From Roseomonas sp. (lineage in GTDB: Bacteria > Pseudomonadota > Alphaproteobacteria > Acetobacterales > Acetobacteraceae), in NCBI GenBank assembly GCA_031180725.1, contig JAPSLO010000001.1:310001-374000 (forward strand): a DNA stretch of 64,000 bases, read 5' to 3'. Positions 1 to 64,000 of this stretch are shown piece after piece (within the stretch, counting starts at the first letter, position 1; every line of letters starts with the position of its first letter). The translations under genes were made by a program, and so were the position numbers. Below the pieces are notes generated by a model that ran no database searches, was not told where the DNA came from, and saw only the letters and a program-made list of their open reading frames with translations.

Positions 1-3
1 GCC

Positions 4-2313
4 GTGGCCGAGGCAGCCCTGGTGACCGACCCGGTATGCGGCATGAAGGTGGACCCGACTACTTCAGCGCATCGCGTCGAGCATGGCGGGATGATGTTCC
101 ACTTCTGCTCGGCGAGTTGCCGCACAAAGTTCGAAGCAAATCCGGGCAAGTATCTGCGGCCGGACAAGGCTGCTGCGCCTGCGGCGGTGCAGAAAGCCAC
201 CATCTACACATGCCCAATGCACCCCGAGATCCGGCAGCAGGGGCCGGGCAGCTGCCCGATCTGCGGCATGGCGCTGGAGCCGCTGGAGGTTACCGCCGAG
301 GGCGCCCCCAACGAGGAACTCGCTGACATGACGCGGCGGTTCTGGATCGGCCTCGTGCTGACCGTCCCCATCGTCGTTCTGGAGATGGGCGCACACATCC
401 CCGGCCTCGACCTGCACCACCTGGTCTCGCCCAGGACGTCGGTTTGGACCCAGTTCCTGCTCGGAACGCCAGTAGTGCTCTGGGCCGGGTGGCCATTCTT
501 CGTGCGCGGCTGGCAGTCGGTCGTGAACCGCAGCCTGAACATGTTCAGCCTGATCGCCCTCGGGACCGGCGCCGCCTACCTCTACAGCCTGGTCGCGACC
601 TTTGCGCCCGACCTCTTCCCCGAGGGCTTCCGCGGTCCCGACGGCACCGTCGCCGTCTACTTTGAGGCTGCCGCGGTTATCACTGTCCTCGTGCTGCTCG
701 GCCAAGTGCTGGAGCTGCGGGCGCGCGAACAGACCGGCGGCGCCATCCGTGCCCTGCTGAACATGACCCCCAAGACGGCACGGCGAATCTGTGCGGACGG
801 TCCGGACGAAGAGATCAATCTGGCTGAGGTCCATGTCGGCGACCGGTTGCGCGTACGGCCGGGCGATGCCGTCCCGGTGGACGGCCAGGTGCTGGAAGGC
901 CGCGGCTCCGTGGACGAGTCCATGGTCACTGGAGAGTCCATGCCAGTCGAGAAGGGGCCCGGCGCCAAGGTCATTGGCGGCACGGTGAACGGTACCGGTT
1001 CGCTGGTCATTCGGGCAGAGAAGGTAGGCTCCGACACCATGCTGTCGCGCATCGTCGCCATGGTGGCGGAGGCGCAGCGTAGCCGGGCGCCCATCCAGCG
1101 CATGGCCGACACCGTGTCCGGCTACTTCGTTCCCGCTGTCATCGCCATCGCAGTGATCGCCTTCATAGCCTGGGCGATCTGGGGTCCGTCCCCGGCGCTC
1201 TCCTACGGCCTGATTGCGGCCGTCTCCGTGCTCATCATCGCTTGCCCCTGTGCGCTGGGGCTGGCCACGCCGATGTCGATCATGGTCGGCGTCGGCAAGG
1301 GCGCTGGCGCTGGCGTGCTCATCAAGAACGCCGAGGCGCTCGAGCGTATGGAGAAGGTGGACACGCTGGTCGTCGACAAGACCGGCACGCTCACCGAGGG
1401 CAAGCCCAAGGTCGTGGCCGTGGTCCCGGCACCGGGCCTGACCGAGGCTGAGGTGCTGCCACTCGCCGCCAGCCTGGAGCGGTCGAGCGAGCACCCGCTG
1501 GCGGCCGCCATCGTAACCGCGGCAAAGGCAGGCGGCGTGGCCTTTGAGGAGCCGGCGGACTTCGCCTCCGTCACCGGTAAGGGCGTCACCGGCACGGTCG
1601 AAGGACGTCGCGTGGCGCTCGGCAACGCGCGGCTGATGCAAGAGTTGGGAGTGGACCTGCATGACCTAGCGACCAAAGCGGAGGAACTGCGGCGCGAGGG
1701 CGGCACGGCCCTGTTTCTGGCCGTGGACGGCAAGCCGGGCGGCGTCATTGCGGTGGCCGATCCGATCAAGCAGACGACGCCGGCCGCGCTCGAGAGCCTG
1801 CGCGCCGACGGCATCCGCGTCATCATGCTCACTGGCGACAATCGTACAACGGCCGAGGCGGTGGCACGGAAGCTTGGAATTCAGGAAGTCGAGGCCGATG
1901 TCCTGCCCGAGGACAAGAACCGCATCGTCCGCAGGTTGCGGGCCGAGGGTAAGGTGGTCGCCATGGCGGGCGACGGCGTGAACGACGCGCCGGCGCTGGC
2001 TGAGGCAGATGTCGGGATCGCCATGGGCACCGGCACGGATGTGGCACTACAGAGCGCAGGCGTGACGCTGGTGAAGGGGGATCTCGCGGGCACTGCGCGG
2101 GCGCGCCACCTGTCGCGCGCGGTGATGCGCAACATCCGGCAGAACCTGTTCTTCGCCTTCATCTATAACGTGGCCGGGGTGCCACTCGCGGCAGGGGTGC
2201 TCTACCCGTTCCTCGGCATTCTGCTAAGTCCGATCGTCGCCGCGCTGGCGATGGCGCTGAGTTCGGTTTCCGTCATTGCCAATTCACTGCGCCTGCGGAC
2301 CGTGCGCCTGTAG
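4..2313 (+). CDS. copA: Copper-type heavy-metal P1B ATPase with YHS and HMBD metal-binding domains
   Basis: Inner-membrane ATP-driven exporter, most likely of Cu(I) (or Ag). A YHS domain (residues 9-51, DPVCGM) is followed by a heavy-metal-binding domain (68-92, YTCPMHPE and CPICGM). The P1B core then shows TGES at 309-312, the transmembrane metal site CPC at 414-416, phosphorylated Asp458 in DKTGT, the HP motif His497 and GDGVND at 656-661. About eight membrane segments are visible. There is no classical N-terminal GMTCxxC domain; YHS plus HMBD replaces it, as in CopB/SilP-like pumps. The GTG start lies four bases inside the window, so an upstream extension cannot be excluded. No copper chaperone or CueR-like regulator is adjacent; a GC-rich hairpin follows the stop. 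Family is certain; the exact metal is inferred. Confidence 0.93.
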
Positions 2314-2886
2314 CTGCCGCTCGGTGTCAGGGGGGGCGGGCCCGGGCCGCCCCCCGCCTCCTGTAGATGCCTGTGCTGTCCGGGCTTAGCGGCAGTCCCG
2401 GTAGTGCCCACCTGCGGCTGCATCGGTCGCGGTCCGCCATCATCGTCTGCATGTCGGGTGAAAGGCACCGGCCTCGTGCCACCTGCTGATGCAGTTCGGC
2501 ACAGAGGCCATCATCTGCTGCAGGCTCATGCCGAACATGTTGTGGCCCGCCATGCCCTGCGCTCCCATGCTGGACATGCAGCAGGTCTATTGAGGTGGCG
2601 GAGCGCACATTTCGGCGAGTTCACCGCGAAGGGCGTATGCGTCTGGCCGGGCCTGCCGACGCTGACGCAGCCCGAGTCCGATCGTCTGTGCGACCTCTCC
2701 GGCACAGTGGCCCCGCGTCCGGTCGTGGACCCGTTAAAAACCGCAATGGACGCAGAAAAACGTTGCAAATAAGCTCTATTGTCAGCAGAAAACACAATAA
2801 AAATCCGCAATTCACGGAGATGGGTTTGGCGTACAAGGCGGCAGATACAGGAGATGTCCTGATCTGATTTATGTGAAAGAACCGGG
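2314..2886. other. Intergenic region, 573 bp, no confident gene
   Basis: Apart from the hairpin near its left end I see no convincing gene here. A 45-codon minus-strand reading frame (2577 down to 2440) would encode a methionine-rich peptide (8 Met, 2 Cys), which is suggestive beside a copper pump but unsupported by a clear ribosome site. The right part (about 2740-2830) is markedly AT-rich compared with everything around it and probably holds the promoter of the glycosyltransferase pair. I could not place -35 and -10 boxes with acceptable spacing. Confidence 0.5.
2331..2355 (+). terminator. Hairpin after the copper ATPase gene
   Basis: A perfect 9-bp GC-only stem (GGGGGGCGG paired with CCGCCCCCC, 7-nt loop) begins 17 nt after the ATPase stop codon. 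No T-tract follows, so it is a candidate terminator or mRNA-end hairpin rather than a textbook intrinsic terminator. Confidence 0.45.
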
Positions 2887-3912
2887 ATGCATTCCGCCTG
2901 CCAAGCCTTCACCGGCGGCACCGGCGCCAAAGCATCGGCGCCAACCATTATCGCTGTGGTCGTCACTTATGATCGGCCTGCGCTGCTCCGACGCTGCCTC
3001 ACCGCCCTGCAGGCTCAGCGCCGCCCGCCCGATGCGATCATCGTCGTGGACGACGCCAGCCCTGCTCCCGACACGGCGGCGGCGATCTCCTGCTTCCGTG
3101 GCGTTCGGCATCTCCGCCACGTGGTCAACCGCGGCGGCGCTGCGGCGTACCGCACCGGGATTGAGGCGGCTCTCGCCGCAGGTGCCGATTTCGTGTGGCT
3201 GATGGACGACGACGGACTGCCGGCTGAAGACACGTGCCTGGACCGCCTGGTCACGAGGGCAGAATTCGGTGTCGGCATCGCTGCACCGCTTGTCCTGGAC
3301 CGCGAGAATCCAGCCCGCCTTGCCTTTCCCATCCGCGTCGCGGGCCGCACCCGTTTCATAGCCGAGGAGGTGAGCGACCAGCCCCGCATCCCGGACTTTG
3401 CGCATCTATTCAATGGCGCCCTGGTGCGGGCCGAGGTCTTCGCCACGGCCGGCCTGCCGGATCCGCGCTTCGTCTGCCGGGGCGACGAGGTGGAGTTCAT
3501 GCTGCGTGCGCGGCGCAGCGGCTTCGAGGTCTGCATCGAGACCACCGCGCGCTTCCTCCATCCGGGTTCGCAGCCAGAAATCCACCCGATCCTTTCCGGG
3601 GCTTTCTACGCGACTGTGCCCACCACTGAGGCGAAGCGGCACCATCAATTCCGCAATCGCGGCTACATTTTCCGGGCCTACGGCATGTGGGCGTTCCTGT
3701 TCGCCGATATGCTTCGATATGGCTGTCACTACCTGCTGCGCAGGCGGCCAGACCCAGCCGCCTTTGGCCGGTGGCTGTCGGCAACAGCCGAAGGCTGGCG
3801 CGGCGCCTTCCTGAAGGCGCCGCCATCGGATCGCACCTATGTCGAACTCTCCACGCCAGCCACTCCGGAGACGGAACCCGGACTCGTCCCAGCCAGAGAC
3901 GATGCGGGGTGA
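2887..3912 (+). CDS. Family 2 glycosyltransferase, GlfT1-like
   Basis: Predicted GT-A fold glycosyltransferase of 341 residues. Visible motifs are the N-terminal strand VVVTYDR (24-30), the nucleotide-binding DDAS (55-58), NRGG (81-84), the metal-binding MDDDG with Asp107-109, and a late FLHPGS containing His225. NRGG followed by a DDD motif is the pattern of galactofuranosyl- and rhamnosyltransferases. A basic, hydrophobic stretch near residues 258-285 could sit on the inner membrane. The next gene encodes a GlfT2-like enzyme, so the pair resembles the GlfT1/GlfT2 initiator-polymeriser arrangement that builds galactofuranose chains from UDP-Galf. Acceptor and sugar are inferred. The ATG at 2887 is the first in-frame start, preceded by a weak AAAGAA. 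Confidence 0.8.
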   Translation: MHSACQAFTGGTGAKASAPTIIAVVVTYDRPALLRRCLTALQAQRRPPDAIIVVDDASPAPDTAAAISCFRGVRHLRHVVNRGGAAAYRTGIEAALAAGADFVWLMDDDGLPAEDTCLDRLVTRAEFGVGIAAPLVLDRENPARLAFPIRVAGRTRFIAEEVSDQPRIPDFAHLFNGALVRAEVFATAGLPDPRFVCRGDEVEFMLRARRSGFEVCIETTARFLHPGSQPEIHPILSGAFYATVPTTEAKRHHQFRNRGYIFRAYGMWAFLFADMLRYGCHYLLRRRPDPAAFGRWLSATAEGWRGAFLKAPPSDRTYVELSTPATPETEPGLVPARDDAG

Positions 3913-4026
3913 CGACAGAGCCGACGGCCCGGGGCGACACCCGCGACTGCGTCTTGATCCATGGGGCATTGTGCGGGCGGCGAGAGCCGCGACCGCAGCA
4001 TGCCGACACCGCCAGGGAACCGGCAA

Positions 4027-5919
4027 ATGGATGATCTCGCCTTCGCCCGAACGGCGCCGCGCCGATCGTCGGGCATGACGCCGGGGCTGGTGCTGCAGCG
4101 CCTGCCGCTCGGGCGCGACGTTGCGCTGCGCGATCTGTACCTGCGCACCAGGGATGGCAGCGCCTTCCCGGTCAACTGCCGAATGGACGGCGCGCTGCTC
4201 GTGGCGGAGCACGGCGCGGCGCTTTCCTTCGACACATATTTCGGCGCCTTCTTCGAGCAGGCTTGGCGCGGTCCCACGATGCTGCGGTCCTTGATGCTCG
4301 GCCTGAAGGCGAGCGGCTCCTTCGCGCTTCGGATCCTGCGGCGCTCTGCCGAGGGGGAGGAGGTGGTACTGCATGAGGAGGCCGTGACGGACCTCGATGG
4401 CTGGCTATCGGTCCCGCTTCCCGCGCCGCCGAACCCAGCCGCCGGCGGTCGGCTCTTTCCGGAGATCACGGCGCTCCGCGGGGGGTGCAGCATTGAAACT
4501 CTGGAGTGGTACACGCCGGACACCCCGGTGCGTATGCCGGTCGGGCTGGTGCCGGTGTTCTGCACTTTCGGGCGGGAGCAGCAGCTTGGTGCCGTTCTCG
4601 CCAGCCTGGCGGCGGAGCCCTCCTGCTGGCAAGATCTGCCGGCCATCGTCGTGGTGAACCAGGGGCGGCCGGACCTGGCCGGGCACGCGGCGCTGCAGGA
4701 CCTGCCCGACGACTTCGCCGCCCGGCTAACTATTCTCGAACAGGGCAATTTCGGAGGCGCCGGCGGCTTCACGCGTGGCCTCCTCGCGGCGCGCGAGGTG
4801 CCCAGCGCGACCCATGCGCTGCTGATGGATGATGACGTTGCGGCAGAGCCCGAGGCTCTGCGCCGAGCCACGGCCTTCTTCGCAATCGCACAGCCGCGAC
4901 ACGTTCTGGGCGGGCACATGCTGGACATGCTGCGGCCTACGCGGCTCTACGAAGCCGGGGCGAATGTTGATCCGCACAGGCTCTTTCTCCGGCCTCTCCG
5001 GCTCGACCTGCCGCTGCGCGAGCGCGCCACACTAGATCTACTGACGCGCCCGGAGCCGATGCACTACAATGGCTGGTGGTTCTTCGCCCTGCCGCTTGAA
5101 CTGCTGGAAGAGGCGGGGCTGCCACTGCCCTGCTTCATCCGCGGTGACGACGTGGAATACGGGCTGCGTCTGCATGCCATGGGCGTCCCGATCGTCGCGC
5201 TGCCCGGCGTAGCCATTTGGCATGAGCCATTCTACGTCAAGCTCAACAACTGGCAGCTCTACTATGAGACACGCAACATGCTGGTCGCGGCGGCGGAGCA
5301 CTTGCCCAGGTCGGCGCGGAGCTTGGCCCTTCTCCTGCTGAAGCGTCTTCTCTTCTACCTCCTGACATACCGCTACTACAGCGCCGCTCTGCTGCTGCGC
5401 GCCATCGAGGACTATCTGCGTGGACCGGCCCTGTTCGAAGCAGATCCCCGGCCGATCCACGCGGGGCTCGACGAAATCAGGAGCGCCTATCCGCCGGAGG
5501 AGATCGGCCGCGACCGCGTGGTGCCGGAGACAAGGATGCCGCCGGACCCCCGCACCGTCGCCGGCTTTGTCGTCTTGCTCGCTTGGGCAGTGCTACGGAA
5601 CCTCGTGGTGCCAAGTAGGCCCGCTGCACCGATCCGGATTGAGGCACGCGATCTGCTTTGGTTCCGCGTGATCGGGCTCGACAATGTCGTGGCGAACTCG
5701 CCCTGGGATGCGCGGCCGCCGGTCTTCCGGCGCTCGCGCGCCACCTTCCGGCGGCTGCTCGTGCAGGGCGTGCGTGTCCTCCTGCGCGTGCTGCGCGAAG
5801 GGGAGCAGGTCGCCAACGCCTGGAGAAACGCCCGTCCGGGCCTCACTTCGGCCGCTTCCTGGTCGCGCTATCTCGGCCTGCCTGGGGGAAGGCCTGCCGC
5901 AACGGCCGAGGACAGGTGA
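4027..5919 (+). CDS. GlfT2-like galactofuranosyltransferase
   Basis: 630 residues, close to the length of mycobacterial GlfT2 (about 637). The layout matches that enzyme: an N-terminal beta-rich domain (about 1-160), a GT-A catalytic domain, and a helical C-terminal region. Residues corresponding to the GlfT2 active site are present: MDDD with Asp268-270 for metal/UDP, HYNGWW, the catalytic-base motif GDD with Asp374-375, and AIWHE with His399. GlfT2 polymerises UDP-galactofuranose into a galactan. Here the product is more likely an O-antigen or exopolysaccharide, because arabinogalactan is not expected in such an organism. The start at 4027 (MDDLAF) is preferred over the in-frame ATGs at 3961 and 4000, whose leader is low-complexity; 4075 is a further alternative. 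The gap to the preceding glycosyltransferase gene is about 114 bp. Confidence 0.85.
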   Translation: MDDLAFARTAPRRSSGMTPGLVLQRLPLGRDVALRDLYLRTRDGSAFPVNCRMDGALLVAEHGAALSFDTYFGAFFEQAWRGPTMLRSLMLGLKASGSFALRILRRSAEGEEVVLHEEAVTDLDGWLSVPLPAPPNPAAGGRLFPEITALRGGCSIETLEWYTPDTPVRMPVGLVPVFCTFGREQQLGAVLASLAAEPSCWQDLPAIVVVNQGRPDLAGHAALQDLPDDFAARLTILEQGNFGGAGGFTRGLLAAREVPSATHALLMDDDVAAEPEALRRATAFFAIAQPRHVLGGHMLDMLRPTRLYEAGANVDPHRLFLRPLRLDLPLRERATLDLLTRPEPMHYNGWWFFALPLELLEEAGLPLPCFIRGDDVEYGLRLHAMGVPIVALPGVAIWHEPFYVKLNNWQLYYETRNMLVAAAEHLPRSARSLALLLLKRLLFYLLTYRYYSAALLLRAIEDYLRGPALFEADPRPIHAGLDEIRSAYPPEEIGRDRVVPETRMPPDPRTVAGFVVLLAWAVLRNLVVPSRPAAPIRIEARDLLWFRVIGLDNVVANSPWDARPPVFRRSRATFRRLLVQGVRVLLRVLREGEQVANAWRNARPGLTSAASWSRYLGLPGGRPAATAEDR

Positions 5920-6651
5920 TCAGCTGTGCCGCTGCCTCGCCGCCTTCCGAAGGCGGTGCGACAGGGCTGGCGGGGACTGGCTGACCGCGTCTGCGCCGGC
6001 TGGGCCGCTTTGCGGCGCCCTGTGTGACGTGACTTCCATGGACAGCGTGCGCCGAGGGCCTATCCGGCCTCGAAGCAGGCGTCACGGCCTGATGCGGGCC
6101 AGGCGAGATCGGCGCGCAGTCGCTGCGGACGACATCGCGGCCTGCGCCTGGATCTCGCCTCCGATCGGATCCGCGGCGCTGCTCGGCTTCCCGAAGCTGT
6201 AGCCGATCCTCGGCTCGGTCCTGCTCAGCCGCGCCGCCTTGCGCCAGATGGCCCGCCTGACGGTGCAGAACTTCGCCGCGGCCGCGGAAGCTTACGGCGA
6301 TATTGAAGGCCAGCCGGGACGACATGCCGCTGAGGCTCGATGAGAACTGGCGCCGCCACGAAGGTGCGCATGCGTCATGCTGCCGCGCCGCTCGCCAGTA
6401 CCGGTCGGCCCGCGGTCAGAATCCCTCGTGCAGCATTGCGGGCACTCGGATCGGGCACGGCATCCTTCGGAGGCGGGATCAGGATCTGCATTCCCTAGGC
6501 GGGCACCGCCTAAAGTGCCATGTGGGAGCGGGCCGGCGCCGTAAGGCTCATAGAGGCGAGCCGAGGAGCTGCCTTCCCGGTCGGCGGATGCCGCGTTCTT
6601 CACGCCTCCGTTGAGCCGGGGCTAAGACCGCGGCTGGCCGATGATCGACGC
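5920..6651. other. Region of about 730 bp without a convincing gene
   Basis: No open frame here has a recognisable domain, ribosome site or plausible protein composition. Frames of 100-170 codons on both strands are rich in Arg, Ala, Pro and His, as expected of GC-rich non-coding or shadow frames. It may be the residue of a degraded gene, since short stretches in several frames look protein-like, but I cannot name a family. It lies between convergent genes (glycosyltransferase and tetR), so no promoter is required in it. Confidence 0.5.
5940..5956 (+). terminator. Short hairpin after the GlfT2-like gene
   Basis: CCGCCTT and AAGGCGG form a perfect 7-bp stem with a 3-nt loop, 20 nt after the stop codon. 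There is no T-tract, so it is a weak candidate terminator. Confidence 0.35.
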
Positions 6652-7356
6652 CTAGCTGCGGCCGCCCGTCCTGGGATGCGCTGAGTGGCCCGGCACGCCC
6701 AGCCCGGCGAGCACGAACTCCACCACATGGGCACGGCGCTCGGCCAGCGCCTCCTTCGTCATCAGGTCGCGTCCGAACACCGCCGAAAGGGTGTAGATGT
6801 TGGAGAAAGTGAAGAAGCACAGGCCGCTGATCGAAACATACAGCTGCAGCGCGTCCACGCCGGTACGGAAGACGCCGGCCTGCTCGCCTCGGCGCAGCAG
6901 GGCATCCAGCCCCGCGATCAGCGGAGCGTAGATGTCCTGCAGCGACTTGGAGCGGCGGATGCTGTGGCCCTTGTTGACATTTTCGTCGCAGAGCAGGCTG
7001 ACGAAGTCACGGTTGGCGCGCAGATGGTCAAAGGCAGCGCCGACGAAGTTGCGCATCGCCTCGACCGGATCGGCATCTTCCACCTGCAGCCGGGCGTCCT
7101 GCGCGCGGGAGGCACGGTAGGCGGCCTCCAGCACCGCCAGATGGGCATTCGCCTTGGACCCGAAATGGTGGATCAGGATCTGCTTGCTGACGCCGGCCCG
7201 GCGGCAGATCCGCTCGATGCTGGCGCCATGGTACCCGCTGGCCGCGAATTCGCGATAGGCGGCATCCAGCAGGTTGCGACGCGTCCGTTCCGGGTCACGC
7301 GTGCCGTTGGAAGGCACGCGCCGGCGACGGGAGGATATCACATGCGGAGCGGTCAT
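6652..7356 (-). CDS. TetR/AcrR family transcriptional regulator
   Basis: 234-residue one-component repressor. The N-terminal three-helix DNA-binding domain is clear: RRNLLDAAYREFAASG, then the helix-turn-helix around residues 45-66 (SIERICRRAGVSKQ, then HHFGSK). The remainder is a ligand-binding helical domain of the usual size. An in-frame ATG 99 bases further upstream (7455) would add a Pro/Arg-rich leader; the start at 7356 (MTAPHV) is preferred. The gene is divergent from a binding protein-cupin-amidase operon, and the gap carries a TCAACC-N4-GGTTGA palindrome. It therefore probably represses that operon in response to the transported substrate or a product. The ligand is unknown. Confidence 0.88.
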   Translation of the reverse strand: MTAPHVISSRRRRVPSNGTRDPERTRRNLLDAAYREFAASGYHGASIERICRRAGVSKQILIHHFGSKANAHLAVLEAAYRASRAQDARLQVEDADPVEAMRNFVGAAFDHLRANRDFVSLLCDENVNKGHSIRRSKSLQDIYAPLIAGLDALLRRGEQAGVFRTGVDALQLYVSISGLCFFTFSNIYTLSAVFGRDLMTKEALAERRAHVVEFVLAGLGVPGHSAHPRTGGRS

Positions 7357-7458
7357 TCGGGCCGGGTCCTGCGTCTGGCGTCGGGTGGGAGATACAGCGC
7401 ACCGGGCCGGACGCAAGCCGCGCCCACCCGCGGGCGCCGCGCCCCCCCCCAGCAAGAA

Positions 7459-7474
7459 TCAACCGATTGGTTGA
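7459..7474. promoter_or_regulatory. Palindrome, candidate TetR operator
   Basis: TCAACC-GATT-GGTTGA has two perfect 6-bp arms with a 4-bp spacer. It lies between the divergent tetR gene and the binding-protein gene, 58 bp before the latter's start. Size and position suit a TetR-family operator. A C-run of nine precedes it. No alignment with known operators was possible. Confidence 0.5.
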
Positions 7475-7531
7475 CTCGTGCCGCCGCGCGCGCATAGCCT
7501 TCCAAGGCTGCCACGCGACGGGGGATGGGCG

Positions 7532-9121
7532 ATGCTGCGATCCACGCTGCTCGGACTGGGGTTGGGACTGGGTCTCTCGCTCTCGCCGATGGCCCCGCTG
7601 GCCCTGGCGCAGGACGGGCAGCGCGTGTTGCGCGTCGTGCCCTCGGCGGATCTGGCGGAGCTGGACCCGACGCGCGGGCCGAACCTGGTGGCCCGCATCT
7701 ATCAGCAGATGGTGTTCGACACGCTCTTTGCCTTCGACCACGAACTGCAGCCCCGGCCGATGATGGTGGAGAGCCACAGCGTCAACGATGATGGCCTGAC
7801 CTACCGCTTCACGCTGCGGCCGGATCTGCGCTTCCACGACGGCAGCCCCGTGACGACGGCAGATGTGGTCGCTTCCATCGGGCGCTGGATGAATGGCACC
7901 TCGATCGGCGGCCAGCTCAATGCGCGGCTGGCGAACATGCAGGTGGTGGATGCCCGGACTTTCACCCTGACGTTGAACCAGCGCTTTGGCCTGGTGGAGT
8001 TTATGCTGGCCGGCCCCGGTGCACCCATCGCGGCGATCATGCGCGAAGCCGATGCACGGCGGCCGGACGGCGTGCCGCTCACACGGCAGATCGGCTCCGG
8101 GCCCTTCCGCTTCCTGGCGGATGAGCGGCGCGAGGGCAATCGAGCGGTCTTCGCGCGCAACCCGGATTATGTGCCGCGCAGCGAGCCGACCGACGGCTTG
8201 GCCGGCGCGCGGCAGGTGAAGGTGGATCGTGTCGAGTGGATCGTGATGCCGGATGCCACCACTGCCGCGAATGCGTTGGCGACCGGCGAAGTGGACTTCC
8301 TGGAGGCGGTCGGCCCGGACCTGGCCGGCTTCCTGCGCCGCCGCAACATGACGGTGCGGCGCATCACCGCGCTGCCTACCTACGCCTTCGTGCGCCCGAA
8401 CTTCCAGGTGCCGCCCTTTAACGACATCCGGGCGCGCCAGGCGCTGGCGTTGATCGTGGACCAGGAGGAGATGATGCCGGCGGTCGCCGGTTCCGATGGG
8501 CGCTGGAGCGCCTGCTTCTCCTTCTCCGTCTGCGGCTCGATCTACGGGACTGAGGCGGGCGCCGAGCCCTATCGCAACGCCGACCTGGCCCGCGCGCGGC
8601 AATTGCTGCAGGAGGCCGGCTACCGCGGCGAGCCGATGATCCTGCTCGGCACCACGCAGCTTGCGCCGATCAACGCCATGACGCAGGTGCTTGCGCGCCG
8701 GTTGCAGGATGCTGGGGTGACAGTGGATGTCCAAATGACGGACTTCCCCACCATGCTCCAGCGCATGCATGCGCAGGACCGGCCGATCGGGCAGGGCGGC
8801 TATCACCTCTTCACCTACTATGCGGTGGGCACCAGCTGGTTCCATCCGCTGATGAACCTCTCACTGGACCTGTCCTGCGGCACGCGAAACTGGGCCGGCT
8901 ATCCCTGCGACCAACAGGGTGAATCCCTGCGCCAGGCCTTCTTCGCCGCCCCGACGAACGAGGCGCGCCGCGTCGCATTTGAGGCATTCCAGCGCCGGGC
9001 CTGGGAGTACATCCCCTATGTCCCGGCCGGCCAGTTCGACGTGTTCAGCGCCCATCGGCCGAGCGTATCCGGCATCCTGGACGCGCCCTTCATTGCTTAT
9101 TGGAACATCGAGAAGAAGTAA
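7532..9121 (+). CDS. Family 5 ABC transporter substrate-binding protein
   Basis: Periplasmic solute-binding protein of the DppA/OppA type (SBP_bac_5), 529 residues. The signal peptide is clear from the start MLRSTL, with a long Leu/Gly hydrophobic core ending in ALA-Q at about residue 28. The mature protein has the family's opening (LRVVPSADLAELDP) and the segment LRPDLRFHDGSPVTTADVVASI. The start at 7532 is chosen because it places the signal peptide at the N terminus and follows GGGGATGGG; an upstream in-frame start at 7478 would overlap the operator palindrome. It is first in an operon with a cupin and an amidase but has no permease beside it, so it may use the Dpp-type permeases encoded at 18-21.7 kb. 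The substrate may be an amide, given the amidase. Confidence 0.88.
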   Translation: MLRSTLLGLGLGLGLSLSPMAPLALAQDGQRVLRVVPSADLAELDPTRGPNLVARIYQQMVFDTLFAFDHELQPRPMMVESHSVNDDGLTYRFTLRPDLRFHDGSPVTTADVVASIGRWMNGTSIGGQLNARLANMQVVDARTFTLTLNQRFGLVEFMLAGPGAPIAAIMREADARRPDGVPLTRQIGSGPFRFLADERREGNRAVFARNPDYVPRSEPTDGLAGARQVKVDRVEWIVMPDATTAANALATGEVDFLEAVGPDLAGFLRRRNMTVRRITALPTYAFVRPNFQVPPFNDIRARQALALIVDQEEMMPAVAGSDGRWSACFSFSVCGSIYGTEAGAEPYRNADLARARQLLQEAGYRGEPMILLGTTQLAPINAMTQVLARRLQDAGVTVDVQMTDFPTMLQRMHAQDRPIGQGGYHLFTYYAVGTSWFHPLMNLSLDLSCGTRNWAGYPCDQQGESLRQAFFAAPTNEARRVAFEAFQRRAWEYIPYVPAGQFDVFSAHRPSVSGILDAPFIAYWNIEKK

Positions 9122-9132
9122 GGATCTACGCC

Positions 9133-9660
9133 ATGGCCAATCTGCAGATCAGCGTCGAGGAGATGAAGCAGCGCGTGGCATTGTTCCACGACCTGAAGCC
9201 GTCCAGCCGGCCACTTGTGGATGCCGTGCTGCCGCAATATGAACGCCAGATCTACCAGGTGATCGGCGGCGGCGTGATCGAGGATCCGGCAATGCGCGCC
9301 CCGATCCCGGCGGACGGTTTTCACCTCTCCATCGTGAAATGCGCCCCCGGCAAGGGTACTGGCCTGCACAATCACAAGACCGTCGAGGTCTTCATGCCGC
9401 TGACCGGAACGTGGTCCGTGATCTGGGGCGACGAAGGCGACAACGAGCTGCAGATTGGGCAGTACGACACCATCTCCATCCCGCCTGGTGTGCTGCGCGG
9501 ATTCCGCAACGACAGCGACCAAGAGGCGCTGCTGCTCGCGCTGGTCGGCGGGAACGACCCGGGCAAGGTGGCCTGGGTGCCCAATGTGCTGGAAGCAGTA
9601 AAGGAAAAGGGGTTTGGTCTGGACGAGAAGGGCCAGATCATCGAACTCGCCCCGCGATGA
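9133..9660 (+). CDS. Cupin-domain protein
   Basis: 175 residues with a single beta-barrel cupin fold. Motif 1 is visible as GLHNHKTVEVF with metal ligands His79, His81 and Glu85. Motif 2 is PPGVLRGFRN, where the usual fourth ligand His is replaced by Arg122, so metal binding, if any, would be three-coordinate. Function is unknown; single cupins in catabolic operons are often isomerases, dioxygenases or sensors. It follows the binding-protein gene by 11 bp and overlaps the amidase start (ATGA), so it is translated with them. The start MANLQ was preferred to an in-frame ATG at 9100 inside the previous gene. Confidence 0.8.
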   Translation: MANLQISVEEMKQRVALFHDLKPSSRPLVDAVLPQYERQIYQVIGGGVIEDPAMRAPIPADGFHLSIVKCAPGKGTGLHNHKTVEVFMPLTGTWSVIWGDEGDNELQIGQYDTISIPPGVLRGFRNDSDQEALLLALVGGNDPGKVAWVPNVLEAVKEKGFGLDEKGQIIELAPR

Positions 9661-11042
9661 GCACGGAGCTATGGCGCCTGCCGGCCGCGCGTCTCGCGGC
9701 GATGATCGCCGCGCGTCAAGTCTCGCCAGTGGAAGTGATGGACGCCGTGCTGGCGCGCGCCGAGGCGGTGCAAGGCAGGCTGAACATCTTCGTCCTGCCG
9801 CTGTTCGAAGAAGCACGCGAAGCCGCACGCTGGGCGGAGGCGGAGGTGATGGCGGGCACGCCGCTCGGCCCGCTGCATGGCGTCCCCTTCACCGTGAAGG
9901 ACAATGTTGCGATGCGTGGCCTGCCGACGTGCAACGGCACCATCGCCGTGGAAAGCCCGCGGGCGGCGGAGGATTGGGCCGTGGTGGCACGCCTGCGCGC
10001 GGCGGGTGGCATTCCGATCGGCAAAACCACGCTGCCGGAATTCGCCCATAAGGTCCTGACCGACAGCCCGCAGACCGGCGTCACGCGCAATCCTTGGAAG
10101 CTGGACCGGACGCCGGGCGGGTCCAGTGGTGGGGCCAGCGCGGGGCTAGCCGCCGGCGTCGCGCCGCTGGCAATCGGCACGGATGGCGGTGGCTCCATCC
10201 GCTGCCCGGCCTCCTGCACCGGGGTGGTGGGGCTGAAGGCCACGCTGGGGCGCATCCCGAACGAGACCTTCCCCGATCCCTTCGGCAATTATGCTTTCGT
10301 GGGTCCCATGGCGCGCAGCGTGGCCGATTGCACACTGATGTTCGAGGTGATGGCGGGGGCCGAGCCGCGGGATCCGCATTCGTTGCGCTTGCCGCCCAGC
10401 GGGCCCCCGCCTGCAGTGCGCGGGCTGCGCATTGGCTGGATGCCGCATTTCGGTCGCTACCGCACGCACGCCGAAGTGCTGGTCTGCCTGGATGCCGCGC
10501 GCAACGCGTTGGTGGCAGCAGGCGCGGAGGTAGAGGATCTCTCCGATCCCTGCTTCAACGATGTCTTCGCCATCTACCAGCCCATCGCCACTGTCGCGCA
10601 TGCTGCGCGGCTGGGACCGCTGGAGGAACGCGCCGGAGAGCGCATGACGCCGTCTCTGCGCGAGAGCATCGCCATCGGTCGCCGCTTCGGCGCAGCTGAA
10701 TATCAGCAGGTGGTGGACCGCCGTGGCGCCCTGTTCCGCGCCGTGCAGGCACTGTTCGCGCGCTTTGACCTGATCGCGACGCCCTCCATGCTAGCGCCGC
10801 CGGTGGCGCTGAATGCCGGCGGTTCGGTGGCCGCCACCTTCTACGCGGAATGGGCGGCGCCGCTCTATCCTTTCAATCTTACGGGCCATCCAGCGGCTTC
10901 GGTGCCTGCCGGCTTCTCCTCGGAAGGCACGCCGATCGGGCTGCAGCTTGTCGGCCCCTGGCATGGCGAAGCGGTGATCCTGGGCGCCGCGGCGGCGCTG
11001 GAGGAGGCACTGGACTGGCCGCGGTGGTGGCCGGCGATGTAA
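9657..11042 (+). CDS. Amidase signature family hydrolase
   Basis: 461 residues with the amidase-signature fold. The Ser-cisSer-Lys triad is readable: Lys81 in TVKDN, Ser156 in GGSSGGA and nucleophile Ser180 in GTDGGGSIR. It hydrolyses C-N amide bonds; the substrate is not deducible. Its ATG overlaps the cupin stop (ATGA), giving a three-gene operon with a periplasmic binding protein, so the imported compound is plausibly an amide or a peptide-like molecule cleaved here in the cytoplasm. A GatA role is unlikely because gatB and gatC are absent nearby. A strong hairpin separates it from the convergent decarboxylase genes. Confidence 0.88.
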   Translation: MSTELWRLPAARLAAMIAARQVSPVEVMDAVLARAEAVQGRLNIFVLPLFEEAREAARWAEAEVMAGTPLGPLHGVPFTVKDNVAMRGLPTCNGTIAVESPRAAEDWAVVARLRAAGGIPIGKTTLPEFAHKVLTDSPQTGVTRNPWKLDRTPGGSSGGASAGLAAGVAPLAIGTDGGGSIRCPASCTGVVGLKATLGRIPNETFPDPFGNYAFVGPMARSVADCTLMFEVMAGAEPRDPHSLRLPPSGPPPAVRGLRIGWMPHFGRYRTHAEVLVCLDAARNALVAAGAEVEDLSDPCFNDVFAIYQPIATVAHAARLGPLEERAGERMTPSLRESIAIGRRFGAAEYQQVVDRRGALFRAVQALFARFDLIATPSMLAPPVALNAGGSVAATFYAEWAAPLYPFNLTGHPAASVPAGFSSEGTPIGLQLVGPWHGEAVILGAAAALEEALDWPRWWPAM

Positions 11043-11048
11043 TTCGGC

Positions 11049-11090
11049 GGGCCGGGTGACTTGTCTCCGTGGAGATCGGCTGCCCGGCCC
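11049..11090. terminator. Bidirectional hairpin between convergent genes
   Basis: An outer 8-bp stem (GGGCCGGG / CCCGGCCC) encloses a second 5-bp stem (TCTCC / GGAGA). On the plus strand TTGAATTT follows. It fills the gap between the amidase stop and the stop of the minus-strand TPP enzyme, so it can serve both transcripts. Confidence 0.55.
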
Positions 11091-11097
11091 TTGAATT

Positions 11098-11712
11098 TCA
11101 GCCCGGGGCGCCCCCGCTCGCGATTGCTCGCATGAAGTGGTCGCGGATGCGCACCGGCTCGCGCGGGGTCTGGCTGACCGCCGACTGGCCGTCGATCTTC
11201 AGCGCGATCAGCGTGGGCGAGGCGCGCATCTGCGCGGCCGCAAACAGCGCCTCGAACTCGGCTTCGTCCGAGGCCCAGTGGCTCTCCGCCAGGCCGGAGC
11301 CGCGGGCGATTGCCACGATGTCCACCGCCGAGGCGGTGGCGGTCGGCTGGGATCCGGTGATCTGGTAGATGCCGTTGTCCATCACCACGATGGTCAGGTT
11401 GCGCGGCGCGCGCAGCGCCACGGTGGACAGGCAGCCCAACTGCATGAGCAGCGATCCGTCGCCCTCAAGCGCAATCACCCGCCGGTTCGGCTGCGCCAGC
11501 GCCACGCCCAGTGCGATGGGGATGGCCAGGCCCATGCTGCCCAGCATGTAGAAATTCTCCGGCCGATGGCCGGCGCTCCAGAGGTCGAAATGGGTGTTGC
11601 CGATCCCGCCGATCACCGCCTCGCCCTGCGTCAGGCGGGACACCAGCCGCTTCGTGACCTCGAAGCGGTTCATCGGCTGCGCATTGCGGCCGCGCTGCGG
11701 CTCCTGGCTCAT
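11098..11712 (-). CDS. TPP-binding (beta) subunit of a sulfopyruvate/phosphonopyruvate decarboxylase-like enzyme
   Basis: 204 residues forming only the thiamine-pyrophosphate PP-binding domain. GDG at 84-86 is followed by MDNGIY at 111-116, the usual GDG-X(25-30)-N motif that holds Mg-pyrophosphate. Two-gene TPP decarboxylases split this way include ComD/ComE sulfopyruvate decarboxylase and phosphonopyruvate decarboxylase-like proteins. The substrate is therefore probably a 3-substituted pyruvate or another 2-oxoacid. Its ATG overlaps the stop of the alpha-subunit gene (ATGA), which supports a hetero-oligomer. It is the last gene of the minus-strand train and is followed by a strong hairpin. 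Acetolactate synthase is less likely because both domains are small and the central domain is missing. Confidence 0.82.
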   Translation of the reverse strand: MSQEPQRGRNAQPMNRFEVTKRLVSRLTQGEAVIGGIGNTHFDLWSAGHRPENFYMLGSMGLAIPIALGVALAQPNRRVIALEGDGSLLMQLGCLSTVALRAPRNLTIVVMDNGIYQITGSQPTATASAVDIVAIARGSGLAESHWASDEAEFEALFAAAQMRASPTLIALKIDGQSAVSQTPREPVRIRDHFMRAIASGGAPG

Positions 11713-12248
11713 GGCTTCAGCACCTTCCCGCCGGTCAGCAGCGGCGACAGGATAAGGCAGGCCGGGGCTTGCGTAGCGACGGCCTGACGGATCGTACGGT
11801 CGGCGATGAACTCGAACTCATCCAGCCGCGTGCAGGTGTGGTGCTCCACGGCAAGCGAATCGAGCACCGGACGCATGGTGCGGCAGACCAGTGCCTGGCC
11901 CAGGTTGAATTCGCCCAGCGTGCCGCGTTCGGACACCACCATCAGCACCGGGATCTGCGCCGCCACGGCCAGGGATGCCAGCACATTGGGCAGGGTGGCG
12001 AAGCCGCTGGTCTGCATCAGCAGCACGCCGCGCATGCCGCCCATCCAGGCGCCGCTGACGATGCCCAGCCCTTCCTCCTCGCGCGTCACGCAGAAGGCGT
12101 CGAAGAAGGGGTCCTCATGCACCGCGGCCAGCAGCGGCTTCAGCACATTATCCGGCACATAGGTGACCAGCCGGACATTGTTCGCCTTCAGCACATCGCG
12201 CAGCACGATGTGCCAGGGCCGCGCGGCGGCACATTCAGCACCGGCCAT
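11709..12248 (-). CDS. Pyrimidine-binding (alpha) subunit of a TPP-dependent decarboxylase
   Basis: 179 residues forming the PYR half of a TPP enzyme. The cofactor-activating Glu lies in REEEG (Glu57-59), after YVPDNVLKPLL, which is typical of sulfopyruvate decarboxylase alpha subunits. The start at 12248 is set by a perfect AGGAGG a few bases upstream; a longer in-frame reading (to 12389) lacks such a site and has an unrelated leader. The beta subunit overlaps its end by four bases. A 188-bp gap with a GC hairpin separates it from the binding-protein gene upstream, so it may have its own promoter. The 2-oxoacid substrate is unknown. Confidence 0.82.
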   Translation of the reverse strand: MAGAECAAARPWHIVLRDVLKANNVRLVTYVPDNVLKPLLAAVHEDPFFDAFCVTREEEGLGIVSGAWMGGMRGVLLMQTSGFATLPNVLASLAVAAQIPVLMVVSERGTLGEFNLGQALVCRTMRPVLDSLAVEHHTCTRLDEFEFIADRTIRQAVATQAPACLILSPLLTGGKVLKP

Positions 12249-12393
12249 GCGAAGCCTCCTGGCGACGCGGATCTGGGTGGGTTGAGTCGATCGGCACGTC
12301 ACGCTCCCTGCAGGCCCGTGGACTGCATGTTCTTGCTTGACCACAAACATGCAGCGCCCGGGCCGGTCGGGCAAGAGAGACCATGACACGAGG

Positions 12394-12428
12394 CCGGCGC
12401 CGGCCGGGACAATGACCGCCGGCGCCGG
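12394..12428 (-). terminator. GC hairpin downstream of the family 5 binding-protein gene
   Basis: Two copies of the self-complementary CCGGCGCCGG separated by 15 nt can pair into a 10-bp stem just 8 nt beyond the stop of the minus-strand binding-protein gene. No U-tract follows. It is a candidate terminator or processing hairpin before the TPP decarboxylase genes. Confidence 0.35.
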
Positions 12429-12436
12429 AGGGGAAT

Positions 12437-13945
12437 TCAGCGTGGCTGGAAATCTATTGCGCGCACCCAGTCATCGCCGCGCGCCTGCCAGCGCACGCGA
12501 TTGGACTGGGCATAGGTCACCGGCTGCGTGAACAGCCACAGCACGGGCGATTGTTCGCACATCCGCGCTGTCGCCTGATGATAAAGCACGCGGCGCCGAT
12601 CGGCCTCGGTGGTGCGGCGCGCCTCCCGCAGCAACTGGCTGAAGGGCTCGTCATTCCAATAGGCATAGGGATTACCGGCCTCGAACAGTGAGAGCAGGCC
12701 ATCCGCGTCCAGCGTCGGCCAAGCCTGGGTCAGATAGGCCAGGTTGCCCATATCGGCGGCGCGCAAATACTTATTCATGAAGGCGCCGAATTCCATTTCA
12801 ACGATCCGTACGCGGATGCCGACTTCCTCAAGCTGCGCGGCGACAGCCTGCGCCACGTCCTGCGCCAGCAGATAGGGGCCGACCGGCACATCCAGGTCCA
12901 GCGTGACGGAACCCGGACGGATGCCGGCTTCCTGCAGCAGCCGACGCGCGCGGGCGGGGTCATAGGCTGGCGGGCGGAGATCGGGGTTGAAGCCGAAATA
13001 GGCAGGGGTCAGCACCTGGCAGGGCGAGATGGTGCCCATGCCGCCCCAGATCGCATCGCGAATGCCTTCGCGATCCACCGCCAGGTTCAGCGCCTGGCGC
13101 AGAGCCAGGCTGTCGCGCAGGGGCGGGGTCAGCATGTTGAACTTCAGGAACAGGCTGCGCGTGGAATCCACCGAAGCCGCCTGCGCGCGGTTCGAGGCAT
13201 TGATGCGCTGGAACTCCGAAGGCGGCACGCCGGTGATCAGGTCCACCTCGCCGGCCAGCAGAGCGGCGATGCGCGCCCCGGCTTCGGGGATGACGCGGAA
13301 GGTAACGGTGTCGAAGGCCGGCTGCTCGCCGGCCCAGCCCGGGCGCGACTGCAGCACCACGCGGTCGCCGGGGGTGAATTGCCGCAGCTCATAAGGGCCG
13401 GCGCCGAGCGCGGCATTGGCCGGGTTGTTGGAAGCGGCCCAACGCGGCGGCAGCAGGAAGAAGGCTGATAGCTGCGCGGGCAGGGCAGGATAGGGCTCGC
13501 TGGTATGGACCTCGATCTCGGTGGGGGAGATCACGACGACCTCCTTCACCAGCGCGAACCAGGGTCGCACGCGGGCATTGTTGCGCGGGTCCAGCACGCG
13601 GTCGAAGTTCCACTTCACCGCCCCCGCATCCAGCGCCTCGCCATTCGGGAAAGTGACGCCCTGCCGCAGGGTGAAGCGCCAGGTCAGGTCGTCCACCGCG
13701 CGCCAGGCAGTGGCGAGCTGCGGCCGTAGCTGCATGTCCGGCCCGCGCAGCAGCAGCGCTTGATGGATGTGGCTGATCACCGACAGGTCGGTGCCGATGG
13801 TGGCCGTGTTGTGCGGGTCCAGCGTGTTGATGTTCGTGCTGACTGCGATGGTTAGCGAGCGCTGCTGTGCGGTGGCCGGCGCAGCGAGGCCGGCGGCAAA
13901 GAGCAGGGTGAGCACCCCGCGGCGTGTCACATCCAGGATGCGCAT
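12437..13945 (-). CDS. Family 5 ABC transporter substrate-binding protein
   Basis: 502-residue periplasmic binding protein of the DppA/OppA family. The N terminus (MRILDVTRRGVLTLLFAAG, cleaved after ATA-Q near residue 27) is a signal peptide; the RR within it is not a full Tat motif. The mature start (LTIAVSTNINTLDPHNTA) and LRQGVTFPNGEALDAGAVKWN are diagnostic. It is encoded in the same direction as, and 14 bp after, the alpha/beta hydrolase gene. With the BCDF permease/ATPase genes 5 kb upstream it would complete an importer. Hydantoinase genes head the train, so a hydantoin-, lactam- or peptide-like solute is plausible but inferred. Confidence 0.88.
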   Translation of the reverse strand: MRILDVTRRGVLTLLFAAGLAAPATAQQRSLTIAVSTNINTLDPHNTATIGTDLSVISHIHQALLLRGPDMQLRPQLATAWRAVDDLTWRFTLRQGVTFPNGEALDAGAVKWNFDRVLDPRNNARVRPWFALVKEVVVISPTEIEVHTSEPYPALPAQLSAFFLLPPRWAASNNPANAALGAGPYELRQFTPGDRVVLQSRPGWAGEQPAFDTVTFRVIPEAGARIAALLAGEVDLITGVPPSEFQRINASNRAQAASVDSTRSLFLKFNMLTPPLRDSLALRQALNLAVDREGIRDAIWGGMGTISPCQVLTPAYFGFNPDLRPPAYDPARARRLLQEAGIRPGSVTLDLDVPVGPYLLAQDVAQAVAAQLEEVGIRVRIVEMEFGAFMNKYLRAADMGNLAYLTQAWPTLDADGLLSLFEAGNPYAYWNDEPFSQLLREARRTTEADRRRVLYHQATARMCEQSPVLWLFTQPVTYAQSNRVRWQARGDDWVRAIDFQPR

Positions 13946-13959
13946 CGACTCTCCCCTTC

Positions 13960-14793
13960 TCAGGCGCCGTGCCTGGCCAGGAACTGGCGGATGCGCGCCA
14001 GGACGGCATCGCGCGCTTCCACATGAACCGCGTGGTTCGCGTTTTCCACCATGAACAGCTCCGCGCCCGGAACCTCCTCGGCAATGATCCGCGACTGAGA
14101 GGGCGGGCAGATCCAGTCGGCGGCGCCGCAGATCACCAGTGTCGGCACGGCGATCTCCTTCAGCCGCGGCCGCAGGTTGTAATCCTTATTCGCGAACAGC
14201 GCGTTGTGGGTCTCCGCGTGGAAATGCATCCGCCGCGTGCGTTCCAGCGAGGCGTCGGGATCGAATTTCTCATAGTAGAGCGGCTGCAGGGCCGCCCATA
14301 TCAGGCGAAGTTCCGTATCGTCCACCACCTGGTCGGAGAACATCTTCTCTACCATGCGGACCGAGGCGCTGGTGGCCTTGTGCAGCCGCGCCTTGATGTT
14401 CTCCACGGCCTCCGCCTCATGGTGATGCGAAGGCGCGGTGCCGCGCAGGATCAGGTGAGAGGCGCTGCCAGGATGCCGGAGAGCGTGTGTCAGCGCGATC
14501 ATGCCGCCGAATGATCCGCCGAGCACCACGCAGGGTCGGCGCACCATGGCCTGGCGCAGCTCCTCGAGGTCATCGGCCAAGCGGTCGAAGGTGAAGGGCG
14601 CTGTCAGGGAGGAGAGACCGCAGCCGCGCTGATCATAGGCGATCAGGCGGTATTCGTCCGAGAGCGGGCGATAGGCTTCGAGCTCCCCCGCATGGTCGCC
14701 GATGCCGCGGCCACCATGGAGCAGGATGATGGTGCCGCGTTTTGGTGTGCCGATGTCCACCACATGCAGATCGGCGCCGGCGATGCGCATCAT
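13960..14793 (-). CDS. Alpha/beta hydrolase, proline iminopeptidase-like
   Basis: 277-residue alpha/beta hydrolase. The oxyanion-hole HGG lies at 26-28, nucleophile Ser94 in the elbow GGSFGG, an Asp follows in CGAADW, and the general base His is in NANHAVHVE near the end. YDQRGCGLS at 53-61 is the hallmark of proline iminopeptidases and related esterases. It could hydrolyse a small peptide, ester or lactone released by the upstream enzymes. It has no signal peptide, so it is cytoplasmic. Its ATG overlaps the UROD-like gene stop (ATGA), making it part of the translationally coupled train. The precise substrate is not deducible. Confidence 0.83.
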   Translation of the reverse strand: MMRIAGADLHVVDIGTPKRGTIILLHGGRGIGDHAGELEAYRPLSDEYRLIAYDQRGCGLSSLTAPFTFDRLADDLEELRQAMVRRPCVVLGGSFGGMIALTHALRHPGSASHLILRGTAPSHHHEAEAVENIKARLHKATSASVRMVEKMFSDQVVDDTELRLIWAALQPLYYEKFDPDASLERTRRMHFHAETHNALFANKDYNLRPRLKEIAVPTLVICGAADWICPPSQSRIIAEEVPGAELFMVENANHAVHVEARDAVLARIRQFLARHGA

Positions 14794-15770
14794 GCCGCTC
14801 CCCGGATGCGCCCGGCGATGCTGGCGAGGAAATCGCGGTCTACCGGATGGCGGATGACGCAGCCGGGCGATAGCAGGATGCTACGGCCGGCATTCACCGC
14901 CAGCGCGGCGGCGATGTCGGCCTCCACGGTTGCCATTTCGCGCGCCGTGATGGGCATGCGGCGCAGCCCGCCGAGCACGGGCTTCGTGCCGCCGGCGGCG
15001 CGATATTCCGCAATGCTGGGCGCAGTCTCCCCGACATGCCAGTTCAGCGCGTGGACGGGGTAGGTAGAGAGGACATCGAAGGCGATGTCGTCGCCATGCA
15101 TATGCACGGCGTTGAACCATCCATCGCGCGCGCCTTCCAGCGCCGCCAGGTCGTGATCCAAGCCGAGTTCGCGCCAGGCGGCCTCGCCGGCGGTGCCCGT
15201 GGCATCCTGCACGGCGAAGAAGACGCCGGCACAGCCCAATGCGATGGCACGGGCGGAGAAGGCGGCCGTGGTGGCGGCGATCTCGTCCAACGCGGCCCGG
15301 ACCAGCGCAGGATGGCTGGCGGCATGGGCGGCGAAGGCGCCGCCCGAAAGCTTCTTCGCGGTGGTCACAGGTGAGAAGACGGTGGCGAGCACCGGCCGAT
15401 CCGGCCCCAGCGCCTGCACCAGCAGCGAGAGGTGGCGCAACTCCCGCCCCAGCGTGCCGGCGGTGGGGTCCAGGCGCTTCACTCTTGCCCAGTCCTGTGG
15501 CGTGCGAATAGGGCTTTCGGTGACCTTCGCCACGCCGCCCGCGGCGACCTCGGAGAAATCCGTGCGTACTCCCCAATCCTCGACGGCATAGAGGCCGTTG
15601 GGCATGGATTTCACGAAGTCCTGCCGCGTGGCGCGGACGAAGCTCAGCGTTTCCCGCGCCACCGCATCTGGGTCGAGGTCCGTTTCGGGAAAATGCGTCC
15701 AGAAGGCGTAGGGCGCGCGCGGCGTGGCTTGGCCGGCCAGCGCGGCGCGGACGAGATCGGCTGGGCTCAT
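14790..15770 (-). CDS. Uroporphyrinogen decarboxylase-fold protein (not HemE)
   Basis: 326 residues with the TIM-barrel fold of the UROD superfamily, which also includes MtaA/MtbA-type methylcobamide:CoM methyltransferases. True HemE has an N-terminal RQAGR motif that is absent here. The methyltransferase zinc motif HxCx(n)C appears only as HMHGDD, with His in place of Cys and no matching late Cys, so the enzyme's chemistry is open. Residues near SPVTTAKKLSGG and PVLGGLRRMPI fit the family core. It is coupled to both neighbours by ATGA overlaps: the BisC-like molybdoenzyme upstream and the hydrolase downstream. A role in methyl or C1 transfer, or decarboxylation, during catabolism of the imported compound is inferred. 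Confidence 0.75.
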   Translation of the reverse strand: MSPADLVRAALAGQATPRAPYAFWTHFPETDLDPDAVARETLSFVRATRQDFVKSMPNGLYAVEDWGVRTDFSEVAAGGVAKVTESPIRTPQDWARVKRLDPTAGTLGRELRHLSLLVQALGPDRPVLATVFSPVTTAKKLSGGAFAAHAASHPALVRAALDEIAATTAAFSARAIALGCAGVFFAVQDATGTAGEAAWRELGLDHDLAALEGARDGWFNAVHMHGDDIAFDVLSTYPVHALNWHVGETAPSIAEYRAAGGTKPVLGGLRRMPITAREMATVEADIAAALAVNAGRSILLSPGCVIRHPVDRDFLASIAGRIRGAA

Positions 15771-18049
15771 GGAGCGGTCTCTTCCAGGATGGCGGGCGGC
15801 GCGAAGGCGCGCGGTGGTGCGGCGGGACCATCCCAACGCGCCACCTGCACCAGACAGGAATTGGGCGAGGGCCCCTGCGAGAGGCGGGAACTGCCTATAT
15901 CCGGCGTCAGTACGTTCGGGTTGCCGTGACGCTCCAGGCCAGATTCGTCCAGATCCAGCCAGGCGCCCGTGGGCAGGCTGGCCACGCCCGGCATCAGCGC
16001 CGCGTCGGGCTGCGCTACGGCGAGCAGCGCGCCGCGGTCGTTGAAGAGGCGCACGGTGTCGCCGGCCGCGATGCCGCGCGCGGTGCAATCCTGCGGATTC
16101 AGCCGCACCACTTCCCGTCCGTCGCGCTTGCCGGCACGGCTCGCGGCGGCGGGGTCCAGCTGGCTGTGCAGCCGGCCTTCGGGCTGCGGCGAGAGGAGAT
16201 GGATGGGAAAGCGCGCCGCCCTTTCGGCGCCCAACCATTCCTCGGGCGGTAGCCAGGCGGGATGGCTGGGACAGTCGGCATAGCCGAAGCTGGCAATGCG
16301 CGGCGTGCTGATCTCGATGCGGCCCGAGGGCGTGTCGAGCGGCGCGCCATCGGGATCGGCAACGAAGCGGCGCAAGCGATGGCGCGGGTCGGCCGGCTCC
16401 GGCGGGCCTTCCAGCCACGCTACGCCCTCTTCGCTGAAGGTCTCGAAATCCGGCAGTTCGGGGTGTCTGGCGCGATAGCCTGTATAGAGATGTTCAAGCC
16501 AGCCCATTTCGTCGCGATCTTCCGTGAAGGCGTCGCGCAGGCCGAAGCGGGAGAGCAGATCGGCCAGTGCCGCATGGTCGGTGCGCACCCCGCCCGGCGG
16601 CTGCGCAATGGCGCGGCTGAAGACGATGGCGTTGTCGCGTGAGGAGGCGGCGATGTCGTTGCGCTCGATCGGCAAGGCGCTGGGCAGCACCAGATCCGCC
16701 CGACGCGCGCTGGCGGTCCAGACATGGTCCTGCACCACTACCGTCTCCGGCCGCATCCAGGCGCGAGCCAGGCGATGCAGGTCCTGGTGGTGATGGAAGG
16801 GATTGCCGCCAGCCCACCAGACCAGCCGGATATCAGGCAGGGCGATGCGGCGGCCGTTATAGTCCAGCATGCCGCCGGGGTTCTCCAGCAGTTCCGTGAT
16901 ACGGGCCACGGGGATGACATGCGGCACGGGGTTGCGGCCCTGGGGCAGGGCGGGGCCTTGCAACCGCCGCACCGGATTGCCCACCGATCCCACCGCACCG
17001 AGGCCGAAGGCGATGCCACCACCGGGCTTGCCGATCTGCCCCGCCATGGCGGCGAGCGCGATGGCGGCCCAGTAGGGCTGTTCCCCGAAGCGGGCGCGTT
17101 GCAAGGACCAGGCGAGGGTCAGTGTGCTGCGCGTCGCGGCAACGGCGCGCGCGAGCACCCGGATAGTGGCAGCAGGCACGCCGCAGATCGCTTCCGCCCA
17201 CTCTGGAGACTTTGCCGGGGCCGCACGCAGATAGCCCTCGAACGCCTCGAAGCCCACGGTGCAGCTTTGCAGCAAGGCGTGGTCCAGCAGCTCTTCCTCC
17301 AGCAGCACATGCGCCATGGCCAGCAGCAGGGCGGTGTCTGTGTTGGGGCGGAGTGGGATGTGCTCGGCCTTCAGCCCCGGCGGCACATCCCCGCCATCGG
17401 GCGAAAGCACCACGATGCGGCAGCCATTCGCCACCGCTTCGTCCAGCCATTGGCGCACGCGGTGGCGCGTGCTGCCCCCGGCCTCGACCTGCGCATTCCC
17501 GGGGCGGAAGCCGCCGAAGGCCACCATCAGCTGGCATGCCGCCGCGATGTCGTCCCAGTAGGGCGCGGTGTCGCAGGCATCCCGCTGCGCACTGCCCAGG
17601 ATATGCGGCAGCAGCACGCCCGCGGTGCCGTAGGAGTAAGTATTCACTGAAGTGGTGAAGCCGCCCAGCAGGTTCAGCGCGCGCTTCAGCTGGCTCTGCG
17701 CATGGTGGAAGCGGCCGGCGCTGGCCCAGCCGTAGGAGCCGGCGAAGATCGCGCTGTTGCCGTGCCGCGCGATCACGCGCTTCAGCTCATCGGCCAGGCG
17801 GTTTAGCGCGGTGTCCCAGGGGACGGGGATGAAAGGCTCGCGTCCGCGCCCCTCGCCGCCGGAGGTGCCGTGCCACCAGCCGGCGCGCGCCATGGGTTGC
17901 GGGATGCGCAGCGGATGCGCCGCCATCTCCAACAGGCCGGGCCCGATCGCCGAGGGCGCGGGATCGCCGGCGAAGGGTGCCAGCACCGGCTTGCCGGCTG
18001 CATCGCGGTGGACTTCATAGGTGCCGAAATGCGTGCCGATCAGGTGCAT
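15767..18049 (-). CDS. BisC/DMSO-reductase family molybdopterin oxidoreductase
   Basis: 760-residue bis-MGD molybdoenzyme of the serine-ligated subgroup. SYGWASAGR at 105-113 carries the Mo ligand Ser110, as in biotin sulfoxide, TMAO and DMSO reductases. The N-terminal Cys cluster for Fe-S is absent, as expected. No twin-arginine signal is present, so the protein is cytoplasmic like BisC rather than periplasmic like TorA. It probably reduces an S- or N-oxide taken up by the adjacent ABC transporter, using cytoplasmic reductant. Its start lies 2 bp from the end of the DppF-like ATPase gene, and its end overlaps the UROD-like gene. The substrate is unknown; biotin or methionine sulfoxide would be family precedents. 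Confidence 0.88.
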   Translation of the reverse strand: MHLIGTHFGTYEVHRDAAGKPVLAPFAGDPAPSAIGPGLLEMAAHPLRIPQPMARAGWWHGTSGGEGRGREPFIPVPWDTALNRLADELKRVIARHGNSAIFAGSYGWASAGRFHHAQSQLKRALNLLGGFTTSVNTYSYGTAGVLLPHILGSAQRDACDTAPYWDDIAAACQLMVAFGGFRPGNAQVEAGGSTRHRVRQWLDEAVANGCRIVVLSPDGGDVPPGLKAEHIPLRPNTDTALLLAMAHVLLEEELLDHALLQSCTVGFEAFEGYLRAAPAKSPEWAEAICGVPAATIRVLARAVAATRSTLTLAWSLQRARFGEQPYWAAIALAAMAGQIGKPGGGIAFGLGAVGSVGNPVRRLQGPALPQGRNPVPHVIPVARITELLENPGGMLDYNGRRIALPDIRLVWWAGGNPFHHHQDLHRLARAWMRPETVVVQDHVWTASARRADLVLPSALPIERNDIAASSRDNAIVFSRAIAQPPGGVRTDHAALADLLSRFGLRDAFTEDRDEMGWLEHLYTGYRARHPELPDFETFSEEGVAWLEGPPEPADPRHRLRRFVADPDGAPLDTPSGRIEISTPRIASFGYADCPSHPAWLPPEEWLGAERAARFPIHLLSPQPEGRLHSQLDPAAASRAGKRDGREVVRLNPQDCTARGIAAGDTVRLFNDRGALLAVAQPDAALMPGVASLPTGAWLDLDESGLERHGNPNVLTPDIGSSRLSQGPSPNSCLVQVARWDGPAAPPRAFAPPAILEETAP

Positions 18050-18051
18050 GG

Positions 18052-18953
18052 TCAGGCGCCATCCAGCACGAGATGGCCGCTGCCCAGGTCCCGCAAAGCG
18101 GCGCCGGGGGGGAAGGTGTAGCCGCCGGCATCGAAGGGCAGCCGTTTCCGCCCGCGTTCCCGCACCGGGTCCGGGATGGGCACGGCGGAGAGCAGTGCCC
18201 GGGTGTAGGGATGGCGCGCGTCCGCGAACACCGCTTCCACCGGCCCGGCTTCCACGATGCGGCCCCTCAGCATCACAGCGACCCGGGTGCAGAGATAGCG
18301 TACCATGGACAGGTCATGCGCGATGAACAGCAGCGCCAGTCCCAGCCTTTCCTGCAAATCCTGGAACAAGTTCACGATCTGCGCCTGGATGGAGACATCC
18401 AGCGCCGTGATCGGCTCGTCCGCTACCAGGAATTCCGGTTGCAACGCGATGGCGCGGGCAATGCCCACGCGTTGCCGTTGACCCCCGCTGAATTCATGCG
18501 GGAAGCGCTGCATGAAGGCGGGATCCAGGCCCACGGTGCGGAACAGCTCCGCCACCCGGTCTCGCCGTTCTGCGGCGCCACCGCCGACATCATGCACCAG
18601 GAGGGGCTCCGCCACGAAGTCACCCACGCGCATGCGCGGGTTCAGCGCGGCGTAGGGATCCTGAAAGACGATCTGCATGCGCCGGCGGAACGGCTTGCGC
18701 TGCGCGGGCGTCATCGCGGTCAGGTCGGTACCGGCGAAGACAACATTGCCGCCATCCGGTTCCTCCAGCCCCATTACCAGGCGGCCGGTGGTGGATTTGC
18801 CGCTGCCGCTTTCGCCGACCAGCCCCAGCGTCTCGCCCGCCGTCATCTCGAAGGAGACGCCATCCACCGCGCGCGTCACGAGCCCGCTGCCAAACAGGCC
18901 GGCCCTGCTGCGATAGGTGCGGCGCAGATCGCGCACGCTGAGCAGCGGCGGGT

Positions 18954-18957
<4 letters not shown>
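18052..18957 (-). CDS. Dipeptide/oligopeptide ABC transporter ATPase, DppF/OppF type
   Basis: 301-residue cytoplasmic ABC ATPase. Walker A is GESGSGKST at 48-56, the signature is FSGGQRQRVGIARA, and Walker B is VADEPITALD; the LSMVRYL and HPYTRALL segments mark the OppF/DppF subfamily, whose C-terminal region binds Fe-S in some members. It starts inside the end of the DppD-like gene (4-bp overlap) and ends 2 bp before the molybdoenzyme gene. It forms a heterodimer with the DppD-like ATPase to power the permease pair encoded just upstream. Confidence 0.9.
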
Positions 18958-19945
<988 letters not shown>

Positions 19946-19946
<1 letters not shown>

Positions 19947-20803
19947 CAGCGCACCTTCAGCCGCGGGTCGAGGTAGTCGCGCAGCCAATCCCCCAGCAGG
20001 TTTACCGAAAGCACGGTCAGCATCAGCGCCAGGCCGGGGAAGGTGATGATCCACCAAGCGGACGAGATATAGGTGCGCCCCTCGGCCAGCATCCGCCCCC
20101 AGCTTGGCGCTGGCGGCTGCACGCCGAGGCCGAGGAAGGAGAGCCCCGCTTCCAGCACGATCACCCGCGCCAGTTCCAGCGTCGCCACCACCACCGCCGG
20201 CGTCAGCACATTGGGCAGGATGTGCACCAACAGGATGCGTGGGGCGGAAGCGCCGATGGCCCGCGCCGACTGCACAAATTCCCTCTCGCGCACCGCCAGC
20301 ACCTGGCCGCGCACGATGCGCGCATAGCGCACCCAGGAGACTAGGGCGAGCACGCCAATGAGGTTGTGCAGGCTGGGCCCGAGTGCGGCGACCACCATCA
20401 GCGCCAGCAGCATCAGCGGGATCGCGAGCTGGATATCCACCAGCCGCATCAGCAGCCGGTCCAGCAGCCCGCCGAAATAGCCGGATGCGAGCCCGAGCAG
20501 CGTGCCGAGGATGCCGCCCAGCACCACCGCTGCTCCGGCCACCATCAGCGTCACCCGACTGCCGGCGACGATGCGCGAGAGGATGTCGCGCCCGAGCTGA
20601 TCCGTGCCCAGCGGATGCGCGCCGAGCCCTGCCCAGGAGAGGGTCGGCGCCACCATGCGGGCACGCAGATTGGTGCGCGTCGGATCCGGCAGGTCCAGCA
20701 GCGGCCCGAAGGCCGCCAGCAGCACCAGCACCACGATGAGAAGCAGGCCGGCCAGGCCGAGCCAGCCGGAGCCGCGGGTGAGGGCGCGCCAGAAATCCCT
20801 CAT
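19946..20803 (-). CDS. ABC transporter permease, DppC type
   Basis: 285-residue inner-membrane permease with an N-terminal transmembrane helix, the OppC-type N domain (RMVAPTLSWAGLGAHPLGTD), DQLGRDILSRI, and about six membrane helices in the core. The EAA loop region reads ARAIGASAPRILLVHILPN, contacting the ATPases. It begins 4 bp inside the DppB gene and ends overlapping the DppD gene, so stoichiometric production by coupling is likely. Confidence 0.9.
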
Positions 20804-21720
20804 CCGCGCCTCCGGATACGCGGGTCCAGAATGCCGTAGAGCAGATCCACGAAGAGATTGATGACGACGAAGGTTGTGGCAATGACCATGACGCCGGCTT
20901 GCACCACGGGGAAGTCCTTCGCCTCCATCGCCTGCACGATGACGCGGCCGACACCGGGCCAGGAGAAGACCGTTTCCGTGACCACGGAACCACCGAGCAA
21001 TTCACCTGCCAGGATGCCGGTCATGGTGACGACAGGGATCAGGCTATTGCGTGCCACATGCCACAGGAAGACGGTGGCGGGCTTCAGCCCCTTGGCGCGG
21101 GCAGTGCGCACATGGTCGTCGCGCAGCACGTCCAGCATGCCGCTACGCAGCAGCCGCGCGATGGAGGCGGTGGTGAAGGTGCCGAGCGTCAGTGCGGGCA
21201 GGATCAGGCTGGCCGGGCTGTCATAGCCGCCCGTGGGCAGCAGACCGAGTTCCACCGCGAAGAGCAGGATCAGCAGCAGGCCGAGCCAGAAGACCGGCGT
21301 GGCCTGGCCTAGCAGGGCCAGAACCATCACCGCGGCTTCGACCACCGTGCCGCGGAACAGCGCGGCGAGCGAGCCGGCAACGGCACCGAAGACGAGGCCG
21401 AAGCCGAGTGCAGAGAATGCCAGCGCCATGGTGGCCGGCATGCGTTCCAGCACCACATCCAGCGCCGGGCGCATGAACTGAAAGGAATCACCGAAGTTGC
21501 CCTGCGCCGCGCCGGCCAAGAAAGTAAGGTACTGCTCCCACAGCGGCCGGTCCAGGCCGAGACCGGCGCGCAGCTCCGCCATCTGTGCTTCCGTGGCACC
21601 CACTGGCAGCAGCAGCACGGTGGGATCGCCCAGCAGGCGGGAAATGACAAAGACAATGGTAACGACGCCGAGGATCGCGACCAGCCCGTCGAACAGCCGG
21701 CCGAGAAGGTAGCGCGCCAC
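20800..21720 (-). CDS. ABC transporter permease, DppB type
   Basis: 306-residue inner-membrane permease. The first helix and LGDPTVLLLP (periplasmic OppB segment), GLDRPLWEQYLTFL and the cytoplasmic EAA-like loop TARAKGLKPATVFLWHVARN are typical of DppB/OppB. It is the first transporter gene of the train, starting 5 bp after the HyuB-like gene stop. Physical linkage with hydantoinase genes suggests the importer feeds a hydantoinase/oxoprolinase-type pathway. Confidence 0.9.
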   Translation of the reverse strand: MARYLLGRLFDGLVAILGVVTIVFVISRLLGDPTVLLLPVGATEAQMAELRAGLGLDRPLWEQYLTFLAGAAQGNFGDSFQFMRPALDVVLERMPATMALAFSALGFGLVFGAVAGSLAALFRGTVVEAAVMVLALLGQATPVFWLGLLLILLFAVELGLLPTGGYDSPASLILPALTLGTFTTASIARLLRSGMLDVLRDDHVRTARAKGLKPATVFLWHVARNSLIPVVTMTGILAGELLGGSVVTETVFSWPGVGRVIVQAMEAKDFPVVQAGVMVIATTFVVINLFVDLLYGILDPRIRRRG

Positions 21721-21725
21721 GGGCC

Positions 21726-23357
21726 CTAATCCTCCAGCCCGTAGATCTCGCGCGCTGCGCGGGAGGAGATGCGCCCTTCACGCAGGTCGCGCCGGACCAG
21801 ATCCCGGTCACGCTGCCGTGGATCACCATAGCCACCGCCGCCGGAGGTGACGGCGGCTGCCCATTGGCCGGGGCCGATCACGCCATCGCGCCGGTGCAAC
21901 TTCACGCCCTCATCCAGCTCGATCCGCGCCTTGCCGCCGGGATGGCCGCCATCCAATCCCCAGGCGGGGACGATGTTGTTCGGCCCGCCGAGATTCACCG
22001 TTGCTTGGTGATCCACGGCGCGCAGTTTGCGGCGGATCGCCATGCCACCCCGGAAGCGGCCTGGCCCGCCGGAATCCTGCACGAGTTCATAAGCTTCCAC
22101 CATCACCGGGTGCTCGGTCTCCAGCGCTTCGACCGGGATATTGGCGGAGTTGGTCAGGTGCATGTGCACGCCGTCCAGCCCATCCTGCGCGGCACGGCCG
22201 CCCATGCCGCCGCCCATGCTTTCGTTGTAGACATAAAAGCGCGCGGTACGGGGATGCAGGCCGCTCAGCGTCATCACGGTAATGCCGGTGGAGGCGGCCA
22301 TGACGCGGTCCGGAATGGCCTGGGCAAGGGCGGCCAGCATCATGTCCGCCAGGCGCTGCGCCACTTCGTGCCGGCTGTAGACGGCGGCGGGTGGCAGGGC
22401 GTTCACCACCGTGCCTGGCGGGGCGATGATGCGCACTGGGCGGTGAAAGCCAGCATTGGCCGGCGTGTCCGGATCGATCAGAGTCTTCACCACGTAGTAG
22501 ACGATGGCCTGCAGGGCGGTGAAGACCATGTTCATGCCGGTGCGGTTCTGAGGCGGGCAGCCGGTGAAGTCGAAGGTGATCTCCTCACCCTTCACCTCCA
22601 CCGCCACCGCTAGGTCCAGCAATTCGGGCCAGAGGCTGGTGTCAAAGGGGTGGCGGAATTCGTAGCGCCCATCGGGAATGGCGGCGATGCCGGCGCGGGC
22701 CTTACGTTCGGAATAGTCCATCAGCAGGCGGCCCGCCTCTTGCAGCGTGGCGGCGCTGTGGCGCGCGCAGAGCGCCTGCACGCGCTGCACGCCCAGCCGG
22801 TTGGCCGCCATCTGGGCGCGGAAATCATTGGTGCGCTCATGCGGGACTTGGCAGTTCAGCAGGACCAGGTCCATCACATCCTGCTGCAATACCCCCGCGC
22901 GATAGAGCCGTACGGGCGGGATGCGCAGCCCTTCCTGGAAGATATGGGCGTGGCCGCGATCCACGAAGTCCGAGTGATGCGCCAGATTCGCCACCCAGGC
23001 GATGATCTCGCCCCCCACGAAGACGGGTTCCAGGAAGACGATGTCGTTCAGATGCGTGCCGCCGCCAGTATGTGCATCATTGCCGATAAAGACATCGCCG
23101 GGCGCCACCGTGGAAAGATCCACCCGCGCCAGGGTCTCGGTGGTGATGCCGAGCAGGCTGCCGAGGTGGAAGGGAATCTGCTCCGCCTGTGCCACCACAT
23201 GGCCCTTGGTATCGAAGATCGCCGCGGAACAGTCGCGCCGTTCCTTGATGTTGGCGGAATAGGCGGCGCGGATGATCGCCTTGCCCATTTGCTCCACGAT
23301 GGTGGAAAGGGCGCTGCCGATCACCTCGACGGTGATGGGATCGAGCCTCGTGATCAC
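21726..23357 (-). CDS. hyuB: Hydantoinase B/oxoprolinase family subunit
   Basis: 543 residues matching the HyuB half of ATP-dependent N-methylhydantoinase/5-oxoprolinase: LDPITVEVIGSAL at the N terminus, SANIKERRDCSAAIFD, and GNDAHTGGGTHLND, followed by the C-terminal GPGQWAAAVTSGGGGYGDP. The start is a GTG at 23357 that overlaps the HyuA stop (GTGA). A longer in-frame reading upstream is not homologous. HyuA and HyuB form one ATP-dependent hydrolase opening cyclic amides such as hydantoins or 5-oxoproline; related acetone and acetophenone carboxylases share the fold. The absence of a third, small carboxylase subunit favours hydantoinase/oxoprolinase. Confidence 0.88.
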   Translation of the reverse strand: MITRLDPITVEVIGSALSTIVEQMGKAIIRAAYSANIKERRDCSAAIFDTKGHVVAQAEQIPFHLGSLLGITTETLARVDLSTVAPGDVFIGNDAHTGGGTHLNDIVFLEPVFVGGEIIAWVANLAHHSDFVDRGHAHIFQEGLRIPPVRLYRAGVLQQDVMDLVLLNCQVPHERTNDFRAQMAANRLGVQRVQALCARHSAATLQEAGRLLMDYSERKARAGIAAIPDGRYEFRHPFDTSLWPELLDLAVAVEVKGEEITFDFTGCPPQNRTGMNMVFTALQAIVYYVVKTLIDPDTPANAGFHRPVRIIAPPGTVVNALPPAAVYSRHEVAQRLADMMLAALAQAIPDRVMAASTGITVMTLSGLHPRTARFYVYNESMGGGMGGRAAQDGLDGVHMHLTNSANIPVEALETEHPVMVEAYELVQDSGGPGRFRGGMAIRRKLRAVDHQATVNLGGPNNIVPAWGLDGGHPGGKARIELDEGVKLHRRDGVIGPGQWAAAVTSGGGGYGDPRQRDRDLVRRDLREGRISSRAAREIYGLED

Positions 23358-25459
23358 GCCGCCACCTCCTCGATCATTAGGTTCAGCCCGGGATCCACGG
23401 TGGCGACCTGGCCGGGCAGCACCAAAGTGGTGCTGTCCATCTGCTCGATGATGGCGGGGCCGGGGATGGCGTGGCCGGGGCCGAGCTTTTCGCGGTCGTG
23501 CACGGGGCAGGCAATGGTCCCGCCGGCTTCCGGCAGCCAGAGGCTGCGTGTCCCGGTGATGGTCTCGGCCAGTGGCGTGGCAGTGGGTGGATGGGCGGGC
23601 AAGGCGGCCTTCGGCACGCGACCCGTGGCGTCCAGCCGCAGTGTCACTACGCGGATCGGCTCCTCTGGCGAGATATAGCCGTAGTACTGGCGGTGCGCTT
23701 CCTCGAAGCGGTTGCGCAGAATGACGAGCGTGGCTTCGGTGAGCGGACCTGGCGGGCAATCCACGGTCAGCTCATGCGCCTGGCCTTCGTAGCGCATATC
23801 TACGCTGCGGGAGATGCCGCGGTCGGGCGGCGCGATGCCTTCCTCGGCGAACCAGGCCTCGGCCTGAGCCTCCAGCGCCGCATAGCCTTCGGCGACACTC
23901 GGTAGGCTTTCCGTACCCAGCTTCGCCATGCGGCCCGCGGCCAGGTTGATGCGCAGGTCGGTCAGCAGCAGGCCCAGCGCGCAGAGTAGGCCGGGGCTGC
24001 GCGGCACCAGCACGCGGCGGATCTCCAGCTCTCGCGCCAGCCGCGCGGCATGGACGGGGCCGGCGCCGCCGAAGGCCATCAGCATATAGTCGCGCGGATC
24101 CAGGCCGCGCTCGACGGAAATGACGCGGATCGCCTTCGCCATATTGGCCGTGACGACGGAGAGGATGCCCTGCGCCGTCTCCATCGTGGAAAGATTCATC
24201 TTCCCCGCCAGCCGCGCGATGGCGGCCTCGGCCTTCGCACGGTCGATCGGCATGCGGCCGCCCAGCAGATGGGTGGGGTGCTGCACGCCTAGCACGACAT
24301 TGGCGTCGGTGACGGTGGGTTCCTCGTTCCCCAGCCCGTAGCAGACCGGGCCGGGATTGGCGCCGGCGCTGGTGGGGCCGACCTTCAGATGGCGCCCCGC
24401 ATCCACCCGCGCGATGGAGCCGCCGCCGGCGCCCACCGTGTGGATGTCGAGCATCGGCACCTTCAACGCATGGCCATGCACTTCCGTGTCCATGGCCATT
24501 TGCGCGCGCCCGTCCTCGATCAGCGCGACATCGGAGGAAGTGCCGCCCATGTCGAAGGTGATGATGTGCCCGAGCCCCGCGGCGGCACCAATGGCAATGG
24601 CGCCCATGACGCCTGCGGCAGGGCCGGACAGCACCGTGCGCACAGGCTGGCGTGCCGCGGCCTCGGCGGAGATGACGCCGCCATTGCTCTGCGTCAGATG
24701 CGGCGGATGGACAATTCCGGCATCCCGCAGGCGCGGCGCCAGGCGACCCAGATAAACCTGCATCACCGGCCCCAGCGCGGCGTTCAGCGCCGTGGTCGAG
24801 AACCGTTCGTATTCGCGGTATTCCGGCGCGACTTCATGCGAGGCGGTGAGAAAGACGGTGGGTAGCTCCTCCGCCAGGATCTGCTTCGCGCGTGCCTCAT
24901 GTGCCGGGGCGAGGTGGGCGAAGAGAAAGCAGATCGCTACTGCCGCCACGTCTTCCGCTTTCAGTCGGCGCGCGGCCTCACGCAACGCGGCCTCGTCCAG
25001 CGGCAGGGCGACGCTGCCGTCGAAGCGCAGGCGTTCTGGCACTTCCAGCCGCAGGTCGCGGGTGGCGGGCGGCGCGGGCTTGCGCACCTGCAAGTCGTAA
25101 AGCGCCGGGCGCATCTGACGGCGGATCTCGATCACGTCGCGGAAGCCGGCTGTGGTCACCATGCCCGCGCGCGCTAGGCGGCCCTGGATCAGCGCATTGG
25201 TTGCCACGGTGGTGCCATGGCCGACATAGGCCACATCCGCACCTGCATGGCCCGCGGCTGCCAGCCCCTGCACGATGCCGCTGGCGATGGCCTCCGACGG
25301 GTCATGCGCCGTGCTGCTCAGCTTCCAGACGGAAAGGCGCCCCGTGGCGGGATCGTAGAGGCAGACATCGGTGAAAGTACCGCCGCTGTCCACGCCGATG
25401 CGCAGCCGCGCGGGCAGTTCCCAGGAGGCGTCAGGGCCGGATGCCCGTGCATTCACCAC
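23354..25459 (-). CDS. hyuA: Hydantoinase A/oxoprolinase family subunit
   Basis: 701-residue ATP-binding subunit. The actin-like ATPase N domain is visible as RIGVDSGGTFTDVCLYD (about 20-36), with GHGTTVATNAL and MGGTSSDVALIEDG completing the phosphate-binding loops. ATP hydrolysis activates the cyclic amide for ring opening together with HyuB. It heads the minus-strand train and faces a divergent GntR regulator across about 90 bp containing a perfect 12-bp palindrome. Expression of the whole train is thus probably controlled here. Confidence 0.9.
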   Translation of the reverse strand: MVNARASGPDASWELPARLRIGVDSGGTFTDVCLYDPATGRLSVWKLSSTAHDPSEAIASGIVQGLAAAGHAGADVAYVGHGTTVATNALIQGRLARAGMVTTAGFRDVIEIRRQMRPALYDLQVRKPAPPATRDLRLEVPERLRFDGSVALPLDEAALREAARRLKAEDVAAVAICFLFAHLAPAHEARAKQILAEELPTVFLTASHEVAPEYREYERFSTTALNAALGPVMQVYLGRLAPRLRDAGIVHPPHLTQSNGGVISAEAAARQPVRTVLSGPAAGVMGAIAIGAAAGLGHIITFDMGGTSSDVALIEDGRAQMAMDTEVHGHALKVPMLDIHTVGAGGGSIARVDAGRHLKVGPTSAGANPGPVCYGLGNEEPTVTDANVVLGVQHPTHLLGGRMPIDRAKAEAAIARLAGKMNLSTMETAQGILSVVTANMAKAIRVISVERGLDPRDYMLMAFGGAGPVHAARLARELEIRRVLVPRSPGLLCALGLLLTDLRINLAAGRMAKLGTESLPSVAEGYAALEAQAEAWFAEEGIAPPDRGISRSVDMRYEGQAHELTVDCPPGPLTEATLVILRNRFEEAHRQYYGYISPEEPIRVVTLRLDATGRVPKAALPAHPPTATPLAETITGTRSLWLPEAGGTIACPVHDREKLGPGHAIPGPAIIEQMDSTTLVLPGQVATVDPGLNLMIEEVAA

Positions 25460-25471
25460 TGCGGCTCCTTG

Positions 25472-25483
25472 ATTGGCGCCAAT
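25472..25483. promoter_or_regulatory. Perfect 12-bp palindrome, candidate GntR operator
   Basis: ATTGGCGCCAAT is perfectly self-complementary. It lies 12 bp before the hyuA start and about 70 bp before the divergent GntR gene, where an autoregulated GntR/FadR-type dimer would bind. The half-site spacing fits a compact GntR operator but has not been compared with known sites. Confidence 0.5.
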
Positions 25484-25552
25484 TTTCCTGACACAAACGC
25501 TACCTATATGTCAACCAGCCCCGCTTCTTTCTGCGGGCGGCCGGAGACTGCG

Positions 25553-26200
25553 ATGGAGCAGGCGATCACGCGCCCGGGGCTTGGCGCGGAACGGGCGCGC
25601 TACCTAGCGCAACGGATGGAACGCGATATCGGGCTGGGAGATCTGGGCCCTGGTGCCTGGCTGAAGCAGGTGGATCTAGAACAGCGCTACGGTGCCACGC
25701 GCATGGAGGTGCGCCAGGCGCTGGACCGGCTGGTGGAGAAGGGGCTGGTGAAGCACCTGGCCCGCCGCGGCTATCGCGTAGAGGATTTCGACCCCGACCG
25801 CCTGGCCCAGATCATGCAGATCCGCGCTGCGCTGGAGGTGGAGGCCGCCGCGATGGTGATCCATCGCCTGGAAGAGGCCACGCTGGCCGCCATGGCGGCC
25901 CAGGCCGAACGCTACCGTGTGGCCCTCGACGAAGGCACAGTGGAGGAGCATGAGGAGGCGAATCTCGAATTCCACCGCCTCATGCTCTCGCCCTGCCCGA
26001 ACCGCGAACTGGTGAAGTTGCTGTTCGACTTGCGGACCCGGGTGCCGGTCGCCGTGACGCGCCGGCGCAATAGCCTCGGCGTGCTACGCCGTGCGGCAGA
26101 GCACCATTTCGAGATGGTGCGCCTGATCCGCGCCGGTGATCTGCCAGCCTTGCAGCGGCTGATGCGGGAGCACAATCTCAGCCCGAGCCCAGAGGCCTGA
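25553..26200 (+). CDS. GntR family regulator with FCD-type ligand domain
   Basis: 215 residues. The N-terminal winged helix reads LKQVDLEQRYGATRMEVRQALDRLVEKGLVKHLARRGYRV, followed by a helical FCD ligand domain with EVEAAAMVI and HHFEMVRLIRAGD (a His of the metal site). The ATG at 25553 is preferred because GGAG sits 6 nt before it; the upstream in-frame ATG at 25508 has no ribosome site. It is divergent from the hydantoinase/ABC/molybdoenzyme train and probably controls it through the palindrome between them. Its stop is 5 bp from the convergent gene. Confidence 0.88.
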   Translation: MEQAITRPGLGAERARYLAQRMERDIGLGDLGPGAWLKQVDLEQRYGATRMEVRQALDRLVEKGLVKHLARRGYRVEDFDPDRLAQIMQIRAALEVEAAAMVIHRLEEATLAAMAAQAERYRVALDEGTVEEHEEANLEFHRLMLSPCPNRELVKLLFDLRTRVPVAVTRRRNSLGVLRRAAEHHFEMVRLIRAGDLPALQRLMREHNLSPSPEA

Positions 26201-26205
26201 AAGGC

Positions 26206-27204
26206 TCAGCTGTCCAGCGTCTCCGGCGCGAAGAGTTCCTCCACGGACAGCCGCCGGCGGGAGAGGTGCTGCTCCTCCGACCAGCGGCAGATCGCCTCCA
26301 GCTCCTTGCGGTTGGCGGCAATGCCGTAGGGCCAGGGATCAGGGCCGAGCACGGCGCGCGTCTCCGCCCAGGCCTCGGCCAGCCAGGGCAGGGTGAGCGG
26401 GATGGCTGAGGCGGATGCCATCGCCTCCATCCGCTCCAGCGCGATCTGCTTGGCTTTTACGAAGGCGTCGTAGAGCTGCCGCGCCAGGCCGGGATGCTTT
26501 GCCAGCACGTCCCGCCGGATGCCGATGACATGCATGATCGGGTGGAAACCAGTGCGGCGGTGATAAGCGATCTCGGCCTGCTTCCCCTCGGGGAAGAGCC
26601 GCAGGATGCGCGGGTCGCCAGCTAGGAAGGCGTCGGGCGGGGTAGGGGAGAGGATAGCGTCGATCTCACCGTCCAGAAGCGCCGCGTTCAGCGTGGCGCC
26701 CTCCGGCAGCGGCTGCACGTCCATCTCTGCCGGCAACTCCAGCTTCAACCGTTCCTTGCGTCCCGCGCGGTTGGTGCCGGCAGTGCGGTACCGGATACCG
26801 TTGACCGCCACGCCATGGTCATCCGCCAGGATGCCACGCAGCCACAGGCCCAGTGTCATCTGGTATTCCGGAATGCCGACCAGCCGGCCCTCAAGGTCCT
26901 TCGGCGTGGTGATGCGAGCATCGCGCCGCAGATAGACACAGCCATGCCGGAAAGCGCGGGAGACAAAGGCGGGAATGGCAACATAGGGCGCTTCGCGGCG
27001 CGAGACCTGCAGCAGATAGCTGCTCAGTGAGAGCTCACTGACATCGAATTCGGCGCGGGAAAAGGCGCGCGGGAAGCTCTGTTCCGAGGGCATGCGCACC
27101 GGCGCCAGTGTGACACCGGGGAGCGTCACCTGGCCATCCAGCAGCGCCGCCACGCGATCATAGGCGCCGCAGGCCAGGGTCAGAATGGGCAGATCATGTG
27201 GCAT
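26206..27204 (-). CDS. 4,5-dihydroxyphthalate decarboxylase (Pht5)-like / SBP-fold protein
   Basis: 332 residues beginning ILTLACGAYDRVAALLDGQV, the opening of the Pht5-like family, whose fold is that of type II periplasmic binding proteins. Further family segments are FDVSELSLSSYLLQVSR, RRDARITTPKDLEGRLVGIPEYQMT and GFHPIMHVIGIRRDVL. There is no signal peptide, so it is cytoplasmic, consistent with a decarboxylase or a sensor rather than a transporter subunit. It is last in an operon with a TctC binding protein, an RraA-like aldolase and a 2-hydroxyacid dehydrogenase, which points to catabolism of an aromatic or polycarboxylic acid. Enzyme activity is inferred only from the family. Confidence 0.78.
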   Translation of the reverse strand: MPHDLPILTLACGAYDRVAALLDGQVTLPGVTLAPVRMPSEQSFPRAFSRAEFDVSELSLSSYLLQVSRREAPYVAIPAFVSRAFRHGCVYLRRDARITTPKDLEGRLVGIPEYQMTLGLWLRGILADDHGVAVNGIRYRTAGTNRAGRKERLKLELPAEMDVQPLPEGATLNAALLDGEIDAILSPTPPDAFLAGDPRILRLFPEGKQAEIAYHRRTGFHPIMHVIGIRRDVLAKHPGLARQLYDAFVKAKQIALERMEAMASASAIPLTLPWLAEAWAETRAVLGPDPWPYGIAANRKELEAICRWSEEQHLSRRRLSVEELFAPETLDS

Positions 27205-27287
27205 GGCGTTCCCCGGGCATCCACCGCTCTCGGCGGCAAGCCACCTTTAGCGCCAAGCTGTCCGATCTGCCCATGCCGGGCAGGGTC

Positions 27288-28259
27288 CTATTCGGGCTTG
27301 ATGTTGCCGGCCTCCACCACGCGCTTCCAGCGCGCGATCTCGGCCTGCTGGAAGGTGGCGAATTCCTCCGGCGTATTGGCCACGATGTCGAAGCCCAGCT
27401 CCGTCAGGCGGGATGCGACAGCCGGGGCGCGCAGCGCGCCGATGGCCGCTTCATGCACCTGGGCCAGCAGCGGTGCCGGCATGCCAGGCGGGCCGCCGAA
27501 GCCCTGCCAGGAATAGACCACAAAGTCCCGCAGCCCGGCCTCGGCCGCGGTTGGCACGTTCGGCAGCACGGGGTTGCGCTCCGCCGCCGTGGTCATGATG
27601 GCGCGCAGCCGCCCATCTTGGATCAGCGGAAGCACCGAGCCGAGGTTCTGGAACGAGACCTGCGTGTTGCCCGCCACCACGCTGGTCATCGCCGGGCCGC
27701 CACCGGAATAGGGGATATGCGCCATCTCCGTCCCGGTGGCGATCTTAAACATCTCCGCCGTCAGATGGTCGGAGGAACCGACGCCCGAGGACGGGTAGGA
27801 GGCGGTGGCGCCGTTGCGCTTCAACCACCCCACCAGCCCCGCCAGATCCGTCGCCGGCACCTGCTGCGGGTTCACCACCAGCACATTCGGCGTGCGCACG
27901 GTCTGGGTGATGCGTGTCAGTTGTGTGACGGGATCGTAGCCGAGGTTCGGGCGCAGCGCGACATTGATGGCCCAGGTGCTGATTGGCGCGTGCATCAGCG
28001 TGTAGCCATCGGGCGCGCTGCGGATCACCTGGCGGGCGCCGATCTCGCCGGTGGCGCCAGGGCGGTTCTCCACCGCGAAGGGCCTGCCGGTGCTGACCTG
28101 CATCTGCTGCGCCATGGCCCGTCCGATGATGTCGGAGGAACTGCCTGGCGCGAAGGGCACGACGATGGTCACCGGGCGCGTCGGCCAGCCGGCCTGGGCG
28201 CGCACGATGGAAGATAGCGCCAGCGATGCGCTGGCGCCGAGCAGCATGCGTTTTTTCAT
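27288..28259 (-). CDS. Bug/TctC family tripartite tricarboxylate transporter binding protein
   Basis: 323 residues with a signal peptide (MKKRMLLGASASLALSSIVRAQA). The mature protein shows WPTRPVTIVVPFAPGSSSDIIGR, the Bug-family opening, and ENRPGATGEIGARQV, which carries the loop that binds a carboxylate ligand through water. Bug proteins capture organic acids in the periplasm. No TctA/TctB membrane partner is encoded in the window, so it either uses a distant permease or acts as a sensor. It lies between the RraA-like and Pht5-like genes. Confidence 0.88.
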   Translation of the reverse strand: MKKRMLLGASASLALSSIVRAQAGWPTRPVTIVVPFAPGSSSDIIGRAMAQQMQVSTGRPFAVENRPGATGEIGARQVIRSAPDGYTLMHAPISTWAINVALRPNLGYDPVTQLTRITQTVRTPNVLVVNPQQVPATDLAGLVGWLKRNGATASYPSSGVGSSDHLTAEMFKIATGTEMAHIPYSGGGPAMTSVVAGNTQVSFQNLGSVLPLIQDGRLRAIMTTAAERNPVLPNVPTAAEAGLRDFVVYSWQGFGGPPGMPAPLLAQVHEAAIGALRAPAVASRLTELGFDIVANTPEEFATFQQAEIARWKRVVEAGNIKPE

Positions 28260-28287
28260 GGCTTGTTCCTCCCGTTCCGCGGCGCCT

Positions 28288-29004
28288 TCAGCGGCCGCGC
28301 TGTTTCCGCCAGGTGGCGAACTCCTCGAGATTTGCCGGGTTGGTCGCCGGATACAGCCCGACCAGGCTGCGGCCTTCGGCCACCTTCTCGGCGGCGAAAT
28401 CCTCGTAGGCCGTCATCTCAAAAGCTTCGGCCGTGATCTCCTCCACCAAATGGGCGGGGATGACGATGCAACCATCGGCATCGCCCAGGATGACATCACC
28501 CGGAAAGACCGGCGCGTCGCCGCAGCCGATCGGCACATCGATGTCGATGGCGTGGTTCAGCGTGAGGTTGGTGGGGGCGGAGGGGCGCTGGTGATAGGCC
28601 GGAATGCCGAGTGTCGCGATCTCCGCGCTGTCGCGGAAGCCGCCATCGGTGACCACGCCGGCCACGCCGCGTGCCTTAAGCCGCCCGATCAGGATGGCGC
28701 CGGCAGAGGCCGCGCGTGCATCCTTGCGGCTGTCGAAGACCAGCACCTTGCCAGCGGGCGCATTCTCCACCGCCTTACGTTGCGCGTGGTTTGGGTCCTT
28801 GAAGACCTCCAGCATGTTGAGGTCCTCGCGCGCGGGGATGTAGCGCACGGTCATCGCCTCGCCCACCATGCTCTCGGTCACCTGGTGGATCGGCAGCGCA
28901 CCCTGAATCATCTGGTTGCGCAGGCCGCGCTTGAACAGGCAGGTGGCGATGGTGGCGGTGCTGATCTTCTTCAGCTTCTCGCGGGTCTCGTCGCGCAGGG
29001 CCAT
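28288..29004 (-). CDS. RraA-like / HMG-CHA aldolase family protein
   Basis: 238 residues of the RraA fold shared with class II 4-hydroxy-4-methyl-2-oxoglutarate (HMG) and 4-carboxy-4-hydroxy-2-oxoadipate (CHA) aldolases. The catalytic segment VVTDGGFRDSAEI carries the Arg-Asp pair that binds pyruvate and Mg2+, and GDVILGDADGCIVIP is the other signature. An N-terminal helical extension is typical of the aldolase rather than the RNase E inhibitor. The neighbouring Pht5-like decarboxylase and dehydrogenase favour a catabolic aldolase or oxaloacetate-decarboxylase role. The start is the ATG at 29004 with AGGAAGG-like sequence upstream. Confidence 0.83.
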   Translation of the reverse strand: MALRDETREKLKKISTATIATCLFKRGLRNQMIQGALPIHQVTESMVGEAMTVRYIPAREDLNMLEVFKDPNHAQRKAVENAPAGKVLVFDSRKDARAASAGAILIGRLKARGVAGVVTDGGFRDSAEIATLGIPAYHQRPSAPTNLTLNHAIDIDVPIGCGDAPVFPGDVILGDADGCIVIPAHLVEEITAEAFEMTAYEDFAAEKVAEGRSLVGLYPATNPANLEEFATWRKQRGR

Positions 29005-29036
29005 GGCAGTCCTTCCTGGTGGCGTGTGACGTCCGC

Positions 29037-29990
29037 TCAGACCGGGTCGAGCGGCGGGCGGCCGTCCAGCACGGCCGCGATATTGTCGAGGGCCCGGAAG
29101 CCCATGGCGTTGCGGGTCTCCACCGTGGCACTCGCCACATGCGGGGTCATCACCACATTGGGCAGGTCGCGGAAGCGGAGGTCGAAGGCGGGCTCGCCGC
29201 GGAACACGTCGAGCCCGGCGGCGAAGAGATGGCCATTGGACAGCGCCTCGATCAGCGCTTCCTCATCCACCAGGCTACCGCGCGCGGTGTTTACGAAGAC
29301 CGCGCCCTTCGGTAGCAGGGCGAAGCGTTCCCGCGTCATCAGCAAGCCGGCTTCCCCACCGGGCAGATGCAGGGAGAGCACCTGGGCTCGAGGCAGCAGC
29401 GCCTCCAGCGTGGACACGTATTCCGCGCCTTCCTCCTGTGCCGGGTCCAGGCGGCGGCGGTTATGGTACAGCACCACCATGCCGAAGGCTCGGGCGCGGC
29501 GGGCCACGGCGCGGCCGATTCTGCCCATGCCGATGATGCCCAAGGTCCGGCCGTCGATCTTCAGCCCCAGCATCTCGTCGAAGCCGATCGTGCGGCGCCA
29601 GCCTTCGCGCATGATGGCCGCGTACTCGCTCGCCCGGCGGCAGGCGCCCAGCAGCAGGAACATGGCCAGATCCGCCGTGCAGTCCGTCAGCGCGTCCGGC
29701 GCATTGGTCACCACAATGCCGCGCGCCCTAATGGCCGCCACATCCATGTGGTCGGTGCCGGCGGTGGGGTTCGCGATGATACGCAGGCTGTCCGGCAGGC
29801 GAGGGGCATTCTCCGCCGTGATCCGCAGCTTCGACCCGCTGAGAATGCCCGCGGCCCGGTGTTCTGCCGCCAGGCGGATCGCCGTATCCAGGTCCAGATC
29901 CTGCCGCGGCACCAGCGCATCGAACTCGGCGGCGGCGCGGTCTGCTACGGCCTGAGGCACACGGCGGGCAACGAGAATGCGGTGCCTCAT
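29037..29990 (-). CDS. D-isomer 2-hydroxyacid dehydrogenase (NAD(P)-dependent)
   Basis: 317 residues. The Rossmann fingerprint GIIGMGRIGRA is followed by YHNRRR (an Arg after the second strand favours NADP). Catalytic residues are the Arg in NTARGSLVD, the Glu in FRGEPAF, and the His in MTPHVAS. It interconverts a 2-oxoacid and a D-2-hydroxyacid, for example glyoxylate/glycolate or hydroxypyruvate/glycerate. It is first in its four-gene minus-strand operon and diverges from ppk2. The 213-bp gap carries a near-palindromic 20-mer that may control it. Confidence 0.87.
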   Translation of the reverse strand: MRHRILVARRVPQAVADRAAAEFDALVPRQDLDLDTAIRLAAEHRAAGILSGSKLRITAENAPRLPDSLRIIANPTAGTDHMDVAAIRARGIVVTNAPDALTDCTADLAMFLLLGACRRASEYAAIMREGWRRTIGFDEMLGLKIDGRTLGIIGMGRIGRAVARRARAFGMVVLYHNRRRLDPAQEEGAEYVSTLEALLPRAQVLSLHLPGGEAGLLMTRERFALLPKGAVFVNTARGSLVDEEALIEALSNGHLFAAGLDVFRGEPAFDLRFRDLPNVVMTPHVASATVETRNAMGFRALDNIAAVLDGRPPLDPV

Positions 29991-30090
29991 CGCGCCGCCG
30001 ATCCCTGCGGCGGGCTAGGGGCGCTATGTGCCACGGACCGTACCTCCTCGATGTGCCTGCCTGACATGTGGTGGTGATTCTGTCAACTTG

Positions 30091-30110
30091 TCATCCGATA
30101 TATTGGATCA
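30091..30110. promoter_or_regulatory. Imperfect 20-bp palindrome in a divergent promoter region
   Basis: ATCC-N8-GGAT within a 20-bp block that is symmetric at 16 of 20 positions, with an alternating AT core (GATATATT). It lies about 100 bp upstream of the 2-hydroxyacid dehydrogenase gene and 94 bp upstream of ppk2. It looks like a dimeric-regulator operator; no regulator gene is adjacent. Confidence 0.4.
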
Positions 30111-30203
30111 CACTTCTGCCCTCGGCTGAGATCTGCAACCGGACCGTCATTGGCCTGTCGCGAAGCACCGTTAGACACGGTCCCGTTCGCATGCGGGCAT
30201 GGC

Positions 30204-31124
30204 ATGTCGCGGCAGGTGTCGCAGGGGCAGGAGAGGTCCTGGCTGGAACTGGAGCTGCAGGACGACCTGGACGAGGAGTTGGAGCAGGAGATTGACGACA
30301 CCCGCCTGCCGCCCGAACTGCACGCCCGGCTGGCGGAACGGAAGGAGAGCACCATCAGCCGCCAGCTCTATTTCCAGGAGCTGCTGCGCCTGCAGGGCGA
30401 GCTGGTGAAGCTGCAGGATTGGGTGCAGCATCGCAGGCTGAAGCTGGTGGTTCTGTTTGAAGGCCGCGACAGCGCCGGCAAGGGGGGCGCGATCAAGCGG
30501 ATCACCCAGCGTGTGAACCCGCGCACCTGCCGCGTGGTCGCCCTGCCAGCCCCTACCGAGCGCGAGCGTAGCCAGTGGTATTTCCAGCGCTACGTGCCCC
30601 ACCTGCCGGCCGGTGGCGAGATCGTGCTGTTCGACCGCAGCTGGTACAACCGCGCCGGCGTGGAACGCGTGATGGGCTTCGCCACCGAGGGTCAGGTGGA
30701 GGACTTCTTCCGCGACGTGCCGGAATTCGAGCGCATGCTCGTCCGCTCCGGCATCATCCTGGTGAAATACTGGTTCTCCATCACGGACGAGGAGCAGCAG
30801 CTCCGATTCCTGATGCGCATCTACGACCCGATCAAGCAGTGGAAGCTCTCGCCCATGGATCTGCAATCCCGCGTGCGCTGGGAGCAATACACCAAAGCGA
30901 AAGAGGAGATGTTCGAACGCACGAACATCCCGGAAGCCCCCTGGCACATCGTGGAAGGCAACGACAGGAAGCGCGCGCGACTGAGCTGCATGGCCCACCT
31001 CCTCTCCCTCGTATCGTATGAGGAGGTGCCGCACGAGCCGGTGCCCTTGCCCGAGCGTATCTTCAACCCGAATTACGAACGCCGTACCCTGCCGGCCGAA
31101 CTGTACGTGCCTGAACGGTATTGA
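30204..31124 (+). CDS. ppk2: Polyphosphate kinase 2
   Basis: 306 residues of the PPK2 family. Walker A EGRDSAGKG lies at 86-94, Walker B-type FDRSWYNRAG with Asp144 follows, and the lid and C-terminal IDPIKQWKLSPMD-like region (YDPIKQWKLSP) is intact. It transfers phosphate between polyphosphate and nucleoside di- or triphosphates; the single domain suggests class I (NDP to NTP). The acidic N-terminal stretch (15-32) is variable in the family. The start MSRQVSQ at 30204 is preferred over an in-frame ATG at 30150. It lies 55 bp before actA on the same strand, so ATP/polyphosphate metabolism may be co-expressed with the respiratory locus. Confidence 0.92.
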   Translation: MSRQVSQGQERSWLELELQDDLDEELEQEIDDTRLPPELHARLAERKESTISRQLYFQELLRLQGELVKLQDWVQHRRLKLVVLFEGRDSAGKGGAIKRITQRVNPRTCRVVALPAPTERERSQWYFQRYVPHLPAGGEIVLFDRSWYNRAGVERVMGFATEGQVEDFFRDVPEFERMLVRSGIILVKYWFSITDEEQQLRFLMRIYDPIKQWKLSPMDLQSRVRWEQYTKAKEEMFERTNIPEAPWHIVEGNDRKRARLSCMAHLLSLVSYEEVPHEPVPLPERIFNPNYERRTLPAELYVPERY

Positions 31125-31179
31125 TGACAACCACCGCCCCGCCGGCGCGTTGCGGCGCGCGAGGTGGGGGCGGAGGCGA

Positions 31180-31773
31180 ATGGCGCAGCTGTTTTCGGCG
31201 GAGGCTGACCGGCGCCTGCGTCTCGCGCTTGCGCTGGGGGCGGCGGCGCTGCTGCTGGCCGCGATGGCGGGCTTCGCCTACTTCCGCTCTGACCGCGCCT
31301 GGGGGGTGGGCGCCGCGGCACCGCAGCCCATTCCCTTCAGCCATGCCGTCCACGCCGGCGGGTTGGGCCTGGATTGCCGATTCTGTCATGCCGCGGTGGA
31401 GCGGACCGCCGAGGCCGGTATGCCGACCGCGGAGACTTGCCTGGGCTGCCATGACCGCGTGTGGAATGTCACCGCCCAGTTCGCGCCGCTACGCACGGCG
31501 CGGGAACTGGACCAGCCGGTCGCCTGGGCTTCGGTGCACCGCCTGCCGGACCATGTGCGCTTCGACCATGCCGCGCATCTGACGGCTGGCCTCGGCTGCG
31601 CCACCTGCCACGGCGATGTCGCGGCCATGCCGCGCACCGTGAAGGCGGAGACGCTTTCCATGGGCTGGTGCCTGGATTGTCATCGCCAGACACAGACGCG
31701 CGATGCCGGGCGCTTCCGCCATGCGGGCATCGAGCTTTCCTCGCTGACACGGTGTTCGACCTGCCACAGATGA
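31180..31773 (+). CDS. actA: Alternative complex III subunit ActA, pentahaem cytochrome c
   Basis: 197 residues. A membrane anchor (about 14-34) precedes a periplasmic domain with five CxxCH haem sites: C66-H70, C87-H91, C140-H144, C164-H168 and C192-H196. Additional distal His ligands lie in FSHAVHAG and FDHAAHL. Pentahaem ActA is the electron-exit side of alternative complex III, a quinol:cytochrome c oxidoreductase unrelated to bc1. The start MAQLF at 31180 follows GCGGAGGCGA. Unusually, it is separated from actB by the whole terminal oxidase gene set. The CtaG-like gene starts 57 bp downstream. Confidence 0.87.
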   Translation: MAQLFSAEADRRLRLALALGAAALLLAAMAGFAYFRSDRAWGVGAAAPQPIPFSHAVHAGGLGLDCRFCHAAVERTAEAGMPTAETCLGCHDRVWNVTAQFAPLRTARELDQPVAWASVHRLPDHVRFDHAAHLTAGLGCATCHGDVAAMPRTVKAETLSMGWCLDCHRQTQTRDAGRFRHAGIELSSLTRCSTCHR

Positions 31774-31830
31774 AACCGCGGACACTTTTCGCGTCGCCCC
31801 GCGTTGGGGCCGCGGCCGGGGGAGCAACGG

Positions 31831-32571
31831 ATGCGCGCGGACCCGCTGAACACGCCATATTGCGGCACGGCGCCGGAGCCGGGCGGCGTCGTGTGGAACC
31901 TCGACCCCTGGTTGGCTGCGGCGCTGCTGGTCGGGCTGGTGCTGGGAGCCTGGGCGACATCGCGCGCCGGTAACTGGCGCTGCTGGGCCGCCGGCTGGCT
32001 GGTGATGGGCCTGTTGCTTGTCTCGCCGCTCTGCAACCTTTCCGTCGCGCTGTTCTCGGCCCGTGTCGCGCAGCACGTGGCGCTGCTGACCGTGGCCGCG
32101 CCGCTGCTGGCCCTGGCCATGACGGTGCCGCGCGGCGGGGCGGGCCCTATCGCGGCCGCGGCAGGGGTCTTCTGTGTGCTGCTCTGGACATGGCATCTGC
32201 CCGGCCCGTACATGCTCACCTTCCGTTCGGACATCGCCTACTGGGCGATGCAGGCCAGCCTGGTGGCCAGCTCCGCCTGGCTCTGGCGCGGTCTGCTGCT
32301 GGGCGTGGGTCGGCGGCCGGATGCGGTGCTGCTGGTGGGACTGGCCACGGCGGCGCAGATGGGGGCGCTGGGTGCGCTGCTGACATTCGCGCCACGGCCG
32401 CTTTTCGCGCCGCATGCCTTCACGACTCTTTCTTGGGGCCTGAGCCAGATCGAGGACCAGCAGCTCGGCGGGCTGCTGATGTGGGTGCCGGGCGGCCTGG
32501 CCTTCGCGCTGGTGGCATTACCCGCGCTGGCGCGCAGCCTGCGCCGGGATGAGGCGGCGCCCGGACAGTGA
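31831..32571 (+). CDS. CtaG-like (caa3_CtaG) cytochrome oxidase assembly/membrane protein
   Basis: 246-residue polytopic membrane protein with about six or seven transmembrane helices, including motifs of the caa3_CtaG family such as YCGTAPEPGG at the N terminus, LLVSPLCNLSVALF, AQHVALLTVAAPLL, and WTWHLPGPY. A His in AQHVAL and another in WTWHLP are conserved metal/haem-like positions. It is distinct from the periplasmic copper chaperone CtaG/Cox11. The ATG at 31831 follows GGGGGAG at ideal distance; 31804 is an upstream in-frame alternative. It overlaps the coxB-like start (GTGA), fitting a role in building the caa3 oxidase encoded next. Confidence 0.8.
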   Translation: MRADPLNTPYCGTAPEPGGVVWNLDPWLAAALLVGLVLGAWATSRAGNWRCWAAGWLVMGLLLVSPLCNLSVALFSARVAQHVALLTVAAPLLALAMTVPRGGAGPIAAAAGVFCVLLWTWHLPGPYMLTFRSDIAYWAMQASLVASSAWLWRGLLLGVGRRPDAVLLVGLATAAQMGALGALLTFAPRPLFAPHAFTTLSWGLSQIEDQQLGGLLMWVPGGLAFALVALPALARSLRRDEAAPGQ

Positions 32572-33551
32572 GGCGCCTGCGCGCCCTGCCGCTGGCCTTC
32601 TCCCCGGCGCTTGCCGGCTGTTCCGGGGTGCAGGCGGTGCTGGATCCGCACGGCGATGCGGCGGCGCTGATCGCGCATCTCAGCTGGCTTCTATTCGCCG
32701 GCGGCGCGGCGATCTTCCTGCTGGTGATGGGGCTGCTGGCGCTCGCCATTCTCGCCCCGGTCCGCATCCGGGCCGCGCTCGGCAGCCGCCGCTTCGTGCT
32801 GATTGGCGGCATCATCTTTCCCAGCGTCACCCTGGCCGCGCTGCTGGCGCATACGATGGGCGTCTCCCGCGCCCTGGTCCTGCCTCGGGAGGAGCGGCCG
32901 CTGCGCGTGGAGGTGATCGCCCGGCAATACTGGTGGGAGGTGCGTTATCCGCACGCAGGGGAGGGCGCAGTGACCGCCAATGAAATCCACCTGCCCGTCG
33001 GGCGGGAGGTGGAGCTGCAACTCTCTTCGGCCGATGTGATCCACAGCCTCTGGATCCCCGGCCTGCACGGCAAGATGGACATGATCCCGGGGCGGGTGAA
33101 CTTGCAGCGCTTCACGCCGACCCGTACCGGCGTGCTGCGCGGGCAATGCGCGGAATTCTGCGGCCTGCAGCACAGCATCATGGCCTTCTGGACGGTGGTG
33201 CAAGAACCGGCGGAATTCGAGGCCTGGCTGGCCCGCCAGCGCGAACCTATTCCACCTCCCACAGATGCTCAGGCCGCGCGAGGCATGCGGGTGTTCGGAG
33301 AGGCTGGTTGCGGCGCTTGCCATGCGGTGCGCGGCACCGAATGGCGGGGCCAACTCGGGCCGGACCTCTCACGCGTCGGGTCGCGGATGTCGCTGGCCGC
33401 GGGGGCGCTGGAGAACCATCGCGGCACACTGGCCGGCTGGATTGCCGGCGCGCAGGACATCAAGCCGGGCAATTCCATGCCCGCCTATGGCCGCGTGCTG
33501 GAGGGCGAGGATCTGCTGGCGCTGGCCGCCTGGCTGGAAGGGCTGCGCTGA
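32568..33551 (+). CDS. coxB: caa3-type cytochrome c oxidase subunit II with fused cytochrome c domain
   Basis: 327 residues. The N terminus is a lipoprotein signal (lipobox LAGC, Cys18), followed by two transmembrane helices (about 35-63 and 77-96). The CuA centre is complete: His159, Cys194, Glu196, Cys198, His202 and Met205. A C-terminal cytochrome c domain carries CGACH (Cys248-His252) and a Met in NSMPAYG. Electrons from ActE, the divergent cytochrome c, or ACIII directly would enter here and pass to subunit I. The start is a GTG overlapping the preceding stop. Confidence 0.93.
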   Translation: MRRLRALPLAFSPALAGCSGVQAVLDPHGDAAALIAHLSWLLFAGGAAIFLLVMGLLALAILAPVRIRAALGSRRFVLIGGIIFPSVTLAALLAHTMGVSRALVLPREERPLRVEVIARQYWWEVRYPHAGEGAVTANEIHLPVGREVELQLSSADVIHSLWIPGLHGKMDMIPGRVNLQRFTPTRTGVLRGQCAEFCGLQHSIMAFWTVVQEPAEFEAWLARQREPIPPPTDAQAARGMRVFGEAGCGACHAVRGTEWRGQLGPDLSRVGSRMSLAAGALENHRGTLAGWIAGAQDIKPGNSMPAYGRVLEGEDLLALAAWLEGLR

Positions 33552-36088
33552 TGGACGATCTGGCCCCGCGCACCGCCAGAAGCACGCCCAACCCCCTGCC
33601 GCGCCCGCCGGAGGAACTGGCCCGGCTGGAGGAGGCCTGGCGCATGCCGCGCGGCCTGGCACGCATCACCGAATACAACAACAACCTGATCGGCCCGCTT
33701 TTCGTCGGCACCGCGCTGCTGTTCTTCGTGCTGGCCGGCATCCTGGCCCTGATCATCCGCGCGCAGCTCGCCTTTCCGGGCCTCACGCTGGTCGCGCCAG
33801 GCACTTTCAACCAGCTCTTCACCATGCATGGCACGGTGATGATGTTCCTGTTCGCCGTACCGGCAGTGGAGGCCGTGGCCATCACGTTGCTGCCGGCCAT
33901 GCTCGGCGCGCGCGAACTGCCCTTTCCACGCCTCGGCGCCTATGCGTATCTCATCTATGCGATCGGCGGGCTGAGCTTTTTCGCATCAATCTTCTTCGGC
34001 GCAGCGCCGGATGGCGGATGGTTCATGTATCCGCCGCTGACCAGCAAGGAGAATTCGCCCGGCATCAACACCGACATGTATCTGCTGGGCATCGGCTTCA
34101 TCGAGATCTCCGCCATCGCCGGTGCCATCGAGCTGATCGTCGGCATCCTGCGCTGCCGCGCACCGGGCATGACGCTGGGGCGCATGCCGATCTTCGCCTG
34201 GGCGATGCTGGTCTTCGCGGCGATGGTGATCTTCGCCTTCCCCGCTGTCATTGTCGCCAGCACGCTGCTGGAGCTGGAACGCGCCTTTGGCTGGCCCTTC
34301 TTCCTGCCCGAATACGGCGGCGACCCGCTGCTGTGGCAGCATCTGTTCTGGTTCTTCGGCCACCCGGAAGTTTATGTCATCTTCCTGCCTGCCGCGGGCA
34401 TGGTGTCCATGATCGTGCCGGCCATGGCGCAGGCGCGTCTGCTGGCGCATTCGCTGGTGGTGATGGCGCTGGTGGGCACCGGCTTCATCAGCTTCGGGCT
34501 CTGGGTGCACCACATGTACACCACGGGCATTCCGCCGCTCAGCCTCTCCTTCTTCGCCGCGGCGGGCTTCGCGGTGTCCATTCCGTCCGGCATCCAGGTC
34601 TTCGCCTGGATCGGCACCATCGCCAGCGGCCGGCTGCGCTTCAGCACGCCCAGCCTGCACATCCTGGGCTTTCTCTTCGTCTTCGTCCTGGGCGGGCTGA
34701 CCGGCGTGATGGTCGCCGTCACGCCCTTCGACTGGCAGGCGCATGACAGCTACTTCGTGGTGGCGCATCTGCACTATGTGCTGATCGGCGGCATGGTCTT
34801 CCCGCTGCTGGCGGGGCTCTACTACTGGGCGCCGGCTGTGGGATCGCCGCTGTCGGAACGGCTGGGCCGCTGGGGCTTCTGGCTGATCTTCGGCGGCGTG
34901 AACCTGACCTTCTTCCCCATGCACATCAGCGGGCTGATGGGCATGCCGCGCCGCATCTATACCTACCCCTCCGGCCTCGGGCTGGAGGTCTGGAACCTGC
35001 TCTCCTCGACCGGCGCGGCGATGACGGCGCTGGGTTTTCTGGTGGTGCTGCTGGATGTGGCGAAGAACTTCCGGCTCGGGGGCGGCGGTTCCAATCTCTG
35101 GCAGGCCGGCACGCTGGAATGGCTGGACAACGGCAATTACGGCCCGCGGAGCATCGTGCGGGTAACGGACCGCTACCCGCTCTGGGTCGATCCCGATGTG
35201 AAACGCCAGGTGGAAGCCGGCGGCCACTACCTGCCCATGACCGCCACCGGAGGGCGGGAGGCTCTGGTCACCAGCCCGGCCGAGGCCATCCCGCAATACG
35301 TCGCGCCACTGCCCTTTCCGGGCCCGGCGCATGTGGTGGCGGCGGTGGGCACCTGCGCCTTTTTCTTCGCGCTCACCGTGCCGCTGCTGGTGGAGGCGGC
35401 GGTCGCTTTCGTGGTGACGCTGGGCGCCATGATCTGGTGGCTGTGGCAGGGCACGGATCCCGCGCCGCCGCAGCCCGCCACCGTCGATATCGGCGACGGC
35501 ATTCGCCTGCCGACCCATGCGACAGGGCCGCTCACCACCTCCTGGTGGGCTATGGTGACGCTGATGCTGGTGCAGGGTACGGCCTATGCCTGCCTGCTGT
35601 CGTCTTGGCTCTATCTCTGGCTGGTGAATGGCGATGCCATGTGGCCGCCGCCAGGGCAGGGGGTTCCGCTGGGCGGCTTCGGGCTGCTGGCGGCGGGGCT
35701 CTATGCCGCGGGCGGCCTGGCGATGGGTGCCGCAGCCTGGCTGTTGGGCCGGGGCCCGGTCTGGGCTGTGCGCCTGATGCTGCTCGCGGCGATGGCCTGC
35801 TTCACCGCCGGGGCGGGCGCCGATGGCTGGGCGCTCTGGGCGGCGGGAATACGGCCCACGGCCCATGCCTATGGCGCGGCCGGCTTCGCCATCTTCGCCT
35901 GGCAGGCGATGCATGTGGCGCTGGCGCTGCTGTTGGCAGGCTACACCCTGGCGCGGTCGCTCGCCGGGATGCTGGACGGCCGGCGCCGGCTGACCATGGA
36001 CAATGCCGGGCTGTTCTGCGGCTATGTCGCCGCGCAGGGGATTGTCGGCCTGGCACTGCTGCACCTCTTTCCCCGGCTGCTGACATGA
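33551..36088 (+). CDS. Cytochrome c oxidase subunit I-III fusion
   Basis: 845 residues. Residues to about 560 are the haem-copper subunit I: low-spin haem His93 (TMHGT), the CuB ligand and cross-linked Tyr in HPEVY (His271, Tyr275), HH at 320-321, and HLHY with His406 and His408 for the two haems. The C-terminal part (about 620-845) has the subunit III (CoxC) helices, ending GLALLHLFPRLLT. The fusion is common in caa3 oxidases. The enzyme reduces O2 to water and pumps protons across the inner membrane. It begins at TGATG with the subunit II stop and overlaps the next gene by 4 bp. Confidence 0.93.
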   Translation: MDDLAPRTARSTPNPLPRPPEELARLEEAWRMPRGLARITEYNNNLIGPLFVGTALLFFVLAGILALIIRAQLAFPGLTLVAPGTFNQLFTMHGTVMMFLFAVPAVEAVAITLLPAMLGARELPFPRLGAYAYLIYAIGGLSFFASIFFGAAPDGGWFMYPPLTSKENSPGINTDMYLLGIGFIEISAIAGAIELIVGILRCRAPGMTLGRMPIFAWAMLVFAAMVIFAFPAVIVASTLLELERAFGWPFFLPEYGGDPLLWQHLFWFFGHPEVYVIFLPAAGMVSMIVPAMAQARLLAHSLVVMALVGTGFISFGLWVHHMYTTGIPPLSLSFFAAAGFAVSIPSGIQVFAWIGTIASGRLRFSTPSLHILGFLFVFVLGGLTGVMVAVTPFDWQAHDSYFVVAHLHYVLIGGMVFPLLAGLYYWAPAVGSPLSERLGRWGFWLIFGGVNLTFFPMHISGLMGMPRRIYTYPSGLGLEVWNLLSSTGAAMTALGFLVVLLDVAKNFRLGGGGSNLWQAGTLEWLDNGNYGPRSIVRVTDRYPLWVDPDVKRQVEAGGHYLPMTATGGREALVTSPAEAIPQYVAPLPFPGPAHVVAAVGTCAFFFALTVPLLVEAAVAFVVTLGAMIWWLWQGTDPAPPQPATVDIGDGIRLPTHATGPLTTSWWAMVTLMLVQGTAYACLLSSWLYLWLVNGDAMWPPPGQGVPLGGFGLLAAGLYAAGGLAMGAAAWLLGRGPVWAVRLMLLAAMACFTAGAGADGWALWAAGIRPTAHAYGAAGFAIFAWQAMHVALALLLAGYTLARSLAGMLDGRRRLTMDNAGLFCGYVAAQGIVGLALLHLFPRLLT

Positions 36089-36459
36089 CCGCCGCGACGC
36101 GCCCACGGCCAGTGCGGCAGGTGCTGCTCAGCGCGCTGGGCCTGGCGGTCTGGGCGGCGCATTTCGGTGCGATCTACGCGCTGAACGCGTTGGGTTGCGA
36201 GCGCGCCTGGGCGAGTTGGCGGCCCTTCGGCCTGCCCTGGGTGCCGCTGGCCATCCTGCTGGTCACATTGCTGGCGCTCGCTGGGCTGGCGGGCGTCGCC
36301 TTGGCCGCGCGCCGGCGTATGGCACTAGGCCCCTGGGACGAGGGCGGTGAGGCGGAGCCGCGCTTCACCGCCTGGTTCGCCCTGGCGGCAGCCGCCTATT
36401 CCGCGCTGGCCGTGCTGTTCCAGGCCGCGCCGGCATTGACCGTGCCGGCCTGCGGCTGA
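36085..36459 (+). CDS. Small membrane protein of the oxidase operon
   Basis: 124 residues with about three transmembrane helices (15-40, 48-73, 93-114). I do not recognise a named family with certainty; its size and place suggest an accessory subunit-IV or assembly-type protein for the caa3 oxidase. The ATG overlaps the subunit I-III stop (ATGA). Its last 64 bp overlap the 3' end of the cytochrome c gene on the opposite strand, an antisense arrangement that is visible directly. Confidence 0.7.
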   Translation: MTAATRPRPVRQVLLSALGLAVWAAHFGAIYALNALGCERAWASWRPFGLPWVPLAILLVTLLALAGLAGVALAARRRMALGPWDEGGEAEPRFTAWFALAAAAYSALAVLFQAAPALTVPACG

Positions 36460-36986
36460 TGGCCGTCCGGGCGGTCCTGGCGGGGGCGGATGCGAGGCCC
36501 GGGCCGCAGCCCGCCTTCGCCCGGCCCTCGCACCATGCCCGCCGGCACTGGTTCCGGCCGACCGAGCGTGAAGAGATAGGCGGCAGCGTCGCGCGCCTCG
36601 CGCTCGGTCAGGCCCAGATTGGGCATGGCGGTGCCGGGCGAGAGGGCGGGCGGGTCGCGCAGCCAGGCCACCAACACCTCCGGCGCATTGGGATGGCGGC
36701 CGGCCAGCACGCCGCGGCGCGCCCATTCCATCAGCGGCGGTCCCACCCAGGCCACCGCGCCTTCGACGCCTGGGATGACATGGCAGGCACCGCAGCCATG
36801 CGCGCGGATTGTCTGCCGGCCGCGTTCCGGATCCGCGCCGGCCAAGGCGAGTTCGGGCGGCGGCGCGGGATCATCGCAGGCACTAAGCAGCGGCAGCAGG
36901 ACGAGGACCAGGGCGCGGCGCAGGGCGACCTCCGGGACGGAACCGGGCGGCCAACGTGCCGGCCGCGACGATGGTTGCGGAACCAT
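36396..36986 (-). CDS. Lipoprotein monohaem cytochrome c, opposite strand
   Basis: 196 residues. A hydrophobic leader ends in the lipobox LLSAC (Cys37). The mature protein has one CGACH haem site (Cys65-His69) and a Met ligand in GTAMPNLGL, then a Pro/Gly/Arg-rich tail of about 45 residues that overlaps the convergent oxidase gene. It is expected to be a membrane-tethered periplasmic electron carrier, well placed to shuttle electrons between ACIII and the oxidase. The start at 36986 is the only ATG before the leader, leaving just 20 bp to the divergent actB gene. The actual start could be slightly different. Confidence 0.75.
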   Translation of the reverse strand: MVPQPSSRPARWPPGSVPEVALRRALVLVLLPLLSACDDPAPPPELALAGADPERGRQTIRAHGCGACHVIPGVEGAVAWVGPPLMEWARRGVLAGRHPNAPEVLVAWLRDPPALSPGTAMPNLGLTEREARDAAAYLFTLGRPEPVPAGMVRGPGEGGLRPGPRIRPRQDRPDGHQPQAGTVNAGAAWNSTASAE

Positions 36987-37006
36987 CCTGCAGGCGCCGG
37001 CGTCCG

Positions 37007-39733
37007 ATGCCCGTGACGCCGCATCTGCCCCGATTCGCCGATCTCGACAGCGCGCCGGGCCGCCGCCCGGTTCTGCGTGCCGCGGGCGCCGCCATGGCGC
37101 TGGCCGCCGCGGGCTGCGATGTGCCGCCGGAGGAATGGGGCCATCCCTTGCATGCGCGCCCGCGCGGCGTGGCGGAGGAGCATGCAAGCTACGCGACGGT
37201 GCTGGAGCTGGAGGGCATCGGCCGCGGCGTGATCGTGCGCACGCGTGCCGGCCATCCCATCAAGATCGAAGGCAATCCCGACCATCCCGGCAGCCTGGGC
37301 GCCACGGACCCCTTCCTGGAAGCGGCCGTGCTGTCCCTGCACGACCCGGCCCGTTCTCGCCGCCCGCGGCAGGTCGGGCGCCCGGCGCGAGAGCCGGCGA
37401 GCGCCGCCCTGGCGGCGCTGCGCGGCGAGGGGCTGCGCCTGCTCACCGGCCCCGTCACATCGCCCACCATGGCGCGGCTGATCGCCGCGGTACTGCAAGC
37501 CTATCCTGATGCACGCTGGCACCAATGGTCGGCCCTGGCAGCGGATAATGCGCAGGCAGGTGCGCGCATCGCCTTCGGCGAACCGCTGACCGTGCTGGCG
37601 GAGCCCGCCGGCGCGCGCTGCGTGCTGGCGCTGGGTGGCGGCCTGCTGGACCCCGGTCCGGACCAGATCCGCCTGGCGCAGGGCTGGGCCGAGGCACGCA
37701 GGCGGGGCCGTGCATCCGGTTCCCTGCCGGTGCTGATTGCTGCCGAATGCTCACCCGGCCTGACCGGGGCGCGCGCCGATCGGCGCCTGGCGCTGCCGCC
37801 CGCCGGCATTGAGGCCCTGGCCCGCGGCGTGGCGGCGGAACTCGGCCTGCCCGTGCAGGGCGTGCATCCGGAGGCCGGTGCGGTCGCCGCCGCGCTGCGC
37901 CGGGCGGGAAGCGGCGCACTGGTGGTGGCGGGGCGGGAGCAGCCGCCCGCGGTGCATGCCTTGGCCTTCGCCATCACCCAGGCGCTGGGCGGTCCGCAGC
38001 GATTGCTGCCGCCGGTGATGGCACAGCCTGAGCCTTGCCTCACCGCGTTGCACACACTGGTCGAGGAAATGGCGGCCGGCGCCGTGCAGCGGCTGCTGAT
38101 CCTAGATGCGAACCCCGTCTATGACGCGCCGGCCGACCTGGATTTCGCGGCGCTGCTCGGCCGAGTGCCGGTCTCGGTGCATCTCGGGCTGCATGTGGAC
38201 GAGACGGCTCTGGCCTGCATCTTGCACCTGCCCATGGCGCATCCGCTGGAATCCTGGGGTGACAGCCGCGCCGCCGATGGCACCGTCGCGCTGCGCCAGC
38301 CCGCTAGCGTGAAGCGGGTGGCGGAGGCGCTGAGTGCGGAAGATGTGCTGGCGGAACTTGCCGGCCTGCCGGAACGTGGCCAGGCGCTGCTGCGCGCCAC
38401 TTGGCCCACGCTGGACGATGCCGCCTGGCAGGCGGCGCTGGAAGCCGGCGTGCTGCCCGGCAGCGCCCCGCCACCGCGCGAGTTGGCGCTGCGCGACACG
38501 CTGGAGCTTGGCCCAGCGGCCGAGGGCGCGCCGTTGGTCGCCAGCTTCGCCGCCGACCCGCACCTATGGGATGGGCGCTTTGCCAGTGAGGCCTGGCTGC
38601 AGGAACTGCCGCGCCCACTCACGAAACAGGCCTGGGGCAATGCCACGCTGGTCGCGCCGGCCGATGCGGCGCGGCTCGGCTTGGAGGATGGCGATGTGGC
38701 GCGCCTGACGGTGGCGGGACGCAGCCTGGAAGCGCCCGTGTTGGTGCTGCCCGGCCAGGCCGAGGGCGTGGTGACACTGCCGCTCGGCGGTGGCCGCCGC
38801 GCGGCGGGAGATATTCCCTCGGCGGTCGGCTTTGATGCGAACCGTCTGCGTGCCGCCACCGCGCCCTGGGCGGCACCGCTGGAGATCGCACCCGCTGGCC
38901 GGAAGGCAGCGCTGGTACGGGCCGCCTGGCGCCACCCCGCTGATGCGCGCGATCCGCCGCCGGCGCGCAGCATCACGCCAGCCGAGGCCTTTCCGCCGCT
39001 GCCGCCGCAACCCTCGCTTTATCCGGACTGGAGCTATCTCGGCCGTGCCTGGGGCATGGTGGTGGACCTCGACGCCTGCATCGGCTGCAACGCCTGCAGC
39101 ATCGCATGCCAGGCGGAGAACAACACGCCTGTCGTCGGGCCGGAGGAGGTGGCCCGTGGGCGGGAGATGCACTGGCTGCGCGTCGACTTTCATGTGGAGG
39201 CAGGCGGCACCGGCGCGTTCCAGCCCGTGCCCTGCATGCATTGCGAGAAGGCGCCTTGCGAGGTGGTCTGCCCGGTGAATGCCACGGTGCATGACCATGA
39301 GGGGCTGAACCTGATGGTCTATCCGCGCTGCATCGGCACGCGCACCTGTTCCAACAACTGCCCCTACAAGGTCCGGCGCTTCAACTGGTCAGCCTATACG
39401 CGCCAGCCCGGTGCGGTGCCGGTGCGCAACCCCGATGTCCCGCTGCGACCGCGCGGCGTGATCGAGAAATGCACCTACTGCCAGCATCGCATCGCGGCCG
39501 CCCGCGCCACCGCCGACCGCGAAGGCCGCGAATTGCGCGACGGCGAGGTGCGGACGGCCTGCCAGAATGCCTGCCCGACCCGTGCCATTGCCTTCGGTGA
39601 CCTGCACGATCCCGCCAGCGCCGTCGCGCGGGCGCGGCGCGAAGGGCGGAATTACGCGTTGCTGGGCGAGCTAGGCACACGGCCGCGCACCACCTACCTC
39701 GCCCGGCTGCGCCCGTCCGAGGAGGGCGCATGA
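37007..39733 (+). CDS. actB: Alternative complex III subunit ActB
   Basis: 908 residues. An N-terminal Tat-like/lipoprotein region (RRPVLRAAGAAMALAAAGC) leads to a molybdopterin-oxidoreductase-like domain (about 50-640), which lacks cofactor in characterised ACIII. The C-terminal iron-sulfur domain starts near Cys691 (CIGCNACSIACQ), continues with CMHCEKAPCEVVCP, CIGTRTCSNNCPYK and CTYCQHR, and ends with CQNACPTRA. This is the cubane-cluster wire from the quinol site to the haems. It is coupled to actC by ATGA. The MPVTPH start at 37007 is preferred over an in-frame 36956, which would overlap the divergent cytochrome gene. Confidence 0.9.
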   Translation: MPVTPHLPRFADLDSAPGRRPVLRAAGAAMALAAAGCDVPPEEWGHPLHARPRGVAEEHASYATVLELEGIGRGVIVRTRAGHPIKIEGNPDHPGSLGATDPFLEAAVLSLHDPARSRRPRQVGRPAREPASAALAALRGEGLRLLTGPVTSPTMARLIAAVLQAYPDARWHQWSALAADNAQAGARIAFGEPLTVLAEPAGARCVLALGGGLLDPGPDQIRLAQGWAEARRRGRASGSLPVLIAAECSPGLTGARADRRLALPPAGIEALARGVAAELGLPVQGVHPEAGAVAAALRRAGSGALVVAGREQPPAVHALAFAITQALGGPQRLLPPVMAQPEPCLTALHTLVEEMAAGAVQRLLILDANPVYDAPADLDFAALLGRVPVSVHLGLHVDETALACILHLPMAHPLESWGDSRAADGTVALRQPASVKRVAEALSAEDVLAELAGLPERGQALLRATWPTLDDAAWQAALEAGVLPGSAPPPRELALRDTLELGPAAEGAPLVASFAADPHLWDGRFASEAWLQELPRPLTKQAWGNATLVAPADAARLGLEDGDVARLTVAGRSLEAPVLVLPGQAEGVVTLPLGGGRRAAGDIPSAVGFDANRLRAATAPWAAPLEIAPAGRKAALVRAAWRHPADARDPPPARSITPAEAFPPLPPQPSLYPDWSYLGRAWGMVVDLDACIGCNACSIACQAENNTPVVGPEEVARGREMHWLRVDFHVEAGGTGAFQPVPCMHCEKAPCEVVCPVNATVHDHEGLNLMVYPRCIGTRTCSNNCPYKVRRFNWSAYTRQPGAVPVRNPDVPLRPRGVIEKCTYCQHRIAAARATADREGRELRDGEVRTACQNACPTRAIAFGDLHDPASAVARARREGRNYALLGELGTRPRTTYLARLRPSEEGA

Positions 39734-41130
39734 GCCTTCCGGGCCGTGCCCTGCGCCTGCTGACCTTGCTCGCCGCGGGTTCGCTGCTGGTGCGGCGGCA
39801 TGCGCCGGCCCATGCCCCCGGCGAATTGCCGGCGAACGAGGTCGCCGCCATCCCGCTGCAGCCGCGCTTCGGCTGGAGGTTCACGGCCTCCCTGGGTGCC
39901 GCCGCGCTGGGCGTGCTGCTGCTGGGCTACGCGGTGGTGGGGCTGCTGCTGCAGGGCACGGGGCTCTGGGGCACCAACATCCCCTTCGTCTGGGGCTTCG
40001 ACCTGATCAACTACATCTGGTGGATCGGCATCGCCAATGCCGCCAGCCTCTTCGCCGTGATCCTGGTGCTGCGCCGGCACGGGTTGCGGACCGCCGTCAA
40101 CCGCTTCGCGGAAGCCGCGGCCCTGGCGGCCATCGCGGCGGCGGCGCTCTACCCCATCCTGCATCTTGGCCGGCCCTGGCTGTTCTACTGGGTGCTGCCC
40201 TATCCGGCGACCTTTCAGGTCTGGCCGCAGTTCCGCTCCACCCTGGTTTGGGACCTGTGGGGCATCATGGCGCATGTGCTGGTCACCGGCCTGTTCTGGT
40301 ACATCGGCCTGATCCCGGACCTGGCCACCATGCGCGACCGCGCGGTGCTGCGCGGGCGGCTGCGCAGCGCACGCCTCTACGGGCTTTTCGCGCTGGGCTG
40401 GCGTGGCTCCGTCATCCACTGGGCGCGGCATGAGGCCGCCTATCGGCTGGTGGCGGCGCTCGTGCTGCCCATGCTGGTCTCCGCCCAGACTATAGTGGCG
40501 CTGGAATTCGCCTCCGCGGTGGTGCCGGGCTGGCATCAGGCCAGGCTGCCCCTGCATGTGGTGGCGACCGGCGTGCCTTCCGGCCTCGGCGTGGTGCTGG
40601 CCCTGGCGGCACTGCTGCGCCGGACGCTTGGCCTGCAGCAGCTTATCGACGACGCGGACATGCATCTATTGGGCCGGCTAATGGCTGCCGCCTCGCTGGC
40701 CTGCCTGGTGCTCTACGCCGATGAGGCCTTCACCGCCTGGATGGAGGAGACCCCCACGCAGCGGGGCATGGCGGCGCGCATCCTCGGGTTGTACGCGCCG
40801 CTCTGGTGGGGCGGCTTGCTGCTGACGGCCTTGGTGCCGCAAGCGCTCTGGCTGCGCTCCTGCCGCACCGGCCTTGCCGCGCCGATGCTCATCGGCCTGG
40901 GCGCGGCCGCGGGCGTCTGGCTGGACCGCTTCGCCTTGGTCGCCGGCGGCCTGCTGCATGACCACCTGCCATCCACTGGCCCCGCCTACGGTCCCAGCCT
41001 GCCGGAATGGACGTTGCTGCTGGGCACTGCGGGCCTCTTCGCCTTCGCCCTGCTGCTCTTCGCGCGCTTCGTCCCGGTGGTGTCCATGTACGAGACACGC
41101 CACGAGGAAAGCGAGGCCGAGGCGCCATGA
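39730..41130 (+). CDS. actC: Alternative complex III subunit ActC (NrfD/PsrC-like)
   Basis: 466-residue integral membrane protein with about ten helices of the NrfD/PsrC family. Segments such as GTNIPFVWGFDLINYIWWIGIANAA and YPILHLGRPWLFYWVLPYP are the hallmark of ActC/ActF quinol-site subunits. It provides the membrane quinol-oxidation site and connects to ActB's iron-sulfur domain. The gene is flanked by 4-bp overlaps with actB and actD. Confidence 0.9.
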   Translation: MSLPGRALRLLTLLAAGSLLVRRHAPAHAPGELPANEVAAIPLQPRFGWRFTASLGAAALGVLLLGYAVVGLLLQGTGLWGTNIPFVWGFDLINYIWWIGIANAASLFAVILVLRRHGLRTAVNRFAEAAALAAIAAAALYPILHLGRPWLFYWVLPYPATFQVWPQFRSTLVWDLWGIMAHVLVTGLFWYIGLIPDLATMRDRAVLRGRLRSARLYGLFALGWRGSVIHWARHEAAYRLVAALVLPMLVSAQTIVALEFASAVVPGWHQARLPLHVVATGVPSGLGVVLALAALLRRTLGLQQLIDDADMHLLGRLMAAASLACLVLYADEAFTAWMEETPTQRGMAARILGLYAPLWWGGLLLTALVPQALWLRSCRTGLAAPMLIGLGAAAGVWLDRFALVAGGLLHDHLPSTGPAYGPSLPEWTLLLGTAGLFAFALLLFARFVPVVSMYETRHEESEAEAP

Positions 41131-41654
41131 CCGCCGCGCATGGCGTGATGGCCGAATACGATAACCGCGAGGCGCTGCTGGACGCGCTGCGGTCGGCGCG
41201 CGCGGCGGGCTGGCAGCGGATGGACGCCTTCGCCCCCTTTCCGGTGCCGGAAGCTGCGGCGCTGTTGGGCGTGGGAGGGAGCCGTGTGGCCTGGATCGCG
41301 ATCGGCGCCGGGCTGTTCGGCGCGGCGCTCGCCTATGGCGTCCAGTGGTGGCTCTCCGTGCATGTCTATCCAATCAATATCGGTGGGCGGCCGCTGCATG
41401 CCTGGCCGGCCTTTCTTCCGGCCACCACCATCGTCGCCATCGTCTGGGCCGCCCTGGCAACGCTGCTGGGCATGCTGGTGCTGAACCGCCTGCCGCGCCT
41501 TTCGCATCCGGTCTTCACCGCGCCCGGCTTCCTGCGCGCCAGCGAGGACCGCTTCTTCCTGCTGATCCTCGCCGAGGATCCCGCCTTTTCCGTCCCTGCC
41601 GCCCGGGATTTCCTACGTGGCACCGGCGCGCTGCGCGTGACGGAGCCGGCATGA
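41127..41654 (+). CDS. actD: Alternative complex III subunit ActD (DUF3341)
   Basis: 175 residues. The N-terminal soluble domain (YDNREALLDALRSARAAGWQRMDAFAPFPV) is typical of DUF3341/ActD, followed by two transmembrane helices (about 52-74 and 92-115) and a short C-terminal domain. Its catalytic role is unknown; it is a structural subunit in ACIII structures. ATGA overlaps link it to actC and actE. Confidence 0.88.
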   Translation: MTAAHGVMAEYDNREALLDALRSARAAGWQRMDAFAPFPVPEAAALLGVGGSRVAWIAIGAGLFGAALAYGVQWWLSVHVYPINIGGRPLHAWPAFLPATTIVAIVWAALATLLGMLVLNRLPRLSHPVFTAPGFLRASEDRFFLLILAEDPAFSVPAARDFLRGTGALRVTEPA

Positions 41655-42064
41655 GGGCAAAGGCGGTGCTGCTGGCGCTCGGACTGCTGGGCTGTGATGG
41701 CTGGGACGAGAGCCCGAAGCCGCCCCCGCCGGCGCCCGCGCCGCCCGGCAGCGTGGCGCGCGGCGCGGCGGCGCGGCAGGCGGCGCTGGCGCCGCCTGGC
41801 CCGGCGGTGGATGCGGCGCTGCTGGCCCGCGGCGCGGATCGCCACGCCATCTTCTGCGCGCCCTGTCACGGCCCGCGGGGGCAGGGCGATGGCGTGGTGG
41901 TGGCGCGCGGCTTCCCGGCGCCGCCTGCCACTGCCGGTGTCCCGCCGGAGTTCAGCCTGCGTGCCATCGCCACGAACCAGGGCGGCGCCCATCCCTTCGA
42001 AGACCGCCTCTCGCCATACGACCGTTGGGCCATCGCCCGCTTCCTGGAGGCCGTGCCGCGATGA
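41651..42064 (+). CDS. actE: Alternative complex III subunit ActE, monohaem cytochrome c lipoprotein
   Basis: 137 residues. Lipobox LLGC (Cys15), a Pro/Ala-rich linker (22-50), and one haem site CAPCH (Cys69-His73) followed by GPRGQGDG. No obvious Met follows in the usual position (the frame reads NQGGAHPFEDRLSP), so the sixth ligand is unclear. ActE passes electrons from ActA towards a soluble or oxidase-bound cytochrome. Overlaps with both neighbours are 4 bp. Confidence 0.87.
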   Translation: MRAKAVLLALGLLGCDGWDESPKPPPPAPAPPGSVARGAAARQAALAPPGPAVDAALLARGADRHAIFCAPCHGPRGQGDGVVVARGFPAPPATAGVPPEFSLRAIATNQGGAHPFEDRLSPYDRWAIARFLEAVPR

Positions 42065-43062
42065 GGCTCGCCATCCTGCTGCTGCTGGCCGTCGCCGTGG
42101 CGCTCGCCGCCTGGCAGGGCAGCGCAGCCCTGGCGGAATCCTGGCTGACCGCCTTCCTGGCCTGGCAGGGCATCGCGACCGGCGCGCTCGGCGCCCTGGC
42201 GATTGGCCACCTGCTGCGGGAGGACTGGCTGGACCCGGTGCGCCTGCCGCTGCAAGCCGCCGCCCGCACCTTGCCGCTGGTGGCCCTCATGGCCGTGCCG
42301 ATGCTGCTGGTGCCACAGCTGCTCTATCCCTGGGCCGATGAGGTCCCGCCAGCCCTGCCGCCCGCGCGCGCCGCCTGGTTGGAACCGCTGGCCTTCCGGC
42401 TGCGGATACCGGTCCTGCTCGCGCTCTGGATCGGGCTGGCCTGGTGGCTGGAGCGGCCGGGCATGCCGAAACTGCGGGCGGCGCTGGTGCTGGCGCTGCT
42501 GGCGCTGAGCGTGCCGGTGGCGGCACAGGATCTCGGCGCATCACGTGACGTGCTCTGGTGGAGCAGCCTGCGGGGCTTTGCGGTTTGGGTGGAGGGGCTG
42601 GGCGCCGCGCTGGCGCTGGCAGCGCTGGTCTCGCTGGCCGGCGGGCATATGCCGCCAGGCGAGACCGGCGAGGCCGAGGCGCTGGAGCGCGCCCTGCTCG
42701 CGTTGGGGCTGGCGACGCTGTGGCTGTGGTTCACCCAGTTCATCGTCGTGTGGATGGCCGACCTGCCTGTCGAAGCCGGCTGGTACCTGCGCCGGGCGGA
42801 GGATGGCTGGCTCTGGCTGAAATTCGGTGTCGCGATCCCGGCGCTGCTGCTGGCGCTGGTGCTGGCGGCGCCGCCACGGCACCGCCCTTGGCGCCTGGCG
42901 GCGGTCTGCCTGCTGCTGCTGGTCAGCTATCTCGCCAATCTCTGGTGGGCGGTGCGCCCCGATGCGCCACTGGGTGATCCGCCGCCCTGGCAGGACGCGG
43001 CGGTGCTGGGCGGGCTGGGTCTGGCCTGGGCCGCCTGGTTCCGCCAGCGGCTGAGAGGGTGA
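42061..43062 (+). CDS. actF: Alternative complex III subunit ActF
   Basis: 333-residue polytopic membrane protein with about ten helices, the second NrfD-like subunit of ACIII. The family segments include WSSLRGFAVWVEGLG and LWLWFTQFIVVWMADLP, then the extracytoplasmic GWYLRRAEDGWLWLK. Low-level likeness to ActC reflects gene duplication. The ATG overlaps the actE stop, and the operon ends here, followed by the mgtC remnant on the opposite strand. Confidence 0.87.
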   Translation: MRLAILLLLAVAVALAAWQGSAALAESWLTAFLAWQGIATGALGALAIGHLLREDWLDPVRLPLQAAARTLPLVALMAVPMLLVPQLLYPWADEVPPALPPARAAWLEPLAFRLRIPVLLALWIGLAWWLERPGMPKLRAALVLALLALSVPVAAQDLGASRDVLWWSSLRGFAVWVEGLGAALALAALVSLAGGHMPPGETGEAEALERALLALGLATLWLWFTQFIVVWMADLPVEAGWYLRRAEDGWLWLKFGVAIPALLLALVLAAPPRHRPWRLAAVCLLLLVSYLANLWWAVRPDAPLGDPPPWQDAAVLGGLGLAWAAWFRQRLRG

Positions 43063-43065
43063 GCG

Positions 43066-43495
43066 TCAGGCCGGTACCTCCAGATCGGGTCCGCTCCGCC
43101 GCTTACTCGGGCGGTGGGCTACCACGCCCAGCGCGGAGAGCATCAGCAGCGCCAGCACGGTGGGGTGATGGCGAGGCCGAACAGGCGCGCGCCCGCCACC
43201 ACTCCTACCGCGGCGACTACCCGCAGATTCACCGCTGTCGTGAGGTTCCGCACATTCCCGCGGGAGACGAAGACCATCCCCGCCCGATGAAGCCCCACGC
43301 CTGGGCAATGCCCTGCACCACGCGCAGCGGATCGGATTCACCGCCGCTCTCCGCGACGATGAGGACCAGCCGCATCCCCGCCACCGTCAGCAGCGCGGAA
43401 CTCAACAACATCAGCCCATGGGTGCGCAGCCCGGCCGCATGGCCGCGAAACTCCATCTCGAGCCCCAGCGCCAGGCCCGGCAACTCGTTCAGCAT
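43066..43495 (-). pseudogene. mgtC: MgtC/SapB family membrane protein, frameshifted remnant
   Basis: Reading the minus strand through three frames recovers an MgtC-like protein. Frame one gives GLALGLEMEFRGHAAGLRTH, then DPLRVVQGIAQAWGFIG. After a 1-nt loss (or 2-nt gain) near 43275-43285 comes GNVRNLTTAVNLRVVAAVGV; after a second shift near 43162-43168 comes TVLALLMLSALGVVAHR to a stop at 43066. These are consecutive blocks of the MgtC domain. An N-terminal helix also seems to be missing, and the usual ER of GLERE is EM. The gene is therefore inactive unless both shifts are sequencing errors. MgtC proteins affect Mg2+-limited growth and virulence in other bacteria. Confidence 0.78.
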
Positions 43496-43545
43496 GCCGG
43501 GGCCAGCGCAACGTCCCGGCGGCGGATGTGGCGGCAGAATGGAAG

Positions 43546-43562
43546 CTATCAACCTGTGATAG
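43546..43562. promoter_or_regulatory. 17-bp inverted repeat upstream of the sugar ABC operon
   Basis: CTATCA-ACCTG-TGATAG has two perfect 6-bp arms and a 5-bp centre. It lies about 90 bp upstream of the sugar-binding-protein start in a locally AT-richer stretch (43547-43580). Size and place suit a LacI- or DeoR-type operator, but no regulator gene is adjacent. Confidence 0.45.
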
Positions 43563-43653
43563 ATCAACATTTTTGAACGCCACTTCAGCGCGTGATGTGG
43601 CTAGCTCCTGCCAATGGGCGCGCCGGAAGGCCCGCCCGGTTGGGAGGACGAAC

Positions 43654-44616
43654 ATGAAACGGCGCGACTTCCATCTGCTGGCTGGCGGCAGCTTAGCACT
43701 CGGCCTGGCAGCGCCTTCGGTGGTGCGAGCCCAGGCGCGGCGCAGCCTGGCCTTCGTGGTGAATGTCTCGGCGGATTTCTGGACCATCGCGCGGCGCGGG
43801 ATCGAGAGGGCGAACCGCGAGCATCCCGACTTCGAGATGGAGATGATCATCCCGAGCCAGGCCAGCGCTGCCGAGCAGCGCCGCATCCTGGACGAGTTGC
43901 TGGCCCGCCGCGTAGCGGGGGTTGCGATCTCCGCCATCAACCCGGCCAGCCAGACCGATGTCCTGAACCGGGTCGCGGAGCAGTCGGTGCTGTTCACCAC
44001 CGACAGCGACGCGCCGGCCAGCAACCGCCTGGTCTATATCGGCACCGACAATGTCGCTGCCGGCCGCTCGGCCGGCGAGCAGATGAAGAAGGCCATGCCG
44101 GAGGGCGGGCGCGCCATGCTCTTCGTCGGCACCATGGACGCCGACAATGCGCGGGAGCGCGTGCAGGGCATCCGCGAGGCGCTGCGCGGCAGCAATATCG
44201 AGATTGCCGACATCCGCACGGATGAGAGCGACTTCGCCCGCGCCCGCCGCAATGCTGAGGATGCGCTGGCCCGCGAGCGGAACCTCGGCATGATGGTCGG
44301 CCTCTGGGCCTACAACACGCCGCAGATCTACCAGGCGGTGCGGGAGGCCGGGCGCCAGGGCCAGGTGAAGATCGTCGGCTTCGACGAGGATGCGCTGACG
44401 CTGCGCGGAGTCGCGGACGGCACCATCCACTCCACAGTCGTCCAGCAGCCCTATGAATTCGGCTACCAGTCCATGAAGGGGCTGGTGCGCGTCATCAACG
44501 GCGACCGCGGCTGGATCCCGCAGAACAAGCAGGTGATCGTCGAGACCAAGGTTATCGACCGCACCAATGTGGGCGAGTTCCAGTCCTACATGCGCAACCT
44601 GCTGCGGGGCAGCTAG
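43654..44616 (+). CDS. Sugar ABC transporter substrate-binding protein, ribose type
   Basis: 320-residue periplasmic protein of Peripla_BP_4 (RbsB-like) type. The signal peptide MKRRDFHLLAGGSLALGLAAP continues to a cleavage after VRA-Q at about residue 27; the RRDF motif resembles a Tat signal. The mature protein contains FVVNVSADFWTIARRGIERA and the hinge TDSDAPASNRLVYIGTDN. GGGAGG precedes the ATG. It delivers a monosaccharide to the RbsA- and RbsC-like proteins encoded next. The L-fucose-type cassette facing the operon suggests a deoxysugar or aldose, by inference. Confidence 0.9.
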   Translation: MKRRDFHLLAGGSLALGLAAPSVVRAQARRSLAFVVNVSADFWTIARRGIERANREHPDFEMEMIIPSQASAAEQRRILDELLARRVAGVAISAINPASQTDVLNRVAEQSVLFTTDSDAPASNRLVYIGTDNVAAGRSAGEQMKKAMPEGGRAMLFVGTMDADNARERVQGIREALRGSNIEIADIRTDESDFARARRNAEDALARERNLGMMVGLWAYNTPQIYQAVREAGRQGQVKIVGFDEDALTLRGVADGTIHSTVVQQPYEFGYQSMKGLVRVINGDRGWIPQNKQVIVETKVIDRTNVGEFQSYMRNLLRGS

Positions 44617-44621
44617 GCCGC

Positions 44622-46169
44622 GTGGCGCGACTGCTGGAGCTGGAGGGGATCGGGAAATCCTATCCGGGCGTGCGCGCGCTGGATGACGTCTCGCTCCACC
44701 TCGACGCCGGCGAGGTTCTGGGCCTGGTCGGCGAGAATGGCGCGGGGAAGAGCACGCTGATGAAGGTGCTCGGCGGCGTGGTGCGGCCCGATGCGGGCCG
44801 CATCCGCCTGCATGGGCGCGAATTTCCCGCGCTGACCGTCGCCGAGGCCGGCGCGCAGGGTATCGCCTTCGTCCATCAGGAATTATCGGTCTTCGACAAC
44901 CTGGACGTGGCGGCGAATGTGCTCATGGGCCGGGAGCCGCGCTGGGGCGGGCCGCTGCAACTGGTGGACCGCAAGGCGGCTCGCGCCATAGTGGCGCCAC
45001 TGCTGCAGCGCCTGGGCGCCGATTTCGGCCCGGATGCGCCGGTGGCGGATCTCTCCATTGCCCAGCGCCAGCTCGTGGAGATCGCGCGGGCGCTGTCCAT
45101 GAATGCGCGCATCATCATCCTGGATGAGCCCACTAGCAGCCTGACGCTGGCGGAGACCGACAGGCTGCTGGCGGCGGTCGCCGCGCTGCGGGCGGAAGGC
45201 ACCGGCATCATCTACATCACGCACCGGCTGGGCGAGATCGTCGCCTGCGCGGACCGCGTCACCTGCCTGCGCGACGGGCGCGTGGTGGGGCATCTGGCGC
45301 GCGACCAGATCAGCCATGCCGCGATGACGCGGCTGATGATCGGGCGGGATCTGAAATCGCTCTACACCCCGCCGGCGGCGCCGCCCCGGCCTGGTGGGCT
45401 GGTGGTGGCGGGGCTGGTGACCTCGGCCTTCCCGGACCGTGCCGTGGATCTGACTGTAAGGCCAGGCGAGATCCTGGGGCTGGCGGGGCTGGTGGGGGCG
45501 GGCCGCACCTCGCTGGCGCGGGCGCTGTTCGGGGTGGAGCCGGCGCTGGCCGGCACCATCAGCCTGAATGGCCAGCCGATCCGCCTGCGCAGCCCGCGCG
45601 AGGCAATCGAACAGGGCATCTATCTGGTGCCGGAGGACCGCAAGCGGTCCGGCCTGGTGCTCGACATGAGCATAGCCTGCAATGTCTCGCTGCCGGACCT
45701 GGCGAACCATGCCCGCGCCGGGCTGGTGCAGGGTGCGTCCGAGGCGCAGGCGGCGGAGGCGCAGCGCCAGGCGCTGCGGATCCGCGCGCCGGAGGTCGGG
45801 GTACAGGTGGCGACGCTTTCGGGCGGCAACCAGCAGAAGGTGGTGCTGGGCAAATGGCTGGCCATGCGCCCGCGCGTGATCCTGTTCGACGAGCCGACGC
45901 GCGGCGTGGATGTGGGCGCGAAGGGCGAGATCTACGCCCTGATGCGGGGCCTGGCCGATGGCGGCGTCGCGGTGCTGATGATCAGCAGCGACATGGAGGA
46001 GGTGATCGGCGTCAGTGACCGCGTGGCGGTGATGCATGAAGGCCGCATCGCCGGCGTGCTGGAACGCGCCGAGGTGAATGAGCCGAACATCCTGCATCTG
46101 GCCACCGGCCAGGTGCCGGAACGCACGATGGCAGGCAGCGCCGGGATCGCGGCGGCGGAGGCGGTGTGA
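44622..46169 (+). CDS. Sugar ABC transporter ATPase with two ABC domains, RbsA type
   Basis: 515 residues, two fused ABC domains. Walker A in the first is GENGAGKST and in the second LVGAGRTSL, which is degenerate as in RbsA/XylG. The first domain has LSIAQRQLVEIARAL with IILDEPTSSL; the second has LSGGNQQKVVLGKWL with LFDEPTRGVDVGAK. Start is GTG at 44622, 5 bp after the binding-protein stop. It overlaps the permease start by 4 bp. Confidence 0.92.
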   Translation: MARLLELEGIGKSYPGVRALDDVSLHLDAGEVLGLVGENGAGKSTLMKVLGGVVRPDAGRIRLHGREFPALTVAEAGAQGIAFVHQELSVFDNLDVAANVLMGREPRWGGPLQLVDRKAARAIVAPLLQRLGADFGPDAPVADLSIAQRQLVEIARALSMNARIIILDEPTSSLTLAETDRLLAAVAALRAEGTGIIYITHRLGEIVACADRVTCLRDGRVVGHLARDQISHAAMTRLMIGRDLKSLYTPPAAPPRPGGLVVAGLVTSAFPDRAVDLTVRPGEILGLAGLVGAGRTSLARALFGVEPALAGTISLNGQPIRLRSPREAIEQGIYLVPEDRKRSGLVLDMSIACNVSLPDLANHARAGLVQGASEAQAAEAQRQALRIRAPEVGVQVATLSGGNQQKVVLGKWLAMRPRVILFDEPTRGVDVGAKGEIYALMRGLADGGVAVLMISSDMEEVIGVSDRVAVMHEGRIAGVLERAEVNEPNILHLATGQVPERTMAGSAGIAAAEAV

Positions 46170-47155
46170 TGGGGCGCAAGGAAATCGGCCTGCTCGGGCT
46201 GATCGTGGTGATCGCGGCCGTGACCTCGGTGTTGAACCCGCAATTCCTCTCCTCGGTCAATCTGATGAACATGGCCAATCTGATCGGCCTGTTCGGCATC
46301 TTCGCCATCGGGCAGGGGCTGGTGATCATCACCGGCGGCATCGATCTCTCTGTGGGATCCATCTTCGCGCTGCTCGGCGTGATCTTCCTGGACCTGGTGG
46401 TGAACCACGAGGTCGCCTGGCCCATCGCCGTGCTGGTGGTGCTGTTCGGTGGGCTGCTGCTGGGCTGGCTGCACGGGCTGCTGGTGACGCGGGCCGGGCT
46501 GCAGCCCTTCGTCGTCACCCTCTGCGGGCTGCTGATCTATCGCGGCGCGGCGCGCTACTACACGGGCGATTCCACCATCAGCCTGGGCTACGCGGACAAT
46601 GTGGACGCGCTGATCTGGCTGGCGGCGGGCCGCAGCTATGGCATCCCGCACAGCTTCATCGCGCTGGTGCTGGTGGCGATCGTGGTGGGGGTGGTGCTGC
46701 ACCGCTCGGTCTTCGGCCGCTACCTGTTTGCGGTCGGCCGGAACGAGGAAGCAACGCGCTATTCCGGCATCCGCACCGGCGCGGTGGTGACGGGGGCCTA
46801 TGTGCTGGGCGGGCTGCTGGCGGGCCTCTCCACCGTGCTGCTGGTCTTCTACACCAGCTCCGTCTCGCCCTCCTCCTTCGGCAATTTCTATGAGCTCTAT
46901 GCCATCGCCGCGGCGGTGCTGGGCGGCTGTTCGCTGCGGGGCGGGGAGGGCAGCGTGCCCGGCATCGTGCTGGGCACGGTGCTGCTGCAAATCCTGCAGA
47001 ATCTGGTGAACATCCTCGGCATCCCGTCCTCGCTGAACTTTGCCGTGATGGGGGGCGTGATCCTGGTGGGTGCCCTGGCGGACCGACACCTGACGCGGCG
47101 CCGGGTGGCGGCGCCACCGGCACGTGCGGCGGGCGCCATGGCCCCGGCGGAGTAG
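46166..47155 (+). CDS. Sugar ABC transporter permease, RbsC type
   Basis: 329-residue inner-membrane protein with about nine to ten helices. GLVIITGGIDLSVGSIFAL near 51-69 is the diagnostic motif of monosaccharide permeases, and GRYLFAVGRNEEATRYSGI is the cytoplasmic EAA-equivalent loop that meets the ATPase. It completes a full CUT2 importer with the two preceding genes. A strong hairpin follows 5 nt after the stop. Confidence 0.92.
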   Translation: MMGRKEIGLLGLIVVIAAVTSVLNPQFLSSVNLMNMANLIGLFGIFAIGQGLVIITGGIDLSVGSIFALLGVIFLDLVVNHEVAWPIAVLVVLFGGLLLGWLHGLLVTRAGLQPFVVTLCGLLIYRGAARYYTGDSTISLGYADNVDALIWLAAGRSYGIPHSFIALVLVAIVVGVVLHRSVFGRYLFAVGRNEEATRYSGIRTGAVVTGAYVLGGLLAGLSTVLLVFYTSSVSPSSFGNFYELYAIAAAVLGGCSLRGGEGSVPGIVLGTVLLQILQNLVNILGIPSSLNFAVMGGVILVGALADRHLTRRRVAAPPARAAGAMAPAE

Positions 47156-47159
47156 CGCC

Positions 47160-47190
47160 GCCCTCTCCCGCCCCGCATGCGGGAGAGGGC
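47160..47190. terminator. Strong bidirectional hairpin between convergent operons
   Basis: A 12-bp perfect stem (GCCCTCTCCCGC / GCGGGAGAGGGC) with a 7-nt loop fills the 44-bp gap between the sugar permease and the lactonase gene. On the plus strand it is followed by TTCCC. It likely ends both transcripts. Confidence 0.65.
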
Positions 47191-47199
47191 TTCCCTGCG

Positions 47200-48006
47200 C
47201 TACCGCCCGTAGACTTCCGCCGCCGTGCCGCTGAGCACGCGCTCACGCTCGGCCGCACTCAGCCCCGTCAGAAGTGCCAGTGTCGCGTTGCGCCAGTGCC
47301 GGTAGCCGCCCGCCAGGTCCACCACTGGCCAATCGCTGCCCCACATCAGCCGCTGCGGGCCGAACACACGCAGCATATGGGCGACATAGGGCCGCAGATC
47401 CTCCACTTGCCAGTCCGGCGCCGCTTCCGTCACCAGGCCGGAGAGCTTGCACACCACATTCGGCAGCGCTGCGAGCGCGGCCACCTCCTCGGCCCAGGGC
47501 TCCATCCGGCGCATCGCGATCTCCGGCTTGCCGCCATGGTCCAGCACGATGCGGAGCTTCGGGTGCCGCGCGGCCATGCGGCGCAGGAAGGGCAGATGGG
47601 GCGGGCGCACCAGCGCATCGAAGACCAGGCCGCGCGCCGCCATCTCCTCCAGCGCCGGCTGCACCTCGGGCCTCAGGATCCAGTCCGGCTCCGGCAGGTC
47701 GTGCAACATCGGGCGCAGGCCCTTCAGCATCGGGTGGCTCAGCACAGCCAGGCGGTCGGGCTGCGTCAGGTCCGCCCAGCCGACCACGCCGCGCACCAGA
47801 CCGCCGGAGCCCGCCGCGGTCTCCAGCATGAACAGGGTCTCGGCTTCCGTCGGCGCCGCCTGGACCAGCACCGTGGCAGTGATATCGCCCAGATGCGGGC
47901 GCATGTCGGCCAGCCCGAAATCGCGGCAGATCGGGCTTTCGGGCCGCAGCCAGCCGTAATCGCCGCGGTCCACGCGCCAGACATGGTGGTGGGAATCGAT
48001 GTGCAT
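47200..48006 (-). CDS. Amidohydrolase 2 family lactonase, L-fuconolactonase-like
   Basis: 268 residues. The metal-binding HxH is at His6/His8 (DSHHHVW), with LDHGGKPEI mid-protein and MWGSDWPV carrying the late Asp. This is the compact amidohydrolase-2 family that contains L-fuconolactone and L-rhamnono-lactone hydrolases. It would open the sugar lactone made by the aldo/keto reductase dehydrogenase upstream, giving the aldonate. Its ATG overlaps that gene's stop, and both follow fucU. A PDC-lactonase or other dicarboxylate role is the alternative. Confidence 0.82.
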   Translation of the reverse strand: MHIDSHHHVWRVDRGDYGWLRPESPICRDFGLADMRPHLGDITATVLVQAAPTEAETLFMLETAAGSGGLVRGVVGWADLTQPDRLAVLSHPMLKGLRPMLHDLPEPDWILRPEVQPALEEMAARGLVFDALVRPPHLPFLRRMAARHPKLRIVLDHGGKPEIAMRRMEPWAEEVAALAALPNVVCKLSGLVTEAAPDWQVEDLRPYVAHMLRVFGPQRLMWGSDWPVVDLAGGYRHWRNATLALLTGLSAAERERVLSGTAAEVYGR

Positions 48007-48983
48007 CAGCCCGGCACCGGGGCCTCGGCGGGCAACAAGCCCTGGGCGCGCAACTCTGCCCAGAAATCCGGCGGAATGGGAGCGGCCATCAGGCGCCCAT
48101 TCTCGGCCACTTCCTCCGGCGAGCGGCCGCCCGGGATCACGCAGGCCACCGCCCGGGGCGCGGCGCAGAATTGCAGCGCGGCCGCCTTCAGCGCCACGCC
48201 ATGCCGCGCCGCGATGGCGGCCAGCCGGTCGCGCCTGGCCAGCAGCGACGCCGGGGCAGGGGCATAGTTGAAGGTGTTGCCGCCGGCCAGCAGGCCGGAA
48301 TTGTAGGGACCGCCGATCACCAGCCCCACGCCCCGTTCCGCGCAGCGTGGCAGCAGAACCGGAAGCGCCTCCTGGTCCAGCAACGTGTAACGGCCCGCGA
48401 TCAGGAACAGGTCCGGGTCGGCCTGGTCCAGCGCCATCAGGCAGGGTTCCACGCAATTCACCCCCAGCCCCCAGGCCCGGATCACCCCCTGTTCGCGCAG
48501 CCTTGTCAGGGCGGGCGCCGCCCCCGCCATCGCTTCCGCGAAGCGCCCGCGCCATGCGGCGCCGTGGGGATCCTCGGCGCAGTCATGGATCAGCACGACG
48601 TCCAGCCGCGGGATGCCGAGCCGCGCCAGGCTGTGCTCGATCGAACGTAGCGTGGCTTCGCCCGAATAGTCGAAGCGCACTCGGAAGTTCAGCCCGCCGA
48701 CGAAGCCGTGCTGCTCGCGTGGCGCGTTCTCGGACGGGTCCAGCAGCCGTCCGACCTTGGTGCACAAGGCGAATTCGTGGCGCGGCTTCCAGCGCAGCAC
48801 GCGCCCCATCCGGTGCTCCGACAGGCCCAACCCATAGAGTGGGGCGGTGTCGTAGAAGCGGATGCCGCCCTCCCAGGCCGTCTCGATGGCGGACTCCGCC
48901 ACCTCCTCCGGGATTTCGGCGAAGAGATTGCCGAGCGGCGCGCCGCCCAGTCCCAATGGCCCTGGGGGGCGCCAGCGCGTCAT
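48006..48983 (-). CDS. Aldo/keto reductase, L-fucose (D-threo-aldose) 1-dehydrogenase-like
   Basis: 325-residue TIM-barrel oxidoreductase. The catalytic tetrad is readable: Asp and Tyr in YDTAPLYGLGLSE, Lys in CTKVGR, and His in LIHDC. GLGVNCVEPC and SPEEVAENGRLM form the NAD(P)-binding end. The long CTKVGRLL...DYSGEATLRSIEHSLARLG pattern is that of D-threo-aldose/L-fucose 1-dehydrogenases. It would oxidise an aldose C1 to the lactone. It overlaps fucU (upstream) and the lactonase (downstream) by 4 bp each. Confidence 0.85.
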   Translation of the reverse strand: MTRWRPPGPLGLGGAPLGNLFAEIPEEVAESAIETAWEGGIRFYDTAPLYGLGLSEHRMGRVLRWKPRHEFALCTKVGRLLDPSENAPREQHGFVGGLNFRVRFDYSGEATLRSIEHSLARLGIPRLDVVLIHDCAEDPHGAAWRGRFAEAMAGAAPALTRLREQGVIRAWGLGVNCVEPCLMALDQADPDLFLIAGRYTLLDQEALPVLLPRCAERGVGLVIGGPYNSGLLAGGNTFNYAPAPASLLARRDRLAAIAARHGVALKAAALQFCAAPRAVACVIPGGRSPEEVAENGRLMAAPIPPDFWAELRAQGLLPAEAPVPG

Positions 48984-49402
48984 CGGATCACGCCCTTGGT
49001 CACGATGATGTTTCCGTAGAGCCGACGTTCGCCGGTCGCGACCACCGCGAAGGCCTGCCGCGCCAGTGCGTAGAAATCCTGGCGCGGAACGGCATGGGGC
49101 GGGGCTGTGCCTGCGGCCTGCAGCAGCCGGGTGAAGTCGGCCACGGGCTCCGGCACGGCATCGGGATCGCCGACCACCTGCATCACCTGGCAGGGATCCG
49201 GCACGAAATCGTCGACCGGCAGCACGCTTAGCACGGCGCGCAGGGCCGCGGTGGCATCGGCGCCCGGCAGGCGGATCAAGCGGTTCGCGTTCGCTGCGGC
49301 CGGGAAATTCGCATCCACGATGGCGATGCGGTCCCCATGGCCCGCACTGGCCAGGGCGTACAGCAGATCGGGCGTCAGCAGCGGGTCGAGACCAAGTAGC
49401 AT
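48980..49402 (-). CDS. fucU: L-fucose mutarotase (FucU/RbsD family)
   Basis: 140 residues of the RbsD/FucU family. His22 in SAGHGD and Asp30 in IVDANFPA are the catalytic pair, and YGNIIVTKGVI at the end is the family C terminus with the conserved Tyr. It interconverts alpha and beta anomers of L-fucose (or ribose for RbsD). FucU is favoured by length and by coupling to a fucose-dehydrogenase-type gene. It heads a three-gene cassette transcribed towards the sugar importer. Confidence 0.88.
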   Translation of the reverse strand: MLLGLDPLLTPDLLYALASAGHGDRIAIVDANFPAAANANRLIRLPGADATAALRAVLSVLPVDDFVPDPCQVMQVVGDPDAVPEPVADFTRLLQAAGTAPPHAVPRQDFYALARQAFAVVATGERRLYGNIIVTKGVIR

Positions 49403-49553
49403 GGCGCCGATGCTGGCCCCATCCGCCCTGGCCCTGCAATCGTTGGGGATCGGATTCTGGCCAGGGGCGCAGCATGTGATCGTGCGCCGCAGCGTGGCTT
49501 GACCTGGGCGCCGGCGGCGTCACGTTCACAAGCAGGACAAGGGCGGACGCCGG

Positions 49554-50602
49554 ATGGAATCGATCTACTGGGTGCTGACCTGGGCCTGCCATCGCAGGTG
49601 CCGCCATTGCTACGAGGACCGCTTCCGCCCCTATCTGCGCGCCGACCTGGAAGCGGTGGTGGCGGAGGCGGAACGCAATGCACCTCTGGTTCTTGGCAAC
49701 CTGCCTAAACGCATGACCTATCGGGACCCGGGCGGTCCTGACCTGCCGGAGAAAATGGGGCGCGTGATCATCTCGGGCGGCGAGGCGTTGCTGGAGGCGG
49801 TGCGGGAGCGCGTGACCTATCCTGTCATCGAAGGGCTGGTCGCCCGCTATCGCGACACCGGCGGCGTGAAAGTGGTGTTACAGACCACCGGTGACCTGCT
49901 GACCCCCGCGATCGTGCGGGAGGTCGCGCAGCGCGGCGTCTGGATGATCTCGGTAGCCGGGATCGACGATTTCCATGTGGGCATGGAAGGGGAGGCGAAG
50001 CGGCCGCCTTCAAGGCGACGCTCTCGGCAATGATGCAGGCCGAAGGGCTGCGCCCTTCCGCCGTGCCCAGCACGCATCGCGGCTGGTTGGCGCAGCCGGG
50101 ACCTCTCTTCTCCTTCTTCGGCGCCACGCCGGAGAGCTGGATCGGCAAGCTCTGGCCGCGCGGCCGCGCCTGGGAGAACGGCCTTTCCACCGCGACGGCC
50201 GCCGACAATTTCTGCAACCGCTGGTCCGGCGGGCTGAACTTCCTGCGGCATGGCGAGGCGGGATCGGAGGTCTCGATCGAGCCGGATGGCAGTGTGTATC
50301 CCTGCTGCCTGAAGACGAAGCTGCCGCTTGGCAACCTCACCGAGGAAAAGCTGGTCGACATCCTGGAGAGCCTGAGGGGCGACCCGGTCTATGAAGCGGT
50401 CAATGCCGGCGAGCCGGAGCGCATGGGCCTGGCGCATGGTTGGTCGGTGGAGGAGTTCCGGCGGAAGTCGCACACCACCGACCCCAAGGGCCGGCCCTAT
50501 GCCAATCCCTGCATCGGCTGCGACCGCTTCCATGAGGAAGTGCTGGCCCCGCGCATCGCCGCCGCCCGGGCACGCAGGCTGGGGACGAAGGAAATCGCGT
50601 GA
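49554..50602 (+). pseudogene. Radical SAM protein with SPASM-like C terminus, frameshifted
   Basis: The N-terminal part shows the radical SAM cluster site CHRRCRHC (Cys12, Cys16, Cys19), IISGGEALLEA and VLQTTGDLL. It then runs out of frame near 49990-50000 and stops at 50033. Another frame continues the protein (AAFKATLSAMMQAEGL) and carries VYPCCLKTKLPLGN and NPCIGCDRFHEE, the auxiliary-cluster cysteines of a SPASM-like domain. A single 1-nt loss or 2-nt gain joins them into about 348 residues. An apparent internal start at 50030 (ATGA overlap) might allow a separate polypeptide, but the two halves belong together. Its product is unknown. The following gene is a YnjB-like binding protein. 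Confidence 0.75.
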
Positions 50603-51812
50603 TGCGCCGACGCACGCTGCTGGCCACGCTCGCCGCCCCCGGTCTCGCGCACGCGCAGAGCCCCGGCCACCCGCTGCTGTCGGCGCCGTGGCAGGACGTG
50701 GCGCGCCAGGCGCGTGGCCAGCCCATGTTCTTCAACGCCTGGGGGGCGATGACCGCACCAACGCCTTCATCGCCTGGGTAGGCGAAAGGCTGAAGGCGCT
50801 GCATAGGCTGGATCTGCGCCAGGTGCGGCTGCGCGATACCTCGGAAGCCGTGGCGCGGGTGGTGGCGGAAAAGGCGGCGGGCCGCGCTTCCGGCGGCAGC
50901 GTGGATCTCATCTGGATCAACGGTCCGAACTTCCTCGCCATGAAGGAACAGGGGCTGCTGTTCGGGCCGGTGCTGGACCGGCTGCCGAACGCCCGCTTCG
51001 TGGACCGCGAGGGCAAGCCCGCCACGGTGGTGGATTTCACCGTGCCGGTGGAGGGGCTGGCCGTGCCCTGGCGCATGGCGCAGGTGGTGTTCATCCATGA
51101 TGCCGCGCGCGTGCCGAATCCGCTGCGTAGCATGGCAGCGCTGGCGGAATGGGCACGCGCCCATCCGGGCCGCACCACGCATCCCAACATCCGCAACTTT
51201 CTGGGCGTCACCTTCCTGAAGCAGGCGCTCTACGAGCTTGCGCCTGATCGCGGCGCGCTGCTGCGCCCGGCCACGGAGAGCATGCTGCGCCCGGCGGCCG
51301 AGGCACTCTGGGCATGGTACGACCGGTTGCGTCCGCATCTCTGGCGCGGCGGGCGGCATTTCCCGGAAAGTGGGCCCGCGCAGCGCCCCCTGATGCTGGA
51401 TGGGGAGTTGGATATCTTCATCAGCTTCAACCCCGCCGAGGCGGCGGTAGCGATCGCCAATGGTCAGCTACCGGAAACCGCCCGGACCTTCGTGCTGGAA
51501 GGCGGCACGATCGGCAATGCCAGCTTCCTCGCCATCCCCTTCAATGCCGCCCATGTCGCGGCGGCGATGGCAACGGCGGATTTCCTGCTCTCGGCGGAAG
51601 CGCAGGCGCGCGCGCAGGATCCGCGTGTGCTCGGCAGTCCGACCGTGCTCGATCTGGCAGCCCTGCCGCCCGAGGACCGCGCGCGATTCGCCGCGCTGCC
51701 CGCCAGCCCAGCCATGCTGACCGGCGCCGCCTTGGGCCGCCCGCTGGAGGAGCCGCATCCTTCCTGGATGACGCGCATTACCGCGGAGTGGGAACGGCGA
51801 TACGGGGGCTGA
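50602..51812 (+). pseudogene. YnjB-like ABC transporter substrate-binding protein, frameshifted
   Basis: Begins with a signal peptide (MRRRTLLATLAAPGLAHAQ) and reads to FFNAWG, where a run of six G near 50741 throws it out of frame to a stop at 50781. Restoring one G gives FFNAWGGDDRTNAFIAWVGE and a full-length protein of about 403 residues ending at 51812. WGG...NAFIAWV and DLIWINGPNF are features of the YnjB family of extracytoplasmic proteins. Shared layout with the permease and ATPase downstream supports a YnjBCD-type importer. The substrate is unknown (YnjBCD is often tied to thiamin or a related cofactor). The shift is in a homopolymer, so sequencing error is possible. Confidence 0.8.
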
Positions 51813-53497
51813 GCCGATGCTGTGCGCCGCGCCGGCGCTGGACCCTGGCCTTATTCCTGGGGCCTGTCCTGGCGGGGCTGCTGGGCACGCTGCTGCCGGC
51901 CTTCGGCTGGCTGCCGGCGCTGGGCGGGGCGGCACTGTCGCTGGACCCCTGGCGGGGGCTGCTGGAAGCGCCCGGCCTGGCACGCGCTGTGGCGCTGACA
52001 GTTCTCACGGGGCTCGCCGCCACGCTGATCTCCTTCCTGCTGGCGATGGGCTTCTGCGCGGCGGCGCAGGGCATGCGTGCCTTCCGCTGGGCGCAGGCGA
52101 TGCTGGCGCCGGTGCTGGCCACGCCCCATGCGGCGCTGGCCATCGGCTTTGCCTTCCTCATCGCGCCCTCCGGCTGGGTGGCGCGCTGGATCTCGCCCTG
52201 GGCGACGGGCTGGGAGAGACCACCGGATGTCGCGACCGTGAGGGATGAGGCCGGGCTTGCTCTGGTGTTGGGACTGGTGCTGAAGGAAGCGCCTTATCTG
52301 CTGCTGATGGCGGTGGCGGCACTGGGCCAGGTGCCTGCGGCTCAGGCGCTGCGCGTGGCGCGAGGGCTGGGGTATGGGCCGGTGATGGCTTGGCTGAAGG
52401 TGGTGCTGCCGATGATCTATCCGCAGCTTCGCCTGCCGCTGCGGGCGGTGCTGGCCTTCTCGCTCTCGGTTGTGGATGTGGCGGTCGTGCTGGGGCTAGG
52501 TCAGCCGCCTACGCTGGCGGTGCTGGTGCTGCGGTGGCTGTCGGACCGCGACTTGGCGCTGTGGTTTCCCGCCGCGGCGGGATCGGTGCTGCTGCTGGTC
52601 CTTGTGCTGGCGGCGCTGGCGCTGCTTTCCGCGCTGGAAGGCGTGGCAGCCTGGCTGGGCCGGCGCTGGGTCGAGAAGGGGGCGCGGGGCGGCGACGCGG
52701 TGCTGCTGCGCGGCGCGGCGCCAGCCTTGTTCGGGCTGGCGCTGTTGGCCAGCGCGCTGGCCATGGCGGGCCTGCTTCTATGGTCCTTCGCCGGCCCCTG
52801 GCGCTTTCCGGAGACGCTGCCCGCTGCCCTGACCTCCGCCACCTGGCAGCGCCAGGTGCAGGCCATCACGGATCCCGCGCGCACCACGCTGGCCGTCGCT
52901 GTCTTGGCGACGCTCATCGCGCTCGCGCTGGTGCTGGCCTGCCTGGAGGCGGAATCGCGCCACGGGCTGCGGCCGGGGCGCCGTGTGATGGCAATCCTCT
53001 GGCTGCCGCTGCTGGTGCCGCAACTGGCCTTTCTGTTCGGCTGGCAGGTGCTGCTGGTGCGGCTGGGGCTGGATGGCACGCTGGTGGCCGTGGTCTGGGC
53101 CCATCTGTTGTTCGTGCTGCCCTATGTCTTCCTCTCGCTGGCCGATCCCTGGCGCGCCATGGACCCGCGCCAGGCGCGGGCCGCGGCGGTATTGGGGGCC
53201 GGACCCTGTCGCGTCTTCCTGGCCGTGAAGCTGCCGCTGATGCTGCGGCCCGTTCTGGTGGCTGCCGCCGTCGGCATTGCCGTCAGCGCGGGGCTCTATC
53301 TGCCCACGCTCTTCGCCGGGGCCGGGCGGGTGGCGACCCTGACCACGGAAGCCGTCACGCTTGCGGGCGGAGCGGACCGACGCATCCTGGGCGCCTATGC
53401 GACGCTGCAGGCGGCGCTGCCGCTGCTGGCCTATGCGCTGGCCGCCGCCATCCCGGCGCTGCTGCACCGGAACCGCCGTGGGATGCGCGCGGCATGA
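51788..53497 (+). CDS. YnjC-like two-domain ABC transporter permease
   Basis: 569-residue inner-membrane permease with two BPD_transp_1 domains and about twelve helices. EAA-type loops appear twice: AQALRVARGLGYGPVMAWLKVVLP and ARAAAVLGAGPCRVFLAVKLPLM. This duplicated layout is that of YnjC. There is no ATG near the first helix in frame; the best start is GTG at 51788, inside the binding-protein gene's end, but the N terminus is uncertain. Its stop overlaps the ATPase ATG (ATGA). It is the only gene of this four-gene locus without a visible frameshift. Confidence 0.82.
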   Translation: MGTAIRGLSRCCAPRRRWTLALFLGPVLAGLLGTLLPAFGWLPALGGAALSLDPWRGLLEAPGLARAVALTVLTGLAATLISFLLAMGFCAAAQGMRAFRWAQAMLAPVLATPHAALAIGFAFLIAPSGWVARWISPWATGWERPPDVATVRDEAGLALVLGLVLKEAPYLLLMAVAALGQVPAAQALRVARGLGYGPVMAWLKVVLPMIYPQLRLPLRAVLAFSLSVVDVAVVLGLGQPPTLAVLVLRWLSDRDLALWFPAAAGSVLLLVLVLAALALLSALEGVAAWLGRRWVEKGARGGDAVLLRGAAPALFGLALLASALAMAGLLLWSFAGPWRFPETLPAALTSATWQRQVQAITDPARTTLAVAVLATLIALALVLACLEAESRHGLRPGRRVMAILWLPLLVPQLAFLFGWQVLLVRLGLDGTLVAVVWAHLLFVLPYVFLSLADPWRAMDPRQARAAAVLGAGPCRVFLAVKLPLMLRPVLVAAAVGIAVSAGLYLPTLFAGAGRVATLTTEAVTLAGGADRRILGAYATLQAALPLLAYALAAAIPALLHRNRRGMRAA

Positions 53498-54125
53498 GCC
53501 TGCTTCTGGACGGCGTCGAGTCCGCCTGGGTGCGCGCCTGCTGCTGGACCTGCCGCGCCTGGCCGTGGGGCCGGGGGAAGTCGCAACCGTGATGGGGCCG
53601 TCCGGCTCCGGCAAGTCCACGCTGCTGGCATTCGTCTCCAGCGCGCTGGATCCGGCCTTCAGGGCGCGCGGGCGGGTGGTGGCGGATGGCGCGGATGTCT
53701 CCGTCTTGCCGGCGCATCGCCGCCGCATCGGCATCCTGTTCCAGGACGACCTGCTGTTCCCGCATCTGTCGGTGGGTGGCAACCTGGCCTTCGGCCTGCC
53801 GCCAGGCGGAAGCAGTGTGGAACGCCGCACCCAAATCGCGGCCGCCCTGGCGGAGGCTGGGCTGGCGGGCTTCGAGCAACGCGACCCCGCGGCGCGGTCC
53901 GGCGGCCAGCGCGCCCGGGTGGCGCTACTGCGCGCGCTGCTCGCTAAGCCACGCGCGCTGCTGCTGGACGAGCCTTTCAGTAAGCTGGATGCGGAGCTGC
54001 GCGCGCGCATCCGCGACTTCGTTTTTGCGCGCGCCCGCCGGCTGGGCTTGCCGGTGTTGATGGTGACGCATGACCCGGCGGATGCCGAGAGCGCCGGCGG
54101 CACGTTGCTGCGCCTGCCAGGCTAA
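53494..54125 (+). pseudogene. YnjD-like ABC transporter ATPase, frameshifted near the N terminus
   Basis: The ATG at 53494 overlaps the permease stop and reads MSLLLDGVES, then leaves frame near 53518-53523. The continuing frame gives RLGARLLLDLPRLAVGPGEV and the intact ATPase: Walker A GPSGSGKST, Q-loop LFQDDLLFPHL, signature RSGGQRARVALLRAL, Walker B LLLDEPFSKLD and HD in MVTHDPAD. Adding one base restores about 211 residues in total, normal for YnjD. Without repair, translation would have to begin at a weak internal GTG and lose the first strand. Confidence 0.78.
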
Positions 54126-54154
54126 GGCGGCCGCGTCCGGCGCCCAGGGCCGCC
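54126..54154. terminator. Weak hairpin between convergent genes
   Basis: GGCGGCC and GGCCGCC form a 7-bp stem with a 15-nt loop in the 32-bp gap between the ATPase and the questin-oxidase-like gene. It is a weak candidate. Confidence 0.3.
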
Positions 54155-54157
54155 GGA

Positions 54158-55171
54158 TCAAACCACGAGCAGCCCGACACGCCGCGCGGCTACAACCTGG
54201 TACAGCCGGTCGCCCCGATAAGCCTGTTCCTCCCGCGCTGACCAGACCAGGGATACGTCATGCTCGTCATCCGAACGGCAGGCCGCAGCCGCGATCTCGT
54301 CCCAGCCGGGGCAGGGCAGGTTGCGCTGGCGATCGGCCTCTGCCTCGGTCAGCGGCAGAGGGGAGCCCATCTTGGTGTAGACGGCGGCGATGGCCTGCCA
54401 GAAATGCTTAATGGCGCGCGCCTGGTCCACTGCCGAGAGATGGGGCAGCACCAGCCGCATCCAGTGGGTGCCTGTCACGGCATGGATGGCGCAGAATTCC
54501 ATGGTGGCGGCCAGCACGCGCAGGGAAACCGCCGCGATGCGGTCCAGCGTGTCGGGCTTCACCTCCAGCCAGTCATAGACAGGGGCGAAGGCGGCCTGCT
54601 CGGCGCTGGCCCGCATATAGTGCCACAGCAGGTCGGTCGGCGGGTTCAGGCCGTGCAGCGTCGGCTCCTTCGCCACGCGAACCAGCACTTCCAGCGGGTC
54701 GTCGGTCACGGGCGGGCCGCCGACGCCTTCGCCGAGCGGCAGATAGGTGGTCGCCCAGTAGCCCAGCGCCTCCGCCACTTCCTCATCGCTGCCCGCTTCA
54801 TTGGCATAGGCCAGGCGCATCAGCGCGTGCAGCGCGCTGGCCGGCAGGCCGGAGACGAGCCGCGGCAGCCATTCGCGCTGCAGCGCGGCGCCGGAGCCGA
54901 ACCGTGCCAGCTCCTGCCGGAAGAAGGCCCGATACGCGCCCTCGAAGGCGCGGTCGCCGAGATGGCTGGGCCAGGTGGCATGCGTGACCGTTGCAGGGGC
55001 GGCTGGCGCGGGACGAAGCTGATTGGCTGCAATATAGGCATCCAGGAACCGCCGCGCGTCGGCTTCTGTCCCGCCCAGCCGCCGCTGGGCGAAGAGCACC
55101 ATCGCAGCGTGGTTCGACAGGCAGTAGCCGAATTCGGCGCTGTAGCCGCGTGCCTCGGCGAGCGCGTCCAT
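54158..55171 (-). CDS. Questin oxidase-like family protein (DUF4243)
   Basis: 337 residues of the questin-oxidase-like family, best known from fungal anthraquinone/aflatoxin pathways (AflY-like Baeyer-Villiger oxidases) but widespread in bacteria. Segments supporting it are YCLSNHAAMVLFAQRRLGG at the N terminus, SHLGDRAFEGAYRAFFRQEL, HALMRLAYANEAGSDEEVAEALGYWA, and FCAIHAVTGTHWMRLVLPHL with conserved His. No cofactor motif is obvious, which is normal for the family. It is divergent from the SDR/BtpA/kinase operon across 85 bp. The bacterial function is unknown. Confidence 0.78.
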   Translation of the reverse strand: MDALAEARGYSAEFGYCLSNHAAMVLFAQRRLGGTEADARRFLDAYIAANQLRPAPAAPATVTHATWPSHLGDRAFEGAYRAFFRQELARFGSGAALQREWLPRLVSGLPASALHALMRLAYANEAGSDEEVAEALGYWATTYLPLGEGVGGPPVTDDPLEVLVRVAKEPTLHGLNPPTDLLWHYMRASAEQAAFAPVYDWLEVKPDTLDRIAAVSLRVLAATMEFCAIHAVTGTHWMRLVLPHLSAVDQARAIKHFWQAIAAVYTKMGSPLPLTEAEADRQRNLPCPGWDEIAAAACRSDDEHDVSLVWSAREEQAYRGDRLYQVVAARRVGLLVV

Positions 55172-55195
55172 GATGCCTCCGTGATATCCCGATTT

Positions 55196-55216
55196 CCTGG
55201 CACGAGTTTCGCCAGG
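55196..55216. promoter_or_regulatory. Inverted repeat between the divergent DUF4243 and SDR genes
   Basis: CCTGGC-N9-GCCAGG with perfect 6-bp arms lies in the centre of the 85-bp divergent gap, 41 bp before the SDR start. It is a candidate shared operator only; GC-rich arms of this length can arise by chance. Confidence 0.3.
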
Positions 55217-55256
55217 GGTGCAGGGTGGTCAAGGCAAGTTCGGGGCCAGGGGAGAG

Positions 55257-56030
55257 ATGCCGGTGACATTGCTGGAGGGGCGTCGCGCGCTGGTGACCGG
55301 CGCGGGGACGGGGATCGGTGCCGCCATCGCCATTGCACTGGCGGCAGCCGGCGCGCGGGTGGCGGTGACGGATTTGGACGAGGTCGCGGCGAACCGCGTG
55401 GCGGCGGAGATCGGCGGCCTGGCCTTCGCGCTGGACGTGACGGATGCGGCCGCAACTGCCGCGGCCTTCGATGCGGCGGAGAAATCGATGGGTCAGATCG
55501 ACCTGGTCTGTGCCAATGCCGGTGTCTCCACCATGCAGCGCGTGCAGGACCTGACCGAACAGGAATGGGACTTCAACATGACGGTCAATGCCAAGGGCGT
55601 CTTCCTGACGAATCGGGAGGCGATCCGACGCTGGCTGCCGCGCGGCACCCAGGGCACGATCGTCAACACTGCGTCCCTGGCGGCCAAGGTTGGCGCGCCA
55701 CTGCTTGCGCATTATTCCGCCAGCAAATTCGCCGTGGTCGGCTTCACCCAGGCGCTGGCGCGGGAAGTCGCGCCTGTCGGCATCCGCGCCAATTGCGTCT
55801 GTCCGGGCTTCGTGCGTACCTCCATGCAGGATCGCGAGGTGCAGTGGGAAGCGAGGCTGCGGGGCATCACGCCGGACCAGGTCGTGGCCGACTATGTCGC
55901 GCAGACCCCGCTCGGCCGGCTGGAGGAGCCGGAGGATGTCGCTGGCGTGGTGGTCTTCCTGCATTCCGACCTGGCGCGTTTCATGACTGGCCAGGCGGTG
56001 AACGTCACAGGTGGAGTCTATATGACATGA
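55257..56030 (+). CDS. Short-chain dehydrogenase/reductase
   Basis: 257-residue classical SDR. The cofactor motif TGAGTGIG (14-21) and the acidic TDLDE, which favours NAD over NADP, are present, followed by CANAG, the catalytic Ser in NTASLAA and the YxxxK motif YSASK. ANCVCPGFV and the C terminus GQAVNVTGGVYM are usual. It likely oxidises a sugar alcohol or acid, or a ketose, because BtpA-like and FGGY-kinase genes follow with ATGA and TGATG overlaps. A 2-keto-3-deoxy-L-fuconate dehydrogenase role, linking it to the cassette at 47-49 kb, is possible but unproven. Confidence 0.87.
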   Translation: MPVTLLEGRRALVTGAGTGIGAAIAIALAAAGARVAVTDLDEVAANRVAAEIGGLAFALDVTDAAATAAAFDAAEKSMGQIDLVCANAGVSTMQRVQDLTEQEWDFNMTVNAKGVFLTNREAIRRWLPRGTQGTIVNTASLAAKVGAPLLAHYSASKFAVVGFTQALAREVAPVGIRANCVCPGFVRTSMQDREVQWEARLRGITPDQVVADYVAQTPLGRLEEPEDVAGVVVFLHSDLARFMTGQAVNVTGGVYMT

Positions 56031-56827
56031 GCAGCTCTCCGCTGCTGGCGATGGTCAAGCCGATCGTCGCCATGGTGCATTTCAAGCCTCTGCCGGGTTC
56101 TTCGGCCTATGACGCCGCCGGCGGCATGGAAGCAATCATCGAAGGCGCGGCGCGCGACATCGAGGCGCTGCAGGCGGCCGGCGTGGATGCCATGATGTTC
56201 GGCAATGAGGGCGACCGCCCGTACCGCACCAAAGCGTCCGGCGCGGGCCTGGCGGCAATGGCCGCGGCGATCGGAGCGCTGAAGCCGCTGCTGAAAGTGC
56301 CCTTCGGCGTGAACTATCTGTGGGACCCGCTGGCCACGGTACAGCTGGCCGTCGCCACCGGTGCTGCCTTCGCGCGTGAGATCTTCACCGGCGTCTATGC
56401 CAGCGACATGGGCGTCTGGGCCCCGGATGCCGCCGCGGCGCTGGAGGAACGTGCACGGCTCGGCCGGCAGGACCTGACGCTGCTGTTCAACATCAATGCG
56501 GAGTTCGCGGCGCCGCTGGATACACGCCCGGTGGAGACGCGTGCGCGCAGCGCAGCCTTCTCATCCCTCGCGGATGTCATCTGCGTTTCCGGCGGCATGA
56601 CCGGGGAAGGGGTGGAGGTCTCCGGCCTGGCGAAGGTGAAGCGCGCCCTGCCGGCCACCCCGGTCTTCGCCAATACCGGCGTGCGCATCGACACGGTGGC
56701 GGAGATCCTGAAGCACGCCGATGGCTGCGTGGTGGGCACGCATTTCAAGATCGGTGGCGACACCTGGGCGCCGGTGGATCCCGAACGCGCGCTGCGCTTC
56801 ATGGATTTTGTGCGCACGCTGCGCTGA
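56027..56827 (+). CDS. BtpA family protein
   Basis: 266 residues of the BtpA TIM-barrel family. The opening VKPIVAMVHFKPLPGS and the mid segments MFGNEGDRPYRTK, VPFGVNYLWDPLATV and FTGVYASDMGVWAPDA are diagnostic, and VVGTHFKIGGDTW marks the phosphate-type loop. BtpA was first tied to photosystem I biogenesis in cyanobacteria, but in heterotrophs relatives lie with sugar kinases and transporters. Here it sits between an SDR and an FGGY kinase, so a sugar-phosphate role (aldolase- or isomerase-like) is more plausible. Confidence 0.83.
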   Translation: MSSSPLLAMVKPIVAMVHFKPLPGSSAYDAAGGMEAIIEGAARDIEALQAAGVDAMMFGNEGDRPYRTKASGAGLAAMAAAIGALKPLLKVPFGVNYLWDPLATVQLAVATGAAFAREIFTGVYASDMGVWAPDAAAALEERARLGRQDLTLLFNINAEFAAPLDTRPVETRARSAAFSSLADVICVSGGMTGEGVEVSGLAKVKRALPATPVFANTGVRIDTVAEILKHADGCVVGTHFKIGGDTWAPVDPERALRFMDFVRTLR

Positions 56828-58311
56828 TGTCGGTTGTCCTCGGCCTGGATATTGGAACCACCTCCACCATCGGAATCCTGGTGGAGACGGATGGAAGCGT
56901 GCTGGCGCTGGCAGATGCGCCGGTGACATTGCACAGCGACCACCCTGGCTGGGCCGAGGAGGATCCGGAGGAATGGTGGGCCAATACCGGCACTGTCTGC
57001 CGCGCATTGCTGGCCAAGGCCGGTGTCGCACCCGCGCAAGTGAAGGCGGTGGGCGTGACCGGCATGGTACCGGCGCTGGTCGCGCTGGATACCGAAGGCC
57101 GGCCGCTGCGCCGCTCCATCCAGCAATCTGATGGCCGCAGCGGTGCGCAGGTGGCGGCGCTGGCGGCCGAGATCGACGAGGCCCGCTTCCTGGCCCGCAC
57201 CGGGAACGGGGTGAACCAGCAATTGGTCGCGCCGCGGCTGCGCTGGCTGGCGCAGCACGAACCCGACGCCTTCGCGCGTATCGCGACGGTGCTGGGCAGC
57301 TACGACTTCATCGCAGGGCGGCTGACCGGCACGCCGGCGCTGGAACGCAATTGGGCGCTGGAGGCCGGCTTCCTCGACCTCGCCACCGGCGGCATTGCCG
57401 AGGACTTGGTGATGCTGGCCGGCATCTCACCCGCACAGCTGCCGAAGCTGCGCTCCGGCGAGGAAATCATCGGCACCGTCACCGCCGCCGCAGCCGCCCA
57501 TACCGGATTGGCGAAAGGCACGCCCGTGATAGCGGGGGCGGCGGACCATGTCGCCTCGGCCTTCGTCGCGGGCATCGCGCGGCCGGGCGACCTGCTCATC
57601 AAGTTCGGCGGCGCCGGCGATGTGCTGCTGGCCACCGACGCGCCGAAACCCGATCCGCGGCTGTTCCTGGATTTCCACATCGTACCCGGCCTGTTCATGC
57701 CGAACGGATGCATGGTGTCATCCGGCTCCCTGCTGAACTGGCTGGCAGGGCTGCTGGGGCAGGACCATGCGGCGCTGGACGCGCTGGCCGAGCGGGTGCC
57801 GCCGGGCAGCGAGGGGCTGGTGCTGCTGCCCTATTTCCTCGGCGAGAAGACGCCCATCCAGGACCCCGCCGCGCGCGGCACGCTGGTGGGGCTTGGGCTG
57901 CACCACACGCGCGGACATATCTGGCGCGCCTTCCTGGAGGCGGTCTGCTTCGGCTTCCGCCACCATGTGGATGTGGCGCGGGAGATCGGCTACCCGGTCA
58001 CGCGCATCATCGCCTCGGACGGCGGCACGCGGAGCGCGGTGTGGATGCAGGTGGCGGCCGATGTGCTGGGGCAGCCCGTGCGGCTTCTGGAAGGACATCC
58101 GGGCTCCTGCCTGGGCGCGGCCTATGTGGCGGGCGTGGCGATCGGCGCGCTGCCAGGATGGGAGGAGATGCGCCGCTTCGTCCGGCCCGCGCGGATCGTC
58201 GAGCCGCGTGCGGAAGCGATCGCGATCTATGACGAAGCCTATGACGCCTATCGCGAGCTCTACGAGCGGCTGAAACCCTTTTACCCGCGGTTGGCGCGGT
58301 TCGGCGGCTGA
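56827..58311 (+). CDS. FGGY family carbohydrate kinase, xylulokinase-like
   Basis: 494-residue ASKHA-fold kinase. The N-terminal phosphate-1 loop LGLDIGTTSTIGILV, the WAEEDPEEWW segment typical of xylulokinases, AGAADHVAS and FGGAGDVLLAT (adenine/phosphate loops), and the second-domain ASDGGTRSAVWMQVAADVLG are all visible. It phosphorylates a ketose or polyol with ATP. The start forms TGATG with the btpA stop. It would trap the sugar produced by the SDR. The substrate is unresolved; its stop directly abuts the convergent amidohydrolase gene. Confidence 0.88.
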   Translation: MSVVLGLDIGTTSTIGILVETDGSVLALADAPVTLHSDHPGWAEEDPEEWWANTGTVCRALLAKAGVAPAQVKAVGVTGMVPALVALDTEGRPLRRSIQQSDGRSGAQVAALAAEIDEARFLARTGNGVNQQLVAPRLRWLAQHEPDAFARIATVLGSYDFIAGRLTGTPALERNWALEAGFLDLATGGIAEDLVMLAGISPAQLPKLRSGEEIIGTVTAAAAAHTGLAKGTPVIAGAADHVASAFVAGIARPGDLLIKFGGAGDVLLATDAPKPDPRLFLDFHIVPGLFMPNGCMVSSGSLLNWLAGLLGQDHAALDALAERVPPGSEGLVLLPYFLGEKTPIQDPAARGTLVGLGLHHTRGHIWRAFLEAVCFGFRHHVDVAREIGYPVTRIIASDGGTRSAVWMQVAADVLGQPVRLLEGHPGSCLGAAYVAGVAIGALPGWEEMRRFVRPARIVEPRAEAIAIYDEAYDAYRELYERLKPFYPRLARFGG

Positions 58312-59493
58312 TCAGGCCAGCACCCCGTTCCGCGCCACCACGCGGCCCGCCTTGATCACCATCTCCCGCGCTGGCGCGCCGGCCACGGCTTCCGGCACAT
58401 GCGCGGCGCGCAGCACAACCAGATCCGCCGGCGCGCCCGGCGCGATCCTTGGCGCGGGGAGGCCCATTACGCGGGCAGGCGCCTCGGTGACCAGCGACAG
58501 AGCCAGCCGCAGCTCCTCATTCGTTAGCAGCGCGGCGCGGTAGCCCACCAGCCGTGCGCGTTCCAGCATGTCGCCGTTGCCATAGGGCGACCACGCATCG
58601 CGGATGTTGTCGGAGCCAACGAAGACCGTGACGCCCTCCGCCACCAGCCGCTTGACCGGCGGGATCGCCTCCGGCCCCGGGCCATTGGTCATGATGGCGA
58701 CACCCGCTTGCGCCAGCACCGCGGCGGTGCGGCCCAGCGTCGCGTCGCTCACCTCGCCCAGTGCGAAGGCGTGGCTCACCGCGACGCGGCCCGCCATGCC
58801 GGCGGCCTTGGTGCGCGCCGCAATGCGCCGCAGCTCATAGGCGCCGAGTTCACCGGGATCGTGCAGGTGGATGTCCACCAGCGCGCCATGGCGTTCCGCG
58901 ATGCCGAAGATGACGGCCAGTTGGCCCTCGATATCCTCGTCGATGCAGGCCGGGTCCAGCCCGCCCACCACCTCGCAGCCGGCGCGGATTGCGTCCTCCA
59001 TCAGCCCTGGCGCGCCGGGATGGCTCAGCACGCCGGATTGCGGAAAGGCGACGAGCTGGATGGAGAGGAGATGCGCCACCTCCTCCCGCAGCCTCAGCAG
59101 GGCTTCCAACCCCTTCAGTCCGACCTCGCTGTCCACATCCACATGGCTGCGCAGCGCCGTGGTGCCGCGCGCTGTCACATGCTCCACCAGCCGCCGCGCG
59201 CGCAGCGCCATGGGTTCCGTGATGCGCCGGCGCTCGGCCTTCTCGGCCTCGATCCGGCCCGCCACCGAGCCATCCGGCACATGCGGCCGCCAGGGTAAGC
59301 CGAGATAGGTCTTGTCGAGGTGGATGTGCCCATCCACCAGGCCCGGAATCACCAGCGCGCCGTCCAGTGCGATCCGCGTGGGGCCTTCCAGCGAGCCGGC
59401 CGGCGAGATTCGCGCAATGCATCCGGCCGCGATGCCGACATCCACCCTTTCGCCGTCCAGCAGCGCATCGCCCAGCACCAGGTCATCCGGCAT
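58312..59493 (-). CDS. Amidohydrolase, cytosine deaminase/CodA-like
   Basis: 393 residues from MPDDLV. Metal site 1 is GLVDGHIHLDK, followed by LRSHVDVD, DIHLHDPGE, SHAFALG and the catalytic Asp in VGSDNIRDAWSPYGNGDML. NIRDAW with PYG is the pattern of CodA and N-isopropylammelide hydrolases, so it probably deaminates or hydrolyses an N-heterocycle. The start at 59493 follows GACGAGGACGCGACGAG and aligns with the family; an ATG at 59520 forming TGATG with the upstream stop, or a TTG at 59523, are alternatives. It is last in a three-gene operon with an SMP-30 lactonase and a dehydrogenase. Confidence 0.83.
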   Translation of the reverse strand: MPDDLVLGDALLDGERVDVGIAAGCIARISPAGSLEGPTRIALDGALVIPGLVDGHIHLDKTYLGLPWRPHVPDGSVAGRIEAEKAERRRITEPMALRARRLVEHVTARGTTALRSHVDVDSEVGLKGLEALLRLREEVAHLLSIQLVAFPQSGVLSHPGAPGLMEDAIRAGCEVVGGLDPACIDEDIEGQLAVIFGIAERHGALVDIHLHDPGELGAYELRRIAARTKAAGMAGRVAVSHAFALGEVSDATLGRTAAVLAQAGVAIMTNGPGPEAIPPVKRLVAEGVTVFVGSDNIRDAWSPYGNGDMLERARLVGYRAALLTNEELRLALSLVTEAPARVMGLPAPRIAPGAPADLVVLRAAHVPEAVAGAPAREMVIKAGRVVARNGVLA

Positions 59494-59519
59494 CTCGTCG
59501 CGTCCTCGTCCGGTGGGCA

Positions 59520-60368
59520 TCAATCGGCGAAGCGGCCCACCGGCACGCCGGCAATGCCCACATCCAGCTCGATCATCGCGCCGTCATCCGGCCCCGCATC
59601 CGGCCCGCGCAGGCTGGTGACGAAGAGCCGCCGCAGTCCCGGCCCGGCGAAGCAGGGCATGGTGGGCGCGCGCAGCGGCAGTTTCACCGCGCGGTCCAGC
59701 CGGCCATCCGGCAGCCAGCGGTTCAGCACGCCGGCCGAGACGCCGGCCGACCAGTAGCCGCCCTCCACATCCACCGCGCCGCCGTCCGGCCGGCCGACCG
59801 CATCATCCGGCTGCGCCACCAGACGGCGCGGCCCGATGCGGCCCGTCGCCTCCTCCCACAGTGCGGTCCAGATGCAGCGGGTGCGGCTATCCGTGTGCCA
59901 CAGCGTGGCGCCGTCCGGGCTCCAGGCCAGGCCGTTGGAGACCATCAGCCCATCGACCAGCTTCTGCACACTGCCATCCGCGGCCAGACTCCACAGCGCG
60001 GCGATGGGCTCCTTCTCGGGCCGGTCGTCCATGCCGCCGACCACGAAGCGCCCACCGGGGGAGGCCTTGCCGTCATTCAGCCGGTTGTGCGGCCGGTCGG
60101 CCTCGGGCGAGGCCAGCTTCTCGAAGCGGCCACTCGCCGGATCGAAGAAGGCGACGCCGGAGCGCAGCGCCACCAGCACCCGCCCGGATCGGCAGAGCGC
60201 AATGGAGCCTACCGCTTCCGGCATCGTCCAGCTTTCGGTCGCGCCGCTATCAGGATCGGTGCAGTGCAGGGCAGGGGCCAGGATGTCCACCCACCAGATC
60301 CGGCCGGTGGCTTCGTCCCAGACCGGGCTTTCCCCAACGCGGGCGCGTGGCGTGTCCAGGATGCGCAT
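59520..60368 (-). CDS. SMP-30/gluconolactonase family protein
   Basis: 282 residues forming a six-bladed propeller. The opening RVGESPVWDEATGRIWWVDI carries the metal-binding Glu, with RPHNRLNDGKASPGGRFVVGG (Asn and Asp ligands) and VSNGLAWSPDGATLWHTDS (catalytic Asp site) following. The family hydrolyses sugar lactones such as gluconolactone, arabinolactone or xylonolactone using Ca2+ or Zn2+. The start MRILDT at 60368 is preferred over an upstream reading that is not homologous. It follows the dehydrogenase gene by 7 bp. Confidence 0.87.
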   Translation of the reverse strand: MRILDTPRARVGESPVWDEATGRIWWVDILAPALHCTDPDSGATESWTMPEAVGSIALCRSGRVLVALRSGVAFFDPASGRFEKLASPEADRPHNRLNDGKASPGGRFVVGGMDDRPEKEPIAALWSLAADGSVQKLVDGLMVSNGLAWSPDGATLWHTDSRTRCIWTALWEEATGRIGPRRLVAQPDDAVGRPDGGAVDVEGGYWSAGVSAGVLNRWLPDGRLDRAVKLPLRAPTMPCFAGPGLRRLFVTSLRGPDAGPDDGAMIELDVGIAGVPVGRFAD

Positions 60369-60375
60369 GGCGGCC

Positions 60376-61368
60376 TCAATAGCCCTTCGCCGGATCCACC
60401 CGGTTCGGCGCCGGCCGGCCGGCCCGCAGCTCCGCCAGGTTCCGCAGCAGGATGTCCAGTGTGCGGTCGTTATAGGTGTTCGGATCATCCGAGGAGACAT
60501 GCGGCACTACCAGCATTCCCGGCGTGCGCCACAGCCGGTGATCCCTCGGCAGCGGTTCCGGGACCGCGACATCGGTGACGCAGCCATCCAGGTGGCCGGA
60601 CTCCAGTAGGTTGCAGGCGGCGTCCTGGTCCCAGATGGCGCCGCGCGCCATGTTCACCACCATCGCGCCGCGCGGCAGCAGTTCCAGCCGCCGCCGGGTG
60701 ATGAGGCCCTGGGTCTGCGGCGTCAGCGGGCAGGCCAGCAGCAGGAACTCGGCGCGCGGCAGCACCGCGTCCAGCGCCTCCGTCCCATGCACCTCGGCGC
60801 AATGCGGATGCGGCGCAGGGTTGGCGCGAATGCCCAGCACCCTCATGCCGAAGGCGGCTGCCTGGCGCGCCGCCGCGCCGCCCAGGGTGCCGAGCCCCAC
60901 GACGCAGAGTGTGCGCCCTGCCAGCACCGAGCCGGAGCGCGGTGCCCAGAGCCCCTCGCGCTGGTTGCTGGCGAAGCGCGGGATATGCGTCGCCAGCATC
61001 AGCAGGGCCATCAGCGCGAATTCCCCGGCCTTGTCGGCATGGGCGCCGCGGTTGTTCAGCAGCAGCACATCAGGTGGTAGCCAGTCGAAGGGCGCCAGCC
61101 GGTCCAGCCCAGCCGAAGTGCAGGCCACCACGCGCAGCCGCAGGGCACGGGCCTTCAGCCTGCCATCAGCCAGGCGCTCACTCACCTCGCACGTCCAGGT
61201 CAGCACCACCTCGGCCTCGCCAATGGCGGCGGTGAAGCCGGCATCGTCATGGGCGAAGCTCACCTCCAGCGGGCCCAGCGCCGGGCCACGTGCCACGGCC
61301 GCTTCCCACTGGGCGGGGGTGATGGCGAATGGGTGGTCGGCCGAGGGATTCTGGATGTGGATGCGCAT
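60376..61368 (-). CDS. D-isomer 2-hydroxyacid dehydrogenase family protein
   Basis: 330 residues. The Rossmann motif VVGLGTLGGAA is followed by an Arg (GIRANP), favouring NADP. The catalytic Arg is in NMARGAIWD and the His in VVPHVSS; the usual Glu lies in AVPEPLPRDH. The N-terminal substrate domain (FTAAIGEAEVVLTW, NNRGAHADKAGEFALMALL) is normal. The substrate is not deducible; with a lactonase and an amidohydrolase downstream, oxidation or reduction of a sugar-derived 2-oxoacid is plausible. It is first in its operon, transcribed away from the TpsB gene's terminator hairpin. Confidence 0.83.
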   Translation of the reverse strand: MRIHIQNPSADHPFAITPAQWEAAVARGPALGPLEVSFAHDDAGFTAAIGEAEVVLTWTCEVSERLADGRLKARALRLRVVACTSAGLDRLAPFDWLPPDVLLLNNRGAHADKAGEFALMALLMLATHIPRFASNQREGLWAPRSGSVLAGRTLCVVGLGTLGGAAARQAAAFGMRVLGIRANPAPHPHCAEVHGTEALDAVLPRAEFLLLACPLTPQTQGLITRRRLELLPRGAMVVNMARGAIWDQDAACNLLESGHLDGCVTDVAVPEPLPRDHRLWRTPGMLVVPHVSSDDPNTYNDRTLDILLRNLAELRAGRPAPNRVDPAKGY

Positions 61369-61391
61369 GGCGGCGACCCTCGCAGGCCGGC

Positions 61392-61420
61392 GCGCCGCGT
61401 CAAGCCCGGCGACGCGGCGC
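61392..61420 (-). terminator. Hairpin downstream of the TpsB gene
   Basis: GCGCCGCGTC and GACGCGGCGC form a perfect 10-bp stem with a 9-nt loop, beginning 22 nt past the stop of the minus-strand TpsB gene. No U-tract follows. It also lies in the leader of the downstream dehydrogenase operon. Confidence 0.4.
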
Positions 61421-61442
61421 CGGATATGCGGCCGCTGCCGGG

Positions 61443-63134
61443 CTAGTAGCGCAGCAGCAGCCGGGCGTAGATCGCGTTCTCCTCTAGCGGCGTCACGCCG
61501 GCGCCTTCCGGCCGGCGCGTCAGCCGCCGCACCGCTTCGAGGTCGAGCTGCACGCTCTCCTCGAACTGCAAGCGCAGGCCGCCGCCCCAGGAGGCGACCG
61601 CGCGTTCGATCCCGCCCGGCCCGTTGTCCCAGCTGCGGCCCTCGTCCCGAAACAGATAGAGCTGCGCGCCGATGCCGAGCGTCTCGCCCGTGCCGAGATC
61701 CAGCCGGAACTGGCGCCCGGCCTGGAGTTCCACCGATCCGGCCAGCGCGCGGTCGCCTGTCACCTGGCCAGCATAGAAGCCGCGGCCCAGCCTGGTACCG
61801 CCCAGATAGAACTTCTCGGCTGGCGGCAGGATGTCGTCGGTCCATTGCGCGCCGGCCTGGCCCTGCACCGAGATCAGCCAGCCATCACCAGGCACCAGCA
61901 GCGGCTGCAACCGCGCCGCCTCCAGCGTCACGCGCCGAAAACCGAAATCGCTGCCGGCGCGGGCGGTGGTGCCGCTGCTGCCCTCGCTGGCGCCGAAGGC
62001 CTCGATCCCCTGATGCAGACGCAGTGTGGCGATGGTGCTGGCGGCGGCCGGCGCCCAGGCCAGCACCGCATCCTGCGCGGCCAGCTCCACGCCGAAGCGG
62101 AAGGCGCGCACTGCGTCGCGGCTCTGCCTTTCCCGCGGCATGCCGGGGGCGAGGCGCGCTTCCACCACACTTTCGAAGGCGTCCAGCGCGCCGCTCAACG
62201 TGACAGTCGCCGGCCGGCTGCGGACCAGCGGATAGGCCAGCCCGATCCCCGCCACGCGCGTCTGCCCCGCATAGCCGATGGCGGCCAGCTCCGATCCGGG
62301 CGCGGCCCGCCCCGCGCCGGCCCAGGCGCGCCAGCGCAGGCCGGAACCGCCCAGGAAGGCTTCCTCCGTCACTTGAATGAAGCTCTGGCCGTTGGCGTCG
62401 GATTGCAGCGCGGCGAATTCGGTGCGTTCGCCGAAGCGGGTGAAGCTGTTGAGCTGTGCCAGCAGCAGCGCCTGCCAGGCGCCGGTCAGGCGGTAGCCGC
62501 GATTGTCCAGGTTCAGGAAGCCGCTCACCGGCCGCCGTGCCAGCCGCACGACCAGTTGCAGCGCGCCCGGCTCGCCCGGCAGGGGGCGCAGCACGCCCTG
62601 CGCCGTCAGGCCGGGAATGTCGGAGGCCAGCAGCAGTGCGCGTTCCAGCGCAGCGTGGCGCAGCGGCCTTTCGCCCTGGAGGCCTTGCAGGAAGCGCATG
62701 GCCTGGCGCGTCGCGGGGCCGGCCTCACCATCCAGCGTCACCTCGGCGATGAAGCCTTCGGTCACCTGCAGCTGCAGCTCTGCGAAGCCGTCGGGCAGTG
62801 GCGCCAGCCGCGCCGCCACGGCGACATAGGGCATGCCGGCGGCGCGATAGGCCTGAAGCACGGCCAGCCGCGCCGTCTCGATCTCGCCGAGGGTCACTGG
62901 CCCGCCTTGCAGCGGCGACAGGGCGGCTCTCAGCGTGGCCTGTGGCAGGGCAGTGCTGCCTGTCACGGTGGCACGCGCCAGCGGAACCTGATGGCTCTCC
63001 CCCGGGCCGGTGCGGCGAGCGGGTTCGGGCGGCAGCAGGGCGGGGCCGAGGCGCGGGGGCTCGGCAGGCGCGGTGCGCTCGATCACGCCAGGCTGGGGGG
63101 GCGGCGCCTGCGCCAAGGCAGGGGCGGCCAGCAC
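61443..63134 (-). CDS. Two-partner secretion outer-membrane transporter, ShlB/FhaC (TpsB) family
   Basis: Outer-membrane Omp85-superfamily transporter of 563 residues counted from a GTG. After a Pro-rich linker come a POTRA_2 domain (about 52-125) and a ShlB-type POTRA, then the 16-strand barrel with FYLGGTRLGRGFYAG (the VRGY/F-like lid loop) and the terminal LLLRY, ending in an aromatic residue as barrel proteins do. No ATG exists in frame: upstream the frame gives MGPRLAWRVAWLVL-like signal-peptide residues from a CTG at 63170, set 9 nt after a perfect AAGGAGG. The real start is therefore probably this CTG and not the GTG at 63134, which cuts the signal peptide. The secreted TpsA partner is not in the window. 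Confidence 0.82.
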   Translation of the reverse strand: MLAAPALAQAPPPQPGVIERTAPAEPPRLGPALLPPEPARRTGPGESHQVPLARATVTGSTALPQATLRAALSPLQGGPVTLGEIETARLAVLQAYRAAGMPYVAVAARLAPLPDGFAELQLQVTEGFIAEVTLDGEAGPATRQAMRFLQGLQGERPLRHAALERALLLASDIPGLTAQGVLRPLPGEPGALQLVVRLARRPVSGFLNLDNRGYRLTGAWQALLLAQLNSFTRFGERTEFAALQSDANGQSFIQVTEEAFLGGSGLRWRAWAGAGRAAPGSELAAIGYAGQTRVAGIGLAYPLVRSRPATVTLSGALDAFESVVEARLAPGMPRERQSRDAVRAFRFGVELAAQDAVLAWAPAAASTIATLRLHQGIEAFGASEGSSGTTARAGSDFGFRRVTLEAARLQPLLVPGDGWLISVQGQAGAQWTDDILPPAEKFYLGGTRLGRGFYAGQVTGDRALAGSVELQAGRQFRLDLGTGETLGIGAQLYLFRDEGRSWDNGPGGIERAVASWGGGLRLQFEESVQLDLEAVRRLTRRPEGAGVTPLEENAIYARLLLRY

Positions 63135-63419
63135 CAGCCACGCAACGCGCCAAGCGAGGCGAGGGCCCAGCGTCCCGATCCTCCTTCTGCATCATGTCCG
63201 GAACTTGCCTTGGCCCCGGCGGCCCTGTTTGCGGCCCGGCCCGGGGTTTCGTCAACCTTGCGTTGTCGCCGGGGCGAGTCTTTCCACCATCCGTGGCTGC
63301 GCACCGCATAGGCATGCCGCCGCTGTGATGCGCAGCCGCTGGGGCGCTAGAGGGAGGCGTCCGGCGCACAAGGCTGGCACGCACGTTGCTGGGCCGGTGG
63401 GCCCTGACCGGAGTGCCGC

Positions 63420-63917
63420 ATGACCGAGCCCCTCACCGCCGGCCTGTTCCATGTTGCGGTGAAGACCAACGACCTAGCCGCTACCGTCGCCTTCTACACG
63501 CGCGTCATCGGGCTGGTGGAGGTGAAACGGCCCGACTTCGGCTATCCGGGCGCCTGGCTCGGCGTGCCACTGCCTGGCGGTCTGGCCATCCTGCATGTCT
63601 ATGCGGGCGGTCCGGCGATGGCGCCGGAAGGGCGTGCGCCGCTGGGCACCGCGGCGATCGACCATGTCTCGCTGGCCTGCCGCGGCTATCACGGCTTCAT
63701 CGCGCGCTTCCAGGCCGCCGGGCTCGACTGGCGTGAATTCCTCGTGCCCGGCACCAGCCTCTGGCAGCTCTTCGTGCACGACCCCTCCGGCGTGCAGTTG
63801 GAACTGACCTTCGATGGCAGCGCCGAGGACGGCCCGCCCCCCGACATGTCCGAGGGCCGCCGCTACGTCGCCGGTGCCAGCTTTCACGACCCCGCCACCT
63901 ATCCGACGCTTCGCTGA
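63420..63917 (+). CDS. VOC (glyoxalase/bleomycin-resistance) family protein
   Basis: 165 residues with two beta-alpha-beta-beta-beta modules. The first opens LFHVAVKTNDLAATVAFYTRVIGL (His11 a metal ligand) and the second IDHVSLACRGYHGFIARFQAAGLDW, with a late Glu in GVQLELTF as the matching ligand. Such proteins are dioxygenases, isomerases or binding proteins; the substrate is unknown. The ATG at 63420 is preceded by CCGGAGTGCCGC, a weak site. The following gene starts 14 bp after its stop. Confidence 0.85.
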   Translation: MTEPLTAGLFHVAVKTNDLAATVAFYTRVIGLVEVKRPDFGYPGAWLGVPLPGGLAILHVYAGGPAMAPEGRAPLGTAAIDHVSLACRGYHGFIARFQAAGLDWREFLVPGTSLWQLFVHDPSGVQLELTFDGSAEDGPPPDMSEGRRYVAGASFHDPATYPTLR

Positions 63918-63931
63918 AGGAATGCCTGCCA

Positions 63932-64000
63932 TGCTGCCGCGCCGCGCGCTGCTGACCGCTTCGCTTGCCCTGCCTTTCGCCGCTCGCGCCCAGGCCATGG
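63932..64000 (+). CDS. 5' end of a secreted-protein gene, truncated by the window
   Basis: Only 23 codons are visible: a signal peptide (MLPRRALLTASLALPFAARAQA) with a probable cleavage before AQA or just after it. GAAGGA lies upstream, and an in-frame ATG at 63923 is an alternative start. Its form suggests a periplasmic binding protein (Bug/TctC or ABC type), by analogy with others in this window; the mature part is outside. Confidence 0.6.

Follow-up and report, generated by a model that had tools for sequence, protein, structure and literature searches.

Amide-hydrolysing enzymes of the hydantoinase branch, with which N-methylhydantoinase (7hk5) and caprolactamase CapAB are grouped here, can be recognized by a two-gene hydAB order and by Hyd-type subunit lengths (PMC5214803, section 7). 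Importers of the PepT type, i.e. the Dpp, Opp, Nik and Gsi systems, have a five-gene make-up with oligo_HPY domains, and the BisC/TorA/DMSO reductase family (e.g. 1eu1) comprises molybdoenzymes with a serine ligand. To our knowledge, few BisC-type enzymes have been assigned a physiological substrate. Methyltransferases of the MtaA/MtbA/Mlp kind, finally, depend on a corrinoid protein. Here, we analysed a 64,000-nucleotide stretch of Roseomonas sp. DNA (the window; contig JAPSLO010000001.1, positions 310,001 to 374,000), in which genes related to all of these systems lie side by side on the minus strand. They very probably form a dedicated uptake/catabolic operon with the BisC gene as an optional member.

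Results

Gene organization

The first-pass annotation had described a train of twelve minus-strand genes at 11098-25459, and the list of open reading frames together with Pfam and NCBIfam profiles confirmed all twelve, with the families as named. The operon-like block is, however, limited to ten genes in the order hyuA-hyuB-dppBCDF-BisC-UROD-abH-SBP (12437-25459), with a divergent GntR gene alongside. The genes are mostly overlapping, as had been claimed: 4-nt overlaps are found at 6 of 11 junctions (hyuA/hyuB, where it reads GTGA, dppB/dppC, dppD/dppF, BisC/UROD, UROD/abH and tppA/tppB), and the others mostly span 14 nt or less, i.e. a 1-nt overlap at dppC/dppD and gaps of 5 nt (hyuB/dppB), 2 nt (dppF/BisC) and 14 nt (abH/SBP). 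Only the step from SBP to tppA deviates: the tppA ATG at 12248, with AGGAGG ahead of it, lies 188 nt past the SBP stop. This gap holds a G+C-rich hairpin, which is not stronger than in shuffled sequence (z -0.60), and no terminator was called in it; the terminator-like sites numbered 4, not above the shuffles (mean 5.2), and the promoter search gave zero matches. The regulator gene (25217..26200, plus strand; Pfam GntR and FCD) has a homologue at the equivalent place in relatives, and its real start is probably further inside the open frame, as the HTH begins only at residue 130.

The two-subunit TPP decarboxylase-like pair tppA/tppB (11098..12248, minus strand) was judged to be a neighbour and not an operon member. 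TppB passes PRK06163 (319.5 versus 240), but the cut-offs for sulfopyruvate decarboxylase ComDE are not reached (beta 159.1 versus 221.5, alpha 104 versus 147.95). The gap of 188 nt and the presence of tppB in only 1 of 15 genus genomes led us to reject a twelve-gene train that includes the TPP enzyme. Relatives of tppAB occur in 4 other genomes of 385, in 2 of which a D-2-hydroxyacid dehydrogenase homologue lies beside them. As the related clusters hold no close tppAB copy (one 29% tppB match, in L014), a link to coenzyme M via a sulfopyruvate decarboxylase and the UROD-fold enzyme was dropped.

HyuAB, importer and hydrolase

The genes hyuA (23354..25459, minus strand; ATP-dependent hydantoinase/oxoprolinase alpha subunit by Pfam) and hyuB (21726..23357, minus strand; Pfam Hydantoinase_B, GTG start assigned from the sequence) share their gene order with N-methylhydantoinase and CapAB, and the subunits, an open frame of 701 aa followed by one of 543 aa, are as long as is usual in the hydrolase branch. 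N-methylhydantoinase is the best PDB match of HyuA (E 4e-149) and also matches HyuB (E 3e-78), whereas the caprolactamase models CapA (588.5 bits) and CapB (245.7 bits) both stay under their curated cut-offs of 1000. The importer has the make-up of PepT systems, i.e. two permeases, DppB (20800..21720) and DppC (19946..20803), two ATPases, DppD (18954..19946, its ATG at 19946 being assigned from the sequence) and DppF (18052..18957), both with Pfam ABC_tran and oligo_HPY, and a family 5 solute-binding protein (SBP, 12437..13945; Pfam SBP_bac_5), all on the minus strand. Unlike the Dpp, Opp, Nik and Gsi systems, it reaches none of the listed NCBIfam models at cut-off (best 25 for the two ATPases). 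By Pfam and NCBIfam, AbH (13960..14793, minus strand) is an alpha/beta hydrolase near proline iminopeptidase and enol-lactonase, the best 25 of 30 NCBIfam models being all under cut-off. As the importer, HyuAB, BisC and AbH all stay under the cut-offs of the models listed (best 25 for the ATPases and AbH), the substrate cannot be read off the families.

An optional BisC-like molybdoenzyme

The BisC-like protein (15767..18049, minus strand) is related to the DMSO reductase family over its full length and, as had been predicted, is a Ser-ligated molybdoenzyme without Tat signal. Its Ser139, at the place of the serine that binds molybdenum in DMSO reductase, and its Tyr106 and Trp108 align to chain positions 147, 114 and 116 of 1eu1, all three being residues with a role in DMSO reductase. 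The protein begins at the mature core, residue 4 aligning with residue 10 of the 1eu1 chain, and we counted this lack of a leader as a likeness to the family. In contrast to BisC, TorA and DMSO reductase, it stays under the TIGR00509 cut-off (774.5 bits versus 1017.55) and belongs to a separate clade of dppF-linked genes. The window sequence formed a long branch in the first tree (30 rows); in the final tree (24 rows, i.e. the first plus five plasmid rows minus 11 genus rows) it groups with the Rhizobium and Microvirga BisC proteins in a 100/100 clade, all encoded after dppF. Neorhizobium VafX2 and Polaromonas have a broken BisC and were omitted. The G535 cluster carries a separate, different BisC, and one clade of window and G535 BisC was rejected (p-AU 0.00245, in a test run after inspection of the first tree).

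BisC is missing from six sister operons, which implies that the pathway can do without an S/N-oxide step. In the operon-core tree the window falls among BisC-less operons, with a weak support of 81/78; the gene history may thus be read either as one gain or as several losses. BisC is an optional but real operon member, given its 100/100 clade with proteins that are likewise encoded after dppF.

A modular cluster family

The nine operon genes other than BisC occur in the same order in 5 of 14 other genus genomes, and L004 agrees with this order up to the contig end inside abH. Because nine of the ten genes keep their order in five other genomes, we ruled out chance juxtaposition. The earlier idea of a dedicated uptake/catabolic unit is supported. 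An objection named in advance, namely that orthologues of the BisC and UROD genes might never be linked to hyuAB/dpp genes, falls away, since their linkage to the dpp importer recurs elsewhere. Among 16 abH loci, 14 contain a dpp importer, 10 HyuAB and 6 an M24 hydrolase, with none having both enzymes. Core genes with swapped enzymes are found in G535, Rhizobium, Neorhizobium, two Microvirga and Ketogulonicigenium, and relatives of abH and SBP co-occur in the same 13 plasmid records. HyuA relatives on other plasmids have dissimilar surroundings (octopine Ti plasmid, Terrarubrum, Martelella and Sodalis), which counts against the pathway proposed below. Judged by gene content and order, the operon is one combination within a modular cluster family and not a one-off.

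The UROD-fold protein

The UROD gene (14790..15770, minus strand) encodes a protein of the UROD/MetE fold that scores 53.4-53.9 bits against Pfam URO-D, and its relatives bear the annotation uroporphyrinogen decarboxylase (family) protein. It is not HemE: the HemE of this genome is encoded by another gene, on contig C5, with a URO-D score of 383.8 bits. Searching viral folds brought no usable match (best E 0.044). An HxHG...C motif (H223, H225 and C304 in the window) is present in 24 of 24 sequences, i.e. the window protein and 23 relatives, and this putative site resembles the metal site of MtaA, which both profile and fold comparisons rank as the closest relative of solved structure.

This kinship, together with the one RACo-type activator gene of the genome, might suggest a corrinoid-dependent methyltransferase of the MtaA/MtbA/Mlp kind, which would demethylate the import via a corrinoid protein encoded elsewhere. 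We regard this as improbable: the MtaA-type HxC...C motif is replaced by HxH...C in the window protein and all 23 relatives, no corrinoid protein (NCBIfam, Pfam) or activator was recognized in the operon or among the annotated neighbours of the relatives (part of their genes), and the RACo-type gene sits on another contig. That the protein is an accessory subunit of HyuAB, like Apc-epsilon (ApcE) of acetophenone carboxylase, is highly improbable. Even an E threshold of 10 yields no hit to 9fou by sequence, identity is 11%, and MetE chains give matches that are just as good. In the stretches compared, the two genes also part company in both directions, with UROD but no HyuAB in G535, L010, L012 and Gemmobacter and HyuAB but no UROD in Neorhizobium NCHU2750 and Ketogulonicigenium.

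Linkage to cysteine-desulfurising genes

A cysteine-desulfurising enzyme (Cds1 or CyuA) lies within about 4 kb in 5 of 22 distinct UROD loci versus 1 of 31 loci without UROD, a link that had been noticed before it was counted. A Cds1-type cysteine desulfhydrase and RidA adjoin UROD in Gemmobacter, in Microvirga VF16, where the set is incomplete, and in Polaromonas, where it is broken, and a protein like the L-cysteine desulfidase CyuA of E. coli (62% and 33% identity), with no real match to the serine deaminase SdaA, does so in Propionivibrio and a Eubacteriales MAG. The Rhizobium Cds1-type protein scores 567 bits against a cut-off of 600. In Aerococcus, a MetQ-type importer is followed after 40 nt by a UROD relative (31%).

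The clusters that provide the cysteine link are UROD clusters with Tct importers or that of Polaromonas; Cds1 or CyuA is present in 0 of 8 dpp-joined UROD clusters, and Cds1 in 0 of 15 genus genomes, including that of the window, in a search run without positive control. This absence from dpp-joined clusters fits a sulfur-free substrate of the same operon, i.e. a nitrogen heterocycle, hydantoin, lactam or opine, whose ring HyuAB or M24 would open, with BisC reducing an N-oxide or N-hydroxy group or hydroxylating the ring, and with the UROD-fold enzyme decarboxylating or transferring another group. The nearness of HyuAB to N-methylhydantoinase and caprolactamase, octopine-dehydrogenase-family genes in the clusters of G535, Gemmobacter, Microvirga VF16 and Neorhizobium NCHU2750, and an Asp/Glu/hydantoin racemase in L010 and L012 point the same way. 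The excess of Cds1/CyuA near UROD and the Aerococcus importer argue against it, and we hold such a substrate to be a serious possibility, if short of probable.

Discussion

Gene content and order, conservation, exchangeable modules, the residue signatures of BisC and UROD, and the linkage of some UROD relatives to cysteine-desulfurising genes were observed; co-transcription, regulation, reaction order, bound metal and substrate are inferred. Tentatively, and at somewhat less than an even chance for the whole, we propose that the operon imports and breaks down an S-substituted cysteine amide or peptide. The genes at 12437-25459 would constitute one catabolic operon, probably under divergent GntR control, and SBP and DppBCDF would bring in a small amide- or peptide-like compound. 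Cytoplasmic BisC may strip an S- (or N-) oxide, HyuAB may open a cyclic amide using ATP, and AbH may cleave an additional bond. Two histidines and one cysteine probably make up a metal site in the UROD-fold enzyme, which would act on the sulfur-bearing part and most likely release an S-substituted cysteine's thiol. It is plausible that the substrate bears a sulfoxide; that it derives from cysteine is possible, but rather doubtful. We further speculate, though we think it unlikely, that the HxHG...C branch is a new enzyme class which removes the S-substituent from cysteine derivatives without corrinoid partner, and recurs as the common element in a set of exchangeable modules (importer, amide hydrolase and S-oxide reductase) by which plant- or microbe-made cysteine conjugates are turned into cysteine.

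The shuffled recurrence of the operon parts makes an unstudied enzyme group testable. Despite its annotation as uroporphyrinogen decarboxylase, the UROD branch conserves a site of its own, which is akin to that of MtaA but modified, and the gene neighbourhood points to sulfur amino acids in part of the lineages, so that a concrete substrate screen is possible. Moreover, the BisC clade is tied to one importer, making the solute-binding protein a way into the BisC substrate. If the cysteine reading were true, bacteria would have an added route for recovering cysteine from conjugates.

Compared with MtaA (4ay7) and the Mlp proteins, the second ligand position is His instead of Cys. Type 1 mlp gene clusters encode a corrinoid protein and an activator, neither of which was recognized in the operon, and the genera of that study are obligate anaerobes (PMC10418091), whereas the UROD relatives of the window are mostly proteobacteria, e.g. 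Falsiroseomonas and Microvirga.

That no described system has this set, as first proposed, is partly supported: openly licensed papers yielded no description of it, apart from one paper in which each search term occurs once, but the set is not unique, given its place in the modular family. We know of no publication describing the plasmid clusters of Rhizobium WYJ-E13, Microvirga lotononidis and Neorhizobium galegae, which have the order FMO-dppBC-M24-dppDF-BisC-O163-CMD-SBP-abH, with RidA and Cds1 in the Rhizobium cluster only. They share related importer, SBP, AbH and BisC proteins with the operon (51-74% identity over matched pieces, one BisC piece having 48%) and likewise carry BisC directly after dppF, but differ in that M24 replaces HyuAB and a flavin/CMD set replaces UROD.

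Organization of the probable operon and position of the TPP pair

The twelve minus-strand genes at 11098-25459 that the first-pass annotation had read as a single train are present according to gene calls and family assignments. Ten of them, i.e. the hydantoinase-type pair hyuAB, the Dpp-type importer genes dppBCDF, and the genes for a BisC-like molybdoenzyme, a UROD-fold protein, an alpha/beta hydrolase (abH) and a family 5 solute-binding protein (SBP), occupy 12437-25459 on the minus strand with junctions ranging from a 4-nt overlap to a 14-nt gap, and a GntR/FCD gene is transcribed divergently from hyuA. This ten-gene block very probably constitutes a dedicated uptake and catabolic operon. 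The window corresponds to G000:C8:310001-374000 of a 5.69-Mb genome, with Acetobacteraceae/Roseomonadaceae, e.g. Falsiroseomonas, as close relatives.

The two genes of the TPP decarboxylase-like pair, tppA and tppB, begin 188 nt past the last gene of the operon and have their own AGGAGG motif. TppB scores above the PRK06163 cut-off (319.5 vs 240), and neither subunit reaches the sulfopyruvate decarboxylase cut-offs. TppB is found in 1/15 genus genomes at E 1e-40 and, counting the window's genome, in 5/385 class genomes at E 1e-45; the only other tpp match in UROD or abH loci is a 29% tppB match 6.5 kb from UROD (L014). The earlier reading holds for a dedicated unit in which BisC and UROD go with the importer, and the TPP pair drops out as a member.

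Other genes lie nearby. The plus strand carries, convergent with tppB, the gene of another family 5 solute-binding protein and that of an amidase (7478-11042), and two family 2 glycosyltransferases are found at 2887-5919, the second with domains of GlfT2-type galactofuranosyltransferases, which are mostly discussed in mycobacteria. Behind the regulator, the minus strand encodes a TctC-type receptor, an RraA-like protein and a D-2-hydroxyacid dehydrogenase (27288-29990); TctC homologues are also located near UROD in several other loci. Elsewhere in the genome, a RACo-type corrinoid activator is encoded at G000:C1:49519-50304 (L103), its family being matched in 1/14 control genomes.

Conservation within the genus

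The UROD-like gene is present in 6/15 genus genomes, including the window's, and the five others (stretches L046-L050, with L078 supplying the front of genome G301) share the identical order hyuA-hyuB-dppB-C-D-F-UROD-abH-SBP with a gntR homologue ahead. In these stretches UROD directly follows dppF with no BisC in between, and no tppAB match was found. A MAG contig (L004) agrees with the sister operons up to its end inside abH. In G301, the closest sister operon, a second, diverged hyuAB pair lies at the place of the window's tppAB (L046, 5889-9599).

UROD relatives are rare, i.e. they were detected in 2/385 class genomes (E 1e-60), 3/299 genomes of an order sample (E 1e-3), each count including the window's genome, in 1/299 genomes of a phylum sample (E 1e-40), this one being the window's own, and in 5/72,556 plasmid records (E 1e-5). 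A pattern-based scan of the genome collection gave 13 UROD loci.

A possible sulfur link

Several UROD loci contain genes for cysteine-desulfurising enzymes. Gemmobacter has a relative of the L-cysteine desulfhydrase Cds1 with RidA behind UROD-TctCBA, Microvirga VF16 has incomplete Cds1/RidA pieces at the matching place, and in Polaromonas a broken Cds1 relative lies beside UROD. Propionivibrio shows the order CyuA-like gene-Lrp-TctBAC-UROD, the first of these products being 62% identical to CyuA of E. coli, and in a Eubacteriales MAG a CyuA relative (33%) comes after UROD; neither CyuA-like protein matches SdaA, and E. coli CyuA as query recovers the same two loci. The PLP enzyme of the Rhizobium cluster reaches 567 bits against Cds1 (cut-off 600). 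The Shinella Cds1 relative comes after an L-2-amino-thiazoline-4-carboxylate hydrolase and an M20 hydrolase, neighbours consistent with cysteine as its substrate; that of Paracoccus comes after RidA, without these two genes.

Among 58 stretches of at least 8 kb (L108-L111 excluded), 27 contain UROD, 22 after dropping five duplicates. Cds1 or CyuA occurs in 5/22 UROD stretches, each time within ~4.1 kb of UROD, and in 1/31 stretches without UROD, namely the Rhizobium cluster that supplied the Cds1 query; one of these 31, L079, continues a UROD locus, and the contrast is indicative only because the queries were picked after the neighbourhoods had been inspected. Against a sulfur link count the 0/8 loci with Cds1 or CyuA where dpp genes run into UROD, and the failure to find Cds1 in the genus. 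A cysteine-derived substrate of the operon is a tentative reading, less likely than not.

BisC and the modular cluster family

BisC-like genes are found in 15/15 genus genomes at E 1e-150, in the five sister genomes away from the operon, and the window's genome carries a second one on contig C1. In a 24-row tree the window's BisC clusters with BisC of Rhizobium and Microvirga lotononidis (support 100/100; highest identity 57%), where the gene likewise lies directly behind dppF. BisC of G535, a genome of the same class and another family, falls into a different clade, and a joint clade with the window's BisC was rejected (p-AU 0.00245, from a first 30-row tree and tested after its inspection). 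We infer that BisC entered this cluster type at least twice. The operon-core tree places the window among BisC-less operons, with a sister support of only 81/78.

G535 has the order M24 hydrolase-octopine-dehydrogenase family-dppBCDF-UROD-abH-SBP-BisC. Rhizobium WYJ-E13 and Microvirga lotononidis carry plasmid clusters with the order flavin oxidoreductase-dppB-dppC-M24-dppD-dppF-BisC-O163-CMD, then SBP and abH, the flavin/CMD set taking the place of UROD; RidA and the PLP enzyme precede SBP in the former, and a DUF885 protein separates SBP from abH in the latter. Neorhizobium galegae VafX2 has the same arrangement with BisC split across two frames, and in Polaromonas a broken BisC lies ~3 kb from UROD. 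Either decay of these optional modules or sequencing error may explain the broken or incomplete BisC, Cds1 and RidA genes of Polaromonas, VafX2 and Microvirga VF16 (L091 2798-6782, L100 8647-10891, L090 14144-15137). HyuAB stands with the importer, SBP and abH in Neorhizobium NCHU2750, in Microvirga VF16 and in Ketogulonicigenium, and two Acetobacteraceae MAG contigs show UROD-M24-abH and no dpp genes, one (L010) with genes for two MFS transporters and one racemase (Pfam) beyond abH, the other (L012) with a racemase relative.

An abH relative was found in 16 loci, not all of them independent, as the HyuAB/UROD loci L005, L006, L007 and L013 are close relatives. Fourteen of the 16 have dpp genes; HyuA (10/16) and M24 (6/16) never occur together, and BisC is found in five, one of them broken. 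UROD occurs without O163/CMD in ten and O163/CMD without UROD in five; the sole locus with both is that of Microvirga VF16, with UROD in a neighbouring unit. With abH and SBP as tblastn queries, the identical 13 plasmid records were retrieved.

In the openly licensed literature, searches for such a gene set gave a single match, a paper on dichloromethane. On an octopine-type Ti plasmid, a catabolic region (L104, 5098-24218) combines a 58% HyuA relative with an FAD oxidoreductase, RidA and two ABC importers.
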